From an uncultured Chloroflexota bacterium (GTDB taxonomy: Bacteria > Chloroflexota > Dehalococcoidia > Lucifugimonadales > UBA1127): a stretch of DNA of 64,000 nucleotides. Each line of letters starts with the position of its first letter. Position 1 is the stretch's first letter. Location of the stretch: contig CAJWQJ010000011.1 of the NCBI GenBank assembly GCA_913045315.1, positions 1 to 64,000 on the forward strand, written 5' to 3'. The notes below the pieces were generated by a model that was not told the origin of the DNA, ran no database searches, and saw only the letters and a program-made list of their open reading frames with translations. Positions 1 through 64,000 of this stretch are shown here, in pieces. A program made the position numbers and the translations under genes.

Positions 1-67
1 AACTAACAATACTAGGATGCTTAGTGGTTTCATCATATTAATTTCTCACAAATTTTATTCTTTAGAG

Positions 68-152
68 CGGAGAGGGGGAGATTCGAACTCCCGAAGAGTT
101 GCCCCTTACCGCATTTCGAGTGCGGCGCATTCGTCCACTCTGCCACCTCTCC
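68..152 (-). tRNA. tRNA-Ser (anticodon CGA)
   Basis: On the minus strand this folds as a class II (long variable arm) tRNA. The acceptor 5' GGAGAGG pairs with CCTCTCC, followed by a G discriminator as expected for serine. The anticodon loop CTCGAAA gives CGA, which reads UCG codons. CCA is not encoded (the next bases are CTC). It lies 8 bp downstream of selB in the same direction and may be the end of the rplS-priA-selB transcription unit. Because it sits beside selB I checked whether it could be tRNA-Sec. The anticodon is CGA rather than TCA and the acceptor stem has the normal length, so it is an ordinary tRNA-Ser. Confidence 0.95.
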
Positions 153-160
153 ATATAGAT

Positions 161-2026
161 TTATTGAGTTTTTATTAATATCCTTTCGTCATCTTTTCTT
201 CGAGTAATTTGGTTATTATCGAGATGTTCGAGTATTGCAAGTGCATATTTTCTGGATGTATTTAATAGATCTCTAGTCTGTGCAACTGAAACAGATCCAT
301 TGTTCTTTAAATAGTTAATGATAACATCAGTTGCTGCCTTAAGATTTTCTTTTGGAAAGATTATATTTTCTCCGATTTTGATTACTATCTCCTTCGTGGA
401 AAGATAATTTAATAAATCTGTATCAATTTGTTTATCTGTTGGAGGAGAAAACCTGTTCGAAGAAAGATATTTGAGGTAACTCTCCATCAAGGATTTTTGC
501 TCCTTTGTTGGTGTAGTCTGATGTTCTAATTGACTGAAAGTTGATTCTTTTTCTTTGATAATAAACTCACTAATCAGTTGATTTAATACGTTTTTATAAT
601 GGTTTTCTGTTATTGAAAGTTTTTGTTTAAATTCTTCTTTTGGCATTCCAGATTTTAATGGATTTTCCAAATGAAACTTTTTGAGAACTTCAGTAGTATG
701 TTTAACTATTTTCTTCCAATTATTATCACTTATATAAACGTCATTTTCACCATCCATATGTATTTCGATTAATTCCCTATCTACTTTGAGGTCATTTATT
801 ATATCCTTAAGATCATTTTCCGGGATTTCTAAATGGTTACTAATTGTATTTAAATCAAGTGTTTCATTAAAATTCAGTTCGTTAATAATTTTTTCAATAG
901 TGGAACCTTGAGAAAGTATAGTTAGTCTTTCTAATCTATTCTTATTTTTTCTTACACGTGTATTCGGGTTATTATCAATTATTTGACCCCCACCGATAGT
1001 CCATTCAGAAGATCTGATTATAAAGCGATCTCCATTTACCAAAGGTAAAGGTTTATTAAGGTGTATTTGTGCTAGACCGGTTTCTCCAGTGGATAAACTT
1101 TGAGAATCATATAACTTTATTCTTCCAGTGGTTTCTGACGTACCACTAAGGAAAATAATCCCAGTATTATGTTTAATAGAATTTTTAGTGAATTTTGCAC
1201 TTCTTAATTCAACATCGATTGTGTTGGTTGTTGTTAACCATCCTATTGATGTTAATACATGTCCTCTATTAATTTCTCTGTGATGGATTCCAGACAAATT
1301 AATAGCTACTCTTTGCCCAGGATTTCCTTGTTCAACAACTTCTTTATGTGTTTGAATTCCACGAATTTTTGCCCTAAGATTCGTAGGTAATATTTGAATA
1401 TCTTGTCCAACATGCAAATTTCCCTCGATTAGTGTTCCTGTTACTACTGTTCCGAAACCAGTCATTGTAAACGATCTATCAATGGCAAGTCTTGGTCGTG
1501 AAAGATTTCTTTTTCTAGATATTAGATTGAGTGAAGTATCAACCATTTCCAATAGAGTTTGAAGTCCAGATTTAGTTTTGGAAGATACTGGAATTATCGG
1601 GCAATTAGATAATACTGTTCCGTCTATAACATCACTAATATCCTCTTTAATTAGATTTATCCATTCCTCGTCAACCAAGTCTGATTTTGTGATTGCGATC
1701 AATCCTGTAGGTATCTCTAAGAGGTCAATTATTGCTAAATGTTCGTATGTTTGAGGCATTAGGGATTCTTCTGCAGATATAACAAGGATTACGCTGTCAA
1801 TTCCTCCTGTACCTGCAATCATATTTTTTATAAATTTTTCGTGCCCTGGGACATCGATGATACTAATTGTAGTTTTACTAGGAAGTTCAAGCCATGCAAA
1901 TCCTAGATCTAAAGTCATTTCACGTTCTTTTTCTTCTTGCAGTCGATCAGGATCTATGCCAGTTAAGGCTTGCACAAGACTCGATTTGCCGTGATCAATA
2001 TGTCCAGCTGTGCCAACTACGTACAT
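161..2026 (-). CDS. selB: Selenocysteine-specific translation elongation factor SelB
   Basis: A GTPase that delivers Sec-tRNA to the ribosome at UGA codons marked by a SECIS element. The 621 residues match the usual SelB length. G motifs are visible: GHIDHGKS at 8-15, DVPGH at 58-62 and TKSD at 113-116. EF-Tu-like beta-barrel domains follow to about residue 350. The rest is the helical winged-helix region that binds SECIS RNA and separates SelB from EF-Tu. It starts with ATG, 34 bp after priA, in the run rplS-priA-selB-tRNA-Ser. No selA, selD or selC is in the window and no selenoprotein was recognised, so its targets lie elsewhere or were missed. The family assignment is secure. Confidence 0.93.
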   Translation of the reverse strand: MYVVGTAGHIDHGKSSLVQALTGIDPDRLQEEKEREMTLDLGFAWLELPSKTTISIIDVPGHEKFIKNMIAGTGGIDSVILVISAEESLMPQTYEHLAIIDLLEIPTGLIAITKSDLVDEEWINLIKEDISDVIDGTVLSNCPIIPVSSKTKSGLQTLLEMVDTSLNLISRKRNLSRPRLAIDRSFTMTGFGTVVTGTLIEGNLHVGQDIQILPTNLRAKIRGIQTHKEVVEQGNPGQRVAINLSGIHHREINRGHVLTSIGWLTTTNTIDVELRSAKFTKNSIKHNTGIIFLSGTSETTGRIKLYDSQSLSTGETGLAQIHLNKPLPLVNGDRFIIRSSEWTIGGGQIIDNNPNTRVRKNKNRLERLTILSQGSTIEKIINELNFNETLDLNTISNHLEIPENDLKDIINDLKVDRELIEIHMDGENDVYISDNNWKKIVKHTTEVLKKFHLENPLKSGMPKEEFKQKLSITENHYKNVLNQLISEFIIKEKESTFSQLEHQTTPTKEQKSLMESYLKYLSSNRFSPPTDKQIDTDLLNYLSTKEIVIKIGENIIFPKENLKAATDVIINYLKNNGSVSVAQTRDLLNTSRKYALAILEHLDNNQITRRKDDERILIKTQ

Positions 2027-2060
2027 ATGGTTTACCTTATGAAATTCCTCTTATTAATTG

Positions 2061-4502
2061 CTATACAATATTTACAGGATCAATTTCTATTACCCAATTT
2101 CCCGGTATTGTAATTTTTTTCAAAATTGAAACGATATCATTAATAGGTGAATAGAAACATCTTAGTATAATTTGCCAACCATAACGTCCTCTTTGAGGGG
2201 AATTGAATGCTGGTGCAGGTCCTATTATCTGCAATTCACTAATTCCCTCATTTTTACAGACTTTTTGAATATGTCTTTTCAAATCATTTGCAGATTTCTC
2301 TGCATAATTGTTGTCAGTATGACGATATGACAATTTAACGAGTCTTGTATAGGGTGGATTATTTGTAATTTTTCTCAGATTAAGTTCATGTTCAAAAAAA
2401 GACAGATAATCTTGACGAGCACCATATTGAATAGCGTAATGTTCAGGAGTATAGGTTTGAATCAATACTTTTCCAGCAATGTTTTCTCTACCAGCTCTTC
2501 CTCCGACCTGGCAAATTATCTGAAACACTCGTTCACTAGCTTTAAAGTCAGGAAGATGTAATCCAAGATCAGCAAGAATAATGCCTACAAGGGCAACATT
2601 GGGAAGATGAAGACCTTGTGAAATCATTTGTGTGCCGATAAGCACAGGGTAATTACCAGTTGAAAAACTGTGAAGTAACTCTGAATGATTTAATTGGTTA
2701 TGAGTAATATCACTATCCCATCTTAATGGTTGTATTCCAAATGTATTTTCTACTTCCTGGGCAACTCTCTGAGTTCCTAATCCTAGATAACGAATATGTT
2801 TGCTTTTGCATAGTGAACATTCACTTCTATTGCGATGTTTTTTACCACATACATGACATATTAACTGTGATGTACTACTGTGATATGTTAATGGTCGTAT
2901 ACATGATGAACATCTTGCTATATTCCCACAATTCCTACATTGGACTATACCTGCCGACCCTCTTCTGTTAAGAAATAGAATAGTTTGATTACCCTCATGA
3001 ATATTTTTTTGTATTTCACTTTCTAACTCCCTACTGAATATACTTCTTACACCAGCCTTTAATTCATTTCGCATATCAATGATTGTTGATTCGGGCATAG
3101 GTATTGATTCAGAGATTCCACTATATCCTCTTCGTATTCTTGTTGGTAAATTCAGTAATGATATTTTTCCAGTTAATGCTTGCTGGTAAGTTGCCAGATC
3201 TGGAGTTGCACTTCCAATAATTAATGTTATGCCGTGGAGGTCAGCAATCTTTTTTGCGGTTTCACGAGCGTCATAATGAGGAGAAATATCTGTTTGTTTG
3301 TATGTCCATTGATGCTCCTCATCAATAATTATTAAACCAAGATCAGGAATAGGAGCAAAAATTGCGCTTCTTGAACCAAGTAAAACATCAAATTCTCCTT
3401 CGGAGGTTCTCCACCAAGTGTCATAGTGTTGACCTTTGCTTATTCCACTATGAAATATGCCTATTCTGTTTGGGAATCTATTTTCTAACCTTGATAACAT
3501 TTGTGGGGTTTGAGATATTTCCGGAACAAGAAATAAAACTTTTTTACCTAATTCAAGACATTTTTCTATTGATTGCAGGTAGACTTCCGTCTTTCCACTT
3601 CCTGTAGGACCATGAAGTAGGAATATATTGGATGTGTGAGAGTTTAATGTAGGAAAAATTTTATCTATGGCATTAGATTGATCTGAGTTAAGTGTAACCA
3701 CATTTTCTTTATAAGTTACTTTGTTTTCTAAAGGGTCTCGAATTCGTCGTACTTGACGTAAATTAATTATTTCTTTTTCCCGTAGTGATTTTACTGTATA
3801 GGAACCAAAATATTTATTTGCCCAGGATAGTTTAGGATAAGGGTTTTGAATTAAGTAGTTTACAAGTGCTAGCTGTTTCTCCGACAGGTTCACGGATCCA
3901 GATGGTTTATCTAAAACCAAAACATTATCGTACACTGGTTTTGATACTGGTTTAGCCCATATCCATTCTTTATAAATATACCCTTTTAAAATTAAATTCC
4001 TCAAAGTTTTTTGAGTTATAGCTGGGATAAATTTCTTAATTGATGAAAAATCAGATTTAGGGTTTTCTTTTAAATATGTGATGATTTCAGTGTGAGCTTC
4101 AGGTAATGATTCCGAAGACAATAAATTATTATATTCGTAAACAGCATTCATTTTTCTTCGGTAATCTGTAGGAAGCATTAGTGAAGCAGCATCATATAAA
4201 GAACACCATGTTTCATCACTCAGCCATTTTGCTAATTGAATTTGTTTATTAGTTAATGCAGGTTTTTCACCTAAGACTTCCAGAATGGGTCTAACGTTTT
4301 CAACTGGAGATATTGTTTCTAAAGACATAACTATTCCAGTTGTTTGCCTTGGTCCAAATGGAACTACTACAACTTGACCTGGAAGAACTGATGGGAAAGT
4401 TGCAGTAGAATATGTGAAAGTCTGAATACCTTGTTTTGGAGTATCTACAGCAATATCTGCGAATGGGTAATGAGTCCGAGGCCGTTCGTTATCTATATTC
4501 AT
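2061..4502 (-). CDS. priA: Primosomal protein N' (replication restart helicase PriA)
   Basis: A 3'-to-5' superfamily 2 helicase that reloads the replisome at stalled forks. The 813 residues contain the N-terminal DNA-binding domain (about 10-110), Walker A GPTGSGKT at 298-305 and Walker B DEEH at 394-397. An eight-cysteine zinc region follows (Cys 522, 525, 531, 534, 549, 552, 562, 565). The complete cysteine set suggests an active primosome-assembly protein, not a degenerate copy. It lies 43 bp downstream of rplS and 34 bp upstream of selB on the same strand. The start ATG encodes MNIDNERPRT, shortly before the conserved N-terminal strand. Length and motifs are normal for the family. Confidence 0.95.
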   Translation of the reverse strand: MNIDNERPRTHYPFADIAVDTPKQGIQTFTYSTATFPSVLPGQVVVVPFGPRQTTGIVMSLETISPVENVRPILEVLGEKPALTNKQIQLAKWLSDETWCSLYDAASLMLPTDYRRKMNAVYEYNNLLSSESLPEAHTEIITYLKENPKSDFSSIKKFIPAITQKTLRNLILKGYIYKEWIWAKPVSKPVYDNVLVLDKPSGSVNLSEKQLALVNYLIQNPYPKLSWANKYFGSYTVKSLREKEIINLRQVRRIRDPLENKVTYKENVVTLNSDQSNAIDKIFPTLNSHTSNIFLLHGPTGSGKTEVYLQSIEKCLELGKKVLFLVPEISQTPQMLSRLENRFPNRIGIFHSGISKGQHYDTWWRTSEGEFDVLLGSRSAIFAPIPDLGLIIIDEEHQWTYKQTDISPHYDARETAKKIADLHGITLIIGSATPDLATYQQALTGKISLLNLPTRIRRGYSGISESIPMPESTIIDMRNELKAGVRSIFSRELESEIQKNIHEGNQTILFLNRRGSAGIVQCRNCGNIARCSSCIRPLTYHSSTSQLICHVCGKKHRNRSECSLCKSKHIRYLGLGTQRVAQEVENTFGIQPLRWDSDITHNQLNHSELLHSFSTGNYPVLIGTQMISQGLHLPNVALVGIILADLGLHLPDFKASERVFQIICQVGGRAGRENIAGKVLIQTYTPEHYAIQYGARQDYLSFFEHELNLRKITNNPPYTRLVKLSYRHTDNNYAEKSANDLKRHIQKVCKNEGISELQIIGPAPAFNSPQRGRYGWQIILRCFYSPINDIVSILKKITIPGNWVIEIDPVNIV

Positions 4503-4545
4503 TTCTAAGTAGTTTGATAAAGACTAGCTTTTTTTAAACAAGAAA

Positions 4546-4926
4546 CTATCGATTTTTCACCTGAGGCCTTAATGGTCTACCGTTAACCATTCGTTCCTTA
4601 ATCCTTGCAGCACGACCTGATCTTTCACGAAAGTAATAGAGTCTAGCTCGTCTTACTTTGCCATATCTTAGTACATCAACAGATTCAACGTTTGGTGAAT
4701 AAAGTGGGAATTTTCTTTCGATTCCTATACCTTGGGCAATTCTTCTTACTGTGAAGGATGCTGAAGGGCTCTTGCCGCCACTTTTAAGTAGAACTATTCC
4801 TTGAAAAGGTTGTACACGAGTACGTTCACCTTCTTTGACCCTATAGTTTACTTTAACTGTGTCCCCAGGGCCGAAATCAGGTATATTTTCATTTGGTTGG
4901 TTTTGTACTAAATGGTGGGCGTCCAT
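4546..4926 (-). CDS. rplS: 50S ribosomal protein L19
   Basis: A ribosomal large-subunit protein at the 30S-50S interface. The 126 residues include the conserved stretches FGPGDTVKV, RVQPFQGIV and a C-terminal basic region with VRRARLYYFRER. The length is slightly above the usual 110-120 because of a short N-terminal extension (MDAHHLVQNQPNENI). A well-formed promoter (4962-4990) lies upstream, so rplS probably starts the transcription unit leading to priA, selB and tRNA-Ser. The usual partners trmD, rimM and rpsP are not beside it. Confidence 0.96.
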   Translation of the reverse strand: MDAHHLVQNQPNENIPDFGPGDTVKVNYRVKEGERTRVQPFQGIVLLKSGGKSPSASFTVRRIAQGIGIERKFPLYSPNVESVDVLRYGKVRRARLYYFRERSGRAARIKERMVNGRPLRPQVKNR

Positions 4927-4961
4927 AAATAATCCCTAATTAGTATAGTTTTCGAAAGTTC

Positions 4962-4990
4962 ATTCTAACTCTTTGGTGAGTTAATGACAA
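4962..4990 (-). promoter_or_regulatory. Predicted sigma-70 type promoter of rplS
   Basis: Read on the minus strand, a -35 element TTGTCA (4985-4990) and a -10 element TAGAAT (4962-4967) are separated by 17 bp. The expected transcription start is near 4955, about 30 bp before the rplS ATG. The FNR-like gene upstream ends at 5036. The elements are seen directly; their activity is inferred. Confidence 0.6.
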
Positions 4991-5035
4991 TTCCCATACT
5001 AAAAATTTAGATATGGAAACGTTAATTTAGATTAA

Positions 5036-5773
5036 TTATTCTTTCCAGAATCGTTCCTCAAGAACGCTGAAACCTTGTGGTTGAAATTCTTCCTTTACTG
5101 ACTCGATCATTCCTGGATGCCCACAAACGTAAATAGTACTATTATCATTTTTCAAGCCAAATTCTCCGATATATTTTTCTACTATAGAGTTAACTCTACC
5201 ATTTTCGCCTGTCCAATTAATATTTCTTGGATCGTGAGGACGACTAATTGTAGGGATGAATTTTATTGAATTATTGTGTTTTTCTGCTATCTCATATAAT
5301 TCAGAATCATATGTTAACTCGTCAACGTAGCTCGCTCCATATAATATGTAGAATTTGTAATCATCTGTTCCATTTTGAATAAAATCTCTAATTATACTGA
5401 TGTACGGTGCAATTCCCGTTACGGTTGCTACCATGATATGATTTTTGAACTTTGGGGAGAAAGTGAATACTCCTTTTGAAGTTGGTCGAATAGTTACTCT
5501 TTCCCCTTTAAATAGTTCATATAGGAGTGGAGTAAGAACCCCTCCTTCTTCCAAGGGTACTAATTCAACAAATAATTCAAGGTTTTCCTCATGGGGGGCT
5601 GATGCTATTGAATAAGCCCGTTCTACTCCCCCAGATCCAATAGTACAATATTGTCCTGGCTTAAATTTAAATTGTTGGTCTGGTTTCAACCACATAATCC
5701 AGAGATCAGATGTGATTTCTTTACGTTCAATAATAGTTGCTTGAGGCAGTGCTTTTCTCTTTCTTTCCTGCAT
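5036..5773 (-). CDS. Ferredoxin-NADP(+) reductase-like FAD/NAD(P)-binding protein
   Basis: A two-domain flavoprotein of the ferredoxin reductase superfamily, 245 residues. The FAD domain carries RAYSIAS at 52-58. The nucleotide-binding domain carries VTGIAPY at 118-124 (normally GTGIAP) and CGHPGMI at 217-223, and it ends with the aromatic-rich tail ERFWKE. This is the plant/Fpr type, without its own iron-sulfur domain, so it needs an external one-electron partner such as ferredoxin or flavodoxin. It is the last gene of the nuoE-nuoF-nuoG-like cluster, 50 bp after nuoG. That suggests it exchanges electrons between NADPH and the Fe-S clusters of the NuoG-like subunit. The ATG has GGGAG 8 bp upstream. 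Confidence 0.82.
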   Translation of the reverse strand: MQERKRKALPQATIIERKEITSDLWIMWLKPDQQFKFKPGQYCTIGSGGVERAYSIASAPHEENLELFVELVPLEEGGVLTPLLYELFKGERVTIRPTSKGVFTFSPKFKNHIMVATVTGIAPYISIIRDFIQNGTDDYKFYILYGASYVDELTYDSELYEIAEKHNNSIKFIPTISRPHDPRNINWTGENGRVNSIVEKYIGEFGLKNDNSTIYVCGHPGMIESVKEEFQPQGFSVLEERFWKE

Positions 5774-5823
5774 CCATTCTGCTCCCTACTTAACAGATTG
5801 TTTTGGTGTTTGAATTGTCTATA

Positions 5824-8571
5824 TTAAGTAATTTTTTTGATTCGAGCTGGCATGATATCTAAGGTAGATAGTCTAAGAGTTGGTTCGAGATCCGAGCTTT
5901 TGTCCATTTCTGTAACCAATTCCCCGAATAATGCTGTTGAGCTTACTGCTCCTTTCAACGTTCCTGTTAATCTTGCCTTTCCATATTTTACTGAGTAAGG
6001 AGTTGAAATTTCAACTGAATCACCAGGTGCAATTGATAAACTTTTGGCATCATCTGGATGAAATTCTATTGCCTCTTCTCTGCTTATTGCGTTCTTGCGG
6101 CCACTTAATACAATTTCAATATCGGTGTTTGGATCAAAGAGAATTCGACCTGGTATATGAAGAAATGGAAACTCCTTTGATTGTAATGGCGCTTTTTCTG
6201 GGTCGATAGAAAATAGAATTCCCTTTTTATTGGTGAAACCTTTTTCATACATTATTGAAGTTCCGTTAGGAGATTCTTCATTACAAGGCCACTGAATGCC
6301 GTCATTTCCTAAATCTGCTATGTTTATCTGAGAGTAAATATCCATAATATTTTTTATTTCATCAAAAATATCAATAGGATTTTCATTGGAAAATTGAATG
6401 GACGATTGCATCTCGTTTGCTAGTTCATTTATGAATTGGCTAGGAGTTCTTGACTCGCCTCTTGGAGAGACGGCCAAGTTAATTTTTTGGATCCTTCTCT
6501 CAAGGTTAGTATAAGTACCGTTTTGTTCTGCAAATGACGTCATAGGAAGAATAATATCAGCCGTACTTGCTAGATCTGTTAAGAACATTTCTTGTACTAC
6601 GAGAAAATCTAAATGCGATAATGCATGTATGGCATCGTCATTATATAAAGGGCTATCCCCTATTAGAATGGCAGCCTGAATTGTATTAGATTGCATTGCA
6701 GTAAGTGCATCACTTGCTTTAAAACCAGGATGGGCTGGAAGATTATCTGTACCCCACGCATTTTCAAAGTACTCGATATTTTCTTTGTTGGAAACTGATT
6801 TATAACCAGGTAAGAATTCTGGGTGACATCCTACATCCATTCCTCCTTGTTCATTTGTTCCACTACGTAGGGGAAATATTCCAGAATAAGGTTTGCCCAA
6901 ATTTCCAGCTACAAGTGTTAAATTGGAAATTAGTTCTACAGTGTTAGTAGTTTGAGTGCTTGGAATATTGTCTAAAGAGTAAAGTATTGCACTGGAAAAG
7001 CTACTTGCAAAGCTTTCTGCAGTCTTTGAAATGTCTTCAAGTGGCACGCCAGTTAGAACAGAAATATCATCTATATTGATATTGTTTATTGAATCTTTTA
7101 ATTCTTCAAATCCAGTAACATTTTTATTTATAAATTCGTCATCTTGCCAATTGTTTGAAATAATTTCACTTAATATGCCTTTAAGCAATAAATTCTCTGT
7201 TCCTGGATTTGGTCTTAACCAGATATTTGCATATCTTGTTAGTTCAACTTCACGTGGATCGATAACAATAAGATTCAATGTTTGTTGTTGTCTTCCTTTT
7301 TTTAATGGTATGGCTGCAACATTATGCTGTTCGGTGATATTTGCATTAAATACAATTGCACATTCTGAATTTTCAAGTTCTTGTAGTGATCCACTTCCAG
7401 CCATATTCCCTATGCTTTCTTCTAATTTTCGCACCAGGGAATCACCATAAGGAGTTGCCATATCAATATTATTTGATTGCATAATTATTCTTGAAAATTT
7501 TTGAGCGATATATGCATCCTCATTGGTAACTTTAGGGCCCAGAAGCAAAGAAAACTTATCACCAGAATAATTTTTTAATTTTTTTCCAATAATATTGGTA
7601 GCTTCGTCCCATGAAATTTCCTTGTATCCATTTTCATCTTTTAATAAAGGGGATTTAATTCTCTCCTTCGAGTTAATAAATTCCATTCCAAATTTTCCTT
7701 TGAAGCATAGTTGGCCTATATTAGCTTTTGCTTCCCAATTTCCTATGGATCGAATAACTTCTCCTTTTGAATCTACCTCAAGATTTACTTGACACCCTAC
7801 GGAACAATGAGTACAGGTTGTAGGAATTGTTTTTAATGCTTTGTCCCATTTGTGTTCACGTTCAACAAGTGCTCCTACTGGGCATACATCTACGCATGCG
7901 CCACAGAATTCGCATCCTGATTCTAAAAGGGAACTACCATGAGAAGTCCCAACCAAAACAGTCCCTGATCGTTCGATAAGGCTTATAGCACTATCACCAC
8001 GAATTTCATCACATACACGAACACAGCGTGCACATACTATACATAGATTATAATCTCGGTCATAAAAAGGATCGTTGGTATGAATAGGAAGATTCCTGTA
8101 ATTATAAGTTAGGGGTGTTTCCATATTCATATTTGAGTATCGAACTGTATCCTTTAACTCACATCGCTCATTTTTCGGGCAAACTACACATCTGTCTGTA
8201 ACTCTTACATGTCTAAGACATATATCTTGAGGACCACAGAGTTCAATTCTATGACAAGTCAAACACCCATGAGGATGCTCTGAGAGTAATAGTTCTAGAA
8301 TATTATTGCGTAAACCTTCAACTTCACTTGGAGAAGTATTTACCACCATGCCATTTGCTGCAGGCAAGGTGCATGAAGCAGGAGTTCCTCGTTGACCTTC
8401 TACTTCTACTACACACATCCTGCATGCCCCGTATGGTTTCATTCCTGGCCAGTAGCAAAGATAGGGTATATAGATACCAGCATCCATTGCTGCTTGAATT
8501 ACTGTTTGTCCTGGTTGTGCAGTGACTTCTTTACCGTCTATTGTAAGTTTTATTTCCTGATTTTCCTGCAT
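5824..8571 (-). CDS. NuoG/formate dehydrogenase-like iron-sulfur molybdopterin-fold subunit
   Basis: A 915-residue multi-cluster subunit. Cofactor sites in order are a [2Fe-2S] site (Cys 39, 50, 53, 67), a His-Cys cluster region (His 99, Cys 103, 106, 112) and an unusual extra cysteine insert (Cys 118, 128, 131, 137). These are followed by two ferredoxin [4Fe-4S] motifs (177/180/183/187 and 220/223/226/230), the MopB [4Fe-4S] site (253, 256, 260, 289) and the molybdopterin fold to the C terminus. The later part resembles FdhA, but the Sec/Cys-His pair that binds Mo/W is absent: residues 367-380 read NNIDMATPYGDSLV. Electron transfer is therefore more likely than formate oxidation. A longer reading frame begins at 8619. 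I chose the ATG at 8571 because AGGAC lies just upstream and the protein then starts normally. nuoF ends 29 bp upstream. Confidence 0.85.
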   Translation of the reverse strand: MQENQEIKLTIDGKEVTAQPGQTVIQAAMDAGIYIPYLCYWPGMKPYGACRMCVVEVEGQRGTPASCTLPAANGMVVNTSPSEVEGLRNNILELLLSEHPHGCLTCHRIELCGPQDICLRHVRVTDRCVVCPKNERCELKDTVRYSNMNMETPLTYNYRNLPIHTNDPFYDRDYNLCIVCARCVRVCDEIRGDSAISLIERSGTVLVGTSHGSSLLESGCEFCGACVDVCPVGALVEREHKWDKALKTIPTTCTHCSVGCQVNLEVDSKGEVIRSIGNWEAKANIGQLCFKGKFGMEFINSKERIKSPLLKDENGYKEISWDEATNIIGKKLKNYSGDKFSLLLGPKVTNEDAYIAQKFSRIIMQSNNIDMATPYGDSLVRKLEESIGNMAGSGSLQELENSECAIVFNANITEQHNVAAIPLKKGRQQQTLNLIVIDPREVELTRYANIWLRPNPGTENLLLKGILSEIISNNWQDDEFINKNVTGFEELKDSINNINIDDISVLTGVPLEDISKTAESFASSFSSAILYSLDNIPSTQTTNTVELISNLTLVAGNLGKPYSGIFPLRSGTNEQGGMDVGCHPEFLPGYKSVSNKENIEYFENAWGTDNLPAHPGFKASDALTAMQSNTIQAAILIGDSPLYNDDAIHALSHLDFLVVQEMFLTDLASTADIILPMTSFAEQNGTYTNLERRIQKINLAVSPRGESRTPSQFINELANEMQSSIQFSNENPIDIFDEIKNIMDIYSQINIADLGNDGIQWPCNEESPNGTSIMYEKGFTNKKGILFSIDPEKAPLQSKEFPFLHIPGRILFDPNTDIEIVLSGRKNAISREEAIEFHPDDAKSLSIAPGDSVEISTPYSVKYGKARLTGTLKGAVSSTALFGELVTEMDKSSDLEPTLRLSTLDIMPARIKKIT

Positions 8572-8600
8572 TTTTGTCCTCGCTATTATTGCTGGAATAA

Positions 8601-10358
8601 TTATGATCCTGGATACCATCCACTTGATGCAATAGGTCTTGTCCTAGTTGGTCTATGAAATGTTGCAATACAGCTTCCCGTTGGGCATCGATTCTCTTCA
8701 ATATGAATTCTAAAATCCTCACCAAAATATCGTAGTGCTGAGCTTATAGGATTGAACCCCAATTGGCCATGTCCACAGAGAGAGCCTTGAGCCATAGCAT
8801 TTCCTACTATAGGCATTAACTTGAAATCATTTGGTGATCCATTACCAGATGAAATTCGTTCTAAAACTTCTACTAAGTGTGTCATTCCTAGACGACACGG
8901 GAAGCATTTTCCACATGATTCAAATTGACAGAATGCTACTAAGTTTCTTACTAAGTCTACTGCACAAACGGTATCATCACCGACTATGATTCCTCCTGAC
9001 CCTAGAATAGCTCCTGCAGCAGCCATACTTTCAAAATCCAATAGGGTTTCAAGGCTTTCTCTTCCTAAAACTCCACCTAGAGGACCACCTGTTTGAAGTA
9101 ATTTGACAGTTCGATGTAAAGTTGCACCATTCCATTTTTCTGGTGCTCCACCTGATATTTTTTCAACTACTTGACCTATGGTTATCCCAAATGCCACTTC
9201 GTACATTCCAGGGAATTTTACATTTCCATTTAAACATAAAATTGCTGTTCCTGTACTTCTGCCATATCCAATACCTGAAAACCATTCCCCACCCTTTCTA
9301 ATAATTTCTGGTGCATATGAAAGGGTTTTTACATTATTGATATTACTTGGTTTTCCGAATACTCCAACTGCAGCAGGAAATGGTGGTCGAGATCGAGGCA
9401 TAGCCCTTTTGCCCTCTATAGCTTCCATAAGAGCAGTTTCTTCACCAGATACATAAGATTCTCCTACCAATGCTACTTCAAGCTCAAACGAAAAATCTGA
9501 ACCAAGAATATTATCACCTAACAAGTTGGCTTCATATGCTTGTTTGATTCCTTCTCTCGTTCTTTCAATTGGTCCATTATGTCCATGTCGAATAAACACA
9601 TAACCTTTATTTGCTCCAGTAGCAAAACCTGCAATCGCTGCTCCCTCAATCAGAGTATGAGGATCACTTTCCAAAATTCCTTTGTCATTATATGCTCCAG
9701 GATCGCCTTCTTCACAATTTACTAATATATATTTATCAGGTCCTGGTGAATTAACAAGAAAACCCCATTTGATAGCAGTAGGAAATGCTGCTCCTCCGCG
9801 TCCTCTAAGTCCTGAGGTTGCAACTTCATTTCGCACTTCTTCTGGGGACATTGTTGAAATTGCTTTTGATAATCCTTCATATCCTCCAGTTGAAATATAG
9901 TCAAGGATTTCGTTTGGATTGTTTGTTCCACAATTTCTTGTGGCAATTCTTGTTTGATATTTCCATTGAGTCATTTCCTCTATTTGAGGTAGACCATTTA
10001 TGCTTGGACCTCCAAGGGTTCCAAGCACAGATCCAGTAAAATTATTCGAGTTTTCGGAAATTAATTTTATTATCTCATCTATGTTATCTTCGGTTACATT
10101 TTGAAAAAATATCCTAGGCTCTCCAGGTTTTTGGATGTCAACAAGAGGTTCCGCATAACACAATCCTATACAGCCAACTTCATACGCAACAGCAGAAAGA
10201 TCATGACTCTTTATTCTATCTTTTAGTTGGTTTAAAATTTCTAAGGCTCCAACCGATTCACCACAAATTCCCAATCCTACGCGAATTTGAACAGTTGATT
10301 TCAAATCTTCGTTTCTTTTTGTTGCTTTTTGTCTCAGGATTTCAAATTGTTTATTCAC
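8601..10358 (-). CDS. NuoF-like NADH-binding flavoprotein subunit
   Basis: The NADH dehydrogenase module subunit (FMN plus [4Fe-4S]) that takes hydride from NADH. The 585 residues begin with a thioredoxin-like domain (about 25-90, CIGLCYAEP at 63-71). The NuoF core follows, with NAD-binding GRGGAAFPT at 186-194 and FMN-binding NCEEGDPGAYND at 214-225. An SLBB region comes next, then cluster ligands CxxCxxC at 482/485/488 plus Cys 528. The fused N-terminal domain is the arrangement of HydB, FdsB and NADP-reducing hydrogenase subunits, not of 14-subunit complex I NuoF (about 430 residues). No membrane nuo genes are nearby, so a soluble complex with the NuoE-like and NuoG-like neighbours is likely. 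Confidence 0.9.
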   Translation of the reverse strand: MNKQFEILRQKATKRNEDLKSTVQIRVGLGICGESVGALEILNQLKDRIKSHDLSAVAYEVGCIGLCYAEPLVDIQKPGEPRIFFQNVTEDNIDEIIKLISENSNNFTGSVLGTLGGPSINGLPQIEEMTQWKYQTRIATRNCGTNNPNEILDYISTGGYEGLSKAISTMSPEEVRNEVATSGLRGRGGAAFPTAIKWGFLVNSPGPDKYILVNCEEGDPGAYNDKGILESDPHTLIEGAAIAGFATGANKGYVFIRHGHNGPIERTREGIKQAYEANLLGDNILGSDFSFELEVALVGESYVSGEETALMEAIEGKRAMPRSRPPFPAAVGVFGKPSNINNVKTLSYAPEIIRKGGEWFSGIGYGRSTGTAILCLNGNVKFPGMYEVAFGITIGQVVEKISGGAPEKWNGATLHRTVKLLQTGGPLGGVLGRESLETLLDFESMAAAGAILGSGGIIVGDDTVCAVDLVRNLVAFCQFESCGKCFPCRLGMTHLVEVLERISSGNGSPNDFKLMPIVGNAMAQGSLCGHGQLGFNPISSALRYFGEDFRIHIEENRCPTGSCIATFHRPTRTRPIASSGWYPGS

Positions 10359-10368
10359 TTAAAGGGTC

Positions 10369-10845
10369 CTAATCATTTTTTCTTTTAAGTTCTTTATTTA
10401 TTTTTTCTAATATTTTGTCAGTAGATATTGAATGCACTGGGTGATGATTTATTGTTATAACTGGTGCCTGAGAGCACGCTCCTATACAAGTATTATATTT
10501 AAGAGAAACAAATCCATCTTCTGTGTCACCCTCTGATTCAAGAGAAAGGTTATCCTGAACAGCTGAGAGTATTTGTTGTGCTCCCATAAGGTGACAAGTA
10601 GGACCCCAGCAAATTTCAATGATATTTTTTGCTGGAGGCGTAAATCTGAAATTTGTATAAAATGATGCTACAGCCCAAACATCATTAATTGAAGTATCAT
10701 TTTTTGATGCGATAATTTCAATTGCTTCCGTAGGGATAAAGCCACATTCGTCATGAACTGCCAAGAGACACGATAACATGGTGACAGTCTTTTGAGGCTG
10801 AGAATTTATGGCTCGTTGGATCTGGCTTTTTATATCTTCGGCCAT
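10369..10845 (-). CDS. NuoE-like [2Fe-2S] thioredoxin-fold subunit
   Basis: The 24-kDa-type subunit that carries one [2Fe-2S] cluster and pairs with NuoF. The 158 residues are normal length. Ligands are Cys 79 and 84 (CWGPTC) and Cys 120 and 124 (CIGAC). An N-terminal helical bundle precedes the thioredoxin fold. It is the first gene of the nuoE-nuoF-nuoG-FNR unit, with 10 bp to nuoF, and a candidate promoter lies 44 bp upstream. The partner genes support an NAD(P)H-linked diaphorase module. Confidence 0.92.
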   Translation of the reverse strand: MAEDIKSQIQRAINSQPQKTVTMLSCLLAVHDECGFIPTEAIEIIASKNDTSINDVWAVASFYTNFRFTPPAKNIIEICWGPTCHLMGAQQILSAVQDNLSLESEGDTEDGFVSLKYNTCIGACSQAPVITINHHPVHSISTDKILEKINKELKRKND

Positions 10846-10888
10846 AGCTGCATGTTAATCCATGTGAATTTTTTTTCTAATCAACAGA

Positions 10889-10918
10889 ATGATACCACAG
10901 GCCAGTGTTAGGATACAA
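10889..10918 (-). promoter_or_regulatory. Candidate promoter of the nuoE-nuoF-nuoG-like operon
   Basis: On the minus strand TTGTAT (10913-10918) and TATCAT (10889-10894) are 18 bp apart. They lie in the 140-bp gap between the FAD oxidoreductase gene and nuoE. Other weaker combinations exist in the same gap, so the exact start is uncertain. I saw no clear terminator in the gap. Confidence 0.4.
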
Positions 10919-10985
10919 CGATAAAAGATTATGTTTTAAGTACAAATGATAAATTTTTGTGTGGGGTGTTTGTAAGTTGCAAAAC

Positions 10986-12368
10986 TCAAAAATTCTTAGA
11001 ATTTGTAAAAGAGTTCGCGATAACTGGTGCAGGTAAACGGTCAATTATTTTATGGTTGTGATCCTCAAGAATCATATGCGCTATTTTTCTTCCTATCCTC
11101 ACACTATAATTTGTTCCTCTATCTTCTGGATATATCTGAGTAGTATTTGCTAGATAGAGATTTTGAATAGGTGTCCGATGATTCGGTATTAGTTCAGAAT
11201 AGTTTTTTGTAATAATCGGTTGTGCAGCTTCTACTCTGAAATAATGTGCATCATTAATCCAGTTTTCGTCAAATTCGGGATTAATTTTTTTGATAGCAGG
11301 TATAAATATTTCAAGTAATTCATTGAGATTTTTAGAGTATAAATGATGGTCTTTTGAAAGGTAGTTTGAAAAATAAACTATATGGTTTCCATCGTAATGT
11401 TTTGGCGAAATAAAATTGGTATGTTCTATTACTCCCACAAAAGGGATGTCTTCATCGGCAACGTTTAACCAATAAATTCCAGATAGAGGTTTATTTAATG
11501 AAAGGACAACTAACACTGCAGTTAGATAATCCATTTTATTGAGATTCTTAGCATAATGTTCAGGTAGTTTAGCTATTTTTGGAAGCACATGAGAAGGTGC
11601 TGTGCTTAAAACGGCATCAAATTCACTATCTTCATATGAATTGTCACTATTTAAAATTCTTATTCCTTTACAAATATTTTTATCTACAATTACTTCATGA
11701 ATATTTGTATTAGTATGAATATTTCCTCCCAAATCTAATATTTTTTCGCTGAGTCTATCGGATATTATTCTAAAACTTCCCATAGGATACCCTAATAATT
11801 CTTTTGACATTCCTTTTTCTCTTGATGCAAATCGAAGGGCAATTTTCCCCCAAAACCAGGTCATGCCAATGTTTTTATACTGAGAACCAAATTTACCTCT
11901 CAGCAAGGGTTCCCAAACTGCCTGGTAAGCATTTTTACCTACCATTTTTTGCAACCATTTGTGTGCAGTTACATTCTCATATTTTTTCCAGTTTTTTTGG
12001 CGTTGAAGATATAAAGCTACCAAACCAAGTCGAATTCTTGATATAAAACTAAGAGGTTTGAACTTAAGGAGATCCAATGGCGTTGCAAAATTCCATATTT
12101 TATTAGATTTATATATTCCTACTTTGGAAGGAATCCACTGTAAATTATTTTCTATGCCCAATTCATTCATTAATTGAATGATATCTTTATCACTGGTAAA
12201 TAGATGATGATATCCTTTTTCTAAAAACTGGTTTCCTACTTCAAATGTTGAGGCTTGGCCTCCTAAATACCCTGAGGCTTCAAATATTGTGACTTGATGG
12301 TTTTGGAGTAATAATTCATATCCTGCACTTAATCCGGCTATACCTCCTCCAATTACTGCAATCTTCAA
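10986..12368 (-). CDS. FAD-dependent amine oxidase/phytoene desaturase-like oxidoreductase
   Basis: A 460-residue flavoprotein with an N-terminal dinucleotide-binding motif GGGIAGLSAG at 7-16 and an E-rich ribose-binding strand (TIFEASGYLGGQ). The C-terminal signature ends in RGTNYSVRIGRKIA, as in the protoporphyrinogen oxidase/phytoene desaturase/amine oxidase superfamily. The substrate cannot be told from the sequence. It overlaps the upstream UPF0104 membrane protein gene by 4 bp (ATGA) and is the last gene of a four-gene envelope cluster with a GT39 transferase and a DUF2298 protein. A role in making or modifying a polyprenyl or lipid-linked sugar is therefore plausible but unproven. Confidence 0.8.
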   Translation of the reverse strand: MKIAVIGGGIAGLSAGYELLLQNHQVTIFEASGYLGGQASTFEVGNQFLEKGYHHLFTSDKDIIQLMNELGIENNLQWIPSKVGIYKSNKIWNFATPLDLLKFKPLSFISRIRLGLVALYLQRQKNWKKYENVTAHKWLQKMVGKNAYQAVWEPLLRGKFGSQYKNIGMTWFWGKIALRFASREKGMSKELLGYPMGSFRIISDRLSEKILDLGGNIHTNTNIHEVIVDKNICKGIRILNSDNSYEDSEFDAVLSTAPSHVLPKIAKLPEHYAKNLNKMDYLTAVLVVLSLNKPLSGIYWLNVADEDIPFVGVIEHTNFISPKHYDGNHIVYFSNYLSKDHHLYSKNLNELLEIFIPAIKKINPEFDENWINDAHYFRVEAAQPIITKNYSELIPNHRTPIQNLYLANTTQIYPEDRGTNYSVRIGRKIAHMILEDHNHKIIDRLPAPVIANSFTNSKNF

Positions 12369-13423
12369 ATCTTTTCCTCTTTTATATGAAATTCCTGACT
12401 TGTAGTCGTAAGGTGGCGTAATGAAATACTATTAAACCACATATAGATTATACCTATAATAGTTATTGGAACTAATAGTGCTCCATGAAGAACCAAAGTG
12501 AAAGCTGAAGCAAGATGTGCAGGGATATTAAAGAACATCAGAGTAGTTTGAGAGAAGAATTCAAAAGGTCCAATCCCACCCCCAGTAGAAGGTATTGAAG
12601 TCCCAAGATTGGAAGTTGCAGTTGTCAAAATCATTATACTTGCAAATGTATTAATATTTGGGATTAAATCTTGAAAATCAAAACCTATTCCAATAACAAG
12701 ATATACTAAAGCCTCGGATAACCATATTAATAGAGAACAAGCAAAAATCAATAAGAGTTTTGAAGGACTTTTTAAGGCAGATAATCCTTCAAAAAAGTAT
12801 GAAGAAAACGAGTTTATTTTTTCTTGCCAGTTGCTGGGTAATATTCTCAAAAAGTAATTAAGTATGGTAGTTAGAAATTTTGGATAAAATGAAATAATTG
12901 TTAGTAAAACGATTGCTGCTATGAAGGGTATGCTTAAGCCTAAAGTTAATACTACCCAATTCATATTAGTTTGATTAGCTAAAGTTTGAAACAAGTCTAT
13001 TATCGGTAAGGATAAAGAGACAATTCCTATTAGAAAAATTAATGTAAGTCCATCAAAAATTCTTTCGATCAATATGGTAGCGAGAACACTAGATGGATTA
13101 ATCGCTTCTCGTTTGTGTAAATAATACGCTCTTATAAATTCTCCAATTCGGATAGGAAGAATATTATTAGTTGCATATCCAACTAGTATAACCGGTGACA
13201 GTCGTAGTATTGAAAAATTACCACATGGAGTTAATATGATTTTCCATCTGATCGCTCTCCAGATCATTGATCCAAGATATATTAATGATCCATAAAGAAC
13301 GTATAAGTAATTTGCATTTGAAAGACTTTCAAAGGTTTTGAATAAGTTTGACCGCTGAAAAAAAATTATCATAAAAACTAGAGTGATAATAACTGCAATC
13401 CAGAAACGTTTTGATTTTACCAT
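12365..13423 (-). CDS. UPF0104/lysylphosphatidylglycerol synthetase-type transmembrane protein
   Basis: A 352-residue integral membrane protein with about eight hydrophobic segments. It has the family features LVGYATNNILPIRIGEFIRAYY near 86-107 and PSTGGGIGPFEF near 270-281. These proteins form the flippase-like membrane half of MprF and include AglD. The catalytic lysyl-transfer domain is absent. It overlaps the FAD oxidoreductase start by 4 bp and lies 19 bp after the GT39 gene. The context suggests lipid or lipid-linked sugar translocation. The family assignment is firm and the substrate is unknown. Confidence 0.82.
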   Translation of the reverse strand: MVKSKRFWIAVIITLVFMIIFFQRSNLFKTFESLSNANYLYVLYGSLIYLGSMIWRAIRWKIILTPCGNFSILRLSPVILVGYATNNILPIRIGEFIRAYYLHKREAINPSSVLATILIERIFDGLTLIFLIGIVSLSLPIIDLFQTLANQTNMNWVVLTLGLSIPFIAAIVLLTIISFYPKFLTTILNYFLRILPSNWQEKINSFSSYFFEGLSALKSPSKLLLIFACSLLIWLSEALVYLVIGIGFDFQDLIPNINTFASIMILTTATSNLGTSIPSTGGGIGPFEFFSQTTLMFFNIPAHLASAFTLVLHGALLVPITIIGIIYMWFNSISLRHLTTTSQEFHIKEEKI

Positions 13424-13442
13424 TTCTTCTTTATGACTCCAA

Positions 13443-15506
13443 TTATTGTTCTAGTTCCTTTGAGTATAAGAGGTATGCATCGACATGACCAATTGGTGTT
13501 TTGAAATTTCTGTAAACCCAGTAATCAAAGAGTTCTTTTCTTTTATTAACATCGGTTATTATTTTTACAAAGTCCATTGGCGAAGTGCCTTTGTAATTTT
13601 CAGGAAACCATGCTCGATGTTGATATTTTTCTTTAATTGTAAAATTATTGGCGATATTATTGTTACTTAATGGATTATTTCTTGTATTAATCAACAAAAT
13701 AGAATTATTTTCCGATGTAACCCTCTCGATTTCATCATAATTATAGAATATTTTGTTGGGTATATTTCTCAAATACCATACCCATGGCCAAGCAAATCCA
13801 TCTGTGTTGTCTATAATGATAGAAAGATTTTTGTCAGGATGCTTTTGTTTATTTATATTTTCAATTTCAGCACTTATTCTTCGTACATCTTGTGATGTTT
13901 GAGTGTAAATTAACATTTCTTTTGGAATATCTCGATGAACAAATGTGACCAGATAACCTGTTCTTATTTGTAATATCAATGATAATGAAAAAATCGTTAG
14001 AATAAGTGCTACCCGAGCGAATAGCAAATTACTATTTGTGAGTATCTTGTAACAAGCTAGAGTAACAAAAGCCATAGACATGATTAATATCCATAATTTT
14101 ATAAAGCTAATAATTGTGAAGGGATAAGGATTATAAGTTGCTGTTTTGTAAAGAATAAACATAGTTATTAAACCTAAACCAAAAATAATCATGTAATTTT
14201 TCACCAAATGAGCTTTGAAGGGTATGGCCTTAAAGCAAACACCCAAGAATTTACTTACTATGAGGATCCATGGGAGTGTTATATGAACAATCAACCATGG
14301 CATTTTTTCAGATGCAATGATGAAAAGTATGGTTGTCGTTATAGCCCATAATAATATTGCCTTATCAATGATGTCACCTTTCCTGATGAAATAAAAAAAA
14401 GCAAAAAACCCAATAATAAAAATCGTATATTCATATGTAAGTAATAGAATTAAATAGTAATAAAAGGGTTGGTTTCCTCTTTGAACATCCTGTTGAGCTA
14501 CCCAGTAACCTAAACTTTGCCAAGTTCCTGTTACTAGACCTGTTGGATTAGTAAGAAAAGTAGTGTGTAAAAGAATAAATATAAGTAAAAAAATTAGTGC
14601 ACAAGGAATCCAAATTCTAAGGTTCCATTTAATGCCAATTAGTATACTTGTACACATAAGTATTAATGAAAATGACCATGAAAATGGGATGCCATTTCCT
14701 AAGGGTAATCCTATTGGACCTTTTAGAGGATTAGTGTTTGCGAGTGTTAGTTCTGGTGAATTTAATACTATTGCTATAGCTGCTGAACAAAGTGGTAAAG
14801 AGAGAGTTGTTATAAGTATTAATACAGAAAAAGGGGGAGATATTTGATTTATAGATATTTTTCTTAGCAATAGGTTTTTTATTTCAGTTGAGCATAAAAA
14901 AAATAAAGAAACACATAGCGCAAATGCACTTAAATAAGCAGTTTCTTTGGTAGTAAAAGATAGTGAAAGAAATGCAGCAATTAGATATAGATATTTTTCC
15001 CTAGGTTCACGAATATGCTTTAGTATAAATATCAAAAGACCAAGTATCCATACGGCCATAAGGATATCATTTCTCGCGAACCTGCTAAAATAAATCAAGC
15101 TTGGTGAAAATGCTATCAGTAACGAAGCTATTAATGCACCTTCTTTGCCGATCCATTTTCTTAATAGTAAGGGCATTCCAATCATTACCGACCCAAATAT
15201 TGAATAACCCAATCGTGCTGTAAAATCGTTATCACCAAAGAAAAAGAAAATTAATGTGTTCATGTGGTATTGAAAGGGTCCGTGCATCATGGGGTCATGA
15301 AAATATCCTTGTCCCGATGATAAATACCAACTATAAACAGCATGTAAACTTTCGTCATGGTGCATAGCGTTGAAATCCAGTTGCCACAGTCTGAAAATTA
15401 CTCCAGAAAAGATCACAAAAAAATAGATTAATATTTCGTTTGTGATATGAATATCTCTTTGTAGGAAAGAAGAATTTCTTTTATTAGAAGCTGAATATTT
15501 GTTCAT
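13443..15506 (-). CDS. GT39-family membrane glycosyltransferase (Agl23-type)
   Basis: A 687-residue polytopic membrane protein with roughly a dozen hydrophobic helices and a soluble C-terminal part. The first luminal loop has the acidic catalytic-type motif MHHDESLHAVYSWYLSSG, followed by DPMMHGPFQYH. RFARNDILMA comes later. This is the pattern of the dolichyl-phosphate-mannose-like GT39 group called 'flippase activity-associated protein Agl23' in Archaea and Chloroflexota. It probably transfers a sugar from a polyprenyl carrier on the outer face of the membrane. It lies 43 bp after the DUF2298 gene in the same operon. Donor and acceptor are unknown. Confidence 0.83.
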   Translation of the reverse strand: MNKYSASNKRNSSFLQRDIHITNEILIYFFVIFSGVIFRLWQLDFNAMHHDESLHAVYSWYLSSGQGYFHDPMMHGPFQYHMNTLIFFFFGDNDFTARLGYSIFGSVMIGMPLLLRKWIGKEGALIASLLIAFSPSLIYFSRFARNDILMAVWILGLLIFILKHIREPREKYLYLIAAFLSLSFTTKETAYLSAFALCVSLFFLCSTEIKNLLLRKISINQISPPFSVLILITTLSLPLCSAAIAIVLNSPELTLANTNPLKGPIGLPLGNGIPFSWSFSLILMCTSILIGIKWNLRIWIPCALIFLLIFILLHTTFLTNPTGLVTGTWQSLGYWVAQQDVQRGNQPFYYYLILLLTYEYTIFIIGFFAFFYFIRKGDIIDKAILLWAITTTILFIIASEKMPWLIVHITLPWILIVSKFLGVCFKAIPFKAHLVKNYMIIFGLGLITMFILYKTATYNPYPFTIISFIKLWILIMSMAFVTLACYKILTNSNLLFARVALILTIFSLSLILQIRTGYLVTFVHRDIPKEMLIYTQTSQDVRRISAEIENINKQKHPDKNLSIIIDNTDGFAWPWVWYLRNIPNKIFYNYDEIERVTSENNSILLINTRNNPLSNNNIANNFTIKEKYQHRAWFPENYKGTSPMDFVKIITDVNKRKELFDYWVYRNFKTPIGHVDAYLLYSKELEQ

Positions 15507-15549
15507 GATTATTTGCTCTGTTTATGCTTGAAATACTAATTAAATGTAC

Positions 15550-17862
15550 TTAATTAATAAAGTTTTTTTCTTGAATTGTTATTGTTTTGTATATTTGTGT
15601 AGTATTATTCGAATAAACTAGTTTTATTGATCCGCTAAGATTCTCTAGATTTTTAATGTTGTATTTGTTTTTCTCTCTATTCCCCAAAATGATATAGTTT
15701 ATTTTATATTTGTTAATTAGTTTATTTAATACATTTTTGTCTTTGCCAAGATAGATTTTATCTATGTTTTTAAGACGGGATTGATGTTCAATGGAATTTC
15801 CTCTCCATTGTAATTGATGGCCAGGCCATCCCATAATAGTAGCCATGCCAGTAAAAGCCGAAAACCTTGAATGCTCTGTATAATCTTGCCCCCAAGTTTC
15901 TAAGATTACATCTTCAGGTTTACGGTGAGATTGCAACCATTTTATTGCTTCATACTCTTCAGGGTTATTAATTTTTAAATCAAACATTCCATCTAATGTA
16001 AATGTGTTTTGACTTGTTGAAATTAACACTGCCGTTGGATATGAAATAGCCGAAATAAATGTTATAGCTAAAAGTGTGGAATATATAAATTTCCATTTTG
16101 GAAAAAAAGAATGTAAATGTTTTATGATTAAATAAATTCCTATAGGGGAAGATATTGAAAACAAAATCCAAATTTGATAATAAGCCTTAAATATGGTGTT
16201 CATTCTCGAACCAAATGAATCCAAAACAAAGAAAAATTCTGTACCAAAGATTAATAATATTCCTGTAGTTGTAAATAATAAAACGATTCCATGTGTCGAG
16301 GAGTTTTTGAAGTTATGATGGAATGAGTTAATTAATCCGAAGATTAATGTAATAAATAGTAATAAAATCACAATCATATTAGTAGATTTAAAACGTAATA
16401 ATAATGGATCTATTTCAGGCGTCATCAAAAGCCATATAGCTACAGGTAATATTGAAATAATTATTGATGAGACGCAAAGTTTAGTAAAATAAGAAGATTT
16501 ATTTTTTGGTAACCCAAGTAAGGTTATTGGGAATGCTGTAATCAGAAAAAATCCCCAAACTATAACAAAGTGCAAACTACTTGTTCCCTCACCTAAATAA
16601 GGTGATATTTTATATGAATTATTTATTGTTGTTAGATAAAAATTTGCAAATGGAGCAAAAATGCTAAATATAAACAGGCATAATAAAAAAACAATATTTT
16701 TTAGAACATACATATCTAATTTTCGTGAATTAATTTCCCTGAAAATTATCATTAAGATTCCCATTCCAATGCATGTAGGTAGATTCCAAGTATTAATAAA
16801 TCCTATAGCTCCAACAATTAGACCAATACAAATAACATAGATGTATTTTTCATATCGGTTGACAACGTGATTATTTTTTGTTGTGAGAAAATTTAGGAAT
16901 AATGCTAAAAACAAAAGCATGAATGGCATGCTCATAAAATGCGGATGCAAATCACCCAAGAAAAAACTAAAGAATGGAAATTCCTGAATCGTATAATCTA
17001 AACTTTCTCCAAAATGGATTGTATCTATAATTCTTGAAGCTTTCCACCACCACCAATGTTGATTAGGAATTAACGATACATTCGAAATGGGTTCCTCAAA
17101 ACCTTTTATATCAAAATTACTCCAAAAATTGACACTTCCATAACCCCATCCTCGTATTATTTCAAGAACACCTTGCATGTTTCCAAGAATATTTTGAATG
17201 AGTACACCTAAAAAACTTAATAAAATAGTAAATTTTCTTGTTATTCCAAGCATAATTGATATGGTTGCAATGATTGAAAAAGTTATGCACGCAGATAGTG
17301 CAGGAATGCTTATCAGAGCAAGGTTATATGAAATTTGAGGTGAAATTCCTATAAGCTTAGCTGGCCATGCAAATATTAAGTACCCTAAATAGTAATATTG
17401 AATTGTGTGTCCTGAAAACCACGGGTCAATTGGCGGGTAAGACAATGAATAGAAAACAGAATTTAAAAAAGCAAAGTCCATAGGTTGCTCAGTATGAGAT
17501 ATTTGACTATTCATGGACTTAATAAGCGCAAAGCATAGAAAAGTAATAACAAATAATATTTCGCAAATTGCTATGTTTTTATATGAATCCTTGAGTATTA
17601 ATTTAAAGAATTTTCTTTTTAATAAAATTACAAATAGTGCAGTCGACAATAGAATTAAAAAAAGAATAATTCCAAATGATCTATTAGTAGGTATTATTGC
17701 TAGATACCCTAAAGTCCATATTGTAAAAGCAAAAATTAGTAACCCAATTATTTTTGCTGAAACAATGCCCCTGTCAAAAGTTTGATTTAATAATAGTGAT
17801 GATAGTGGCATTCCAATGATGCCAAATAGTTCTAATATAAAGAGCCAAAGTAAAATATCCAT
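15550..17862 (-). CDS. DUF2298 (Chlor_Arch_YYY) multi-pass membrane protein
   Basis: A 770-residue membrane protein with at least 14 hydrophobic segments. Recognisable family stretches are HTIQYYYLGYLIFAWP, the tryptophan run NQHWWWWKASRIID, and FLGDLHPHFMSMPF. The C-terminal soluble part contains WLQSHRKPEDVILETWGQDY and FTGMATIMGWPGHQLQWRG. The domain is confined mainly to Chloroflexota and Archaea and looks like a GT-C-fold glycosyltransferase. It is 26 bp downstream of ftsY and 43 bp upstream of the GT39 gene. The specific reaction is unknown. Confidence 0.85.
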   Translation of the reverse strand: MDILLWLFILELFGIIGMPLSSLLLNQTFDRGIVSAKIIGLLIFAFTIWTLGYLAIIPTNRSFGIILFLILLSTALFVILLKRKFFKLILKDSYKNIAICEILFVITFLCFALIKSMNSQISHTEQPMDFAFLNSVFYSLSYPPIDPWFSGHTIQYYYLGYLIFAWPAKLIGISPQISYNLALISIPALSACITFSIIATISIMLGITRKFTILLSFLGVLIQNILGNMQGVLEIIRGWGYGSVNFWSNFDIKGFEEPISNVSLIPNQHWWWWKASRIIDTIHFGESLDYTIQEFPFFSFFLGDLHPHFMSMPFMLLFLALFLNFLTTKNNHVVNRYEKYIYVICIGLIVGAIGFINTWNLPTCIGMGILMIIFREINSRKLDMYVLKNIVFLLCLFIFSIFAPFANFYLTTINNSYKISPYLGEGTSSLHFVIVWGFFLITAFPITLLGLPKNKSSYFTKLCVSSIIISILPVAIWLLMTPEIDPLLLRFKSTNMIVILLLFITLIFGLINSFHHNFKNSSTHGIVLLFTTTGILLIFGTEFFFVLDSFGSRMNTIFKAYYQIWILFSISSPIGIYLIIKHLHSFFPKWKFIYSTLLAITFISAISYPTAVLISTSQNTFTLDGMFDLKINNPEEYEAIKWLQSHRKPEDVILETWGQDYTEHSRFSAFTGMATIMGWPGHQLQWRGNSIEHQSRLKNIDKIYLGKDKNVLNKLINKYKINYIILGNREKNKYNIKNLENLSGSIKLVYSNNTTQIYKTITIQEKNFIN

Positions 17863-17888
17863 AATAGTTACCGAAACAATAGTTTTAC

Positions 17889-18833
17889 TTAATAATTGTC
17901 TGTAGCATTAGATTCAAAAAGAGCTTCTGTAAATTCATTTGCGTCAAACTCCGATAAATCATCTATAGATTCTCCTGTGCCAATATAAAGTACAGGGACG
18001 TGAATTTTGTCTATTATACTTATTACAATCCCACCTTTGGCAGTGCCATCTAATTTTGTCAGAATTATTCCATCGCAATCTACAGCATTTGAAAATGCTT
18101 CGGCTTGGATTAATCCATTTTGCCCAGTGGTAGCATCGATAATTAAAAATGTTTCTATTGCTGATTCTGATACAGCATCACTGATAACACGTTTTATTTT
18201 CTTTAATTCTTCCATTAAATTAGATTTAGTATGGAGTCTTCCTGCAGTATCAATAATTAAAACGTCAAATTTGCGGGCTTTTGCAGCTTTGACTGAGTCA
18301 TAAGCAACTGCTGCTGGATCAGCACCTGGCTGTTGGCTTATTACCTCGCAACCTATTTTGTCTGCTAGAATTTTTAATTGTTCAGTAGCTGCAGCCCTGA
18401 AGGTATCACCTGCTCCTAATAGGACTGAATTTCCATCATTCATGTAAGTTTTTGCTAATTTTGCAATAGTGGTTGTTTTTCCAACACCATTAACTCCAAC
18501 TACAAGAATAACCAAAAGGTCTTTATGCTTTTGGGTTTTGATAGGAGATTTACTATTATTTAAATGTTGAAATATAGCTTTCTTAAGATAATCAGAAGCT
18601 GTAATAAAGTTAGTATCTGCTTTTTTTTCGTAAGCTTCTTGCGCTTCCTCAACAAGATTTGAAGCCGTTGAATAACTTATGTCTGAAGCTACTAGTAATT
18701 CAATTGCTTCATCCCAACTATCAGGGCTAATACGCTCCTTTCGTAACAAGCGGGAAATATTTTTAAACCAAGTATTGCGTGTTGGGTTCAGGCTCATGAA
18801 GGTTTTAGATGATTTTTTTGTATTTGAAAACAT
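17889..18833 (-). CDS. ftsY: Signal recognition particle receptor FtsY
   Basis: The SRP GTPase that docks ribosome-nascent chains at the membrane. The 314 residues contain the NG domain: helical N domain (about 20-95), G1 GVNGVGKTT at 113-121, DTFRAAA at 143-149, DTAGR near 194 and TKLDGTAKGG in the last quarter. The acidic A domain is nearly absent, as in many non-proteobacterial FtsY proteins. It lies 30 bp downstream of rnc; the rnc-ftsY pairing is common in bacteria. ffh and the SRP RNA were not found in the window. Confidence 0.95.
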   Translation of the reverse strand: MFSNTKKSSKTFMSLNPTRNTWFKNISRLLRKERISPDSWDEAIELLVASDISYSTASNLVEEAQEAYEKKADTNFITASDYLKKAIFQHLNNSKSPIKTQKHKDLLVILVVGVNGVGKTTTIAKLAKTYMNDGNSVLLGAGDTFRAAATEQLKILADKIGCEVISQQPGADPAAVAYDSVKAAKARKFDVLIIDTAGRLHTKSNLMEELKKIKRVISDAVSESAIETFLIIDATTGQNGLIQAEAFSNAVDCDGIILTKLDGTAKGGIVISIIDKIHVPVLYIGTGESIDDLSEFDANEFTEALFESNATDNY

Positions 18834-18863
18834 GAATTATATGTCCAATTTTATTGAAGTAAA

Positions 18864-19571
18864 TTAATGGGTGAATTTTTTTAAAGCGTCTTTAGCAGCA
18901 TTTCTTTCAGCTTCGAGTTTTCTTTTGCCATTACCATAACCTATTATTTTTTCATCTACACAAACTTCTACAGTAAAAAGCTTATGATGATCTGGCCCTG
19001 TTTCTTTAACCAACTGATATACTGGGGCAGTTTTTTTTTCTTTTTGAATTAATTCTTGTAATTTAGATTTTGGATCCTGAAGGAGATTAGTACTACTGTT
19101 GTTCAATCGTTTCTGGAATATCTCAGAAACAAATTCATTAACTTTTTTGTATCCTTGATCAAGAAAAATAGCACCGAGTATAGCTTCAAAAGCTCTGGAT
19201 AAGGTGGAAGTACGGCTTCTTCCACCTGTTTGTTCTTCACCTTGACCTAATAAAAGATGTTTGCCAAGGTTAATTTCTTGTGCTATTTCAGCCAAAGTTT
19301 CAGCCCTAACTAAAGAAGCTCTTAATTCAGTTAAATCACCCTCGTCCATTTCATCATAATTAGTATATAATTCTGAGGCTATAATAGCTCCAAGAAGAGC
19401 ATCGCCCAAAAACTCGAGCCTTTCGTTAGAGTAATTGATATCATGAGGGTTTTCATTAACGAATGAACTATGAGCAATTGACATCATTAGAATAGTTTTA
19501 TCATTAAATTCAATGCCAATATCTGTTTCAAGATTGCGAATTGTAGCCGAATATTTATTCATTTTAATCAT
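18864..19571 (-). CDS. rnc: Ribonuclease III
   Basis: A double-stranded RNA endonuclease for rRNA and mRNA processing. The 235 residues have the RNase III signature NERLEFLGDA at 49-58. A second acidic metal-binding region follows near SRAFEAILGAIFLDQGY. The double-stranded RNA-binding domain occupies about 155-235 (DPKSKLQELIQ at its start, ERNAAKDALKKF at its end). Start choice is between ATG at 19571 and ATG at 19562; both keep all conserved parts. It follows xth by 18 bp and precedes ftsY by 30 bp. Confidence 0.95.
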   Translation of the reverse strand: MIKMNKYSATIRNLETDIGIEFNDKTILMMSIAHSSFVNENPHDINYSNERLEFLGDALLGAIIASELYTNYDEMDEGDLTELRASLVRAETLAEIAQEINLGKHLLLGQGEEQTGGRSRTSTLSRAFEAILGAIFLDQGYKKVNEFVSEIFQKRLNNSSTNLLQDPKSKLQELIQKEKKTAPVYQLVKETGPDHHKLFTVEVCVDEKIIGYGNGKRKLEAERNAAKDALKKFTH

Positions 19572-19589
19572 AATAAATCTTCTCTAATG

Positions 19590-20348
19590 TTACTCGATAT
19601 TAATACTTATTGGACAATGATCAGAACCCATCACATCTGCCATTATTGAAGCATTTGATATTTCTGATAAAAAGTTAGCTTTAACAAAAAAATAATCTAT
19701 TCTCCACCCTACATTTCTTTCTCTTGCTCTAGTTATGGTATCCCAGTAAGTATAATTCTCAGGTTCTGAGTTATAGAATCTGAAAACATCTACAAAGTTT
19801 TCAGATTCTAATCGATCAATCCAATTTCGTTCCATTGGAAGAAATCCTGATACTTTTGAATTTTCTTTTGGACGAGCAAGATCAATTTCTTTATGAGCTG
19901 TATTTAAATCACCACATAAGATAATTTTTTTTTCATCGGAAATATTTTGAAAATGAGAAAGAAGTTCTTCATTAAAATCCATTTTATATTCCAATCTTTC
20001 CTCACGTGCCCGACCATTTGGAAAATAGATATTATATAATGTAAATTCAGGATAATGAGCTATAATTACTCTTCCCTCAACATCAAATCTATTGATTCCT
20101 AAATTATTTTCCACAAGAAGAGGTTTAGTTTTAGAGAAAATGGCAACTCCACTGTATCCCTTTCTTTCAGCTGAATTCCAGTATGTATAATAATCAGTAG
20201 GATTAATAAGATCTGTAGTTAATTGTTCTTTTTGTGCCTTTGTTTCCTGAATACATAGAATATCTGGTGATTCCTTGTATAACCAATCTAGGAATCCTTT
20301 TTTTTGCATTGCTCTAATTCCGTTTACGTTCCAACTTAGAATTTTCAT
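19590..20348 (-). CDS. xth: Exodeoxyribonuclease III (AP endonuclease)
   Basis: A Mg-dependent base-excision repair nuclease of the ExoIII/APE1 family, 252 residues (normal). Motifs are SWNVNGIRA near the N terminus, the metal-binding IQET, CGDLNTAHKEIDLARP in the middle, and the catalytic C-terminal GSDHCPI. Also visible is the RIDYFFV substrate-loop strand. It sits 10 bp after the LLM oxidoreductase gene and 18 bp before rnc. Confidence 0.94.
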   Translation of the reverse strand: MKILSWNVNGIRAMQKKGFLDWLYKESPDILCIQETKAQKEQLTTDLINPTDYYTYWNSAERKGYSGVAIFSKTKPLLVENNLGINRFDVEGRVIIAHYPEFTLYNIYFPNGRAREERLEYKMDFNEELLSHFQNISDEKKIILCGDLNTAHKEIDLARPKENSKVSGFLPMERNWIDRLESENFVDVFRFYNSEPENYTYWDTITRARERNVGWRIDYFFVKANFLSEISNASIMADVMGSDHCPISINIE

Positions 20349-20358
20349 TTTGTGGTTC

Positions 20359-21270
20359 CTATTTTTTGACTTGAGGAATAACTTCTTCTACAAATAAGTG
20401 CAATGCATCCCATTCAATAGGGGGTCGGATAGCGATACTTATCCTCGCTGCTCCTAATTCAGAATATTGATTTATCGTATCAATTACCTGCTGTTTTGTT
20501 CCAGTAAGAGATCCTTGTATTTGACCTCTTTCATTGTTTATTCTTTCAACATCTTTTGTAGTTATTCCCATTCGCATATGCAAGTTCACACTTTTATGTA
20601 GAATTGTTGGGTCTCTTTGTTCTATTTCGCACCAATGATCTAATATCTTAGTTAGTCTTTCAAACTCATCTTTTTCAACATATGGAACATTCCAACCATC
20701 GGCATGACGTGCTGCAGTTCTTAACGTTCGTTGTTCTCCTCGTCCTCCAACGATGATAGGTATTCTTGATTGAATTGGTTGTGGAAGAATGATTGCATTC
20801 GAAAGCGATACAAATCTTCCGGAAAATGTTGAATTTGTTTGAGTTAGCAAAAGACGTAGACTCTGTATCGTTTCCTCTAGACGATCTGAACGATCTTTAG
20901 CACTAGAGAACGGAAATCCGAATGCTAAATGCTCAGGTTCATGCCATCCAGCACCAATTCCTAATTCAACTCTTCCATTACTTAAATGATCAATTGTCAT
21001 AATTGATTTAGCTAAGAGTCCAACATTTCTGTATGTAGCGCAAAAAACATGGCATCCAATATTTGCATTTTTTGTTTCAACTGCTAATGCAGACATCAGT
21101 GATATTGCTTCAAATACGGGAGTATTGCCATCGATAGAAGGTGCTTCGTAAAAGTGATCCCATACTGAAATAAAATCGAAGCCGTTAGAATCAGCAAATT
21201 TCCATAGTTTTCTTAATTCATCAATGCTTATGTTTTGTTGACCAGTGTGCATTCCTATTGTTAGTGACAT
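20359..21270 (-). CDS. LLM-class (luciferase-like) F420- or FMN-dependent oxidoreductase
   Basis: A 303-residue TIM-barrel flavin/F420 enzyme. Features of the family are the N-terminal SVWDHF, GIGAGWHEPEHLAFGFPF near 103-120, and IPIIVGGRGEQRTLRTAARHADGWN near 170-195. The cofactor (F420 or FMN) and substrate cannot be inferred. This superfamily is strongly expanded in marine SAR202 Chloroflexota, where it is proposed to attack recalcitrant organic matter, so it fits the suspected host. It starts a run of genes toward xth, rnc and ftsY; a candidate promoter lies just upstream. Confidence 0.85.
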   Translation of the reverse strand: MSLTIGMHTGQQNISIDELRKLWKFADSNGFDFISVWDHFYEAPSIDGNTPVFEAISLMSALAVETKNANIGCHVFCATYRNVGLLAKSIMTIDHLSNGRVELGIGAGWHEPEHLAFGFPFSSAKDRSDRLEETIQSLRLLLTQTNSTFSGRFVSLSNAIILPQPIQSRIPIIVGGRGEQRTLRTAARHADGWNVPYVEKDEFERLTKILDHWCEIEQRDPTILHKSVNLHMRMGITTKDVERINNERGQIQGSLTGTKQQVIDTINQYSELGAARISIAIRPPIEWDALHLFVEEVIPQVKK

Positions 21271-21306
21271 AAATTTACCTTCCTATGGATTTGCATCATA
21301 AATTAT

Positions 21307-21334
21307 GTTCTATAAGATTCTGAATTTTGATCAA
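21307..21334 (-). promoter_or_regulatory. Candidate promoter of the LLM oxidoreductase-xth-rnc-ftsY run
   Basis: On the minus strand TTGATC (21329-21334) and TAGAAC (21307-21312) are 16 bp apart, in the 94-bp gap between tRNA-Met and the gene. The -10 is imperfect, so confidence is low. Confidence 0.3.
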
Positions 21335-21364
21335 TGATAATTTTAGGATTTAATTACATAAATT

Positions 21365-21440
21365 TGGTGGACCCGCCAGGACTCGAACCTGGGACCGATC
21401 GGTTATGAGCCGACTGCTCTGACCACTGAGCTACGGGTCC
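21365..21440 (-). tRNA. tRNA with anticodon CAT (elongator Met, or Ile2)
   Basis: On the minus strand the acceptor GGACCCG pairs with CGGGTCC, the discriminator is A and CCA is encoded. The loop CTCATAA gives anticodon CAT. The first base pair is G-C and the anticodon stem lacks three G-C pairs, so it is not initiator tRNA. Elongator tRNA-Met is most likely. A lysidine-modified tRNA-Ile2 cannot be excluded from sequence alone. It starts 27 bp after the stop of the unknown gene at 21468 and may be cotranscribed with it. Confidence 0.93.
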
Positions 21441-21467
21441 AATTTTATGCGAATTCTAAGAATTTCT

Positions 21468-22235
21468 TTACTGAGATTGAGCTTGTATATTTCTTATTTT
21501 ATTTTCTATTTCTTCTACTAAAAGATAGTCCTCTGTTGATAATTTATAACATCTTTCCATGTATAATTCAGCTAATCCGGTATTATGCATGGTGGGATCT
21601 TTAATGATTTCTACTAATTCATTTATATGGTAGCTTTCAGGTAAACGTCTCGCAAGCATTGTGATTTCATCTTGTATTTCATTAATTTGGAAATTATCGT
21701 TTCCATCAATTGCAAATTTTAGCATTCCAATTAACTTTGTTAGTTCAGTAAGTTTGTCTTGGGTGCTCATCAATTCGTAGAGGACATCATTAACTCTTGA
21801 GCTTTTTTCATTCTGTAATTGGGGATTGTTTGTATTTATGTCACCAATAGTTTTTGACATATTTTCACGATATCCCTTTGAATATGTTTGAACGATATCA
21901 TTTACTAGGTGAATCATGTTATTCAATTGAGAAGCATCCAGTGTACCACCAAAAATTAAGTCATCTCTTCTACTCCGAGCTATGTGCTCTATTTGTTCGT
22001 AACTTTCCATCTTTTCAGGTACTGGAGGGATAGCAAAAGCAGAAGCGTCTTGATCAGCAGCAGCAGGAATTTGATTTGCTAAGAAAGGTGGCATGTATTT
22101 AATAAGGTCCAATTCTACTGGAAGAATTATTATATAAGTAGCATATAATTCTGCAGGTTCATTTGTACCCCAAAAATAAAGAATAGCGTGTCCTTTGGGT
22201 GCTGACTGATTCCCTATTTCAAAGAATATATCCAT
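21468..22235 (-). CDS. Conserved-looking protein of unknown function, 255 aa
   Basis: I do not recognise this protein. The N-terminal 60 residues look like a compact beta-rich domain (FFEIGNQSAPKGHAILYFWG, then YATYIIILPVELDLIKYMPPFLA). A proline/alanine-rich linker follows near 55-75. The rest is hydrophilic, charged and mostly alpha-helical, possibly coiled coil. There is no signal peptide and no clear membrane segment. The start ATG has GGAG upstream (TCGGAGTTAATGAACC region). It is transcribed divergently from tRNA-Gly, from a region holding a long palindrome and a perfect -10 TATAAT (22267-22272), and tRNA-Met follows it. Codon usage looks like that of its neighbours, so it is probably a real native gene. 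Confidence 0.7.
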   Translation of the reverse strand: MDIFFEIGNQSAPKGHAILYFWGTNEPAELYATYIIILPVELDLIKYMPPFLANQIPAAADQDASAFAIPPVPEKMESYEQIEHIARSRRDDLIFGGTLDASQLNNMIHLVNDIVQTYSKGYRENMSKTIGDINTNNPQLQNEKSSRVNDVLYELMSTQDKLTELTKLIGMLKFAIDGNDNFQINEIQDEITMLARRLPESYHINELVEIIKDPTMHNTGLAELYMERCYKLSTEDYLLVEEIENKIRNIQAQSQ

Positions 22236-22266
22236 AATGGTTCATTAACTCCGAAAGAAGTGTACA

Positions 22267-22310
22267 ATTATAACAATCTATTCAATAGATTGTTATAGTC
22301 ATGATATACT
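22267..22310. promoter_or_regulatory. Divergent promoter region with a perfect 29-bp palindrome
   Basis: A perfect inverted repeat occupies 22269-22297: arms TATAACAATCTATT (22269-22282) and AATAGATTGTTATA (22284-22297) around a single C. A minus-strand -10 TATAAT (22267-22272) overlaps its left end and serves the unknown gene. A plus-strand extended -10 TGATATACT (22302-22310) lies just right of it and serves tRNA-Gly. Both expected transcription starts are outside the palindrome, so it would act as DNA (an operator or -35 region site), not as an RNA hairpin. The sequence is seen directly; the operator role is inferred. Confidence 0.6.
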
Positions 22311-22330
22311 AAAGATTCGTATTTGTAATT

Positions 22331-22405
22331 GCGGGAGTAGCTCAGCGGTAGAGCTCTTGCCTTCCAAGCAAGCTGTCGCCGGTTCGATTCCGGTCTCCCG
22401 CTCCA
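22331..22405 (+). tRNA. tRNA-Gly (anticodon TCC)
   Basis: The acceptor GCGGGAG pairs with CTCCCGC, the discriminator is T and CCA is encoded at 22403-22405. The loop CTTCCAA gives anticodon TCC, reading GGA/GGG. It is the only plus-strand RNA gene here. It has its own extended -10 promoter about 20 bp upstream, and hisB converges on it from the right. Confidence 0.97.
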
Positions 22406-22452
22406 ATTTCTTTTCTTTTACTTTCATGAAAGCGTGATTGTATTATTTTGAA

Positions 22453-23049
22453 TTAAGTTAAAGTGCCTTTAGTGCTAGGAATTTCATTCTTTCTTCTTTG
22501 ATCAATAGTTATAGCATTCATCAAGGCTTTGGCAAAAGCTTTGAAAATTGCTTCAGCTTTATGATGATCATTTAATCCTGTAAGTATATTAGCATGGAGA
22601 GTAATTTTAGCTTCTGTAGCGAAAGCTTCTAGAAAATGTTTTATTAGATCACTCGGTAATCCTTCTACGGAAGCATGGGCAAATTTAGCATCTATTTCAC
22701 CGTGACCTCTTCCGCTAATATCTATAGCTACTTGTGCTAATGCTTCGTCTAATGGTACTAATGCGTGACCCATTCTGACTATTCCTCTTGCTTCTCCTAT
22801 GGCATCCTTGAATGCTTTTCCTAAGGAGATTCCTACGTCTTCAACAGTATGGTGCCATCCTGTTTCTATATCTCCTACAGCTTTAATCTCAAGATCAATC
22901 AACCCATGTCGAGGGATTTGATTGAGAAGATGATCAAGAAAGCCATTTCCGGTTGAGATAGAAGAAAGACCCTTTCCGTCTAAGTTGATTTTTATGGAGA
23001 TGTCAGTTTCTTTTGTTTTACGTTTTATTTGTGCTTTTCTTTGTTTCAT
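22453..23049 (-). CDS. hisB: Imidazoleglycerol-phosphate dehydratase
   Basis: A Mn-dependent enzyme of histidine biosynthesis converting imidazole glycerol phosphate to imidazole acetol phosphate. The 198 residues are the single-function (non-fused) form, so histidinol phosphatase must be a separate protein. Motifs are GFLDHLL near the N terminus, the metal-binding HHTVEDVGI near 69-77, and DHHKAEAIFKAFA in the C-terminal half. Last gene of the his operon; its ATG overlaps the hisC stop by 4 bp. Confidence 0.97.
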   Translation of the reverse strand: MKQRKAQIKRKTKETDISIKINLDGKGLSSISTGNGFLDHLLNQIPRHGLIDLEIKAVGDIETGWHHTVEDVGISLGKAFKDAIGEARGIVRMGHALVPLDEALAQVAIDISGRGHGEIDAKFAHASVEGLPSDLIKHFLEAFATEAKITLHANILTGLNDHHKAEAIFKAFAKALMNAITIDQRRKNEIPSTKGTLT

Positions 23050-24140
23050 TTTGATCCTCTATTTTTCATGAACACTTCTATGGTTTCTATAACTGCATTA
23101 GTTTGTGATGGCATTCCTGAGCTTATTCTTAAGCAATCTTTTAAGCTGGGATCATCAAATTTTCTAACTATAATACCGTTTTCTAATAAATGAGCATTTA
23201 TAGCATCTCCAAATTTTTCTGGAAATCGACATAATAAGAAATTACCTTTGGATGGATAACATATTATACCTGAAATCTTTTCAAGTGCTTGTTTCATTCT
23301 TTCTCGTTCTCTTACTAAGGATCTTACATTTGCAAGTAAGTAGTCAGTATCATCCATAGTTGCAATAAGTGCTTGTTGTGCGGCAATGCTCACATTATAT
23401 GGTGATTTGATTGCCAAGAGATATTCCGCTAAATATTTTGGTGCAATGCAATAACCAATTCTTAATCCAGCTAACCCAGCCCATTTACTTAGAGATCGAA
23501 GAACGACTGCATTTTCATGTTCTAAAACCAATTGTGCTGCAGTGTAACCTGAAAATTCATGATAAGTTTCATCGATAACTACTAAAGGGCCAAGTTCTAG
23601 TATTTCTTTTAGGGTTGCTTCAGATGATAGAGTTCCTGAAGGATTATTTGGATTGCATATGAAAATAATCTTTGTGTTGTTGGTGATAGCATTTTTGATT
23701 TCAGATACTGAAACTTCAAAATTATTATTTCTTGGGACATCTATAGTTTTACCAGCATTTATATCAGTTACAACTGAGTACATGCCAAAAGTGGGAGGTA
23801 AATTAATTACATTATCACCTGGTTCAATTGTAAGTCGTGCAATAAGGTCAATAAGTTCGTCAGCTCCTGCTCCAGCAACTATGTTATCTGCGGGAAGACC
23901 AGTATAAGCCTCTAAAATTGCTCTAACTTCTATTTGGTTAGGATCAGGATAGACGCTAATATCGGAATCTGAAAGGAGACTTTTCACTTTTGAAGAAGCT
24001 CCATAAGGGTTTTCATTAGCGTCTAGTTTTATTAAAGCGGAAGATTCTTGATTAATTTTTTTTGCGATATGATCTACAGGTTCAACACCCTTATAAGGTC
24101 TCAGTTTCTCAATGTGTTTACGAATATTTATTTTTGGCAT
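23046..24140 (-). CDS. hisC: Histidinol-phosphate aminotransferase
   Basis: A PLP-dependent fold-type I transaminase converting imidazole acetol phosphate to L-histidinol phosphate. The 364 residues carry DANENPYG near the N terminus, CNPNNPSGT near residue 162, and the PLP lysine in LRSLSKWAGLAGLRIGY near 220. The family can also act on aromatic amino acids, but its place between hisD and hisB fixes its main role. It lies 3 bp after hisD and overlaps hisB by 4 bp. Confidence 0.96.
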   Translation of the reverse strand: MPKINIRKHIEKLRPYKGVEPVDHIAKKINQESSALIKLDANENPYGASSKVKSLLSDSDISVYPDPNQIEVRAILEAYTGLPADNIVAGAGADELIDLIARLTIEPGDNVINLPPTFGMYSVVTDINAGKTIDVPRNNNFEVSVSEIKNAITNNTKIIFICNPNNPSGTLSSEATLKEILELGPLVVIDETYHEFSGYTAAQLVLEHENAVVLRSLSKWAGLAGLRIGYCIAPKYLAEYLLAIKSPYNVSIAAQQALIATMDDTDYLLANVRSLVRERERMKQALEKISGIICYPSKGNFLLCRFPEKFGDAINAHLLENGIIVRKFDDPSLKDCLRISSGMPSQTNAVIETIEVFMKNRGSK

Positions 24141-24143
24141 GGA

Positions 24144-25433
24144 TTAATTATTCCTATTTGCTGATTTATTGTTTCTAATTTCCATTGCTCGTGCATGAGC
24201 AAAAAATCCTTCAGCTAAGGCTAATTTAATACCGTCATCAACTAGTGAATTGAATGTAGTATGATTTAATCCTACTACAGAAGTAACTTTTAAGAATTGA
24301 TGAACCCCTAATGGGCTACTAAACTTTGCTGTTCCTCCAGTAGGCATTACATGACTTGGGCCTGCAAGATAATCACCAATAACTTCTGGTGAATAATCAC
24401 CCAAAAAAACCCCACCTGCGTTTTTTATACTTTTTAAAATGCCTAAGGGATTTTCAATTAATAAACATAGATGTTCTGGAGCATAAATATTTGCTAATTC
24501 AATTGCCTGATCTATATTTTCAATTAATATTGCAGTTCCCTGATTTTTTAAAGCTTGAATTGCTACGGATTTTGTTGGAAGGTTTTCAAGTTGAATTTCT
24601 ATCTCATCAATTACAGTTTTTATTAACTCTTCAGAATTTGTTATTAAAATTGGAGACGCTAAGGGGTCATGTTCAGCTTGAGCGATCAGGTCAGCAGCAC
24701 AGTACATTGGATTGGTGCTTTCGTCAGCTATAACAATAGTTTCTGTAGGACCATAGAGACCATCTAGAGCAACATCTCCAAATACCATTTTTTTTGCTTG
24801 GGTGACATAGATATTTCCTGGGCCACATACGATATCGCATTTCGTAATTGATTCTGTACCATATGCCATAGCAGCGATTGCTTGTGCTCCTCCAATTGAC
24901 AAGACTTTATTTACTCCCGCTATGTGGCTTGCAGCTAATGTGACTTGACTCGGCAAACCGTCAGATTGAGGAGGGGTTGCTAAGATAATATTTTCAACTC
25001 CTGCTACTTTTGCAGGTATGACGGTCATTAATACTGTTGATGGATAAGCACCTCTTCCACCAGGTATGTATATTCCTGCACGTTCCACAGGTTCAAATTT
25101 TTCCCCGTAGCCTTCTTCTTCTAAGAACCAACTTTCTGGAAGACACTTGAAATGGAAATCTTGTATCCTTTTAGCCATTGATTCCAGACTGTTTCGAAGT
25201 GAGGAATCAAGATTATTGTATGCATGGGCCATAGTTTTAGCAGGTATTTCCAACGTAGATAATTTAACTTTGTCTATTTCAAGAGTTATATCAAATAATG
25301 CTTGATCTCCAGATTTTTTCACTTCTTTAAGAATATCTAGCACCCTGTTCAGTGATTCTATATCATCTAAGGTTCTTTGATTTTTTCTTAACAGGTGCTC
25401 TTTGCCCTTTTCAAATCCGGTAATAGTTTTCAT
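24144..25433 (-). CDS. hisD: Histidinol dehydrogenase
   Basis: A Zn- and NAD-dependent enzyme that oxidises histidinol to histidine in two steps. The 429 residues are typical. Recognisable stretches include YIPGGRGAYPSTVLMT, CGPGNIYVTQAKKMVFG, DGLYGPTETIVIAD, AEHDPLASPIL and the C-terminal YAPEHLCL and SHVMPTGGTAKFSSPLGV. Its start overlaps the stop of the phospholipase C-like gene by 4 bp, implying translational coupling. Confidence 0.97.
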   Translation of the reverse strand: MKTITGFEKGKEHLLRKNQRTLDDIESLNRVLDILKEVKKSGDQALFDITLEIDKVKLSTLEIPAKTMAHAYNNLDSSLRNSLESMAKRIQDFHFKCLPESWFLEEEGYGEKFEPVERAGIYIPGGRGAYPSTVLMTVIPAKVAGVENIILATPPQSDGLPSQVTLAASHIAGVNKVLSIGGAQAIAAMAYGTESITKCDIVCGPGNIYVTQAKKMVFGDVALDGLYGPTETIVIADESTNPMYCAADLIAQAEHDPLASPILITNSEELIKTVIDEIEIQLENLPTKSVAIQALKNQGTAILIENIDQAIELANIYAPEHLCLLIENPLGILKSIKNAGGVFLGDYSPEVIGDYLAGPSHVMPTGGTAKFSSPLGVHQFLKVTSVVGLNHTTFNSLVDDGIKLALAEGFFAHARAMEIRNNKSANRNN

Positions 25434-26179
25434 ATTTCTAAGTATTCCTTGATTATTCTTTTTGATTCCTCCATTGTGAAATTTTGATATTCTTCAACGT
25501 GATCCCATGGGATTATTGCATATAATTTGTTCAAGCTATCTGGTAATGAATTTAAAAATTCTGTAGCTACACTTTCTGCAGAAACCTTTGAATCATCATC
25601 TTGTCTTCGTTGTGCCATAAAATTTAATCTATCCCAAGAAAAGCCTCTTGAAAATCTGTTTTGCATCCATTCTCGCCAAGTTTCAAGTGATTCTTTAGGG
25701 ATGAATGGGATATCAATGTCTTTTTCTGAGTTTTCCAATAGAGTAAGAGTTTCTTCTGCATAAGGGTTTGCTTCTTGATCCATACACATTTGTAGAGCTC
25801 TGTCCATAACATTTGCAGTTACTTGATTAGGAAAAAGGTCTGAATTTGAAAAAAATCTCCGGTACATTTTAGATATCCAAATTTGATCCATTATTAGGTG
25901 TGACATATATCCGACTATAAATGCCTGTGTAGGTTCTGGAACTGAACGTAGAGGTAAAAAATTTGGTTGGCTAGCAAAAAGACTTTTTACCCCTTCATCA
26001 ATTTTTTCACTTGATAATGGTGCAAAATGAGTTTGGTCTCTATTCATATTGGTGATTGCTCTGATATCTGGTGCAGTAGAACCTAAAATCATTTGAGCAG
26101 AGAATTCATTTAGTACAGGATCATTAAGTTCACCAATCAATTTGAGTGCAAAAAAAGTATGTACGGGAGGATTAGGCAT
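25430..26179 (-). CDS. Zinc-dependent phospholipase C-like (PF00882-type) predicted hydrolase inside the his operon
   Basis: A 249-residue protein with the metal-ligand pattern of the zinc-dependent phospholipase C / P1 nuclease fold: His7 (PVHTFF), Asp38 (LGSTAPDIR), His51 (THF), and His94/Asp98 (GYMSHLIMDQIW). No signal peptide is visible, so it should act in the cytoplasm. It sits between hisG (1-bp gap) and hisD (4-bp overlap) and is clearly cotranslated with them. Relatives are seen as unassigned metal-dependent hydrolases. The operon shows no histidinol-phosphate phosphatase (hisN, or an HAD-type HisB domain). A phosphatase role here is an attractive guess, not established. Confidence 0.75.
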   Translation of the reverse strand: MPNPPVHTFFALKLIGELNDPVLNEFSAQMILGSTAPDIRAITNMNRDQTHFAPLSSEKIDEGVKSLFASQPNFLPLRSVPEPTQAFIVGYMSHLIMDQIWISKMYRRFFSNSDLFPNQVTANVMDRALQMCMDQEANPYAEETLTLLENSEKDIDIPFIPKESLETWREWMQNRFSRGFSWDRLNFMAQRRQDDDSKVSAESVATEFLNSLPDSLNKLYAIIPWDHVEEYQNFTMEESKRIIKEYLEI

Positions 26180-26180
26180 A

Positions 26181-27212
26181 TTATTTGACTCCCATGGATT
26201 TTATGAGAGACTCATACGACTCACACTTTCCTGTAAATAAATAAACAGGCTTATTAATTGTAATTGATGTGCTGTTATAAGATCTTAATAAATCTACCAT
26301 TTCTACAATGTTAGATTTATGAATTATAATTGAAACGTCAATAGATTTAAGTTTTTCAGAATAATTAAATCCTTCTGTGATATCTTCTTTTCTTATTAGT
26401 TCACTATCTATTATTGCAGAAATTAATTTACTTTCATTGATAAGTTTTATTGATGTATTTATATTAACGAAAGATTGAGCACGAATATAAGCTTCAATTC
26501 TCTCTAAAAGTGCTTTAAGAGACTTGAGTTTTAATTGGTTCTTTTTTAAAGAATCGATATTTGCAATTAAACATGCTTGTGAATTTAGTATCGAACCACC
26601 TTCGATTAGTTTTAGTTGATTTTCCCTCAAAGTAGTTCCTGTTTCAGAAAGGTCAGCTATAAAATCAGCTGATCCAATAGCAGGTGCGGCTTCAAGTGTT
26701 CCACTTGAATGTACAAGTGTAATGTACTGGATTCCGTTTTTTGATAGAGCTTCTTGAACAAGTTTAGGATATTTTGTAACTACTGTTAGTTCTAATCCAT
26801 TTTGTTTGAACTCTAGAGCTAATTCGGCTATATCTTCTAGGGATGTTACATCAATCCATTGTTCTGGAACAGCAAATACAAGTTCGCACTTCCCATAGCC
26901 AAGATCCTCAATTATCATTTCAACCGATTTAGATTCATTATTAGATTCTAAAAATCGATCTTTTCCAACAATACCAATATCTGCAGTTGTATCTTCAATC
27001 TTCAGAGGGATATCAGAAGCTCTTTGAAATAGGACAATTGTTTCCTTAAGATTATTAAGTGAACCTACATAACGCCTTCTACTAGCTCTTTCAATTGAGG
27101 TGTCAATGGATTTCATAAAATCAATCGTTGATTCATATAGGGCTCCATCACTTGGCAATGCTATTCTAAGATGATTAGAAGAATCCATATTATTTAATTT
27201 TAATTCATTCAT
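26181..27212 (-). CDS. hisG: ATP phosphoribosyltransferase catalytic subunit, with a C-terminal extension
   Basis: The first committed enzyme of histidine synthesis, joining ATP and PRPP. From the ATG at 27212 it has 343 residues. RIALPSDGAL lies at 16-25 and the PRPP loop ADLSETGTTL at 186-195. Residues from about 245 form an extra region of about 100 residues resembling a diverged ACT-like regulatory domain of long-form HisG. Upstream codons extend the frame to 27251, but I prefer 27212. There AGAGGAT is well spaced, and the ATG overlaps the hisZ stop by 8 bp. Having both HisZ and a C-terminal extension is unusual. Confidence 0.9.
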   Translation of the reverse strand: MNELKLNNMDSSNHLRIALPSDGALYESTIDFMKSIDTSIERASRRRYVGSLNNLKETIVLFQRASDIPLKIEDTTADIGIVGKDRFLESNNESKSVEMIIEDLGYGKCELVFAVPEQWIDVTSLEDIAELALEFKQNGLELTVVTKYPKLVQEALSKNGIQYITLVHSSGTLEAAPAIGSADFIADLSETGTTLRENQLKLIEGGSILNSQACLIANIDSLKKNQLKLKSLKALLERIEAYIRAQSFVNINTSIKLINESKLISAIIDSELIRKEDITEGFNYSEKLKSIDVSIIIHKSNIVEMVDLLRSYNSTSITINKPVYLFTGKCESYESLIKSMGVK

Positions 27213-28431
27213 CACTTTTATCCTCTTTAGCTTTAGCATTTGCAGGTGCACTTTTGATGATATTAATGATCGGTTCTATAGAGCATGCAAATCCCATTGC
27301 ACAAATATCTTTTCCTCCTCCCATTAACCTAACCAATCCATCATATCTTCCTCCACCTGCAAGATTGGAAGAATTCTCATCAGATTCCGAACTTAATTCA
27401 AAAACAATACCACTGTAATATGAGATGTCACGAACTAGACTAAAATCCACATTTACTGAGATATTTTTATGATCAAATAAATCAAATGCATCTATACTTT
27501 TTTTGAGTAATTCCAAAGATGATTTTTCTAATTTATGTTTTATTATTAGTTTTTCTAATTTTGAAAATGCTTCTTTAGGATTACCTTTAATTTTTATAAG
27601 AGATAATACAAAATCAATGGCTTCTTCAAAACTTGAATAATCTTCTCGTTCGTTAACTTTCTTATTTAGACGATCTAAAATCTCTTTAGTTGATCTCCTT
27701 CCAATATAGGAATCAACTTCGTTAGTTATTAAATTAGCCCGAAGCGATTGAATCTGAGATTTATTAATTAGAATCTGAGAATCTTCATTTTGTTGCGGAT
27801 CCTTAATAATTCCAAATTTTTCTGCTCTTTCTTTGATTACGAATGCATCTCTTAAATTATTGTCAGCAATACTTCTAATTAAAAAATCTAAGGATCTACT
27901 TGATAAATCGAATTGTTTAATTAGTTCAGTAACAACTCCAATATGCCCTATGGTCAAAATGATTTTTTCAATTCCTACTTTTTGTAGGCTTTGGCATGCG
28001 ACAGATAGTATTTCTGCGTCAGCATCTGGACCGCTTGCTCCGATTAATTCTGCACCAACTTGATTAAACTGTCTTAGTTGATTATGCGAGTCAGAGAATC
28101 GAAAAACTGGGCCAGAATATTGCCAACGGATTGGAACTGGAGTATTTGTTCCTTTGTCTATAAACATTCTTATTGTTGAGGCTGTAAATTCGGGTCGTAA
28201 AGATACTTGATTACCACCTGAATCAATGAATGAGTATATTTGAGAACCTAATTTGCCCCCAGATTTTCGTATGAAAATACTTGTTGGTTCAAGTATCGGT
28301 GTTTCAATTAAGGAATATCCGTTTGAACTGAGAACATCTTCTAGTTGAGTTAAGTTATAACGAAGCTTTTTTAATTCCTTTTCATCAAGATCTGTCATGC
28401 CTTTAAGTATTTTTGTTTGCTTAGATTTCAA
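27205..28431 (-). CDS. hisZ: HisZ/HisS-like class II synthetase paralog (ATP phosphoribosyltransferase regulatory subunit)
   Basis: A 408-residue protein with the histidyl-tRNA synthetase catalytic fold: motif 2-like RWQYSGPVFRFSDSHNQLRQF, LRPEFTASTIRM, and a C-terminal GGGRYDGL plus MGFACSIE motif 3 region. The anticodon-binding domain of true HisRS is missing: the protein ends shortly after motif 3 with a Lys/Ala-rich tail. That architecture, and its position as the first gene of the his operon directly before hisG, identify HisZ, the regulatory partner of HisG. A moonlighting synthetase cannot be fully excluded without seeing another hisS. Confidence 0.85.
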   Translation of the reverse strand: MKSKQTKILKGMTDLDEKELKKLRYNLTQLEDVLSSNGYSLIETPILEPTSIFIRKSGGKLGSQIYSFIDSGGNQVSLRPEFTASTIRMFIDKGTNTPVPIRWQYSGPVFRFSDSHNQLRQFNQVGAELIGASGPDADAEILSVACQSLQKVGIEKIILTIGHIGVVTELIKQFDLSSRSLDFLIRSIADNNLRDAFVIKERAEKFGIIKDPQQNEDSQILINKSQIQSLRANLITNEVDSYIGRRSTKEILDRLNKKVNEREDYSSFEEAIDFVLSLIKIKGNPKEAFSKLEKLIIKHKLEKSSLELLKKSIDAFDLFDHKNISVNVDFSLVRDISYYSGIVFELSSESDENSSNLAGGGRYDGLVRLMGGGKDICAMGFACSIEPIINIIKSAPANAKAKEDKSDE

Positions 28432-28478
28432 GTTTCACTTCCCAGATTGGAATGGCTTATCAATTCACTTTAATATAT

Positions 28479-28507
28479 ATTCTAATTCAAGGTGCAAATG
28501 GCTTCAA
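28479..28507 (-). promoter_or_regulatory. Predicted promoter of the histidine operon
   Basis: On the minus strand TTGAAG (28502-28507) and TAGAAT (28479-28484) are 17 bp apart. They lie 48 bp upstream of hisZ, in the 144-bp gap after the CoA-transferase gene. A second overlapping option (TTGCAC with TATTAA) exists. No attenuator or His-rich leader peptide was evident. Confidence 0.45.
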
Positions 28508-28575
28508 ATAAAAGCTATAGTCTGTATCTGATGAAGTTGTTTATAAATGGATAGAACCAAGAAATAGTAAATAAT

Positions 28576-29790
28576 TTACTCAAAGACTTCGTTGATGAGA
28601 TTTTCTACAAATCTTTCCTCTGACATACCTAAAAGGTCTTTAAATACATATTCGTTATGTTGACCCATTAGTGGTGCAGGCATAGAGATCTCACCTGGGG
28701 TTTTCGATAAGCGAAAACTAGGTCCATCATAAGAATGATTGCCGATTTCAGGATGATCCAAGAACCAAAAATGTTTTCTGTGAGTTAATTGAGGGTCTTC
28801 AAAGAGATCAGAAGTTTTTTGAACAACTCCTGCCGGCACCTCTCGCTCTTGCAAAGTATTCATTAATTCATATGCTTCCCATTCGATGGTAGTAGCCCAT
28901 AGATGGCATTCTAGCTCTCCATTATTTGAAATTCTTGAAGACATAGTGCTAAATTTTTCTTCATGTGCCCAATCAGGGTTTCCAATTGAATGTATCAAGT
29001 TTTGCCATTCTTTGTCAGTAGAAACGGCAATTGCTATCCATCGTTCTTCACCTTTGCAAGGAAATATTCCGTGAGGTGATTGATAATCAGATTGATTTCC
29101 AGAACGGTTTGCTGATTCTTTGTTTGCACTGTACTGTAATATTGTTGGAGCAACGAATTGTAGTCCTCCTTCTGTTTGAGAAAGATCGATATTTGTACCT
29201 TTTCCTGTACGTCTTTTGAAGTCTAGAGCAGATGCAATGGCTAAAGCTCCCATTCTAGGATTGATGAAGTCAGTATATGCTCCATATGGTCCTGCAGGTT
29301 GCCTGTCCGGCCAACCAGTAAGATGATAGACACCTGCTAATGCGGCACCTTGCATTCCAAATCCTGCATATTCCTTATAAGGACCTGTTTGGCCTTGTTG
29401 GCATGTAGCAAAATTAATAATATCAGGTTTTATTTTGCAAATATTTTCATAATCAAGACCCCATCTTTCCATTACTCTTGGGGTATAACTGTTAGCTACA
29501 ATATCTGCCCATGCAACTAACTCTTTCGCAATATTTTTCCCTTCGTCAGTTGCAAGATTTAACGTTATTCCGTATTTACCACTGTTAAAATTGGCAAAAA
29601 ATCCACATCGGTCATTGCCTGGTTCATTATCTCGGAATGGTCCTGCTAATCGTAAAACATCAGGTCTTGTGGTTGATTCAACATGTACCACTGTTGCACC
29701 GTGGTCAGCAAAGTACTTAATTGTTACTGGACCCACACCCACCCAAGTAAAGTCTAGAATTTTTATTCCTTCAAAAATCTTTTTTTGCAT
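28576..29790 (-). CDS. CaiB/BaiF (class III) CoA-transferase, subunit with the catalytic Asp
   Basis: A 404-residue family III acyl-CoA transferase that moves CoA between carboxylic acids through an aspartyl intermediate. Typical stretches are the N-terminal ILDFTWVGVGPVTIKYFADHGATVVHVE and FNSGKYGITLNL. The probable catalytic Asp174 lies in AYTDFINPRMG, and RTGKGTNIDLSQTEGG follows. It lies 19 bp downstream of a second CoA-transferase gene, so the two probably form a heteromer. Substrates are unknown. This family is amplified in SAR202-type Chloroflexota. Confidence 0.85.
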   Translation of the reverse strand: MQKKIFEGIKILDFTWVGVGPVTIKYFADHGATVVHVESTTRPDVLRLAGPFRDNEPGNDRCGFFANFNSGKYGITLNLATDEGKNIAKELVAWADIVANSYTPRVMERWGLDYENICKIKPDIINFATCQQGQTGPYKEYAGFGMQGAALAGVYHLTGWPDRQPAGPYGAYTDFINPRMGALAIASALDFKRRTGKGTNIDLSQTEGGLQFVAPTILQYSANKESANRSGNQSDYQSPHGIFPCKGEERWIAIAVSTDKEWQNLIHSIGNPDWAHEEKFSTMSSRISNNGELECHLWATTIEWEAYELMNTLQEREVPAGVVQKTSDLFEDPQLTHRKHFWFLDHPEIGNHSYDGPSFRLSKTPGEISMPAPLMGQHNEYVFKDLLGMSEERFVENLINEVFE

Positions 29791-29809
29791 TGAGCATAAC
29801 CTTATCTAG

Positions 29810-31072
29810 TTAGATGACACCATTGTTCTTTAAGTTTAAGAATTCCTCATTACTTAGTCCCAATTCATCACAATAGATTTCCTTATTATGTTCACCAATG
29901 AGTGGTGCTTTTCGAGATATTACTGGTGCCCATGATGACATTTTAACGAATGGTCCTGGATAAGTTATTTTTCCATCAAATTCAGGATATTCTATTTCCA
30001 CAAAGGATTCTCTATCTATTAATTGAGGGCTTTCTAGTGAAATTGGCGGAGTTGTTACAGGGGCGAGTAGCATTTTGCCTTCAACAGCTCTCTTGTAGAG
30101 TTCGTTTGTTGTCTGAGTTTCAAGGAAGGGCCCTATTTCCCTTGCAAAGCTATCGTACTTTTCTTGGGTCATATCAGGGATGAACAAATCTTCCCACTTT
30201 ACTTCTTTGATGGAATCGCTAGCCATGCCATATTCATCCATCCAATTGACAAGATAACGCATTCCAGCTGCACGAGCTGGTCCTCCAACTATATTGAATG
30301 TTATGTATCCATCCTTTGTTGGCCACATACCTTTTGTTGCTACACCTGTTGTTGGATTAACTCTAGTTGATCCAGCTCGGGATATATTATTTTCATTAAG
30401 ATTCCAATGAGCTGTGGTATTCATTAATGTCCATACAACACATTCTTGCATTGAAATGTCAATGTGTTGACCTTCTCCTGTCCGTTCTCGATACCAATGA
30501 GCCATCATTGCAGACGCAGCGGCTTCGGATCCAGCGTGGCAATAACTCACAGGAAAACTTATTCGAACAGGCGGTCTGTCTTCATCTCCAGTAGTGAACA
30601 GATATCCGCCCATAGCCATACTTACTAGGTCAGTAGATTCAAAATCTTTATAAGGTCCGGTTTGTCCAAAAGGAGAAATTGAAGACATGATTATTCTTGG
30701 GTTAATTTTAGATAGTTCTTCATAACCGATACCAAGAGAATCAAGGTAGCCAAGATCTTGAGATTCAAGTATAAAGTCAGCAGACTCAACTAATCGTTTA
30801 AACAAATTTTGCCCATCTGAAGTTTCTAAGTTTAAAGTTATCCCTCGTTTATTTAAGTTGAATGAGGTCCAATATAGACTTTTTTCAGGGTTTTTTTCAC
30901 CTTTATAGAATGGTCCGAGATTACGAGCTTTATCTCCCCCAAGAGGTTCAATTTTTATAACATCTGCTCCTAAATCCCCCATAAGTTTGCCACCAATGAA
31001 TCCATATTCAGTTGTTAAATCAAGCACTCTATAAGGCCCTAGGAAGCTTTCGGAATTTACATCTGCAGACAT
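29810..31072 (-). CDS. CaiB/BaiF (class III) CoA-transferase-like subunit lacking the usual Asp
   Basis: A 420-residue family III CoA-transferase homologue with VLDLTTEYGFIGGKLMGDLGAD near the start, LNKRGITLNLETSDG, and ERTGEGQHIDISMQE. At the place where the catalytic Asp is expected (before the helix preceding the RTGxGQ motif) it reads FPVSYCHAG (173-181), with no Asp. It may be a structural partner for the neighbouring subunit. The frame extends upstream to a TTG at 31087. I chose ATG at 31072 because GGGGA lies about 8 bp before it. A TTGACT-17-TAAACT promoter lies just upstream. Confidence 0.83.
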   Translation of the reverse strand: MSADVNSESFLGPYRVLDLTTEYGFIGGKLMGDLGADVIKIEPLGGDKARNLGPFYKGEKNPEKSLYWTSFNLNKRGITLNLETSDGQNLFKRLVESADFILESQDLGYLDSLGIGYEELSKINPRIIMSSISPFGQTGPYKDFESTDLVSMAMGGYLFTTGDEDRPPVRISFPVSYCHAGSEAAASAMMAHWYRERTGEGQHIDISMQECVVWTLMNTTAHWNLNENNISRAGSTRVNPTTGVATKGMWPTKDGYITFNIVGGPARAAGMRYLVNWMDEYGMASDSIKEVKWEDLFIPDMTQEKYDSFAREIGPFLETQTTNELYKRAVEGKMLLAPVTTPPISLESPQLIDRESFVEIEYPEFDGKITYPGPFVKMSSWAPVISRKAPLIGEHNKEIYCDELGLSNEEFLNLKNNGVI

Positions 31073-31106
31073 AGTACCTATCCCCAATAAATAGTAATTT
31101 ATCGGG

Positions 31107-31135
31107 AGTTTAGATGCTTAAAAGTACTCAGTCAA
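31107..31135 (-). promoter_or_regulatory. Predicted promoter of the CoA-transferase pair
   Basis: On the minus strand TTGACT (31130-31135) and TAAACT (31107-31112) are exactly 17 bp apart. The expected start is near 31100, about 28 bp before the chosen ATG at 31072. This also supports the ATG over the upstream TTG, which would leave a very short leader. Confidence 0.55.
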
Positions 31136-31158
31136 GTAGATCTATTTTTACTAAACTG

Positions 31159-31186
31159 GCGACAATTCATAATTAGGAGATATAAT
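31159..31186 (+). promoter_or_regulatory. Predicted promoter of the ABC transporter operon
   Basis: A perfect TATAAT (31181-31186) with GCGACA (31159-31164) 16 bp upstream, in the 155-bp divergent region. The expected start is near 31193, 35 bp before the GTG start of the ATPase gene. Confidence 0.5.
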
Positions 31187-31227
31187 TGATGGTAGTAGTT
31201 CTTATTTTAAACGATTTGATTTAATGA

Positions 31228-32280
31228 GTGGTGTTAAGAGTGAATGTAATCGAGACTCAAAATCTTACCAAGATATATGAATCGAGGCAGATTGCTCTCA
31301 ACGGTGTAAATTTAATAGTTCCTCAAGGCTCAATTTATGGATTAATTGGACCTAACGGTGCAGGTAAAAGTACCGCCTTGCGACTTGTTCTAGGTTTACA
31401 GAAACCTACTGCTGGAATTGTTAAAGTATTTGGCGAGGAAATGGATATTCACGCTGGACATTTGAGGAAAAGGATTGGGTTTCTCCCTCAAACAGGACGC
31501 TTTCCTCCGGAAATGACACCTATTTCATATCTTGATTTAACTGGTCGACTCCTTGGTGTTTCTTCGGGAGAACGAAAACCACGACTCTCTGCTTTGCTGC
31601 ATGCAGTAGATCTTCTTCAGGCCTCTTCACAACGAATTGAACATTTATCTAGTGGCCAACGAACAAGGTTAGGGCTTGCTGCAGCATTAATGAATGATCC
31701 TGATTTATTACTTCTTGATGAACCTACCATAGGATTAGATCCTGAAGGTAGAAATTATTCTATTGCACTCTTGCGAGAATTACGAAGTCAAGGAAAATCA
31801 GTGATTGTATCTACACATATACTTCCAGATGCAGATCAGGCGTGTGATTATGTAGGCGTCATCAATCATGGAAAATTAATCTATAGTGGCAGTGTGCAAG
31901 AAATGAAACAGCTAACTTATTTAAATACAGTTGAATTGTCAGTTTCTGGAGATATTACTCCAGTAATTGACAACTTAAGTCAGATTTATAATGGGATGGT
32001 TCATTTTGATAGACCTGCCCCAAATCGGTTAAAAGTTTCATTTGATGAAAAGGCCGACTTTGGAATTCAACTAGGAAGAATACTGGAAGCATTTTCTCAA
32101 TTTGAGGTTAAGCTTATAGGTATTGATTCAGCTGGTGAATTAGAGGACGCTTTTCTGAAAAGATTGGCAGAGGACAGACTAAAGGGTTTTGCTCGAGCAT
32201 TTGAAACAGGTCCAGTTCCTGAGCAGGAAGATGAAGTAGAGGGAATTGATATAAACGAACCCGTTGAAAGCGAGAAGTAA
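31228..32280 (+). CDS. ABC transporter ATP-binding protein (ABC-2 type exporter)
   Basis: A 350-residue nucleotide-binding subunit: Walker A GPNGAGKST at 41-49, signature LSSGQRT at 140-146, Walker B LLLLDEPTIGLD at 160-171, and the H-loop STHI. An extra C-terminal region of about 100 residues ends in an acidic tail, as in CcmA/NatA/DrrA-type ATPases. Start codons are all GTG (31228, 31231, 31240) and no strong ribosome-binding site decides among them. The permease gene follows 3 bp later. This is one of the few plus-strand genes left of dnaA. The substrate is unknown. Confidence 0.9.
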   Translation: MVLRVNVIETQNLTKIYESRQIALNGVNLIVPQGSIYGLIGPNGAGKSTALRLVLGLQKPTAGIVKVFGEEMDIHAGHLRKRIGFLPQTGRFPPEMTPISYLDLTGRLLGVSSGERKPRLSALLHAVDLLQASSQRIEHLSSGQRTRLGLAAALMNDPDLLLLDEPTIGLDPEGRNYSIALLRELRSQGKSVIVSTHILPDADQACDYVGVINHGKLIYSGSVQEMKQLTYLNTVELSVSGDITPVIDNLSQIYNGMVHFDRPAPNRLKVSFDEKADFGIQLGRILEAFSQFEVKLIGIDSAGELEDAFLKRLAEDRLKGFARAFETGPVPEQEDEVEGIDINEPVESEK

Positions 32281-32283
32281 TTT

Positions 32284-33027
32284 ATGGCCAAAGAAGTAAT
32301 GAATCCAAATCTAAGTACTTTTCTTGTATTACTTCAATATGATATAGGTATACTGGTGAGATCATGGATCATTCGTTTTTGGTTCTCGGTAACATTCGTT
32401 GCAGGTATAGTAGCAATTGTTGTTTCTAGTTATTATGCTGACGATACTTCCTTTTTACTATCTTGGGCCTTGTTACTTTATGCTGCTCTTGGTGGCTTTG
32501 TAGTTCTTGTAATCAGTACTAGTGCTATATCTGTAGAATTTCCATTTCTTGGTGACACTCTTATTAGTCGTGGTATTGCTCCAACCCCTTATGTGCTTGC
32601 TAAACTATTTGCTCGTGCTATTGTTATATTTATAATGTTCAATGCAATAGTTGCTCCTACTGCATTTATAATGCAGACCAATGCAATAAATAATGATATG
32701 ACAGTTTTTGGGATAACTGTAGCTTTGTTATATTGGTCTTTCATGCTTATGGTCTTAGTATTTTTAGGTATTACCTTTAGTGTTGTTTTTTCTAACACTT
32801 TGGTGGGAGTAGTCGTTTTGGCAGTTGTATGGTATGGCGGAATGGGGGGGCTTATTTTTATCTATGCACCATCATGGGATCATTTTGGAGTCCTTGGAAA
32901 TTTACCTTTGGTTCTTCAAGGGAAGGCGTTATTTTCTGAGATATGGACTATTTTGGGAGCAGGAATTGTAGGGTTAATAGCACTTCCTTTTGCAGCGGTT
33001 AAAGTGTTTAACGGTAGAGATCTTTAA
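32284..33027 (+). CDS. ABC-2 type transporter permease
   Basis: A 247-residue membrane protein with six predicted hydrophobic segments (around 25-47, 58-82, 107-130, 145-168, 172-195 and 220-240), the size of a NosY/ABC-2 permease. It is 3 bp downstream of its ATPase. Its stop codon overlaps the stop of the converging 394-residue gene by 2-4 bp, leaving no room for a terminator between them. Whether the pair has any link to the adjacent cytochrome genes is unclear. Confidence 0.82.
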   Translation: MAKEVMNPNLSTFLVLLQYDIGILVRSWIIRFWFSVTFVAGIVAIVVSSYYADDTSFLLSWALLLYAALGGFVVLVISTSAISVEFPFLGDTLISRGIAPTPYVLAKLFARAIVIFIMFNAIVAPTAFIMQTNAINNDMTVFGITVALLYWSFMLMVLVFLGITFSVVFSNTLVGVVVLAVVWYGGMGGLIFIYAPSWDHFGVLGNLPLVLQGKALFSEIWTILGAGIVGLIALPFAAVKVFNGRDL

Positions 33028-34208
33028 TTTTCCTCTTGATTCAACCTGTTTAATTTTTCGGTGATTTCTTTTCTCATTTTAATATATTCTTCATGCGATA
33101 AGGATCCTTTTACATACTCGTTATCAAGTGACAAAAGAGAATGCTCTAAAGATTTATCTTTAATTCTTCCTAATTGAAACCTTCCAGCTTTTAAAGATTT
33201 CCTTAATTTAATTCCAAGAAATCCAATCATGATCATTCCAGTCAGAATTGGGATTGATATTAAACGAACATTTTCTTTTTCTGTAAAATTTAAAAACTTT
33301 TGTGATAAAGTTTTTTGGGGTAGATCAAAAAAAACTACCTGCAATCGTTCATTGGCTTGGTTTTCCGAAGCACTAAAATTAAGATAATTGGTATTTCCAA
33401 TCGTTATTGCAGGCTCATTTACCATTTCTTCGGATATTATTCCGCCAAGGTTTATAGGTAGCAAAATTCTAAATATCGAAGTTGGTAAAGAAAATCTACG
33501 ATCATAAGATAAGGATTCATCGACATATGAAACTTTGTACACAATAATAAATTCATGATTTCCAGGTGGGATTGGTAAAGTGAGTGCAACACCTCTGTCT
33601 ACTTGGATAATGTGGCCTCCTTGAGGGATAGAAGTCTGAACTTCCAAGTCTTTTGCCCCTGGTAAAAGTGATACTCTAAAAAGCCCCATTGGTCCTGTCT
33701 CTTCTGGAGATGGCAAGAATGTCATGTCATTAGTATTCGAAACTTTAATTGATTGTAAAACTCCCATTGTACTGTATCTACGATTTATTCCAGTTATCAC
33801 CATTGTTTCATCTACAATGCTAATATTATTTAATTCACTAGTTGTTTCGTAAATATGAATTTGAATAGGCTCATTAAAATTATAGTTTGCTGAAATAGTT
33901 TTTTCATAACTTACTTTTTTATACGTAATTAGAATTGACATTTTAGTATGATTATTTTCTAAATCTGTAAATTTAAACCTTCCCTTACTAGAAATTTTTT
34001 GAATTATTACTTCTGGTTTGTCCTTGAAGTATTGAATTAAAGTAACAGGGATATCAGATCCTACAAGGGAATTTGTTGTTCCGTTAAAGATTGTTCCTGA
34101 AATGTTATGCTCAATACTATGTTGAGCGTATATGCGTGGCAGGGAAAATGATACAAATATTATTGTAATTATTGAAAAGATTTGAATAAATAATTTTGTA
34201 TGCTTCAT
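33024..34208 (-). CDS. Secreted, membrane-anchored protein of unknown function, end of the act/ccm operon
   Basis: I do not recognise a named family. The 394 residues have a signal peptide (about 1-29, ending RIYAQ). An immunoglobulin-like or carboxypeptidase-regulatory-like beta domain (about 30-120) follows, then a further beta-rich region. One transmembrane helix sits near 310-332 and the cytoplasmic tail is helical. The tail motif LDNEYVKGSLSHEEY resembles the short LD-x-E...G...EY helix of CcmI-like proteins, as in the next gene upstream. It follows the CcmI-like gene by 52 bp and is the last gene of the respiratory operon. A role in cytochrome maturation or complex assembly is a contextual inference only. 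Confidence 0.6.
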   Translation of the reverse strand: MKHTKLFIQIFSIITIIFVSFSLPRIYAQHSIEHNISGTIFNGTTNSLVGSDIPVTLIQYFKDKPEVIIQKISSKGRFKFTDLENNHTKMSILITYKKVSYEKTISANYNFNEPIQIHIYETTSELNNISIVDETMVITGINRRYSTMGVLQSIKVSNTNDMTFLPSPEETGPMGLFRVSLLPGAKDLEVQTSIPQGGHIIQVDRGVALTLPIPPGNHEFIIVYKVSYVDESLSYDRRFSLPTSIFRILLPINLGGIISEEMVNEPAITIGNTNYLNFSASENQANERLQVVFFDLPQKTLSQKFLNFTEKENVRLISIPILTGMIMIGFLGIKLRKSLKAGRFQLGRIKDKSLEHSLLSLDNEYVKGSLSHEEYIKMRKEITEKLNRLNQEEN

Positions 34209-34260
34209 TTACAATTCCAACATACATTTAAATGGAACAATCTTTTAAATATATGTTTAA

Positions 34261-34521
34261 CTATGTGTTTTTTTCGGCAATTAAAGTTGATGCTAGTTGT
34301 ATCCTGCACTGTTGTATTTGTAGTTCGTATTGATCTGCTTCTATTAATCCTAATTCAAAATCTAATCTTAATAGTTCCATTTCTTGATAAATTGAGGAAC
34401 GTAAGTTAGATAAATTCTTGTTTAAGTCTTTAATGGTTTCTTCTTCCGATGAATTTGTAAACGGTCTTATTACTATGTAGAATGCAAGTGCTGATAGTAA
34501 GCTTATTATTAAATATTCCAT
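34261..34521 (-). CDS. Small CcmI-like membrane-anchored protein
   Basis: An 86-residue protein with one N-terminal hydrophobic helix (about 3-20) and a charged helical tail containing LLRLDFELGLIEADQYELQ. This matches the N-terminal membrane anchor and first helix of CcmI/CycH, which presents apocytochrome c to the haem lyase. The TPR domain of full CcmI is absent. It is 15 bp downstream of ccmF and cotranscribed with it. Function is inferred from this motif and context. Confidence 0.6.
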   Translation of the reverse strand: MEYLIISLLSALAFYIVIRPFTNSSEEETIKDLNKNLSNLRSSIYQEMELLRLDFELGLIEADQYELQIQQCRIQLASTLIAEKNT

Positions 34522-34536
34522 GGTTTTTTCTTTAAT

Positions 34537-36504
34537 TTATAATTTTTTTTGGTCATCAATGTCATTTGAGTACTTTGTTTTAGTTGGCAACAATGCAATA
34601 ACGGTTCCTAATATAAATATTGGACCGGAAACCCACATCCAAAAAACAAGTGGATTTATATGGATTCTAAACATGGCTTGATCATCTCTAAATTCACTAG
34701 CTATTAAATAAAAATCTTCAATTGGTGTTGATATTATACCAGCTCGTGCTGATGCCATATTAAAGCCTGGATAGAATACATAACCGGGTTCTAATTTACT
34801 GACAAAAGATCCGTTTTTATACAGATCAATAATTGCTTTAGTTTCTACGCTGTCTGAATTTGTAATAGTTTCATTTGAAATATATTGGATATTATATTCG
34901 CCTAATTTAGCTTGTTGACCTATGGATAAAGAAAAATCTTGTTGTAAGCTGAAAAAAGAAGAACCCGTAACCGAGAATGCTAGTATTACGACTCCGAAAT
35001 GGGCAATATACCCTCCGTATCTTGGTTTGTTAGATAAAAGCAGTTTAATAAATGCTATCGGAAAGATTTCATTATTTCTTTTTGATCGCACAATTGTTCC
35101 TGTAGCCCATTCTCTTAGAATTCCAGTAAGAACAAATGTGCAAGTAGAGAATGAAATAAGAGCAGCAATATTATTTATTTCTAGAATAATACAAATAATT
35201 AGAGTTACTATGCTAATTATTAATGGAGCTATAAACCTTTTCATGATTATCTTGTTATTAAGGTTTTTCCATGGTAATAATGGGCCAATTCCCATAAGCA
35301 CTACCAAGCTGAGGAAAATTGGTCCAGTTAGGGTATCATAGTATGGTTGACCAACAGTCACTACAACACCCTTAAATACATCGGATATTAATGGATAGAG
35401 GACCCCCCAAAGAGTAACGAATGCAATGAGAAGGAATAACAAATTATTTACCAAGAATGATGCTTCTCTTGAAAGGAAAGAATCAATTTGGGAGGCATCT
35501 TTAAGTTTTTTGTGTTTATTATAGAATAAAGTCAACGCTACAATCAGATTGAATCCGAGAAATATTAAGAAGATCCATCCCATCGTGGATTGACCAAAAG
35601 AATGCACTGAAGGTACTGGCCCTCCGCGATTCATAAACATTCCATACATTGCAAATCCCCATGCAAAAATTATGAGGGCAATGTTCCATGACTTGAACAT
35701 ATTTCTTCTTTGCTGAACTATTATAGAATGAATAAATGCAGTTAATGGTAACCAAGGTAGTAAACCTGCATTTTCCACAGGATCCCAAGCCCAGTAGCCT
35801 CCCCAGCCGAGAATTGTATATGCCCACCAAGAACCAAGCATCAATCCGATAGTTAAAATGCACCATATTATTAAACCCCAATAACGTGCAGCTATTAGCC
35901 ACTCATTACCTTGTTCTCCTGATAATAGCTGTCCAATTGCAAATGAAAATGGAATGCCAACTCCTATTAAGCCTGTCATAAGCATAGGTGGATGAAAAAA
36001 CATTCCAGGATGGGTAAGAAGAGGATTCATGCCCCGCCCATCAGCGGGTGTGATAGCTAGTTTCTCAAACGGATTAGCCATAGTGCTCATAACTACAATG
36101 TAAAACAACAATATGAACATAAGAGTTGCAGTTGTATATGGTAATCCTGGTTTGGCAAGATTCGGGCATTTCCAAATAGCGATAGAAGACAATACTGAAA
36201 AGACCCATGCTAAAAATAATAAAGATCCTGCATTCCCAGCATATAAAGCTACCCAAGTTAGTTTTGGGTCAAGACTAAGACTGCTATTATTGGCAACATA
36301 ACTCAGGCTAAAATCATGTGTTACAAATGCGTAGATTAAACATATTGTACTAATTGATAATATTAATGAGGTTATATATGAGGCATTTGTTGCACTTCGT
36401 GTTAATGCTGCAGACTGAAATTTTCCACCAGCAATACTTGAAATAATACTATAGAAGGCAAGTACACCTGCTAACATAAGAGTCATAAACCCTAAGTTGC
36501 CCAT
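34537..36504 (-). CDS. ccmF: Cytochrome c haem lyase subunit CcmF
   Basis: A polytopic membrane protein that attaches haem to apocytochrome c outside the membrane. The 655 residues have about 14 hydrophobic segments. The haem-handling WWD-type motif reads GWGGYWAWDPVENAGLLPWL in the middle, with conserved histidines nearby (LTHPGMFFHPP upstream, MNRGGPVPSVHSFG downstream). The ATG has AAGGA 5 bp upstream and overlaps the ccmH stop by one base. It is linked to the multihaem cytochromes of the act operon, its likely substrates. Confidence 0.93.
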   Translation of the reverse strand: MGNLGFMTLMLAGVLAFYSIISSIAGGKFQSAALTRSATNASYITSLILSISTICLIYAFVTHDFSLSYVANNSSLSLDPKLTWVALYAGNAGSLLFLAWVFSVLSSIAIWKCPNLAKPGLPYTTATLMFILLFYIVVMSTMANPFEKLAITPADGRGMNPLLTHPGMFFHPPMLMTGLIGVGIPFSFAIGQLLSGEQGNEWLIAARYWGLIIWCILTIGLMLGSWWAYTILGWGGYWAWDPVENAGLLPWLPLTAFIHSIIVQQRRNMFKSWNIALIIFAWGFAMYGMFMNRGGPVPSVHSFGQSTMGWIFLIFLGFNLIVALTLFYNKHKKLKDASQIDSFLSREASFLVNNLLFLLIAFVTLWGVLYPLISDVFKGVVVTVGQPYYDTLTGPIFLSLVVLMGIGPLLPWKNLNNKIIMKRFIAPLIISIVTLIICIILEINNIAALISFSTCTFVLTGILREWATGTIVRSKRNNEIFPIAFIKLLLSNKPRYGGYIAHFGVVILAFSVTGSSFFSLQQDFSLSIGQQAKLGEYNIQYISNETITNSDSVETKAIIDLYKNGSFVSKLEPGYVFYPGFNMASARAGIISTPIEDFYLIASEFRDDQAMFRIHINPLVFWMWVSGPIFILGTVIALLPTKTKYSNDIDDQKKL

Positions 36505-37043
36505 TATTCCTTCTCTTTCGTAATATCACTATTAAATTCATGGGTAGTTTTTTCAATAGCTTCTAAGCTTTCCTGAAATTCTTGACTTGACATAAAATCT
36601 TTTGAGATGTGTATTTGTTGATTATTAAATTTCAAAATTGTTTTTGATCGGATAAAAATAAATGTTAATGTTATTCCTACGAGAACTATTCCTATTGGTG
36701 TCCACCAAGCAAAAAGGTGAAATCCTTCTTTAGGAGGGGCAGCAAGAACACTCACCCCATACCTTTCAGTGAAGAAGTTCAATATTTCTTCATCTGATTG
36801 ACCTTTGTCTATCATTTCCCTTACTGCATATTTCATCTGTTTTGCTAATTCAACTTGAGATTGGTCAATTGTTTCACCAGGGCAGATAGGACAAATCAGA
36901 TTTTTATCGATGGCCTGGGCTCTCTGTTCATCAGTTTGTATAACTTGCGATGTTGAACAAGCCAAAGCAGCAAGTGAGACAAAGCAAAATGCAAGGAATA
37001 TAATTTTATGATACAAAGAATTTGATACTAAAAAAAAGTGCAA
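36504..37043 (-). CDS. ccmH: CcmH-type thiol oxidoreductase/lipoprotein for cytochrome c maturation
   Basis: A 179-residue periplasmic-facing protein. The signal or lipobox is LAALAC (Cys29), the redox motif is CPIC at 51-54 (LICPICPGETIDQS, where proteobacterial CcmH has LRCxxCQ), and a single C-terminal membrane helix lies near 110-132. It keeps apocytochrome CXXCH thiols reduced for haem attachment. The reading frame opens at a TTG. No strong Shine-Dalgarno supports it, so the start is uncertain by about ten residues. It is 35 bp after actE and overlaps ccmF by one base. Confidence 0.88.
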   Translation of the reverse strand: MHFFLVSNSLYHKIIFLAFCFVSLAALACSTSQVIQTDEQRAQAIDKNLICPICPGETIDQSQVELAKQMKYAVREMIDKGQSDEEILNFFTERYGVSVLAAPPKEGFHLFAWWTPIGIVLVGITLTFIFIRSKTILKFNNQQIHISKDFMSSQEFQESLEAIEKTTHEFNSDITKEKE

Positions 37044-37078
37044 TTTAAATTACTGCCTAAATTGTGTGGATTCTCGAA

Positions 37079-37639
37079 TTATTTTCCTTGGAGATTCCTC
37101 ACGTGGTTGATTATTAACCATCGCTCATCTTCAGTTAACAGTTGCCTGAACTTTGGCATTACATTGATGCCGTTAGCCAGAATGTCTGCTAGTTCTCCAT
37201 CCGTCTTATCTACTGTTGCTTGTTCAGTAAGATTAGGGGGTGCAATATATCCATAAAGTTTCAAGTATTCTCCGACCCTACCATCTCCTTGAGCTAGACT
37301 TCCGTGACACATAGAGCAGTTTATTCTATATAATTCAGCACCGACCACAGCATTTTCTTCAGTTTCGGAAACTGGATTTTTCAATGATGCGTATTCTTCT
37401 TTAGATCTTATGAGTTCACGACCGGTTGTGGGTACAGCTCCTTCAGGACTGTAAAGCCTTGGAGGTTCTTGTGATTTAATAGATTGCGTATAGTGCATTT
37501 CTGCAGCCCAGTCAATTGGAGCATTACTTCCTGATTTTGCTATACATCCTGTTGTTAATAATGAGATGCCAAGCAAAACTAATATTAATAGAAGTTTCGA
37601 GCGATTATTATATAAGTAGTCGTGAGTTCTTAAGTGCAT
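37079..37639 (-). CDS. actE: Monohaem cytochrome c lipoprotein, ActE-like subunit of alternative complex III
   Basis: A 186-residue lipoprotein: N-terminal hydrophobic stretch ending LLTTGC (lipidated Cys32), one haem site CSMCH at 108-112, and the likely distal Met161 in NVMPKF. It belongs to the class I cytochrome c fold. In alternative complex III ActE is the membrane-attached monohaem subunit that passes electrons toward the oxidase. It lies between the DUF3341 gene actD (5-bp gap) and ccmH, at the position expected in act operons. Confidence 0.88.
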   Translation of the reverse strand: MHLRTHDYLYNNRSKLLLILVLLGISLLTTGCIAKSGSNAPIDWAAEMHYTQSIKSQEPPRLYSPEGAVPTTGRELIRSKEEYASLKNPVSETEENAVVGAELYRINCSMCHGSLAQGDGRVGEYLKLYGYIAPPNLTEQATVDKTDGELADILANGINVMPKFRQLLTEDERWLIINHVRNLQGK

Positions 37640-37644
37640 GATAT

Positions 37645-38154
37645 CTAGGTTGCCTCCAAGTGCACATCAGCAGCATTAGCTTCTTTAAAAATGTTAGATA
37701 TTTTTTCTACATCATCTTCTGGTACATCGACTCCTATTCCTACATATCCCTCAGTAATTCTTGTATCGTATGGAGCAAGCTTTCCTGTTCTCGGTAATCT
37801 AGACTCAAATACAACACCAATGATTGTGAAAAGAATTGCTCCTAGCATTGTTCCTTCATAGCAGATTATGAACATTGAAGGTAATGCAAGAAGTGGCTTT
37901 CCGCCTGTTACTAATGGGTATGCCATTTGAGTACCAGCAGTAATAAGAATTGCAGCTGAAAAACCTAAACATGCACCAATGAAAGGAAATACATAAAGTC
38001 TATGATGAGAAGGTTTTTCTCCGAAAGCACCTTCTGGATATGGAGTACTGGTAAGAACTTCAAAATCCTCAATCCCATTGTCTTTTAGCGAGTCAGCAGC
38101 TGTAACTGCCTCATCAACTTCTTGGAAAACACCTAATATGCTTTTATTTGCCAT
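37645..38154 (-). CDS. actD: ActD-like (DUF3341) membrane subunit of alternative complex III
   Basis: A 169-residue protein with a soluble N-terminal domain (GVFQEVDEAVTAADSLKD, then DFEVLTSTPYP), two central membrane helices (about 55-80 and 95-118) and a soluble C-terminal domain with GIGVDVPEDD. This is the DUF3341/ActD arrangement. The frame extends to a GTG at 38166, but the ATG at 38154 is chosen because AGGGA lies 5-6 bp upstream. It sits between the second NrfD-like gene and actE. Confidence 0.88.
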   Translation of the reverse strand: MANKSILGVFQEVDEAVTAADSLKDNGIEDFEVLTSTPYPEGAFGEKPSHHRLYVFPFIGACLGFSAAILITAGTQMAYPLVTGGKPLLALPSMFIICYEGTMLGAILFTIIGVVFESRLPRTGKLAPYDTRITEGYVGIGVDVPEDDVEKISNIFKEANAADVHLEAT

Positions 38155-38171
38155 AATTTCCCTCACATTTA

Positions 38172-39548
38172 CTATTCTTCACGGAAAACAGCAGGAACAT
38201 TGACTTTCCCAATCCGGATGTGTTGTTCAAATGCTCTACCTTCCTTAACGTCATATATAGGGATTATAGGGAAGAATTTACAGAATGTTACTAATCCCAA
38301 AGTTACCAAAGCGAAACTGCCAATAACTAACATTACCTCAATCGGACTTGGAGCATAATGCCCCCAGGCGAAAGTAAGTGATTGTTTTTTTGCCAAACTA
38401 GGAATGATTAAAATATATCTCTCTAGCCACATTCCAATATTTACAAAAAGTGATGACCAAAACATCATCATGGGGCTTTGACGTACATTTTTCAAAAGCC
38501 AAAGAGGAATAGGCAAGACATACCCAGTAGCCATGAAGATAATGAATAACATATTTCCTGGCCATTCTCCCATTTGCGCGTATCTGAGTGCAATTTCAGC
38601 TGGTTCACCAGTGTAGAAGCCCATTGCAAAGTCAACAACGAGGAAATAGAACCATGCGGTTGCGACAACTACCATTAATCTCGCTAATGCATCAAAGTGT
38701 TCTGGTCTGATATATGATTCCCATCTGAAAACCCACCGTAATACGGCAAGGAAAGTTATAACTGATGCTACTCCTGAGTGAACTGCTCCAATAACAAAGT
38801 ACGGTGCGAATATAGTAGCATGCCAACCTTCGACAGCTATAGCTACAGCAAAGTCCCAAGAAACTATGCTATGGACAGATACGAAAACTGGTAAAATAAG
38901 AGCAGATAGTAATATTCCTGCTATTATTTGAAATTGCCATTGCCTAGCATTTCCTCGCCATCCAAGAGCAGCGAAAGTATAAACTTTATTCATAATGCCA
39001 GTTGTTCTGTCGCGTAATACTGCTATATCTGGTACTAATAAAATAAATACAAACATAATTGTTCCAGATAAGTAGGTGAAAATTGCACTAGGATCCCATA
39101 CAAAAGGGGATCGAATGTCTGGCCAAATGCCCCTTCCAAAGTCGTAAGGGAATACCCAGTAAAGTGTTCGCCATTGTCTTCCTGTATGAAGAACAGGATG
39201 AAGAGCAGCAGTTCCAAGTGCAAACATAGTAAGTACTTCAGCAGCACGAGTTGCTGGTCGGCGCCATTCCGCCTGAGCTAACCTCAAAATAGCAGATAGC
39301 ATAACTCCAGCGTGACTAATTCCAACCCAGAAAACGAAGTTGACTATGATAAAGCCCCACATGACAGGACGGTTTACACCATAGACACCTACACCTTTAA
39401 TGATTGCATATGCTAATGCACCACCAGCCATAGCAACTATTGCACCGCATACAGCGACAACTACAAAAAATCGTAGCTGAAGAGTGAGATTCGGACGCAG
39501 TAAGTCCCTATTTATCTCTCTTTCTGTCAGTTCTACTCTTTGTTGCAT
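38172..39548 (-). CDS. NrfD-like membrane subunit of alternative complex III (ActF/ActC type)
   Basis: A 458-residue integral membrane protein with about ten hydrophobic helices, of the NrfD/PsrC quinol-binding family. Conserved polar positions in membrane segments are typical (GISHAGVMLSAILRL near 76-90, HTGRQWR, and WEMYI/WESYIRPEHFD). It is the second of two NrfD-like genes, 22 bp downstream of the first. In the act scheme one is ActC and the other ActF. By order this is more likely ActF, but sequence comparison is needed to decide. Confidence 0.85.
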   Translation of the reverse strand: MQQRVELTEREINRDLLRPNLTLQLRFFVVVAVCGAIVAMAGGALAYAIIKGVGVYGVNRPVMWGFIIVNFVFWVGISHAGVMLSAILRLAQAEWRRPATRAAEVLTMFALGTAALHPVLHTGRQWRTLYWVFPYDFGRGIWPDIRSPFVWDPSAIFTYLSGTIMFVFILLVPDIAVLRDRTTGIMNKVYTFAALGWRGNARQWQFQIIAGILLSALILPVFVSVHSIVSWDFAVAIAVEGWHATIFAPYFVIGAVHSGVASVITFLAVLRWVFRWESYIRPEHFDALARLMVVVATAWFYFLVVDFAMGFYTGEPAEIALRYAQMGEWPGNMLFIIFMATGYVLPIPLWLLKNVRQSPMMMFWSSLFVNIGMWLERYILIIPSLAKKQSLTFAWGHYAPSPIEVMLVIGSFALVTLGLVTFCKFFPIIPIYDVKEGRAFEQHIRIGKVNVPAVFREE

Positions 39549-39570
39549 CGTTGCTCCTTAACTATGTAAA

Positions 39571-40968
39571 TTAATCTGGTTTTCCAATAACTTTTAATGG
39601 AAGCTTGTGTAAGTTTCTTACTGTTTGGTAAAGCATTCCTTCGCGAATTTCCCAAGTGCTAATAATAGGGATATATCTGATTGCAATTAAGTATAATAAT
39701 ATTGCTCCTGATACTAAGCCAGTAACCATTAGAACATCTGGAAGATCGGGCTTCATTATTGAATCAGGTACGTGATGTAAGGCATGTCCTTTTGCTCCGT
39801 CAGGGAGTGAGAATGAAGCCGTATATATACGTATACAATTAACTAATGAGCCTACAATTACCACGAAACCAACAAGTGATGGACCCCAATCACTCTTTCG
39901 TATCCGATTCCAAATTAGAAATATAAAAGGTATGAAGAAACTTAATACGATATTTAGTATGAAAAGTGGTCTATAAGCACCAAACCAGAAAAGTTGAATG
40001 ATGTTCATTTCGGTTTCGTTTTTCCCATACCAGTAGATAATGAATCCAGACCACCAGAAATAGGCCCAAAGTAATGAGAGAGCAAGTAATATTTTAGCAG
40101 CACTCCAGAATTGATTTATATGAATATAGTCTTTCAAATTACCAAATCTTCTGGCAATAAATGCTGTTACTAGCACTAAGCCCAATCCCGATTGCAATCC
40201 AGAAAGAGCATACCAAGTTGGATATATTGAGTCTCGCATGCCAGGGACAAGACTTTGACTGAAGTCAAAACTGACCATTGTGTGCGACCATATCAACGTT
40301 GCAAAATAAAGAGCACCAAGTACACCATGTGAAGCTCGTAAGCCTCTCCATTGTCGCTTTGAGCCTCTCCAGCCCAATGACAATTTTCCGTATAAGTTAG
40401 CACTTTTTCCATTTACGATATTTTTGTCTCGAATTGCTGCAAAATCAGGAATTGCAGCAGCCCATAATAAAGCTATTCCATTAACAACAAGACCTATCAT
40501 AAGTAATGCAAGCCAAATATGTGGTGCCCCAGGAGGCCAACCTTCCCTGTATTTATCAACAAACCAGAAAGTGTTTCTTCCATCTGCTTCTGGTAAAGCA
40601 AGAAGTAATGGGATCATAACAATTAATAGGAGAACTCCAACTAGAGCCCACAATTCAGCTATCCTGCTAATAGGTCTTCCCCAATGTCCTCGTGCTAACC
40701 TTGGAACGATAGCAAGCATTGGAGCTGACATGGCGAAAAGCATTACAAATCCAAAGGCTGCAGTTAAGTACGCCCAAGGAACGTAATCATCAAAACCATC
40801 CTGGACCTTTATGAAAAAACCAACAATACCTAGTAAAAATAGAAGACCTGTTATTCCTACTGCAAGACGATATTTACTGCCTAGTGTGGCAGACCATCCT
40901 AGCACCTCATTGTTAACTTCTGAGGGTGTTTTTACGGTTATTTCTACTACATGGTGGCTATTTGACAT
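39571..40968 (-). CDS. actC: NrfD-like membrane subunit of alternative complex III (ActC type)
   Basis: A 465-residue membrane protein with about ten hydrophobic helices, NrfD/PsrC family. It directly follows the iron-sulfur subunit gene, with TAATG overlapping by one base, the usual ActB-ActC order. ActC is expected to hold the quinol oxidation site next to the iron-sulfur subunit. It has the family stretches WAAAIPDFAAIRD, GWRGSKRQWRGL and a conserved TMVSFDFSQSLVPG segment. Confidence 0.86.
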   Translation of the reverse strand: MSNSHHVVEITVKTPSEVNNEVLGWSATLGSKYRLAVGITGLLFLLGIVGFFIKVQDGFDDYVPWAYLTAAFGFVMLFAMSAPMLAIVPRLARGHWGRPISRIAELWALVGVLLLIVMIPLLLALPEADGRNTFWFVDKYREGWPPGAPHIWLALLMIGLVVNGIALLWAAAIPDFAAIRDKNIVNGKSANLYGKLSLGWRGSKRQWRGLRASHGVLGALYFATLIWSHTMVSFDFSQSLVPGMRDSIYPTWYALSGLQSGLGLVLVTAFIARRFGNLKDYIHINQFWSAAKILLALSLLWAYFWWSGFIIYWYGKNETEMNIIQLFWFGAYRPLFILNIVLSFFIPFIFLIWNRIRKSDWGPSLVGFVVIVGSLVNCIRIYTASFSLPDGAKGHALHHVPDSIMKPDLPDVLMVTGLVSGAILLYLIAIRYIPIISTWEIREGMLYQTVRNLHKLPLKVIGKPD

Positions 40969-41735
40969 TAATGTTTACCATGTCCTTCCTCTGTTGCGTG
41001 TTTATCAACCTTTTTTAGGTAATATACACTTGGGAATGTGCCCACATGCTCCAGAACTTGATAGCTTCTTTCATCATTTTTCATTGCATGAACCTTACTA
41101 TCTTCGTCTTTAAGATCCCCAAATACTAGAGCATCAGTAGGGCAAGCTTGTACACATGCTGGATTGATGTCACCGTCAGCAAGTGGAATACCAGACTTGG
41201 CAGCATCCCGTCCTGCTCTTCGTATTCTTTGCACACAGAAGGTGCACTTTTCCATGATGCCTCTACTTCGGATACTCACGTCAGGGTTCAATTGGTTTCG
41301 AAGTGATTCTGGCCATACTGGTTCCCAATAATTGAAGAAACGAACGTTATAAGGGTCGTTGTTAGCACAAAAACGAGTACCAATACATCGATTGTAAACT
41401 TGTACGTTTAAACCTTCATTATTGTGATATGTTGCATATACAGGACATACCGGTTCACATGGTGCACTGTCACAGTGTTGACAGAACATGGGAATGAACC
41501 TTGCTTTGGCATTTGGGAATTCTCCTTCCCAGTAGCGCTCAATCCTTATCCATTGAACTGCACGCCTTTGAAGGAAGTCTCGATCATCGTTTATTCGAAC
41601 ATTGTTTTCTGACTGACATGCGACAACACATGCCTGGCAACCACTACAACGATCAATATCGACCACCATCCCATATTTTTTTTCAGTTCTTGTTTTAAGT
41701 ACCATTACTTCCTCTTCAGCTTCATCATGACTCAT
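40968..41735 (-). CDS. Iron-sulfur subunit (ferredoxin half of ActB) of alternative complex III
   Basis: A 255-residue poly-ferredoxin of the PsrB/NrfC type. Cysteines are 30, 33, 36, 40; 85, 88, 93, 97; 117, 123; 164, 167; 194, 198. The third motif reads CIGTRFCANNDPYNVR. Thr120 stands where a fourth cysteine could be, as expected for a [3Fe-4S] site, and Asp127 replaces the usual cysteine of CANNCP. In Rhodothermus and other act systems this domain is fused to the ActB molybdopterin-like domain. Here it is a separate gene, 13 bp after that domain's gene. Confidence 0.88.
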   Translation of the reverse strand: MSHDEAEEEVMVLKTRTEKKYGMVVDIDRCSGCQACVVACQSENNVRINDDRDFLQRRAVQWIRIERYWEGEFPNAKARFIPMFCQHCDSAPCEPVCPVYATYHNNEGLNVQVYNRCIGTRFCANNDPYNVRFFNYWEPVWPESLRNQLNPDVSIRSRGIMEKCTFCVQRIRRAGRDAAKSGIPLADGDINPACVQACPTDALVFGDLKDEDSKVHAMKNDERSYQVLEHVGTFPSVYYLKKVDKHATEEGHGKH

Positions 41736-41748
41736 TTCTACTATACCT

Positions 41749-43986
41749 TTAATGATTTGTAACTTGTACTACAGGAAATCCCGGTAGTGCTCGTGCTTCC
41801 ACAGCACCTTCACTCTTCGGTAAACGTTTTCTTGAACCGGTGGGTGTCAGACGAACTTTTGTAGCTCCCCAAGCCAATGCACCGGAATTCTTTTCTTCAA
41901 TTGGAGAAAGGATGGAAAGCACGTTCGATCCTCTATCTGTTGCATATCGACCATATCCCTTGTGTCCCTGTCCGATTGGAATGCTTAATACCTCAGGAGA
42001 AGTTGCAGGATGTATATATATTTTTGCATCTATTGAACCATGAGAAGATTCAATGGTAACTATATCTCCTTCTCTTAAACCAAGTTCGGAAGCCTTTGAT
42101 GGGTTAATTTCAACCCAAGTATCCCAAACTGCTGTAGATATTGGATCAGGAATTCCTTGAAGCCAAGGTAGGTGTGCTCCACTTCCTTCACCAATTCCCT
42201 GAGATTCAAATGGTAGAAGGTGGAAAGGATAGTTTTGTGATGAGCCAGAAAATTCAGGATCGCTAATAGCACCTAATTTGTTAATCACATCAGAGTTTAA
42301 GGAAAATTCTACACTTGCTTTGTTCTGAATGTCCCACCAGCCACCATTTTGAAGGAGACTAACCCAGAATAAATCAAAACTTCCATCGTCTTTCGTTACC
42401 AAGTTACCTCGATTTTCATTTAACGAAATTGATTGTAAAGTCTTAGCGTTTTCAATTACACCAGATTTTACTGAATCCCAGATGGGTTTTTTGCCTAGAC
42501 GATCAGTAATTGTAAGTAATACATCTCCGAAATCAGCTGAATTCGTTTCTGGCATCACTATGGGTTGTTGCACGCCAATTGTTTGGTATCCTGGGCCTGG
42601 TTTGCTCACATTTAAATTCCATGATTCCAATGAAGTATGATCTGGCAGTATTAGATCTGCTTGTGCAGTAGTTTCATCCATAAAAGTTGAGAAACTGACA
42701 ACATACGAGACAGATTCCAAAGCATTTTTAAAATTTAAGCTTTCAGGTAATCCATAAACTGGATTTGCATTATGTATAAGGGCAAGTTTAACCTGTCCAT
42801 TTTTCATTGCATTTGAAATATCTCCCCACTCAGATATGGTGGTAGTATTACTTTGAGTGATTAAGTCTGTTAAAGGTGCTTCAGGATTGAATTGAATTCC
42901 CCCTGACTTCCCAATATTACCAGCGAGTGCATTAAGAAGGTAAATAGCAGTAAGGTTTTCTTCACCGTTTGTATGTGCACCAGCTAGTCCAGCTCCGACA
43001 ATAATTGCAGGCGAATTATTTGTAATAGAGTGTGCTATATCTTTAATGTGCGAAAGGCTAATTCCTGTTTTTTGTTCTACATTCTCGATAAGACTTGAAC
43101 GAACGCTAGAAGTAAGAACCTTTGATACAGCTGAAGATGCCTCAGGATCTCCACTTCCTTCATCAATAATAATAGAAGCGATTGTCAGGGCAATTACACC
43201 TTCACTTCCAGGTTTATTGTAGAACCATTCATCAGCATTTGCTGCAGTTAGGGAAAGGCGAGGTTCAATATGTACTAATGTTCCTCTTTTGTCTCGAGAA
43301 TGTCCTTGTCTGAAATTCCCATATTGCCAACTATTAAAAACAGAGTTGCTCCATGTGCCTAAGAAATCTGCACCAAATGAAAGTATATAGTTCGAATTTT
43401 GAAAGTCGAAATTGGGTAGTTGATTTTGACCGAATACATTATTAATAGCAAGCATTAAGTTCGTGTTTTCAAGAGATTCAAAAATGTGATGATCAAGTTT
43501 GTGGTCTTTAGCAAACTGATTGACTACCTTATGTCTAATACTAGCGTCAGGACCAGTTATTATAGCTGCGTTCCCGGAAGCATTTTTGACTTGAGTTGAA
43601 AGTGTTTCTATTGCCTCGTCCCAAGTAATACTTTGGAAAGAGCCCCCTGTCTTTTTCATTGGTCCATTAATTCTGTCGGGGTGATAAAGTGATTGTAGCG
43701 ATGCTTCAGCCCGAGCGCTATGTTTGCCTCTGCTCGTTGGATGGGCAGGATTACCTTCAACTTTCTTGGCTCGTCCCTGCATGACTCTTACGAGAACGGA
43801 TTCGTATCCACTACTTGTATTTACGAAAGTTGCATAGTGGGCTTCTGTTCCTTCTACTAAATCTTCAGGTAAGTCATGGGGACTTTCAATAATGAACTCT
43901 TCTTCAGGAACTGCACACCCAGCAAAGAGTATGGCTCCTAAGCCCATTCCCGACATTTTTAATAATTTTCTTCTACTTAGATCCAT
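41749..43986 (-). CDS. Molybdopterin-oxidoreductase-like subunit without cofactor site (large half of ActB)
   Basis: A 745-residue protein with an N-terminal Tat signal (SRRKLLKMSGMGLGAILFAGC), giving export and possible lipidation at the Cys. The molybdopterin oxidoreductase fold follows, with NPAHPTSRGKHSARAEASLQSLY where catalytic relatives have a CxxC-type [4Fe-4S] site and GKxCARG. The cysteines are gone, so no cluster or molybdenum is expected, as known for ActB. A dinucleotide-binding-like C-terminal domain contains NPSKASELGLREGDIV. It is downstream of actA by 18 bp and upstream of the iron-sulfur half by 13 bp. Confidence 0.88.
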   Translation of the reverse strand: MDLSRRKLLKMSGMGLGAILFAGCAVPEEEFIIESPHDLPEDLVEGTEAHYATFVNTSSGYESVLVRVMQGRAKKVEGNPAHPTSRGKHSARAEASLQSLYHPDRINGPMKKTGGSFQSITWDEAIETLSTQVKNASGNAAIITGPDASIRHKVVNQFAKDHKLDHHIFESLENTNLMLAINNVFGQNQLPNFDFQNSNYILSFGADFLGTWSNSVFNSWQYGNFRQGHSRDKRGTLVHIEPRLSLTAANADEWFYNKPGSEGVIALTIASIIIDEGSGDPEASSAVSKVLTSSVRSSLIENVEQKTGISLSHIKDIAHSITNNSPAIIVGAGLAGAHTNGEENLTAIYLLNALAGNIGKSGGIQFNPEAPLTDLITQSNTTTISEWGDISNAMKNGQVKLALIHNANPVYGLPESLNFKNALESVSYVVSFSTFMDETTAQADLILPDHTSLESWNLNVSKPGPGYQTIGVQQPIVMPETNSADFGDVLLTITDRLGKKPIWDSVKSGVIENAKTLQSISLNENRGNLVTKDDGSFDLFWVSLLQNGGWWDIQNKASVEFSLNSDVINKLGAISDPEFSGSSQNYPFHLLPFESQGIGEGSGAHLPWLQGIPDPISTAVWDTWVEINPSKASELGLREGDIVTIESSHGSIDAKIYIHPATSPEVLSIPIGQGHKGYGRYATDRGSNVLSILSPIEEKNSGALAWGATKVRLTPTGSRKRLPKSEGAVEARALPGFPVVQVTNH

Positions 43987-44004
43987 ATAATTGAAATTCC
44001 TAAG

Positions 44005-44754
44005 CTAGTAATGACAAGTAGTACAGTCAGTAGGAGCACCGTTGTCCCTGTGACACTCTACGCAAAATCCCATTTTTAGTTCTTTTACCTGTTCAACACG
44101 TTCCATTGTTCCAACTTCTCCGTGACATAATGTACATACTGCAGATGCTGGAACGTTATCTTTCTCGCTAAAATAGCTTATGTGAGCTTCGTGAACGAAC
44201 CTTACATGATCTGGCATCCTGTGTACTCTTACCCACTGGATGGTTTGATTATTTTCCCATGCATCCAGGACTTTTTTAACACCTGGCAGGTCTTTGCCAA
44301 CTACTTGATGGCAGAACATACACTGTTCAACGGGGGGAACGCTAGCCATTGCTTCAGAGTCTACAGTGCTGTGACAAAACACACAATCAATCTGACCTTT
44401 TTGAACATGTGAAGTGTGTGGGAAGTCTATAGGTTGCTCAACAGTAGGTAGATAAAACTTATCAAAAGCCCAAACATAATGGCCTAAAAGTTTTGTTCCT
44501 ACGAGAGTTCCTCCAGTAACTACTAGTATAAACGCAAAAGTGCCCATTAAGGCTACTATCCATCCATTATTGCCTGACGGAATGCCTGGAGCTTTGTAAG
44601 CTAGTGCAGCTCCTGCAATACAGACCCAGAGAATTATCAATACAGATATTACAATAGTTATTTCGGGTCCGAGTTGAATAAAGCCTATGCCCATTCCTAT
44701 AAGGAGACTGGCAGTGACAAGTATTGCAGCTAGTGGTAGTAAAAATATTATCAT
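44005..44754 (-). CDS. actA: Pentahaem cytochrome c, ActA subunit of alternative complex III
   Basis: A 249-residue membrane-anchored cytochrome. Two or three N-terminal hydrophobic helices (about 1-26, 33-53, 66-90) are followed by five CXXCH haem sites at 124-128, 145-149, 207-211, 231-235 and 244-248, plus additional His ligands (PHTSH, HRMPDHVRFVHEAH). ActA normally has one membrane helix, so the longer hydrophobic N terminus is notable. It overlaps the preceding 64-residue gene by 4 bp. Confidence 0.92.
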   Translation of the reverse strand: MIIFLLPLAAILVTASLLIGMGIGFIQLGPEITIVISVLIILWVCIAGAALAYKAPGIPSGNNGWIVALMGTFAFILVVTGGTLVGTKLLGHYVWAFDKFYLPTVEQPIDFPHTSHVQKGQIDCVFCHSTVDSEAMASVPPVEQCMFCHQVVGKDLPGVKKVLDAWENNQTIQWVRVHRMPDHVRFVHEAHISYFSEKDNVPASAVCTLCHGEVGTMERVEQVKELKMGFCVECHRDNGAPTDCTTCHY

Positions 44755-44945
44755 TTATTAACTTTCAATGCCTTTGTTGTGAATTTAAATATTGTAGCAA
44801 TTAAAGCTATTATGAAAACCACTGCAAATCCAAAAGCAACTGCTCCTTCATTTCCGATATTAACAAGGGTCACTCCCACTAAAGAAATTAGTAGTGCAGT
44901 GATTGCCACTGAAAACAAAGGGAAAATTACTGCTTCTTTCACCAA
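44751..44945 (-). CDS. Small two-helix membrane protein of the act operon, unknown
   Basis: A 64-residue protein made almost entirely of two hydrophobic helices (about 7-30 and 34-56), with a basic C terminus (KFTTKALKVNK). I do not recognise it. It is coupled to actA by a 4-bp overlap and lies 6 bp after another small membrane protein gene, so it is almost certainly expressed with the complex. It could be an accessory or ActG-like subunit. No function can be read from the sequence. Confidence 0.6.
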   Translation of the reverse strand: MVKEAVIFPLFSVAITALLISLVGVTLVNIGNEGAVAFGFAVVFIIALIATIFKFTTKALKVNK

Positions 44946-44951
44946 ATCTCC

Positions 44952-45257
44952 TTAAATCCACCAATCTGGATAAACGTCCCAAATGGCGTCTACACTAGTG
45001 AATATATTTATTACAACAATAACAACTAGCACAGCACCAACTGCTGAAGCACCGTAAAATAGAGGCCTCAACTTATTCGCGATTGTTGGGATATGTCCCG
45101 ATGATACTGCGGAAGGAATTATCGCATGTGCGATAGCCATGGAAAATGCAAAAACTATCATTGACAAGGGTAAAAAAACCAGCCACATAGCTAACTGGTC
45201 TAGATTGTGCCACTCTACAGATCCTATGTAATTTGGATCAATTCTATTCGGATCCAT
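44952..45257 (-). CDS. Small membrane protein, first gene of the act operon, unknown
   Basis: A 101-residue protein with two hydrophobic helices (about 24-46 and 70-90) and a tryptophan-rich end (DAIWDVYPDWWI). No known family is recognised. The ATG has GGAG 5 bp upstream, and a promoter candidate lies at 45279-45306, making it the lead gene of the operon that continues through actA, the ActB halves and ccmFH. Confidence 0.6.
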   Translation of the reverse strand: MDPNRIDPNYIGSVEWHNLDQLAMWLVFLPLSMIVFAFSMAIAHAIIPSAVSSGHIPTIANKLRPLFYGASAVGAVLVVIVVINIFTSVDAIWDVYPDWWI

Positions 45258-45278
45258 TGTCGCTCCGTCTGAAAATGT

Positions 45279-45306
45279 GGTATATAACTAGTGATTTCAA
45301 TCACAA
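45279..45306 (-). promoter_or_regulatory. Candidate promoter of the act operon, with an inverted repeat
   Basis: On the minus strand TTGTGA (45301-45306) and TATACC (45279-45284) are 16 bp apart. The spacer and -35 contain a 6-bp inverted repeat GTGATT-TC-AATCAC (45291-45304), a possible regulator site. Promoter strength and regulator are unknown. Confidence 0.4.
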
Positions 45307-45408
45307 TATGAACCCTGATCAGCATCCATATAGTCAATAAATCTTTGTGAAGAGTATCGCAAAAGAAGGAATTCTGTCAAGTACGAATTGGCTAGAATAT
45401 TTTTAATC

Positions 45409-45438
45409 TTGTCACATGACAAAAAGAAGGTGTATACT
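45409..45438 (+). promoter_or_regulatory. Predicted promoter of the small Tat-like ORF, with an inverted repeat over the -35
   Basis: TTGTCA (45409-45414) and TATACT (45433-45438) are 18 bp apart. The -35 is one half of an inverted repeat TTGTCA-CA-TGACAA (45409-45422). Transcription would start near 45445, just before the small ORF at 45462. The elements are close to consensus, which supports the ORF being real. Confidence 0.55.
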
Positions 45439-45461
45439 CAGACTGTACTATTTATGGAGAA

Positions 45462-45680
45462 ATGACTTATATGAATTTGATAGCAAATGCAAAATATACT
45501 CGAAGACAAGTAGTTGGTGGATTAGTTGCTCTCTTTGGTGCAACTGTTCTTACCCTTCCGATAATTCGTTCCAGAAATTCAAATATGACACGAATTAGAA
45601 AGACTCCTTTGCATACAGGCGATTCAATATTTGCACCTAGAAATGATAGTAACCTTTCCAGGTGGCTTACGGGGCGCTAA
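45462..45680 (+). CDS. Small protein with a Tat-like N terminus, unknown
   Basis: A 72-residue protein (69 if the second ATG at 45471 is used). GGAG at 45456-45459 is too close to the first ATG (2 bp) and 11 bp from the second, so the start is open. It has TRRQVVGGLVALFGATVLTLP, a twin-arginine followed by a hydrophobic stretch, like a Tat signal or signal anchor, then a short basic, Ser/Asn-rich tail with no domain. It is transcribed divergently from the act operon from a good promoter. It may be a small exported or membrane-anchored peptide; function is unknown. Confidence 0.5.
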   Translation: MTYMNLIANAKYTRRQVVGGLVALFGATVLTLPIIRSRNSNMTRIRKTPLHTGDSIFAPRNDSNLSRWLTGR

Positions 45681-45702
45681 ATATTCCCAAGTGTAAAAAC
45701 AC

Positions 45703-47784
45703 TTAATCTATTTGGAAGAATCCACTACTTGATAGTCCTTCATTAATCTCTTCGAGCTGTTTTTTAAATTCATCGGATGAATTTGTTGGTCTATTGCATG
45801 TAAAATTCTGACATATGTATGCAGTTGGTTGGTTATTAACCATTATCTTATCTTCTAACAAGGGTAATGGAGGTTCTTCAAGTAAGTTATTGAATCCAGC
45901 TAAAACTTTATTAGGAATGAATTTAGATCTTAATTGGTTTAATAATTCTTGTGTTGATGAGTTATTCCTATCTCCTATTATTGCAATTTCTTTTGGAGAA
46001 GAAGTTGCAAAGTCAATAGCACAAAGCCAGTTTGCGAAAGGTTCTGGCTGAGAGCTAATAATGGGCGACAGTTTTTCCAGGACATTATTCGCTGCATTTT
46101 GGTAATTACTTGAACCAGTTAGTCTTGCTAATTTGAGAAGTACCATTGTTGCAACTGAAGCACCGCATGGTATTGCTCCATCAAAGAATTCTGAAGGTCG
46201 AATTATGAGTTCTTCATGATCATTTCCAGTGTCGTAAAGGGTTCTATTTGAAGGATCATAAAATAGTTGAAGGATTTGATCGCATAGGTATATTGATCGT
46301 TGAATCCAAATTGGATTGAAAGTTGCCTCATATAGAGCAATCAATCCTTGAGCAAAATTGGAATAATCTTCTAAGTACCCCAATAATTTTGATTGACCTT
46401 GACGCCATGTTCTCAAAAGTCTGCCGTTTTTCATTAGGTTGTCCCAAAGAAAGTTAGCATTTTTTTCAGCTTTATCTATGTATTCCTGTTTGTTTAAAAT
46501 ATTGCCTGCTTCCGCAAGAGTTGTGAGCATCATTCCATTCCAAGAAGTCAAAACTTTATCATCTAGAGGAGGTTTTACACGTCGTTTTCTCTCAAAGTGC
46601 ATTTTTTTAATGCCATTATTTATTTTGTTTTCAATTATTTCCGTACTTAGATTTTGCTCATACGAAAGTTGAGCGATGGATTTTTCAATGTGCAGAATAT
46701 TAGCATTTTCAAAATTCCCTTTTGAAGTTATTCCAAAATATTGAGTAATCAAATGTCCTGTTTCTTGACCGAGTAGATTCATTACCTCATCGAATGTCCA
46801 TAAATAATATGTTCCTTCTCCACCTTCGCTATCTGCATCTCTAGAAGTATAAAATCCACCAAGTTCATCAGTAAGATCATTAGTAACATAGGAGATAATT
46901 TTTTCACTTATTTCAAGAAAATGAGGATTATTTGTAAGTTGATAAGCATAAAGGAATACTTTTGCCAGAAGAGCATTATCATAGAGCATCTTTTCAAAAT
47001 GTGGTGTTAGCCAAATAGCATCCGTGCAATATCTTGCAAATCCACCATCGATATGATCATGAATTCCTCCATCAGCCATTTTATTTAGTGTTAGAATTAC
47101 TATTTCTTGGGCTTTCAGATCATCATTTAGGATTGATTTTCTTAGAAGGAATTCTAGTGATAAAGGTTTAGGAAATTTTGGGGCAGATCCAAACCCTCCA
47201 TTTATAGGATCGAAGTAATTACCTAGAATTTCCGATGCTTTTTCCAAGATATTAGTATCATCTTGTTTTTCTGGCTGTATATTAATTTCTTTTTGTAGAT
47301 GTTGGGTGATTTGAATGGAGTTCTTGTTGACTTTATCTCGATCGGTTATAAATGCGTTAGATACAGAAAGTAGAACTCGTTGAAAACCTGGCATATGTTG
47401 TGTGTCATACGGAGGGAAATATGTTCCAGCATAGAATGGATTTAGTTCAGGAGTTAAAAACATTGTCATGGGCCATCCTCCTTGACCAGTAACTGCCTGA
47501 AGTGCTTGCATGTATATAGAATCTATATCTGGACGTTCTTCTCTATCAACTTTTATATTGATAAAAAGTTCATTCATGATTGCAGCAATTTTAGGATTTT
47601 CAAAACATTCTTTTTCCATCACATGGCACCAATGACATGCCGCATATCCTATACTAAGTAAAATAGGTTTATCTTCTTCTTTTGATTTTGAGAGTGCCTC
47701 CTCTCCCCAAGGAAACCAATCTACAGGATTTTCGCTATGTTGGAGAAGGTAGGGACTTGTTTCATTTGCAAGTCTATTTGTCAT
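45703..47784 (-). CDS. DUF255/YyaL-type thioredoxin-domain protein
   Basis: A 693-residue protein with an N-terminal thioredoxin-like domain containing CHWC at 50-53 ([17 protein letters not shown]). A long alpha/alpha barrel follows, resembling N-acylglucosamine 2-epimerase and cellobiose-epimerase folds ([26 protein letters not shown]). This is the YyaL/spermatogenesis-associated protein 20 family, widely conserved but biochemically uncharacterised. No signal peptide. It overlaps the MFS gene start region by 11 bp and is the last gene of the aroQ-to-DUF255 run. Confidence 0.88.
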
Positions 47785-49045
47785 TCGTTGTATCCTTCAA
47801 AAGATTATTTGTTTGCATGATCTTTTTTTCTTTTGCTATGATAGCAAAAAGTAATGCTGCAATTGCTAAAAAGATTGAATTGCCAAGCAGTGCAGTTTCC
47901 ACGGTGAAAATATCGGTTATTTTTCCAATAATAGGGGCTCCGAATACAATCCCTAAATCTGCGAATGTTCTGAAGGCACCATATGTCACTGCTCTTTCTT
48001 CAGGAGCTGACATGTCAGCAATATAAGCATTCGCGACAGGAGCCACAATTGCTTGAGCAATTCCATAAAAAATTAATGCTATGATGAATATATATATATG
48101 AAAACTTATTGCAGATATGAAAAGTGATGAGCAAAATAATGCCATAGCTGGAATAAGCAATGATTTTCTTCCTAGTCTATCTACTAACATTGCTACGAAT
48201 GGTTGCGTAGAGAAATTACTTAATTGTGGGATAGTGAAAAGCATTCCTACATATCCTGGTTTTAATAAAAATTTTTCAGAAGCGAGTATAGGAAAAAGTA
48301 AAAACAGTGCAGAACCTCGGGTAAAGAAAACTGATATTTGAATTGTAGATATTGCTAGAAAACTTTGATTTTTCAATAACTTTAGATAATCCAGTTTTCT
48401 AGTGGGTTTCTTGTTTTCAGAATTTTGAATATTGTTAATTTTTCCTACATATGATGGAATACGTAATACGCACCATATTGATGAACAAATAGATATTACT
48501 GCTATAAATATAAATGGTGCTTTAAGATTGAAGATATTTGTTATGAAGCCACCTGAAAGAGGTCCCAAAGCCATGCCAAAAAGAAATGAGGCTTGATAGA
48601 TTGTCATCAGTCTTCCCCGGAATGCATCTTCCCCTATTTGTGACACAAAAGTTAAAACAGAAGTTATATACATTGCTGTTCCTATACCAGCAATAAACCT
48701 GCAAACAATTAATGACCAATAGTTGTCTGTAAATGCTATGAAAAGATTCCCTAGACCTGCAAAAATTCCTCCTAGAATCAGTGCTAATTTAGCTCCCTTT
48801 GATTGCGTAAGGAAACCTGCAGGAATATTTGAAAAAACACGAGCCAGTGCGAATGAGCTTATGACAGTTCCAACCATTACTGTTGAGAGTCCATAACTTT
48901 TCACAAGAAGTGGTAGCAGAGGGGCTGCCATACCCATTCCCATGGTTATTAACATGGTTGGGAGCACCAATAATAAAATAATCGGCTCATTCCTAATTGG
49001 AAAAATAATTGAATATTGGAATTGTTTTTGTATTTTAGTAAGCAT
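47774..49045 (-). CDS. Major facilitator superfamily transporter
   Basis: A 423-residue membrane protein with about 12 hydrophobic helices. The family motif A region is visible between helices 2 and 3 ([17 protein letters not shown]), with a repeat in the second half ([16 protein letters not shown]). A longer cytoplasmic loop lies near residue 200. It resembles the multidrug or sugar-efflux branch; the substrate is unknown. It overlaps the DUF255 gene by 11 bp and follows xseB by 49 bp. Confidence 0.87.
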
Positions 49046-49094
49046 TATATAAGGAGATTTTGCATCAACAACGATGGAATTCTCAAATAATCAT

Positions 49095-49358
49095 TCAATT
49101 TTCTGTTGAAAGGTCTTCTAACATCTCTATTTGTTTTCCTAAGTCTACCTGAAGAGTGTTAATACGTATTTCTGCAGTTGAAAGGATCTTGTTGCATAAG
49201 TTTGCCAGAGCGATACCTTTTTCATATAGAGCAGTGGACTGCTCTAAAGTTAAAGTACCTGATTCTAATTCCTCAAGAATCTTTTCAAGTTGTTTATAAG
49301 CATCTTCGAATTCGAGGGTGTCTTTTGAAGAATCCTCATTTTCGGGTTCAGTGGTCAC
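49095..49358 (-). CDS. xseB: Exodeoxyribonuclease VII small subunit
   Basis: The 87-residue helical partner of XseA. The XseB signature is visible as FEDAYKQLEKILEELESGTLTLEQSTALYEKG. The N-terminal tail is acidic. It is separated from xseA by a cytochrome c gene (49418-49879), which is unusual, but all three are on the same strand. Confidence 0.93.
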   Translation of the reverse strand: MTTEPENEDSSKDTLEFEDAYKQLEKILEELESGTLTLEQSTALYEKGIALANLCNKILSTAEIRINTLQVDLGKQIEMLEDLSTEN

Positions 49359-49417
49359 TCTGCCCCTCCTGTTGAGGAGATGATAATTTACAGAACAACG
49401 AGGAAATTATTTTATAT

Positions 49418-49879
49418 CTACTTAAGGCTAACAAGGTAGGTAATTATGGGTTCGTAATCAGCACCAAGTAAGTCCTTCAAACCTGCAGGCATAAGATTAC
49501 CATAGCCTTCAACTAAGTAAGCATCAGGTTCAATGATGGATTCTCGGATGTACTCTTCTGCACTGTATCCACTTATTCTCGAAGCACCGATGGTACCTAT
49601 ATTTGTTAGTTCAGGTCCTGTAATGCCTTGAGCTCCAGTACCTTCAATTTTATGGCAGCTAGCACAAATTGTACCTGCAAACATTTCCTCTGGACTTTTA
49701 TCTGATTGCGTAGCACCACTTGAGTGACTATCACCATGTCCTGTTCCAGAACTTTTCTCAACAGCTGTTGGCACGAAAGTTGGAGTTACTGCTGGAACGA
49801 CTGTTTCCTCTCCTGAAGATAAACAACCGATAGAAAATACAAGAATGAAAAACATAAACATAGATAATAAACGGATCAT
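49418..49879 (-). CDS. Lipoprotein monohaem cytochrome c
   Basis: A 153-residue exported cytochrome: signal peptide and lipobox FSIGC (lipidated Cys19), a Pro/Thr/Ser-rich linker (about 20-62), one haem site CASCH at 72-76, and distal Met130 in NLMPAGL. It resembles small class I cytochromes that carry electrons to or within a terminal oxidase. The frame extends upstream to 49942, but ATG at 49879 is chosen. It has AGGGA 7 bp before it and starts directly at the signal peptide. It lies between xseA and xseB. It would be a substrate for the CcmF/CcmH system and a plausible acceptor from the act complex. Confidence 0.87.
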   Translation of the reverse strand: MIRLLSMFMFFILVFSIGCLSSGEETVVPAVTPTFVPTAVEKSSGTGHGDSHSSGATQSDKSPEEMFAGTICASCHKIEGTGAQGITGPELTNIGTIGASRISGYSAEEYIRESIIEPDAYLVEGYGNLMPAGLKDLLGADYEPIITYLVSLK

Positions 49880-49966
49880 TGAAAATTCCCTCATATTACG
49901 TATTAACCATATGTTACAGTTTTCACGAGCAAGTGTAAACAATATTGTTAATTTTACAAGTATGAT

Positions 49967-51154
49967 TTAGCTTGGTTTCTTTGTAATTTTTCCTCTTAGT
50001 ATTCCATCAGATATGTGGATGTTTATGTCATCAAGTAATTCAATATCATTTATTTTCTTTACTAAGGAATTATCGTTATTTTTTGTAATAATTGAATAAC
50101 CTCGGTTAAGAACTGAAATTGGATTTAATGCAGACAATTGAGATTCGACTCCATTTATTTTTTCTTGTTGAATTTGAATTTGCCCTAAAATATTACGGTT
50201 ATTTCTACTGATTATTTCATCAACTTGTTGACGAAACATATTAATATTTGGAGTTAAATAATTTAGTTGTCTGGAGGAACGCTTAATTTGTTCAATCATA
50301 TGGTTTATTTTTTCATTCATTATTCTGTTCAAAGACCTTCTGGTAGTAATAATGTTTTTAAATATATCATTAATATTTGGAACTGCTCGTTCAGCAGCAA
50401 CAGATGGAGTAGATGCACGCAGGTCTGCTACCAAGTCAGATAAAGTAGTATCTGTTTCATGCCCTATAGCACTTATTACGGGAATTTTACATGAATATAT
50501 TGCTCGGACAAGAGATTCGTCGTTAAAAGCTTTAAGGTCGTCAGCTGAACCACCACCTCTAGCAAGTATTATAGTGTCTACATTTTCGATGAGTTTAACA
50601 GCTTCAAAAGCATGGAGTATGGATGGAACGGCATAATCACCCTGTACTTGGCATTGGATAAGAGTTAATTCGACAAGTGGATATCTACGGGTAACAACAT
50701 TTTGTATGTCTTGCCAGACTGCTCCTGTAGGAGATGTGATAGCCAAAATATTTTTGGGAAAGGAAGGGATTAACCTTTTTCTACTTTCCTCAAATAACCC
50801 TTCTGATTCTAATTTTAATTTAAGTTTCTCAAATTCAAGTTGTTGTTCTCCAAGCCCTTGTTCTTGAACCATATCTACATAACATTGCACACTACCTCGA
50901 ATTTCATATATATCGATTCGTCCGTGAAGTAAAACCAAGGCACCATCTGACAAAATATGAGACTGATTATCTTGGAATTTTACACATTGAATCTGATTTG
51001 TTTCATCTCTTAGCGTGAAATAAGTATTCCCTCTAACTTTAGAAGCGTTTGTAACTTCACCGGATATCCAAACATCTGATAATAATGGTTCACTTTTTAA
51101 TAATAATTTTATGTGCCCGGTAATTTCAGAAACTGAGAAAACTTTCATGTTCAT
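49967..51154 (-). CDS. xseA: Exodeoxyribonuclease VII large subunit
   Basis: The catalytic subunit of ExoVII, which degrades single-stranded DNA. The 395 residues have an N-terminal OB fold (about 1-100, with VWISGEVTNASKVRGNTYFTLRDE), and a catalytic domain with TSPTGAVWQDIQNVVTRRYP, ILARGGGSADDLKAFNDE and ISAIGHETDTTLSDLVADLRASTPS. A coiled coil and C-terminal strand ending ALNPISVLNRGYSI complete it. Its ATG abuts the efp stop. A second in-frame ATG two codons in is equally possible. Confidence 0.95.
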   Translation of the reverse strand: MNMKVFSVSEITGHIKLLLKSEPLLSDVWISGEVTNASKVRGNTYFTLRDETNQIQCVKFQDNQSHILSDGALVLLHGRIDIYEIRGSVQCYVDMVQEQGLGEQQLEFEKLKLKLESEGLFEESRKRLIPSFPKNILAITSPTGAVWQDIQNVVTRRYPLVELTLIQCQVQGDYAVPSILHAFEAVKLIENVDTIILARGGGSADDLKAFNDESLVRAIYSCKIPVISAIGHETDTTLSDLVADLRASTPSVAAERAVPNINDIFKNIITTRRSLNRIMNEKINHMIEQIKRSSRQLNYLTPNINMFRQQVDEIISRNNRNILGQIQIQQEKINGVESQLSALNPISVLNRGYSIITKNNDNSLVKKINDIELLDDINIHISDGILRGKITKKPS

Positions 51155-51721
51155 TTATATTGTTGCTACATACTCGCCATTGCGTGTATCAACTCTAATT
51201 GTTTGCCCTGTATTTACATGCATTGGAACTTTTACAATTAAACCAGTTGATAAAGTGGCGGGCTTATTTCCTGATGTTGCAGTGTCTCCTCTATGTGCTG
51301 GAGGGGTATCGACAATTTCCAAGTCTACAGTTGTAGGAAGATCTATATTAACTGCATCTCCTTTGTAGAAAAGGATTTGTAATACATCACCTTCGGTAAG
51401 AAATTTAATTTGATCTTCTAATTGGTCATATGTTAAAGGAAATTGATCATAAGTTTCGTTATCCATGAAAATGTATGAACTTCCATCGTCATAAAGATAC
51501 TGGGCCTCTCGAGGATCTACTTCAGCTAATGTTAATTTTTGAGTACCAGGAACTTTTCTTTCAAAAGTTTTGCCATTTCGAAGTTGTTTTAATTTCAACG
51601 TTAAAGTTGGTGCACGTTGCTGCATATATACATGTTTGAAGTCAACTACCTGATAAGCTTCACCGTCGAATTCTAACGTAAAACCTTTTTTTAGATCACT
51701 AAAACTTATAGATTCTGCCAT
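51155..51721 (-). CDS. efp: Elongation factor P with a non-canonical tip loop
   Basis: A tRNA-mimicking factor that relieves ribosome stalling at polyproline. From ATG at 51721 it has 188 residues in three beta domains, with the EF-P signature in the last third (NKPATLSTGLIVKVPMHVNTGQTIRVDTRNGEY). The tip loop that normally carries the modified Lys/Arg reads HVYMQQRAPTL (30-40): Gln35 aligns with Lys34 of E. coli EF-P and Arg36 is next to it. The frame extends four codons to a TTG, but GGAGG precedes the ATG. It is between pepP/Q and xseA. Confidence 0.93.
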   Translation of the reverse strand: MAESISFSDLKKGFTLEFDGEAYQVVDFKHVYMQQRAPTLTLKLKQLRNGKTFERKVPGTQKLTLAEVDPREAQYLYDDGSSYIFMDNETYDQFPLTYDQLEDQIKFLTEGDVLQILFYKGDAVNIDLPTTVDLEIVDTPPAHRGDTATSGNKPATLSTGLIVKVPMHVNTGQTIRVDTRNGEYVATI

Positions 51722-51767
51722 CGTGCCCTCCAAGTTATTTGTGAAAATTTTTTATTATCTAATAAAT

Positions 51768-52847
51768 TTATTGAGGATTTTGCAACTTATGAGATTTGTT
51801 AAGTGTACGAACTGAACCGTTTTCCATTATTACAGTATCCTCTATACGTACTCCACCCCAGCCTGTTATATAAATTCCGGGTTCTATAGTGAAAATCGTA
51901 CCATTTACCAAATTATCATTTCCTCCTGGGCCTACTCGAGGGTTTTCATGTACTTCAAGGCCAATTCCATGTCCTAGGCTATGTCCAAATAAATCGCCAT
52001 ATCCAGCTTCGTTTATTATATCTCTGGAAATTTTATCGGCATCACCACTAGTCATTTCTGAATTCACTGTTGCAATTGCAGTTAATTGTGCTCCCAAAAC
52101 TATATCGTATATTTCTTTTAATTTTGGTTCGGGTTCTCCTATGCAAATAGTTCTAGTCATATCACTACAATAACCTTGGAATTTTGCTCCCATGTCTATT
52201 ACAATAGGTTCCCCAGACTGAATTTTCCTTTCTGAAGGTCGATGATGTGGTTTTGCTCCATTAGGACCTGAAGCTACTATTGTGTCAAATGAAATCGAAT
52301 CAGCTCCCATTTCTTTCATGGTTTTTTCAATTTCCCACGCTATTGAGAGTTCCGAGTGGCCTATTTGTATTTTTTTAGATACTTCAAGAAAAGCGTCGTC
52401 GGCTAAGTCAACTGCCTTAGATACTAATGCTATCTCTTCTGAGTCCTTTACCATTCTAAGGGGTTCTATTAAGTCAGTGGTAGGAATAAAATCAGGGTGT
52501 TGCGGTTTTACTTTAACGATTTCATCTAACATTGACGCATGTAGATTAACTGACAGGTCAGCAGCTTCGAAGCCTAATTTGGAAATACTAACCCTATTTA
52601 ATAAATCGCTTATCCAATTAACCGCACCGGATATTCTATAAATTTCAAAATTGGGAGCTTGTTGAGTAGATTGTTCAATGTAGCGAAAGTCAGTAGCTAA
52701 AATTGTTTCATCAAGCGTGATCAGAAGATAGCCTGCAGAACCAGTGAAACCAGAAATATACCGACGATTATCAGGATTCGATATAATCAAACCATCTAAA
52801 CCTGCACTACTTATTTTTTCTCTAAGTTGGGTTATTCTTTCAATCAT
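51768..52847 (-). CDS. M24-family metallopeptidase (Xaa-Pro aminopeptidase/dipeptidase)
   Basis: A pita-bread-fold, two-metal aminopeptidase that cleaves Xaa-Pro bonds. From the ATG at 52847 it has 359 residues, with a creatinase-like N-terminal domain and a catalytic C-terminal half. Metal ligands are visible in IVIDMGAKFQGYCSDMTR, HSLGHGIGLEVHE, FTIEPGIY and GGVRIEDT. A GTG extends the frame to 52859, but GGAAAG fits the ATG. It directly follows aroQ and precedes efp, a pairing seen in many bacteria. Confidence 0.92.
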   Translation of the reverse strand: MIERITQLREKISSAGLDGLIISNPDNRRYISGFTGSAGYLLITLDETILATDFRYIEQSTQQAPNFEIYRISGAVNWISDLLNRVSISKLGFEAADLSVNLHASMLDEIVKVKPQHPDFIPTTDLIEPLRMVKDSEEIALVSKAVDLADDAFLEVSKKIQIGHSELSIAWEIEKTMKEMGADSISFDTIVASGPNGAKPHHRPSERKIQSGEPIVIDMGAKFQGYCSDMTRTICIGEPEPKLKEIYDIVLGAQLTAIATVNSEMTSGDADKISRDIINEAGYGDLFGHSLGHGIGLEVHENPRVGPGGNDNLVNGTIFTIEPGIYITGWGGVRIEDTVIMENGSVRTLNKSHKLQNPQ

Positions 52848-52848
52848 G

Positions 52849-53286
52849 TTACTTTCCACTTATTCTTCTTGTCATTTCTTGAAGAGCCATTTCATATCCT
52901 CTATATCCTAAACCAGAAATTTGTCCAACTGCAATACTTGATATAACCGATTTTGATCTCCATTCTTCTCTAGCGTAAATGTTGGAAATATGTACTTCGA
53001 TTACTGGCAATTTTGTATCCTCTAATGCGTCTCTCAAGCTATATCCATAATGAGTAAGAGCTCCAGGATTAATAATTACTCCATCAATTCCCTTAGATAA
53101 TTCCTGAATTTTATCTACAATTGATCCTTCGGTGTTTGATTGAAAAAATTGAAGATCAACATTCAAAGATTTTGCCTGATCTAATAGCATAGACTCAATG
53201 TCTTTGAGGGTCGTTGTTCCATACATTGAAGTATCTCTTAAGCCCAAATTATTTAGGTTCGGACCATTAATAATGAGTATATTCAC
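52849..53286 (-). CDS. aroQ: 3-dehydroquinate dehydratase, type II
   Basis: A shikimate-pathway enzyme, 145 residues, dodecameric type. Family motifs are INGPNLNNLGLRDTSMYG (catalytic Tyr in MYG), IINPGALTHYGYSLRDAL and VIEVHISNIYAREEWRSKS (catalytic His). The start codon is GTG, supported by AGGAG 5 bp upstream (53280s region). It leads the run aroQ-pepP/Q-efp-xseA. Confidence 0.95.
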   Translation of the reverse strand: MNILIINGPNLNNLGLRDTSMYGTTTLKDIESMLLDQAKSLNVDLQFFQSNTEGSIVDKIQELSKGIDGVIINPGALTHYGYSLRDALEDTKLPVIEVHISNIYAREEWRSKSVISSIAVGQISGLGYRGYEMALQEMTRRISGK

Positions 53287-53372
53287 GATTACTCCTATAA
53301 ATTATTAATATGCATATTTTATTATTTAAGTAATAAAAAGTCATATGTGAAGATTTTAAAAATGAAAAAGGA

Positions 53373-54494
53373 TCAATTTATGGTAAATCTTTTAAGGCCA
53401 TAAGGGTTTTCGGGAAGTGGTTTCCCATCATTGATCATATTAGCCATGAAGCTGCCCATAGCTGGTGCAAGTAAAATTCCTTTTCTACCTCCCCCAGTAA
53501 TAACATATGCATTATCAATTTCAGGTAGAATATCTAAAATAGGAAGCCAGTCGTCTGTAACAGGTCGAAGACAGGCTGTTTGAAGAATTTGCTTAGCATT
53601 TTTTAGAATTGGGGATAAGAATGCTGCTCGAGAGATGATATCTTTTTTTGCTTCTTCTGTAATAGCCTTATCAAAACCTGTTTCTTCCATTGTTGTGCCA
53701 ACCCATGTTAATCCATCACTTTTCTTTACCAAGTATGTATCTTGCCAGTCCACATAGGAATATGGGGTTGAGTTAGTTTCTAGTCGAATAATTTGTCCTT
53801 TAACAGGACGAACTGGGAGTAGAAATTTATTTTTTACCCAGTCTTGAATTTTTATTGCCCAAGGACCCATTGCAAATACAATTATCTTGCATGAAATAGT
53901 TTTAGTAGTTGTTTTAACTGCAACTATTTTTTCATTATCGAAAATTAATTCGTTTACTTTATCTTTAACAAAATGCCCACCATTTTTTTCTACATCTTCC
54001 ATAAAAGCCTTTGTTAATGACCATGGGTTTAACAAACCCATGCCTTCTGCAATAATTCCTCCAACAACATTTGGATTGATTTCAGGTTCGGAATTAAGCA
54101 ATTCACTAGAATTCATCCATTTGAAATTGAATTTCCTTTTTTTGAATTGATTTGCCAATATTTCCAAATCTTTAATGTCTAATTCATCCATGGCAATGAA
54201 TGAAGTATCAAGAAATTTTAATTGAGTATCAATTCCTAAGGTGCTTAAAAATTCTTCATGGAGCAGTCTATGCATATCGAGGCTATTTTTTGCAAATTCA
54301 AATAATGGACCATCAAGACCTTGTCCTGTTAAAATATTTAGGTCCCCTAGGGCCCAACCCGATGCCTCTTCCCCTACACCCATTGGGTCTATAATTGTTG
54401 ATTGGATACCTTTTTTTGCAAGATAATATGCTGTAGAACAACCGCTTATTCCCGCACCTATTATTAAAACATCTGATTGAGTTATTTTTTCCAT
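53373..54494 (-). CDS. DAO-family FAD-dependent amino-acid/glycine oxidase-like protein
   Basis: A flavin oxidoreductase of the D-amino-acid oxidase/glycine oxidase/GlpD superfamily, 373 residues from the ATG at 54494. Dinucleotide-binding motif DVLIIGAGISGCSTAYYL lies at 8-25. The C-terminal signature includes TACLRPVTDDWLPILD and ITGGGRKGILLAPAMG, as in ThiO-like enzymes. The frame extends 30 codons upstream to 54584, but that part has no conserved sequence and would overlap the divergent gene. The substrate is unknown. It is transcribed divergently from a formyltransferase-like gene. Confidence 0.82.
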   Translation of the reverse strand: MEKITQSDVLIIGAGISGCSTAYYLAKKGIQSTIIDPMGVGEEASGWALGDLNILTGQGLDGPLFEFAKNSLDMHRLLHEEFLSTLGIDTQLKFLDTSFIAMDELDIKDLEILANQFKKRKFNFKWMNSSELLNSEPEINPNVVGGIIAEGMGLLNPWSLTKAFMEDVEKNGGHFVKDKVNELIFDNEKIVAVKTTTKTISCKIIVFAMGPWAIKIQDWVKNKFLLPVRPVKGQIIRLETNSTPYSYVDWQDTYLVKKSDGLTWVGTTMEETGFDKAITEEAKKDIISRAAFLSPILKNAKQILQTACLRPVTDDWLPILDILPEIDNAYVITGGGRKGILLAPAMGSFMANMINDGKPLPENPYGLKRFTIN

Positions 54495-54553
54495 TATTAA
54501 GGTATGATAGCATAACCTACCGTCAAATTTTATTTTAGTAAGCAGGGAAAAAA

Positions 54554-55330
54554 ATGTCTCACAAGAAAATAGGTTGGTTTTCATCAGGAGGAGGCAGTGG
54601 CTCTAGAGGATTATTCATAGAAACTGCTGAAGCAATTTCTAGTGGTAGGATTGATGCAAGTATAGAATTTCTTTTTTGCAATCGTGAATATGGCGAAGAT
54701 GAAAATACCGATCGTTTTCTTAATCTAGTTGAGACATACAAGATTCCAATAATAACGATATCCTCGCGGAAATTTAGGAAATTACAAAATGCCAAGAGTT
54801 TCTCTGAAATACGGAACATGTATGATAACCTCATGCTAGAAAAAATTAATAGTTTTTCTGTTGATTTTTCAGTTTCTGCTGGATATGGATTGATTTTTTC
54901 CGACCAAGTAGTCGAAGGAATGCTTGTTCTTAACTTGCATCCAGCAGCTCCTTCCGGGCCTGTTGGAACTTGGCAACAAGTTATAAATAGTCTTATTGAA
55001 GACCGCTCCGAAGAACATGGACTAATGGTGCATATTGCCACCTCTGATATGGATAGAGGTCCAGTATTAACGTATTTGACGTTCCCAATAATCGGTGATG
55101 GATATGATGCCTTATGGGTTAAAATAAAAGAATCTAATGATGAAACAGCAAAAGAAATTTTATTTGATCTGATTCGAAATCAAGGATTAATAATGGAACC
55201 AGTAGTATTATTAAAAACTATAAAAATTATAACTGAAGACATATTTGATTTAGAGTTGTTAAGAAATGAAATACATGCAAATGCATTGCAGCCAATTTGC
55301 TTAAATAATCAATTTACAAACAACGCTTAA
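54554..55330 (+). CDS. Formyltransferase-fold protein (PurN-like)
   Basis: A 258-residue protein with the formyl-transferase fold. A glycine-rich N-terminal loop GWFSSGGGSGSRG is followed by AGYGLIFSD, the catalytic-type Asn-His in NLHPAAPSGPVGTWQQV and Asp in HIATSDMDRGPVLTY. These three residues match the N-H-D set of PurN and Fmt, but the surrounding loops differ from canonical GAR transformylase. The assignment to PurN is therefore uncertain. AGGGA lies before the ATG. It is one of four plus-strand genes left of dnaA and converges on fmt. Confidence 0.75.
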   Translation: MSHKKIGWFSSGGGSGSRGLFIETAEAISSGRIDASIEFLFCNREYGEDENTDRFLNLVETYKIPIITISSRKFRKLQNAKSFSEIRNMYDNLMLEKINSFSVDFSVSAGYGLIFSDQVVEGMLVLNLHPAAPSGPVGTWQQVINSLIEDRSEEHGLMVHIATSDMDRGPVLTYLTFPIIGDGYDALWVKIKESNDETAKEILFDLIRNQGLIMEPVVLLKTIKIITEDIFDLELLRNEIHANALQPICLNNQFTNNA

Positions 55331-55341
55331 TATTCACTTAA

Positions 55342-56292
55342 CTAACCGAGCGTTGAGCCAATGAAATCACTATTTCTTTTTAAAAATTCTTTAGCGTTCA
55401 CTATGGTTTTTCCAGCCAATTGTAGCAATGTAGGTAATAATATCTGTTCACCAGTAATTACTCCCAAAGGTGAATCTGTATCGGTTCTTCTTATTACCTT
55501 ACCTATATTATTATGAATTGTTCCATTAAATTCATAAGAGTCTATGAATTCCGCATCTAAAATCTTAAGATTCAATCCTTTCCAGGTTGTATAAGTGCCG
55601 GGCCATGGATGATAAGCTCGAATTAGCAAGGAAATTTTATGTGCAGGGAATTTCCAGTTTATTTCTCCGTCGGATTTTGTAATTAATTTAGTGAAAGTTG
55701 CATCAGTCTCATTTTGAGGAATTGGAATCAATTCATTTTTTACCCATTGATCCAAAATCTTTGATAACTCATAAGCACCTTTTTGAAAAAGACGTGATGT
55801 TAATTTTTCGGAATTTTCATTTTTTAAAATTGTGACATTCTTTTGAGTCAATATTGGACCGGCATCCATTTCTTCATTCATAAGAATCACTGAAACGCCT
55901 GTTTCCTGAACACCGTCTACTAAGGTTGATATAACTGGGGAGGGGCCTCGATATTTAGGAAGTAGAGAAGGATGAATATTTAAACATCCGTATTTAGGGA
56001 TTTCTAGTATTTCTTTTGGTAACATTTTTCCATATGCTGCAACAATAATTAATTCAGGATTAATATCTCTGATAGCATCGATAGAAGCTTTGTTTTTTAG
56101 CGATTGGAATTGAAAAACGGGTATATCGTACTTGATGCCCCATTCTTTAAGAGGTGGGGGTATAAGTTTCTGACCTCTTCCTTCTTTTCTGTCTTGTGAG
56201 GTAGCAATGTAGTTAATGGATAGATTTTCTTGTAAAAAAACATCGGCTACTAATGCACTATATATGGGGTTTCCCATTAGCAAAAGGTTCAA
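55342..56292 (-). CDS. fmt: Methionyl-tRNA formyltransferase
   Basis: Formylates initiator Met-tRNA. The 316 residues contain AAYGKMLPKEIL, catalytic NIHPSLLPKYRGPSP and VSVILMNEEMDAGPILTQ, and the C-terminal OB-like domain. The start is a TTG at 56292: GGAGAG is 5-6 bp before it, whereas the next ATG (56277) is 21 bp away. The loss of five codons would not affect the fold, so the TTG is favoured by the ribosome-binding site only. No def gene is adjacent. Confidence 0.93.
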   Translation of the reverse strand: MNLLLMGNPIYSALVADVFLQENLSINYIATSQDRKEGRGQKLIPPPLKEWGIKYDIPVFQFQSLKNKASIDAIRDINPELIIVAAYGKMLPKEILEIPKYGCLNIHPSLLPKYRGPSPVISTLVDGVQETGVSVILMNEEMDAGPILTQKNVTILKNENSEKLTSRLFQKGAYELSKILDQWVKNELIPIPQNETDATFTKLITKSDGEINWKFPAHKISLLIRAYHPWPGTYTTWKGLNLKILDAEFIDSYEFNGTIHNNIGKVIRRTDTDSPLGVITGEQILLPTLLQLAGKTIVNAKEFLKRNSDFIGSTLG

Positions 56293-56722
56293 TAATTCTC
56301 TCCATCAAACGTTAATTTTTATGAATGTTCAAGTGGATATTAATGGTAACTTATACATAATTCTTTTTAAATATCCGAAAATAAATTTAGATAATATTAT
56401 TGTCATATATTTTATATTTTTTCTAAAAAAGCTCTCCGTGGCGTGGTTGTCGCAGGGGGGTTTTTTTTAAGTTTTGTCAAGTATTTTTGAGGCAATTTTT
56501 TTCAACATTTTGGCTTTTTATTTTTTTGCGGTAATGTCCGTATACAGAGCCAATTTTCATTTTGTCAAGACAAAATGTATAAATATTTTCGTGATAATTA
56601 CTCTAAAAAATCGTTGCGTTTCACACAATGAATTGATAATTTCAAGAAGTAGATTCCATGACGTTTTACTTTCGATATTTTACTTTAGAATACTTTTATT
56701 TTTTATTGTTGGGATAGGTTAA
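56293..56722. other. Gene-free AT-rich region, probable replication origin (oriC)
   Basis: This is the largest gene-free stretch of the window. It lies between fmt (leftward) and dnaA (rightward). It is strongly AT-rich and contains a G6T8 run (56455-56468), a 20-bp palindrome (56558-56577), a 10-bp direct repeat TTTTGTCAAG (56472-56481 and 56560-56569), and one near-match to a DnaA box, TTATACATA (56351-56359). No classical cluster of TTATCCACA boxes was found by eye. The change in gene direction here and the dnaA gene support an origin, but this is an inference. Confidence 0.5.
56558..56577 (+). promoter_or_regulatory. Perfect palindrome at the probable dnaA promoter
   Basis: CATTTTGTC-AA-GACAAAATG has perfect 9-bp arms. 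It contains a -35-like TTGTCA (56562-56567), with TATTTT (56584-56589) 16 bp downstream. It is 145 bp before the dnaA start. The position suggests a control site for dnaA transcription or an origin-binding site. The protein that binds it is unknown. Confidence 0.45.
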
Positions 56723-58069
56723 ATGACACCTGATTGGATATGGAAATCTGCTTTAGGACGACTTGAAATGAAGGTTGCTAAAGCATCATTTGATACTTTT
56801 CTTAGAGACACAGAAGGCACTTCAATTGAATCAAATATATTGCTGGTAAGAGCATCGAGTTCATTTGCTGCAGAATTTTTGGAACAACGACTCTTACATA
56901 TTATTGAAGAGGCTGTTGAAAATGTTTCGAACCATAAATTCTCAATTAAATTCCACGTAGGCCCAATTAATGAATCCATTGAATTTTCTGATTCTAATTA
57001 TGACTCTCATCATACTTTTCGGAATAATAATTATCAAAACGTTAAAACTCCATATTCCTCTGAATTAACGCTTGATTACACTTTGGACTCTTTTGCGATA
57101 GGTCCTTCAAATGAGTTTGCATATTCTGCGATATCTAACGCTGTTAATGGTGATATATCTTTTAATCCGTTATTGATATATTCAGATGTTGGATTAGGCA
57201 AGACTCATTTATTATTATCTGCTCGTAAAAAGATGATTAGTGATGGTTTAAATTGTTTATATATTACAAGTGAGCAATTTATGCGTAATTTTGTGAATTC
57301 TGTTCGAAACAATGATGTTGAATCATTTAGAAATCGATATGAAGTACTTGATTCATTACTTATAGATGATGTCCAATTTTTAAGCGGCAAAGATCAGACG
57401 CAAGATATCATCTATCATATATTTAATAGTATGTATCAAAGAGGCAAACTGATCGTATTAACTTCTAATTGCCATCCAAGCAATCTTATTGCTTTTAATT
57501 CAAATTTAAAATCAAGATTCGAATGGGGCCTTGTTACGAATATCCAACGTCCTGAATTGAATACAGCAGTTGAAATCTTGCGTATGAAATCTCATAATAA
57601 AGCGGTTGAAATTCCGGATAAAGTTCTTCAAATTATTGCTAATGAATTTTCAACTAACGTAAGACAGTTAGAAGGTCTATTAAATCGTGTGATTGCATTT
57701 CAGAAATTTAATAACAAGAGTATTGATGAAACAAATGTCAAATCCTTGCTAAGGGATATGATATTTACTGATAGGACATCGCTTACTCCTGAACAAGTTT
57801 GTCGTGTTGTTGCAAAATATTATCATACTCAGAATCAAGCTGTTGTAGGTCGAGGTGGTGGAAAAGAAGTTTCACGTGCTAGAAATGCCGCAATATATCT
57901 ATTGCGTGAAGATAAACATATGTCTTTCAAAAGTATCGGGAATATATTCGATGGACGAGATCATAGTACTGTCCATTCAGCTTGGGAGAAATTCAGTAAG
58001 GAGGCAGATAGCAAAGATGCATTGGTGGAAATATCAGAAATTCGAAGGCTTTTAAATAATTCAAATTAG
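56723..58069 (+). CDS. dnaA: Chromosomal replication initiator protein DnaA
   Basis: An AAA+ ATPase that opens oriC. The 448 residues contain domain I (about 1-80), a short Asn-rich linker (about 90-115), and the AAA+ core with Walker A SDVGLGKT at 154-161 (usually GGVGLGKT) and Walker B LLIDDVQ at 212-218. Domain IV has the DnaA-box recognition motif GRDHST at 411-416. The ATG has TAGG a few bases upstream. The stop abuts the stop of converging cimA. The gene order fmt-oriC-dnaA-cimA-recG-argS lacks the usual dnaN neighbour. Confidence 0.97.
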   Translation: MTPDWIWKSALGRLEMKVAKASFDTFLRDTEGTSIESNILLVRASSSFAAEFLEQRLLHIIEEAVENVSNHKFSIKFHVGPINESIEFSDSNYDSHHTFRNNNYQNVKTPYSSELTLDYTLDSFAIGPSNEFAYSAISNAVNGDISFNPLLIYSDVGLGKTHLLLSARKKMISDGLNCLYITSEQFMRNFVNSVRNNDVESFRNRYEVLDSLLIDDVQFLSGKDQTQDIIYHIFNSMYQRGKLIVLTSNCHPSNLIAFNSNLKSRFEWGLVTNIQRPELNTAVEILRMKSHNKAVEIPDKVLQIIANEFSTNVRQLEGLLNRVIAFQKFNNKSIDETNVKSLLRDMIFTDRTSLTPEQVCRVVAKYYHTQNQAVVGRGGGKEVSRARNAAIYLLREDKHMSFKSIGNIFDGRDHSTVHSAWEKFSKEADSKDALVEISEIRRLLNNSN

Positions 58070-59656
58070 TTATTTATTCTTTATTAACCACCATTCCAAA
58101 CTGTCGACTAATGCTTGTCTGCTTGCTTCTATGATATTTGGAGAACATCCCACTGTTCTCCACGTTTCTTTTCCATCGGTGGACTCAACTAATACTCTTA
58201 CAGTGGCATCAGATCCACCGCCTTGATCAATTACTCTTACCTTGTAGTCAGTCAGTTTAATTTGAGTTAAAGAAGGAAAAAATTCAATTAGGCCTTTTCT
58301 TAGAGCTGCATCCAGAGCATTTACTGGACCATTACCACTTGCAGCAGTGTGCATAACCTTTTCTCCAACCTTTACTTTAACGGTAACTTCCGATATTAAA
58401 TTTGCATCATCTAAATCATTAGTCCTACGATTTTTTTCAGCTACTAATAAGAAGTCTATAATTTCAAAAGGTTGCTTGTATTGAGATTGTGATTTATGAA
58501 AAAGCATTTCAAATGAAGCTTCAGCTCCATCATATTGAAATCCAATGTTCTCTTTGTTCTTGATTGTTTCTATCAATGTTTTTTCTATTTCAGTAGAAGC
58601 TTTAAGTCCTATTTCCTTTAATTTTTCTCTTATATTACTTCTCCCCGCTAATTCAGATATAACTACTCTGGTAGAATTGCCAACGTCATTCGGTTCTATA
58701 TGTTGATAACTGTGTCTAACTTTAGAAACTGCAGAGGCATGTAATCCTGCTTTGTGCACGAATGCACTTTTACCCACATAAGGTTGATATTGGTTATGTG
58801 GCAGGTTGGCAATTTCACTTACAAAATTTGAAAGGTCAGAAAGTAATTCGATTTGATGAGGATCGATAACTTTAATTCCCAATTTGAGCTGGAGATTACC
58901 TATGATTGTTAATAAATTTGCATTACCACATCGCTCTCCATATCCATTTACAGTGCCTTGTATTTGTGTAGCACCAGAATAAAGGGCTACTAATGAACTG
59001 GCGACGGCAGTCTCTGTGTCATTATGGGTATGAATACCAATTTGACACTTGGTTTTAGAACGTATTTCACTAACGATTTCACCAATTTCATTTGGTAAAG
59101 TTCCACCATTAGTGTCACATAGGGTTAAACACGATACTCCAGAATCTTGTGCAGCTAATAGACATTCAAGTGCATATTCCTTATTTGCTTTATATCCGTC
59201 AAAAAAATGTTCTGCATCAAAGACTACTTTTCTTCCCCTTTTTTCTAGAAAAGAGACACTATCAGATATCATCAAAAGGTTTTCTTTCAAGGTTGTTTCT
59301 AAAACTTCTGTTACATGTAAATCCCAAGATTTTCCTACAAGTGTTACGACAGGTGTTTCTGCTTCTAGTAGAGTTTGCATATTAATGTCTTTTTCTACTT
59401 GAGTATTTGATCTTCTCGTGCTACTAAAAGCTGCAAGTTGAGAATTTTTTAAAGAAAGTTTCTTTGCTTGTGCAAAAAATTCTGCATCTTTTGGATTCGA
59501 ACCTGGCCAACCTCCTTCAATATAATGAACACCAAAATCATCCAATCTTTTTGTGATTAATAATTTATCTTGTACTGATAGTGATATGCCTTCTTGCTGA
59601 GTGCCATCTCTTAAAGTTGTATCATATAGTTCAATATTATTATTTTTCATATTCAT
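58070..59656 (-). CDS. cimA: Citramalate synthase (CimA-type), isoleucine pathway
   Basis: Condenses pyruvate with acetyl-CoA to (R)-citramalate, giving 2-oxobutanoate for isoleucine without threonine deaminase. From ATG at 59656 it has 528 residues. They show YDTTLRDGTQQEGISLSV at 11-28 (metal and catalytic Asp/Arg), IGIHTHNDTETAVASS, GTVNGYGERCGNANL, and a C-terminal LeuA-type allosteric domain with GPVNALDAALR and DQGGGSDATVRV. The length and EGGWPGSNPKD motif fit the TIGR00977 citramalate synthase group, not isopropylmalate synthase. A longer frame to 59734 would run into the terminator of the T-box leader, so it is rejected. The leader predicts control by uncharged tRNA-Ile. Confidence 0.88.
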   Translation of the reverse strand: MNMKNNNIELYDTTLRDGTQQEGISLSVQDKLLITKRLDDFGVHYIEGGWPGSNPKDAEFFAQAKKLSLKNSQLAAFSSTRRSNTQVEKDINMQTLLEAETPVVTLVGKSWDLHVTEVLETTLKENLLMISDSVSFLEKRGRKVVFDAEHFFDGYKANKEYALECLLAAQDSGVSCLTLCDTNGGTLPNEIGEIVSEIRSKTKCQIGIHTHNDTETAVASSLVALYSGATQIQGTVNGYGERCGNANLLTIIGNLQLKLGIKVIDPHQIELLSDLSNFVSEIANLPHNQYQPYVGKSAFVHKAGLHASAVSKVRHSYQHIEPNDVGNSTRVVISELAGRSNIREKLKEIGLKASTEIEKTLIETIKNKENIGFQYDGAEASFEMLFHKSQSQYKQPFEIIDFLLVAEKNRRTNDLDDANLISEVTVKVKVGEKVMHTAASGNGPVNALDAALRKGLIEFFPSLTQIKLTDYKVRVIDQGGGSDATVRVLVESTDGKETWRTVGCSPNIIEASRQALVDSLEWWLIKNK

Positions 59657-59685
59657 TTTTGCTCTTGCTAATTCTGAAATTAAAT

Positions 59686-59712
59686 AAAAAAACCCGTCCA
59701 CAAAGGGACGGG
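59686..59712 (-). terminator. Rho-independent terminator of the T-box leader
   Basis: On the minus strand CCCGTCC (loop CTTTGT) GGACGGG followed by seven T (59686-59692). The 5' side of the hairpin overlaps sequence that can instead take part in the antiterminator helix with the T-box, the expected mutually exclusive pair. Confidence 0.93.
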
Positions 59713-59960
59713 GTAATTTTGCCCGCGGTACCACCCTTCTTGTCTGTTATTCACAGACCTCTCGGTAAGATGAGAGAATTATCTTCCAACATCTTTGCCC
59801 ACTAACGTAGGACATTCAACGTTGTATCCTAACACCCATAGATAGTGTGCTCAGTACAAAGCTCGGGAGTGATATTCCACTTAAATTTGCCATGCCTGCT
59901 TTCACCGTACCAGACTCGCTAGATGGATTTTCAAGTGTACTTGTCTCCTTCAATGCCAGT
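59686..59960 (-). promoter_or_regulatory. T-box riboswitch, isoleucine type, controlling cimA
   Basis: The minus strand carries a full T-box leader. The stem I base pairs AGTACA with TGTACT, CCAT pairs with ATGG, and the distal stem GTCTG pairs with CAGGC with an AGCGAG motif before it. The specifier loop reads GGAAT-ATC-ACTCCCGAG, which fits the GAA-x-NNN-AC pattern with specifier ATC (Ile). The antiterminator T-box AAGGGTGGTACCGCGGG follows (UGGU pairs with the ACCA end of tRNA-Ile), then the terminator. Isoleucine agrees with cimA. The codon frame is inferred from the consensus; TAT would be the less likely alternative. Confidence 0.9.
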
Positions 59961-59966
59961 TACTAA

Positions 59967-59995
59967 ATTTTGCATGTTGGGATTGATAATGTCAA
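59967..59995 (-). promoter_or_regulatory. Predicted promoter of the T-box leader and cimA
   Basis: On the minus strand a perfect TTGACA (59990-59995) and CAAAAT (59967-59972) are 17 bp apart. The start is expected near 59960, just before stem I. recG (start 60077) reads away on the other strand. Confidence 0.6.
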
Positions 59996-60076
59996 CGATT
60001 GTATTTCAAAGATATATCTAACTTATCGAAGTTTCTTAATTGTGTAATAATAATAATCGTTAAAAAGGAAATTCTC

Positions 60077-62536
60077 ATGCAAAATAATAAGCAATTATTT
60101 CCAAATAAATTGAATGTTTTTTCTAATATTCTTCGACTCGAACATCAATTAGGTTTTACTGATAAGGCTGTACTTGGTGGGCTCGACAAATTTATCAATA
60201 ATTGGATCAGTGATCTCGGAGGAATTGATGAAAATACACTAACTTCACTTAGGGCTATTGAAGTGTTTTCTTTTAATTACTCAAAACACACACCCAATGA
60301 ACGTTCAATTTGGGCCAACGAAATTTTAGTTTTGATAGACGGCATATCTAAATCTGATAAGAAACTTATCAAATTTTCAAATTTTGAAACCACTAATCCA
60401 ATTAAGCACGATAGTAATGAATTCAGCGATTCTATTATGTATGATCCACCTGCTAAGCATATTAAAGGAGTTGGTGTGAAACTTAGCAATAAATTATCGG
60501 ATCTAGGGCTAAATTTTATGTGGGATGTGATAAATCATTTTCCTCGACGCCATATTGAAATTCAGAATATTTCCCTTATAAGTTATGAAGAAGAGGTTTC
60601 GATTTTAGGTGCGGTTAGTAATGTTCGATCGGTAATTATTGGAGCAAGACGTATTCGTTCTACTGAGTGCATTTTAACAGATAAAACAGGATCGATTCGT
60701 GTTTTATGGTTTAATCAGCCATTTCTTTCTAGAAATTTGAAAAGTGGCAGTACGTTAATGATTTCTGGACATTTACGAGTGTTTAGACATGAGCGGACTT
60801 TTGAACCAACCTCGAACATTAACGAAATTGTTGACCCTAAGAATTTTGAATATAAAATTGGTTCATTAATTCCCGTATATCCAGCAGCAGCAGGAGTATC
60901 CCAGAAGATTCTTCGAAATTTGATTAAAGACGCTCTTAAAATGTTGATTCCTAATTTAAAGGATTTTTTACCAACAAAAACTATGGCAAAGTTTAAATTC
61001 CTCCAGCTTTCTAAAGCAATTATAGAAATTCACTACCCTACGTCGAAAGAAAAAGAAAGCTCTGCTTTAAAACGTTTAGCATTTGATGAGATGTTTTTAT
61101 TTCAACTTTCATTGCTCTACAGAAAAAATGAAAAGATTGAATTAGGTGCTTCAGTATCAATTAGTGACAAAGACCACTTAGTGAAGAATTGGCTTACGAA
61201 TAAACTTCCATTTACATTAACGCTAGCACAACAAAAAGTAATAAATGACATATTTGTCGACATGAATCGTGGTAATCCTATGTCAAGATTGCTACAAGGT
61301 GACGTTGGAAGTGGTAAAACCGTAGTTGCTCTTTCTTCAATGTTACTATGTGCTGTTAATGGACTTCAGTCAGCGTTAATGGCTCCAACAGAAGTACTTG
61401 CTGAACAACATTTTTTAACTCTCAATAACATGTTGTTGAGTAGGGTGGACCAAAACAATAATGTCAATAGTTTTTCATTTAGTTTGGAGGGGGAAACAAA
61501 TAATTATTCTGTTGGATTATTATTAGGAAGTCACAGTCTTTCTGAAAAAAATTCCATGAAAAGTAAAATTGCTTCAGGGGATATTGATATTGTTGTTGGT
61601 ACTCATTCCCTTATACAAGAGAGCGTTCGCATTCCAAGATTAGCATTGGCTGTAGTGGATGAACAACATCGTTTTGGTGTAGATCAACGACAAACTCTTG
61701 TGGGTAAAGGTGCGCATACACACACTTTGAATATGTCTGCAACACCAATTCCAAGAAGCTTAGCCTTGACCCTCTATGGTGATTTGGATGTATCAGTAAT
61801 AAACGAGATGCCAAAAGGAAGATTGCCAGTTCGAACTCGATTATTGAGACCCGATCAAAGAAAAGAGGGATATGTATTTATCCAATCTCAAGTCAACCTA
61901 GGATATCAAGCATTTATTGTTTGTCCAATCATAAATGAATCTGAAGTTATTCAAACTAGAGCAGCAATAGAAGAGCATCGAATTCTATCTGAAGATATAT
62001 ATCCGCAATTTAATGTTGGTCTTTTACATGGTCGCATGAATTTGGATGAAAAAAGGAAAATTATGGATGATTTTCGTATAGGGCGAATAGATATACTTGT
62101 AGCCACTCCAGTTATTGAAGTAGGAGTAGATGTTCCAAATGCAAATGTCATATTGATTGAGGGAGCTGATCGTTTTGGATTAGCAGAGTTACATCAATTT
62201 AGAGGTAGGGTTGGGAGAGGAGAAGCTCAAAGTTTTTGCCTACTGCAGGCAGATGATCCATCTGCCGAATCAAAAGAACGACTTACTGTTTTAGAAAAAG
62301 AATCCGATGGATTTAAAGTTTCTGAAGAAGACTTAAGGCTTCGAGGTCCTGGAGAATTTTTTGGAACAAAACAGAGTGGACTTCCAATTTTTCAATTTGC
62401 TAATCTAAATGATATTGGTCTTATTCGTGTTGCTAGAGATGAAGCTGGGAAAATTATAAATGATGATCCAAGATTGAGTAGTCATGAAAATCAAGATCTT
62501 AGAAGAAGAGTGGAATCTTTTTTCAAAGATAGCTGA
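60077..62536 (+). CDS. recG: ATP-dependent DNA helicase RecG
   Basis: A branch-migrating helicase for fork rescue and recombination. From ATG at 60077 (AAGGAA 7 bp upstream) it has 819 residues. An N-terminal extension (about 1-110) precedes the OB/wedge domain (GVGVKLSNKLSDLGL onward). The helicase core has Walker A GDVGSGKT, DEQH (VVDEQHRFGVDQRQ) and the motif TRG region with FRGRVGRGEAQSFCLL, then the C-terminal RDEAGKII. The frame extends 26 codons to a TTG at 59999, but this is not conserved and lies inside the cimA promoter. argS follows 58 bp later. Confidence 0.95.
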   Translation: MQNNKQLFPNKLNVFSNILRLEHQLGFTDKAVLGGLDKFINNWISDLGGIDENTLTSLRAIEVFSFNYSKHTPNERSIWANEILVLIDGISKSDKKLIKFSNFETTNPIKHDSNEFSDSIMYDPPAKHIKGVGVKLSNKLSDLGLNFMWDVINHFPRRHIEIQNISLISYEEEVSILGAVSNVRSVIIGARRIRSTECILTDKTGSIRVLWFNQPFLSRNLKSGSTLMISGHLRVFRHERTFEPTSNINEIVDPKNFEYKIGSLIPVYPAAAGVSQKILRNLIKDALKMLIPNLKDFLPTKTMAKFKFLQLSKAIIEIHYPTSKEKESSALKRLAFDEMFLFQLSLLYRKNEKIELGASVSISDKDHLVKNWLTNKLPFTLTLAQQKVINDIFVDMNRGNPMSRLLQGDVGSGKTVVALSSMLLCAVNGLQSALMAPTEVLAEQHFLTLNNMLLSRVDQNNNVNSFSFSLEGETNNYSVGLLLGSHSLSEKNSMKSKIASGDIDIVVGTHSLIQESVRIPRLALAVVDEQHRFGVDQRQTLVGKGAHTHTLNMSATPIPRSLALTLYGDLDVSVINEMPKGRLPVRTRLLRPDQRKEGYVFIQSQVNLGYQAFIVCPIINESEVIQTRAAIEEHRILSEDIYPQFNVGLLHGRMNLDEKRKIMDDFRIGRIDILVATPVIEVGVDVPNANVILIEGADRFGLAELHQFRGRVGRGEAQSFCLLQADDPSAESKERLTVLEKESDGFKVSEEDLRLRGPGEFFGTKQSGLPIFQFANLNDIGLIRVARDEAGKIINDDPRLSSHENQDLRRRVESFFKDS

Positions 62537-62594
62537 ACTTTCTTTACTAGTATAGGATTGTATCTATGATTAAATTAGGAGCATATAAATATCT

Positions 62595-64000
62595 ATGAAT
62601 ATTCATAGTGTAATTGCAAACAAAATTTCTTTGGCTTTTAGTGATGCACAAAGTAGGGGATTGTTACCTGAAGGGAATATTCCGGATGGGTTTTTAGAAC
62701 GTCCCCAAAAAACTGGCCGTGGTGATTTTGCGACGACTCTTCCGCTTAAATTGGCACGATTTATGAAAATGAAACCATTAGACATTGCTCATATTTTGGA
62801 AACTAGCATTGATCTTAAACCTGAACTTGAACGGATAGAAATAGCTGAACCAGGGTTTATTAATTTATTTTTAAATCAAAACTGGTTGTTATCACAAGTT
62901 GAAATGATCCTGAACCACGGTAACAAATTCGGGGAAAGTACTTTTGGGCAAAACAAACGAGTTCAAGTGGAATATGTGAGTGTGAATCCTACAGGCCCAA
63001 TTCATGTTGGTCATGCTAGAGGAGCAGTTTTAGGAAGTGCACTATCTTCTATACTTAGATGTGCTGGCTACTTAGTTACTGAAGAATATTATATCAATGA
63101 TGCAGGTAATCAGATGGATCTTTTTTATCAATGTTTATACGTTAGATATATGCAGTCTTTAGGCTTTGCTAAAGAAATTCCTGAGAATGGTTATCAAGGG
63201 GAATATCTAGTTACATTGGGTGAAAATATTTCAAAGGAGTATGGTGAAAAATTTTCAAACTTGCCTGAAGAAGAAGCTGTTTCAGCTATTGGAAATATAG
63301 GACTTCCTTTAATGATTGAATCCATAAAATCTGATCTTGATCGTTTGGGGGTTGAATTTGATTCTTGGTTCAGTGAAAAAAGTTTATTTGAAAATGGTCA
63401 CTATAAAAAGACTATGGAGATTTTAAAGGATAATAATTACCTTCTTGAACGGGAAGGGGCTATCTGGTTTGAATCCACGAGGTTTGGAGAAGATAAAGAC
63501 AATGTATTAGTGCGAACAAATGGTACACCAACTTATTTTGCTTCAGATGCTGCATATCACTATTATAAATTTAAAATTGCGGAATATGAAAAAGTAACTA
63601 ATATTTGGGGTGCAGATCATCAAGGTCACGTAAGCAGATTAAAAAGTGTTATAGCTGCTTTGGGAATAGATGAGGCTAAATTGAATGTGATCCTTTCTCA
63701 GATGGTTACGATTCGGCAAAGTGGTGACTTAGTTCGGGCATCCAAAAGATCCGGACAACTTGTGACTCTAACTGAATTGCTTGATGACGTTGGTGTTGAT
63801 GCCTGTCGGTTTTTCTTTTTATCAAGATCACCTGACTCACAGATGGAGTTCGATCTTGATCTTGCAACTAAACAATCATCGGATAATCCAGTTTATTATG
63901 TTCAATATTGCCATGCTAGGATACAATCTATTTTAAGATTAACAAAACTAAATAATCCGGTTCCTATAGATCTGGTGATTATATCGAGGGATCCATGGGT
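62595..64000 (+). CDS. argS: Arginyl-tRNA synthetase (cut by window end)
   Basis: The first 468 codons of a class I aminoacyl-tRNA synthetase; the reading frame runs off the window end. An N-terminal add-1 domain (about 1-110, with RGDFATTLPLKLARFMKM) precedes the HIGH-type motif NPTGPIHVGHARGA near residue 131-144. INDAGNQMDLF, ADHQGHVSRLKS and the KMSK-type equivalent RASKRSG follow, plus SRSPDSQMEFDLDLA. The ribosome-binding AGGAG is 13 bp upstream of the ATG, a little far. Only the C-terminal anticodon-binding part is missing from the window. Confidence 0.95.
   Translation, partial: MNIHSVIANKISLAFSDAQSRGLLPEGNIPDGFLERPQKTGRGDFATTLPLKLARFMKMKPLDIAHILETSIDLKPELERIEIAEPGFINLFLNQNWLLSQVEMILNHGNKFGESTFGQNKRVQVEYVSVNPTGPIHVGHARGAVLGSALSSILRCAGYLVTEEYYINDAGNQMDLFYQCLYVRYMQSLGFAKEIPENGYQGEYLVTLGENISKEYGEKFSNLPEEEAVSAIGNIGLPLMIESIKSDLDRLGVEFDSWFSEKSLFENGHYKKTMEILKDNNYLLEREGAIWFESTRFGEDKDNVLVRTNGTPTYFASDAAYHYYKFKIAEYEKVTNIWGADHQGHVSRLKSVIAALGIDEAKLNVILSQMVTIRQSGDLVRASKRSGQLVTLTELLDDVGVDACRFFFLSRSPDSQMEFDLDLATKQSSDNPVYYVQYCHARIQSILRLTKLNNPVPIDLVIISRDPW

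Follow-up and report, generated by a model that had tools for sequence, protein, structure and literature searches.

A formate dehydrogenase-like subunit without its metal ligand, encoded with NuoE and NuoF in an uncultured Chloroflexota bacterium: a candidate electron conduit

Genes at the locus and family placement

The window analysed here, a stretch of 64,000 nucleotides from an uncultured Chloroflexota bacterium, encodes on its minus strand a NuoE-like protein, a NuoF-like protein, a protein resembling the alpha subunit of formate dehydrogenase (FDH) and a flavoprotein resembling ferredoxin-NADP reductase (FNR), in that order. The third of these, a ligand-less Fe-S subunit with NuoG-like features, is referred to below as FDHL. 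From its first ATG the reading frame of FDHL covers 5824-8619 (931 aa); the alternative start used in Table 1 has a GAGG at 8581-8578, six bases ahead of the ATG.

Table 1. Coordinates of FDHL, its putative cluster sites and the adjoining genes.
Feature	Position	Strand	Basis
FDH-alpha-like, ligand-less Fe-S/NuoG-like subunit (FDHL)	5824..8571	minus	915 aa from ATG at 8571
C39-C50-C53-C67, [2Fe-2S] (N1b-like) ligands	8371..8457	minus	PF13510; Cys in 63/63 rows
First block H99-x3-C103-x2-C106-x5-C112, His-Cys [4Fe-4S] (N5-like)	8236..8277	minus	PF10588; 22/22 ligand-less clade rows
Second block C118-x9-C128-x2-C131-x5-C137, candidate extra [4Fe-4S]	8161..8220	minus	22/22 ligand-less clade rows
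C177-C180-C183-C187 and C220-C223-C226-C230, two FDH/HydA-type [4Fe-4S]	7882..8043	minus	PF22117, PF12838, alignment
C253-C256-C260-C289, [4Fe-4S] beside former Moco site	7705..7815	minus	PF04879; 63/63 rows
Relaxed molybdopterin-domain remnant (PF00384 and PF01568)	5956..7662	minus	domain matches, constraint comparison
MATPYGDS loop at former Sec/Cys-His site, ligand column deleted	7438..7461	minus	alignment
NuoF-like subunit (FMN, N3-type cluster, N-terminal ferredoxin-like region)	8601..10358	minus	PF01512, PF10589
NuoE-like [2Fe-2S] subunit	10369..10845	minus	PF01257
Ferredoxin-NADP reductase-like flavoprotein (FNR), next gene downstream of FDHL	5036..5773	minus	domain match

FDHL consists of a [2Fe-2S] domain, a His-Cys region, a double [4Fe-4S] domain of the FDH/HydA type, a further [4Fe-4S] site and a half with the molybdopterin fold. 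PF00384 matches this half with 167 bits against a cut-off of 24, as expected of the DMSO reductase superfamily fold. FDHL scores below the curated cut-off of both related family models, with 495.2 bits for FDH alpha (TIGR01591, cut-off 666.25) and 331.7 bits for NuoG (TIGR01973, cut-off 470.05). Its top matches in the PDB are the FDH alpha subunits 9wxb (E 4e-137) and 6tg9 (E 3e-135), aligned over FDHL residues 3-871 and 6-869, respectively. The original prediction had described the protein as a NuoG with an FDH-like molybdopterin half. The higher TIGR01591 score and the PDB matches agree with the FDH-like half; the name NuoG is supported by the adjoining nuoE- and nuoF-like genes but not by the family score.

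Several known proteins resemble FDHL in part. The alpha subunits of FdsA-type NAD+-dependent FDH (6tg9, 9wxb) have the same full-length domain order and Fe-S chain, and Fds formate dehydrogenase has NuoE/NuoF-like partners. FDHL differs from them in that the Sec/Cys-His pair is missing, the Moco domain is relaxed and a block of four extra cysteines remains unaligned. NuoG, as generally described for the 14-subunit complex I, shares with FDHL the ligands of the N1b and His-Cys (N5-like) sites, a non-catalytic molybdopterin fold and NuoE/NuoF partners. In contrast to NuoG, FDHL has the FDH/HydA-type double [4Fe-4S] domain, the extra block and a score nearer to FDH (495 vs 332 bits), and it is not encoded with the other nuo genes here. 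The nearest ligand-bearing kin are Sec/Cys FDH-like Chloroflexota proteins (loci L013, L022, L026, L028 and others), which share the architecture and the insert of FDHL but keep an in-frame TGA or Cys, the His and the Moco-domain signature. PDB chain 8oh5_C, which we take to be StnC of the Stn transhydrogenase (its 1172 aa is the length given for that protein), matches FDHL best over residues 123-582 only. A plasmid search matched 638 records, all with identity below 60% (15 listed).

Loss of the metal ligand and relaxation of the molybdopterin domain

Relatives of FDHL were compared in an alignment of 63 rows. These were best-scoring and hand-picked places among the 218 of 245 sampled genomes of the class that had a match, plus six loci from named MAGs, and are therefore not a random sample. 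Left out were L039-L041 (partial proteobacterial loci of about 27% identity), the second piece of both L063 and L078, the window gene's own locus L003, and short loci for which longer versions were used instead. The tree was obtained by a quick search with SH-aLRT support only, the insert and loop columns being excluded. Twenty-two rows, namely FDHL, 15 from other genomes of the same order and the six named MAGs, form one ligand-less clade, which makes up one side of a branch with an SH-aLRT of 100; its member L053 is a long branch of unsure place. Genome G136, of the same order, gave no FDHL match at E 1e-40.

The typical active-site loop of ligand-bearing rows is NNIDHCARL(U/C)H (U standing for an in-frame TGA); that of FDHL is NNIDMATPY-GDS. 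MATPYGDS (residues 371-378) aligns with DHCARL(U/C)H except that one residue, the one in the Sec/Cys column, is missing, so the predicted lack of Cys, Sec and His in this loop is confirmed by alignment with relatives. The same column is gapped in all 22 clade rows, and the Sec/Cys-then-His pair of FDH alpha is absent. The loss is thus real, but it is common to the clade and not peculiar to this protein. The column that we take to be that of the active-site Arg of FDH has Arg in 5 of 22 clade rows vs 32 of 41 others. Outside the clade, the ligand column is F, M, S, D, A or a gap in 14 rows, and the relatives that still carry a ligand have an in-frame TGA (Sec) or Cys. Across all rows the ligand state changed at least four times on the tree, a count that gives no direction; judging from known FDHs, ligand-bearing forms presumably came first.

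A conserved Cys or Sec ligand displaced to a nearby position would have spoken against the predicted loss, and none was found. The candidate C404, near the loop, is Cys in 12 of the 22 clade rows and 25 of the 41 others, and was rejected as a displaced ligand because it varies in both groups. Across the 22 clade rows the loop has no conserved residue of a kind that ligates metals; a Cys replaces the Asp in L036 and a single His occurs in the loop of L046, and the other rows share neither.

The conservation pattern along the protein is inverted in the clade. Mean pairwise identity within it falls from 0.86 (His-Cys/insert region) and 0.75 (double-cluster domain) to 0.42 (first Moco part) and 0.36 (active loop). 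The corresponding values in 22 Sec/Cys-His rows, whose catalytic activity is assumed from sequence only, are 0.57, 0.52, 0.61 and 0.78. There are 150 Moco positions near-invariant in Sec/Cys-His rows, of which the clade keeps 18 at 90% or more and 43 in fewer than 20% of its rows; for 46 such positions in the Fe-S half the numbers are 34 and 2. In a leave-one-out control, Sec/Cys-His rows keep 0.85-0.99 of the Moco positions and 0.80-1.00 of the Fe-S-half positions, compared with 0.22-0.68 and 0.83-0.98 for clade rows. Even L060 and L061, distant paralogues with Sec/Cys-His, keep 0.85 of the Moco positions. None of the 22 clade rows retains the His of the HTGTMTR-type segment, which is near-invariant where Sec/Cys-His is present. 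PF01568 scores 27 bits in FDHL vs 114 bits in the Cys-bearing relative L015; of the proteins scanned, it matches 10 of 12 from the clade and 9 of 9 Cys-bearing ones. Kept Fe-S positions together with a relaxed Moco domain are what one expects if selection acts on electron transfer and has ceased to act on Mo chemistry. Full loss of the molybdopterin fold is opposed by PF00384, well above its cut-off, and by PF01568, just above it.

Iron-sulfur ligands and the second cysteine block

The 22 rows of the ligand-less clade retain every one of the 23 cluster cysteines, and His99 as well. The double-block region follows the pattern H-x3-C-x2-C-x5-C-x5-C-x9-C-x2-C-x5-C; Cys 118, 128, 131 and 137 lie, as predicted, directly after the His-Cys block, and they are conserved in all ligand-less clade rows and not scattered. 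All 36 rows without the ligand, and 22 of the 27 that carry Cys or Sec, have both blocks whole, the other five being two with a plain single block, two without the region and one with Thr at 118. A joint origin of the insert and the ligand loss, as the original prediction had implied, was rejected on this account. Since 22 of the 27 ligand-bearing rows already have the double block, the insert is most likely older than the ligand loss and inherited from ligand-bearing relatives.

From the strict conservation of its four cysteines it is plausible that the second block binds one additional [4Fe-4S] cluster. A PDB search with the block region (E up to 10) matched 11 sequences, and in none of them did the best stretch span both blocks. 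AlphaFold2 models from seven-sequence alignments have a mean pLDDT of 47.4 at full length and 40.7 for residues 1-250, with values below 40 for the insert region in both.

Electron acceptor and alternative explanations

NuoE, NuoF and FDHL are encoded together in 20 of the 21 other clade loci; on the short contig of L038 only NuoF and FDHL are seen. The complex I of the window genome is an 11-gene run, nuoABCDHIJKLMN, which has no nuoEFG and lies on a different contig from the FDHL operon. The only NuoF match in this genome is the one in the FDHL operon, and the same holds for 13 of the 17 same-order genomes, the window's included; three others have a second NuoF match and G136 has none. Eighteen complex I stretches (12-20 kb) from 13 same-order genomes, searched for NuoE, NuoF and FDHL, gave none of the three. 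FrhB_C, as in an FpoF-type input, was not found in any of the 17 genomes. NuoD matched in all 56 genomes tested. NDH-2 gave no match above cut-off in the 17 genomes; E. coli has an NDH-2, and because the E. coli control also gave no match this absence is weak evidence and was not used. Among the loci examined, nuoE-nuoF-fdhA adjoins nuo genes only in the Sec-bearing relatives G018 and G021, where it shares a strand with the 11 nuo genes and is at most about 3 kb away from them. Between fdhA and nuoA, G018 has NfnA-like and GltD-type genes. The NuoF of G021 carries a fused GltD-type domain, and in this genome genes for a UDP-sugar dehydrogenase and a PIN domain protein stand between nuoE and nuoN.

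The loss of the metal-holding residues with retention of the Fe-S cysteines suggests that FDHL passes on electrons taken from NADH, possibly to the respiratory chain. This supports the predicted electron-transfer subunit derived from an FDH, and such a non-catalytic role is very probable. NADH would reduce FMN in NuoF, and electrons would then pass from N3 of NuoF to the [2Fe-2S] cluster of FDHL and along its [4Fe-4S] chain. They may leave through the His-Cys cluster and the adjacent four-cysteine site. The preferred acceptor would be the organism's 11-subunit complex I. It is favoured because an NADH-oxidising NuoEF needs an exit, because this complex I lacks N-module genes and because two relatives have the gene neighbourhood described above; granted the non-catalytic role, complex I is the acceptor with slightly better than even chances. 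The reading as a whole, in which FDHL is a former FDH alpha serving as the Fe-S wire of a NuoE-NuoF-FDHL NADH module, most likely for complex I, is given an even chance. A wider reading is held only tentatively: that complex I acquired its N-module a second time, from an FDH, with FDHL replacing NuoG throughout the order and the extra cluster beside N5 acting as exit wire. It also takes in that ligand-bearing, half-relaxed and ligand-less forms are still alive in relatives.

Several observations count against the link to complex I. The operon lies apart from the nuo genes here, the 18 complex I stretches of same-order genomes gave no NuoE, NuoF or FDHL, and other genes intervene in G018 and G021. 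G136 has two complex I places yet gave no match for NuoF or FDHL, and ferredoxin or another donor could feed the complex. In some clade members FNR adjoins FDHL, which points to NADPH or ferredoxin as the partner instead. For Desulfitobacterium hafniense, one study took an Fds-type operon annotated as nuoEFG to be a genuine FDH and did not count it as part of complex I (PMC11238625). This argument is weakened for FDHL because the catalytic residues are gone, although the opposite is not thereby proved.

The main rival, considered unlikely, is that NuoEF and FDHL act with FNR as a soluble NADH/ferredoxin/NADPH shuttle or transhydrogenase similar to Stn, the separate FNR taking the place of a GltD-type domain. 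The FNR-like gene directly follows FDHL here and at 10 further loci, that is, in part of the clade, and the SR and GR residues, presumably NADP-related, are conserved in 11 of 11 FNR rows. However, among the 14 of 17 same-order genomes with an FNR match (one in each), FNR adjoins FDHL in seven and lies elsewhere in seven, and none was found in G239 and G147, both of which have FDHL. Its absence from G136, which also lacks NuoF and FDHL, fits the shuttle, as do the GltD-type modules of G018 and G021. PntB was not found in the window genome, but it is present in 10 of the 17 same-order genomes. HydB of HydABC-type bifurcating complexes has a C-terminal ferredoxin domain, whereas no Fer4 match was found in the 585-aa NuoF of the FDHL operon; seven clade NuoFs (L044, L051-L056) have no cysteine in the N-terminal stretch examined, and bifurcation looks unlikely for both reasons. 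A precedent is available in StnC of Sporomusa ovata, whose catalytically inactive FdhF domain is described as able to serve as a conduit (PMC10482914). StnC likewise combines an inactive FDH-like domain with NuoE/F-type partners, a likeness that FDHL has at the level of sequence; it differs in carrying a GltD-type NADPH domain, which was not found by Pfam in FDHL or its NuoF, and the FNR gene adjoins FDHL only sometimes.

It is improbable that FDHL, though it offers no protein ligand, has kept bis-MGD Mo/W and catalyses another reaction. Arsenite oxidase binds bis-MGD Mo in this way, the PF00384 and PF01568 matches persist, and MoeA is present in the window genome. FDHL itself keeps R569, whose column we take to be that of the active-site Arg of FDH, and Lys291 of CFKGKFG, a position with Lys or Arg in 20 of the 22 clade rows. 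Beside the deleted column Arg (13 of 22), Pro (16 of 22) and Asn (14 of 22) are common. Against this, the constraint on the Moco domain has collapsed, the His of the HTGTMTR-type segment is lost, PF01568 scores far lower than in L015 and no ligand-type residue is conserved in the loop. FdhD was found in none of the 17 same-order genomes, a weak point in that five of them have a separate PF00384 paralogue with one in-frame TGA. As these five also lack FdhD, its absence was dropped as proof of no FDH activity. FdhD occurs in 16 of the 56 genomes tested, including G058, G065 and G089, whose aligned FDHL rows have no ligand. A sequencing, assembly or alignment artefact is hardly credible, even in a draft genome of 32 contigs that is 89% complete, with the same gap in 22 rows from separate genomes or records in one fully supported clade and with no internal stop in the 16 same-order matches.

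FDHL can be regarded as a variant of the already known conduit made from a dead FDH, as in StnC, and its link to complex I is a proposal open to test. No prior description of the ligand-less clade was found among the matches listed from titles and abstract openings of open-licence PMC papers. FDH and NuoG are related, and the clade is relevant to the past or possible origin of the NADH module of complex I: the forms compared here can be arranged in a series that starts with Sec-His, passes through Cys and non-ligand residues and ends in a deletion. The FDHL module might also be what feeds electrons of NADH to an 11-subunit complex I. For such complexes in other bacteria the donor is a matter of debate, with ferredoxin and other candidates discussed for D. 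hafniense (PMC11238625), and an FpoF-like F420 module has been proposed for the complex I of cultured Dehalococcoidia (PMC4959651). Publications on SAR202 take formate dehydrogenase genes as a sign of C1 or formate oxidation (PMC5395668, PMC5864207, PMC11245477); the window genome is tentatively assigned to Dehalococcoidia/SAR202 on the strength of relatives named Chloroflexi. Without implying that those genes are the same as FDHL, the metal ligand should be checked first in such annotations, and FDHL should not be read as a formate-oxidising enzyme.

The genome holds two PF00384 genes, neither with an in-frame TGA. The second encodes a QrcB/ActB-like subunit (41749-43986) in an alternative complex III (ACIII) cluster of the same window; it too has the molybdopterin fold and is encoded in an electron-transfer cluster, but it belongs to another family and complex and no NuoEF adjoins it. 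The organism still has SelB, as predicted, since the product of 161-2026 passes TIGR00475, and a tRNA-Sec match in the genome scores 62 bits against a gathering score of 47.

Metal-ligand states outside the main clade

Outside the main clade of ligand-less rows, the column that holds the Sec/Cys metal ligand of FDH is either gapped or filled by F, M, S, D or A in L062, L065, L066, L068, L069, L071-L076 and L079-L081, which suggests that the Mo site was lost more than once within the family of FDHL, the FDH-alpha-like Fe-S protein. The aligned relatives L057, L058 and L059 have Cys in this column, followed by Pro rather than His in L057 and L059, and keep only 0.66-0.72 of the Moco-signature positions (those near-invariant in Sec/Cys-His rows); these three are possibly half-dead stages. 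The Moco half is strongly diverged in the FDHL rows L054 (0.28 kept) and L055 (0.22 kept), and despite this divergence both retain all 23 cluster cysteines.

Selenocysteine machinery

Neither of the two PF00384 genes of G000, the genome of the window, contains an in-frame TGA, yet this genome carries SelB and a tRNA-Sec match, and thus another selenoprotein may be the user of this tRNA.

Respiratory genes

CcmF/CcmH adjoin the alternative complex III cluster of the window. The same-order genome G136 has two complex I places and, when searched for each, gave no match to FDHL, NuoF or the ferredoxin-NADP reductase-like FNR. Sec FDH and complex I genes lie near a NuoF-GltD-type domain fusion in the relative locus L106.

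Coordinates and assignments of features
Feature	Location	Remarks
SelB	window 161-2026	score above its model cut-off
Alternative complex III cluster	window 34537-44754	ActD, NrfD, Fer4, cytochromes
Its molybdopterin-fold subunit	window 41749-43986	QrcB-like, score below family cut-off
tRNA-Sec match	G000:C9:44691-44781	
NuoF-GltD-type fusion	L106:3635-6721	1028 aa
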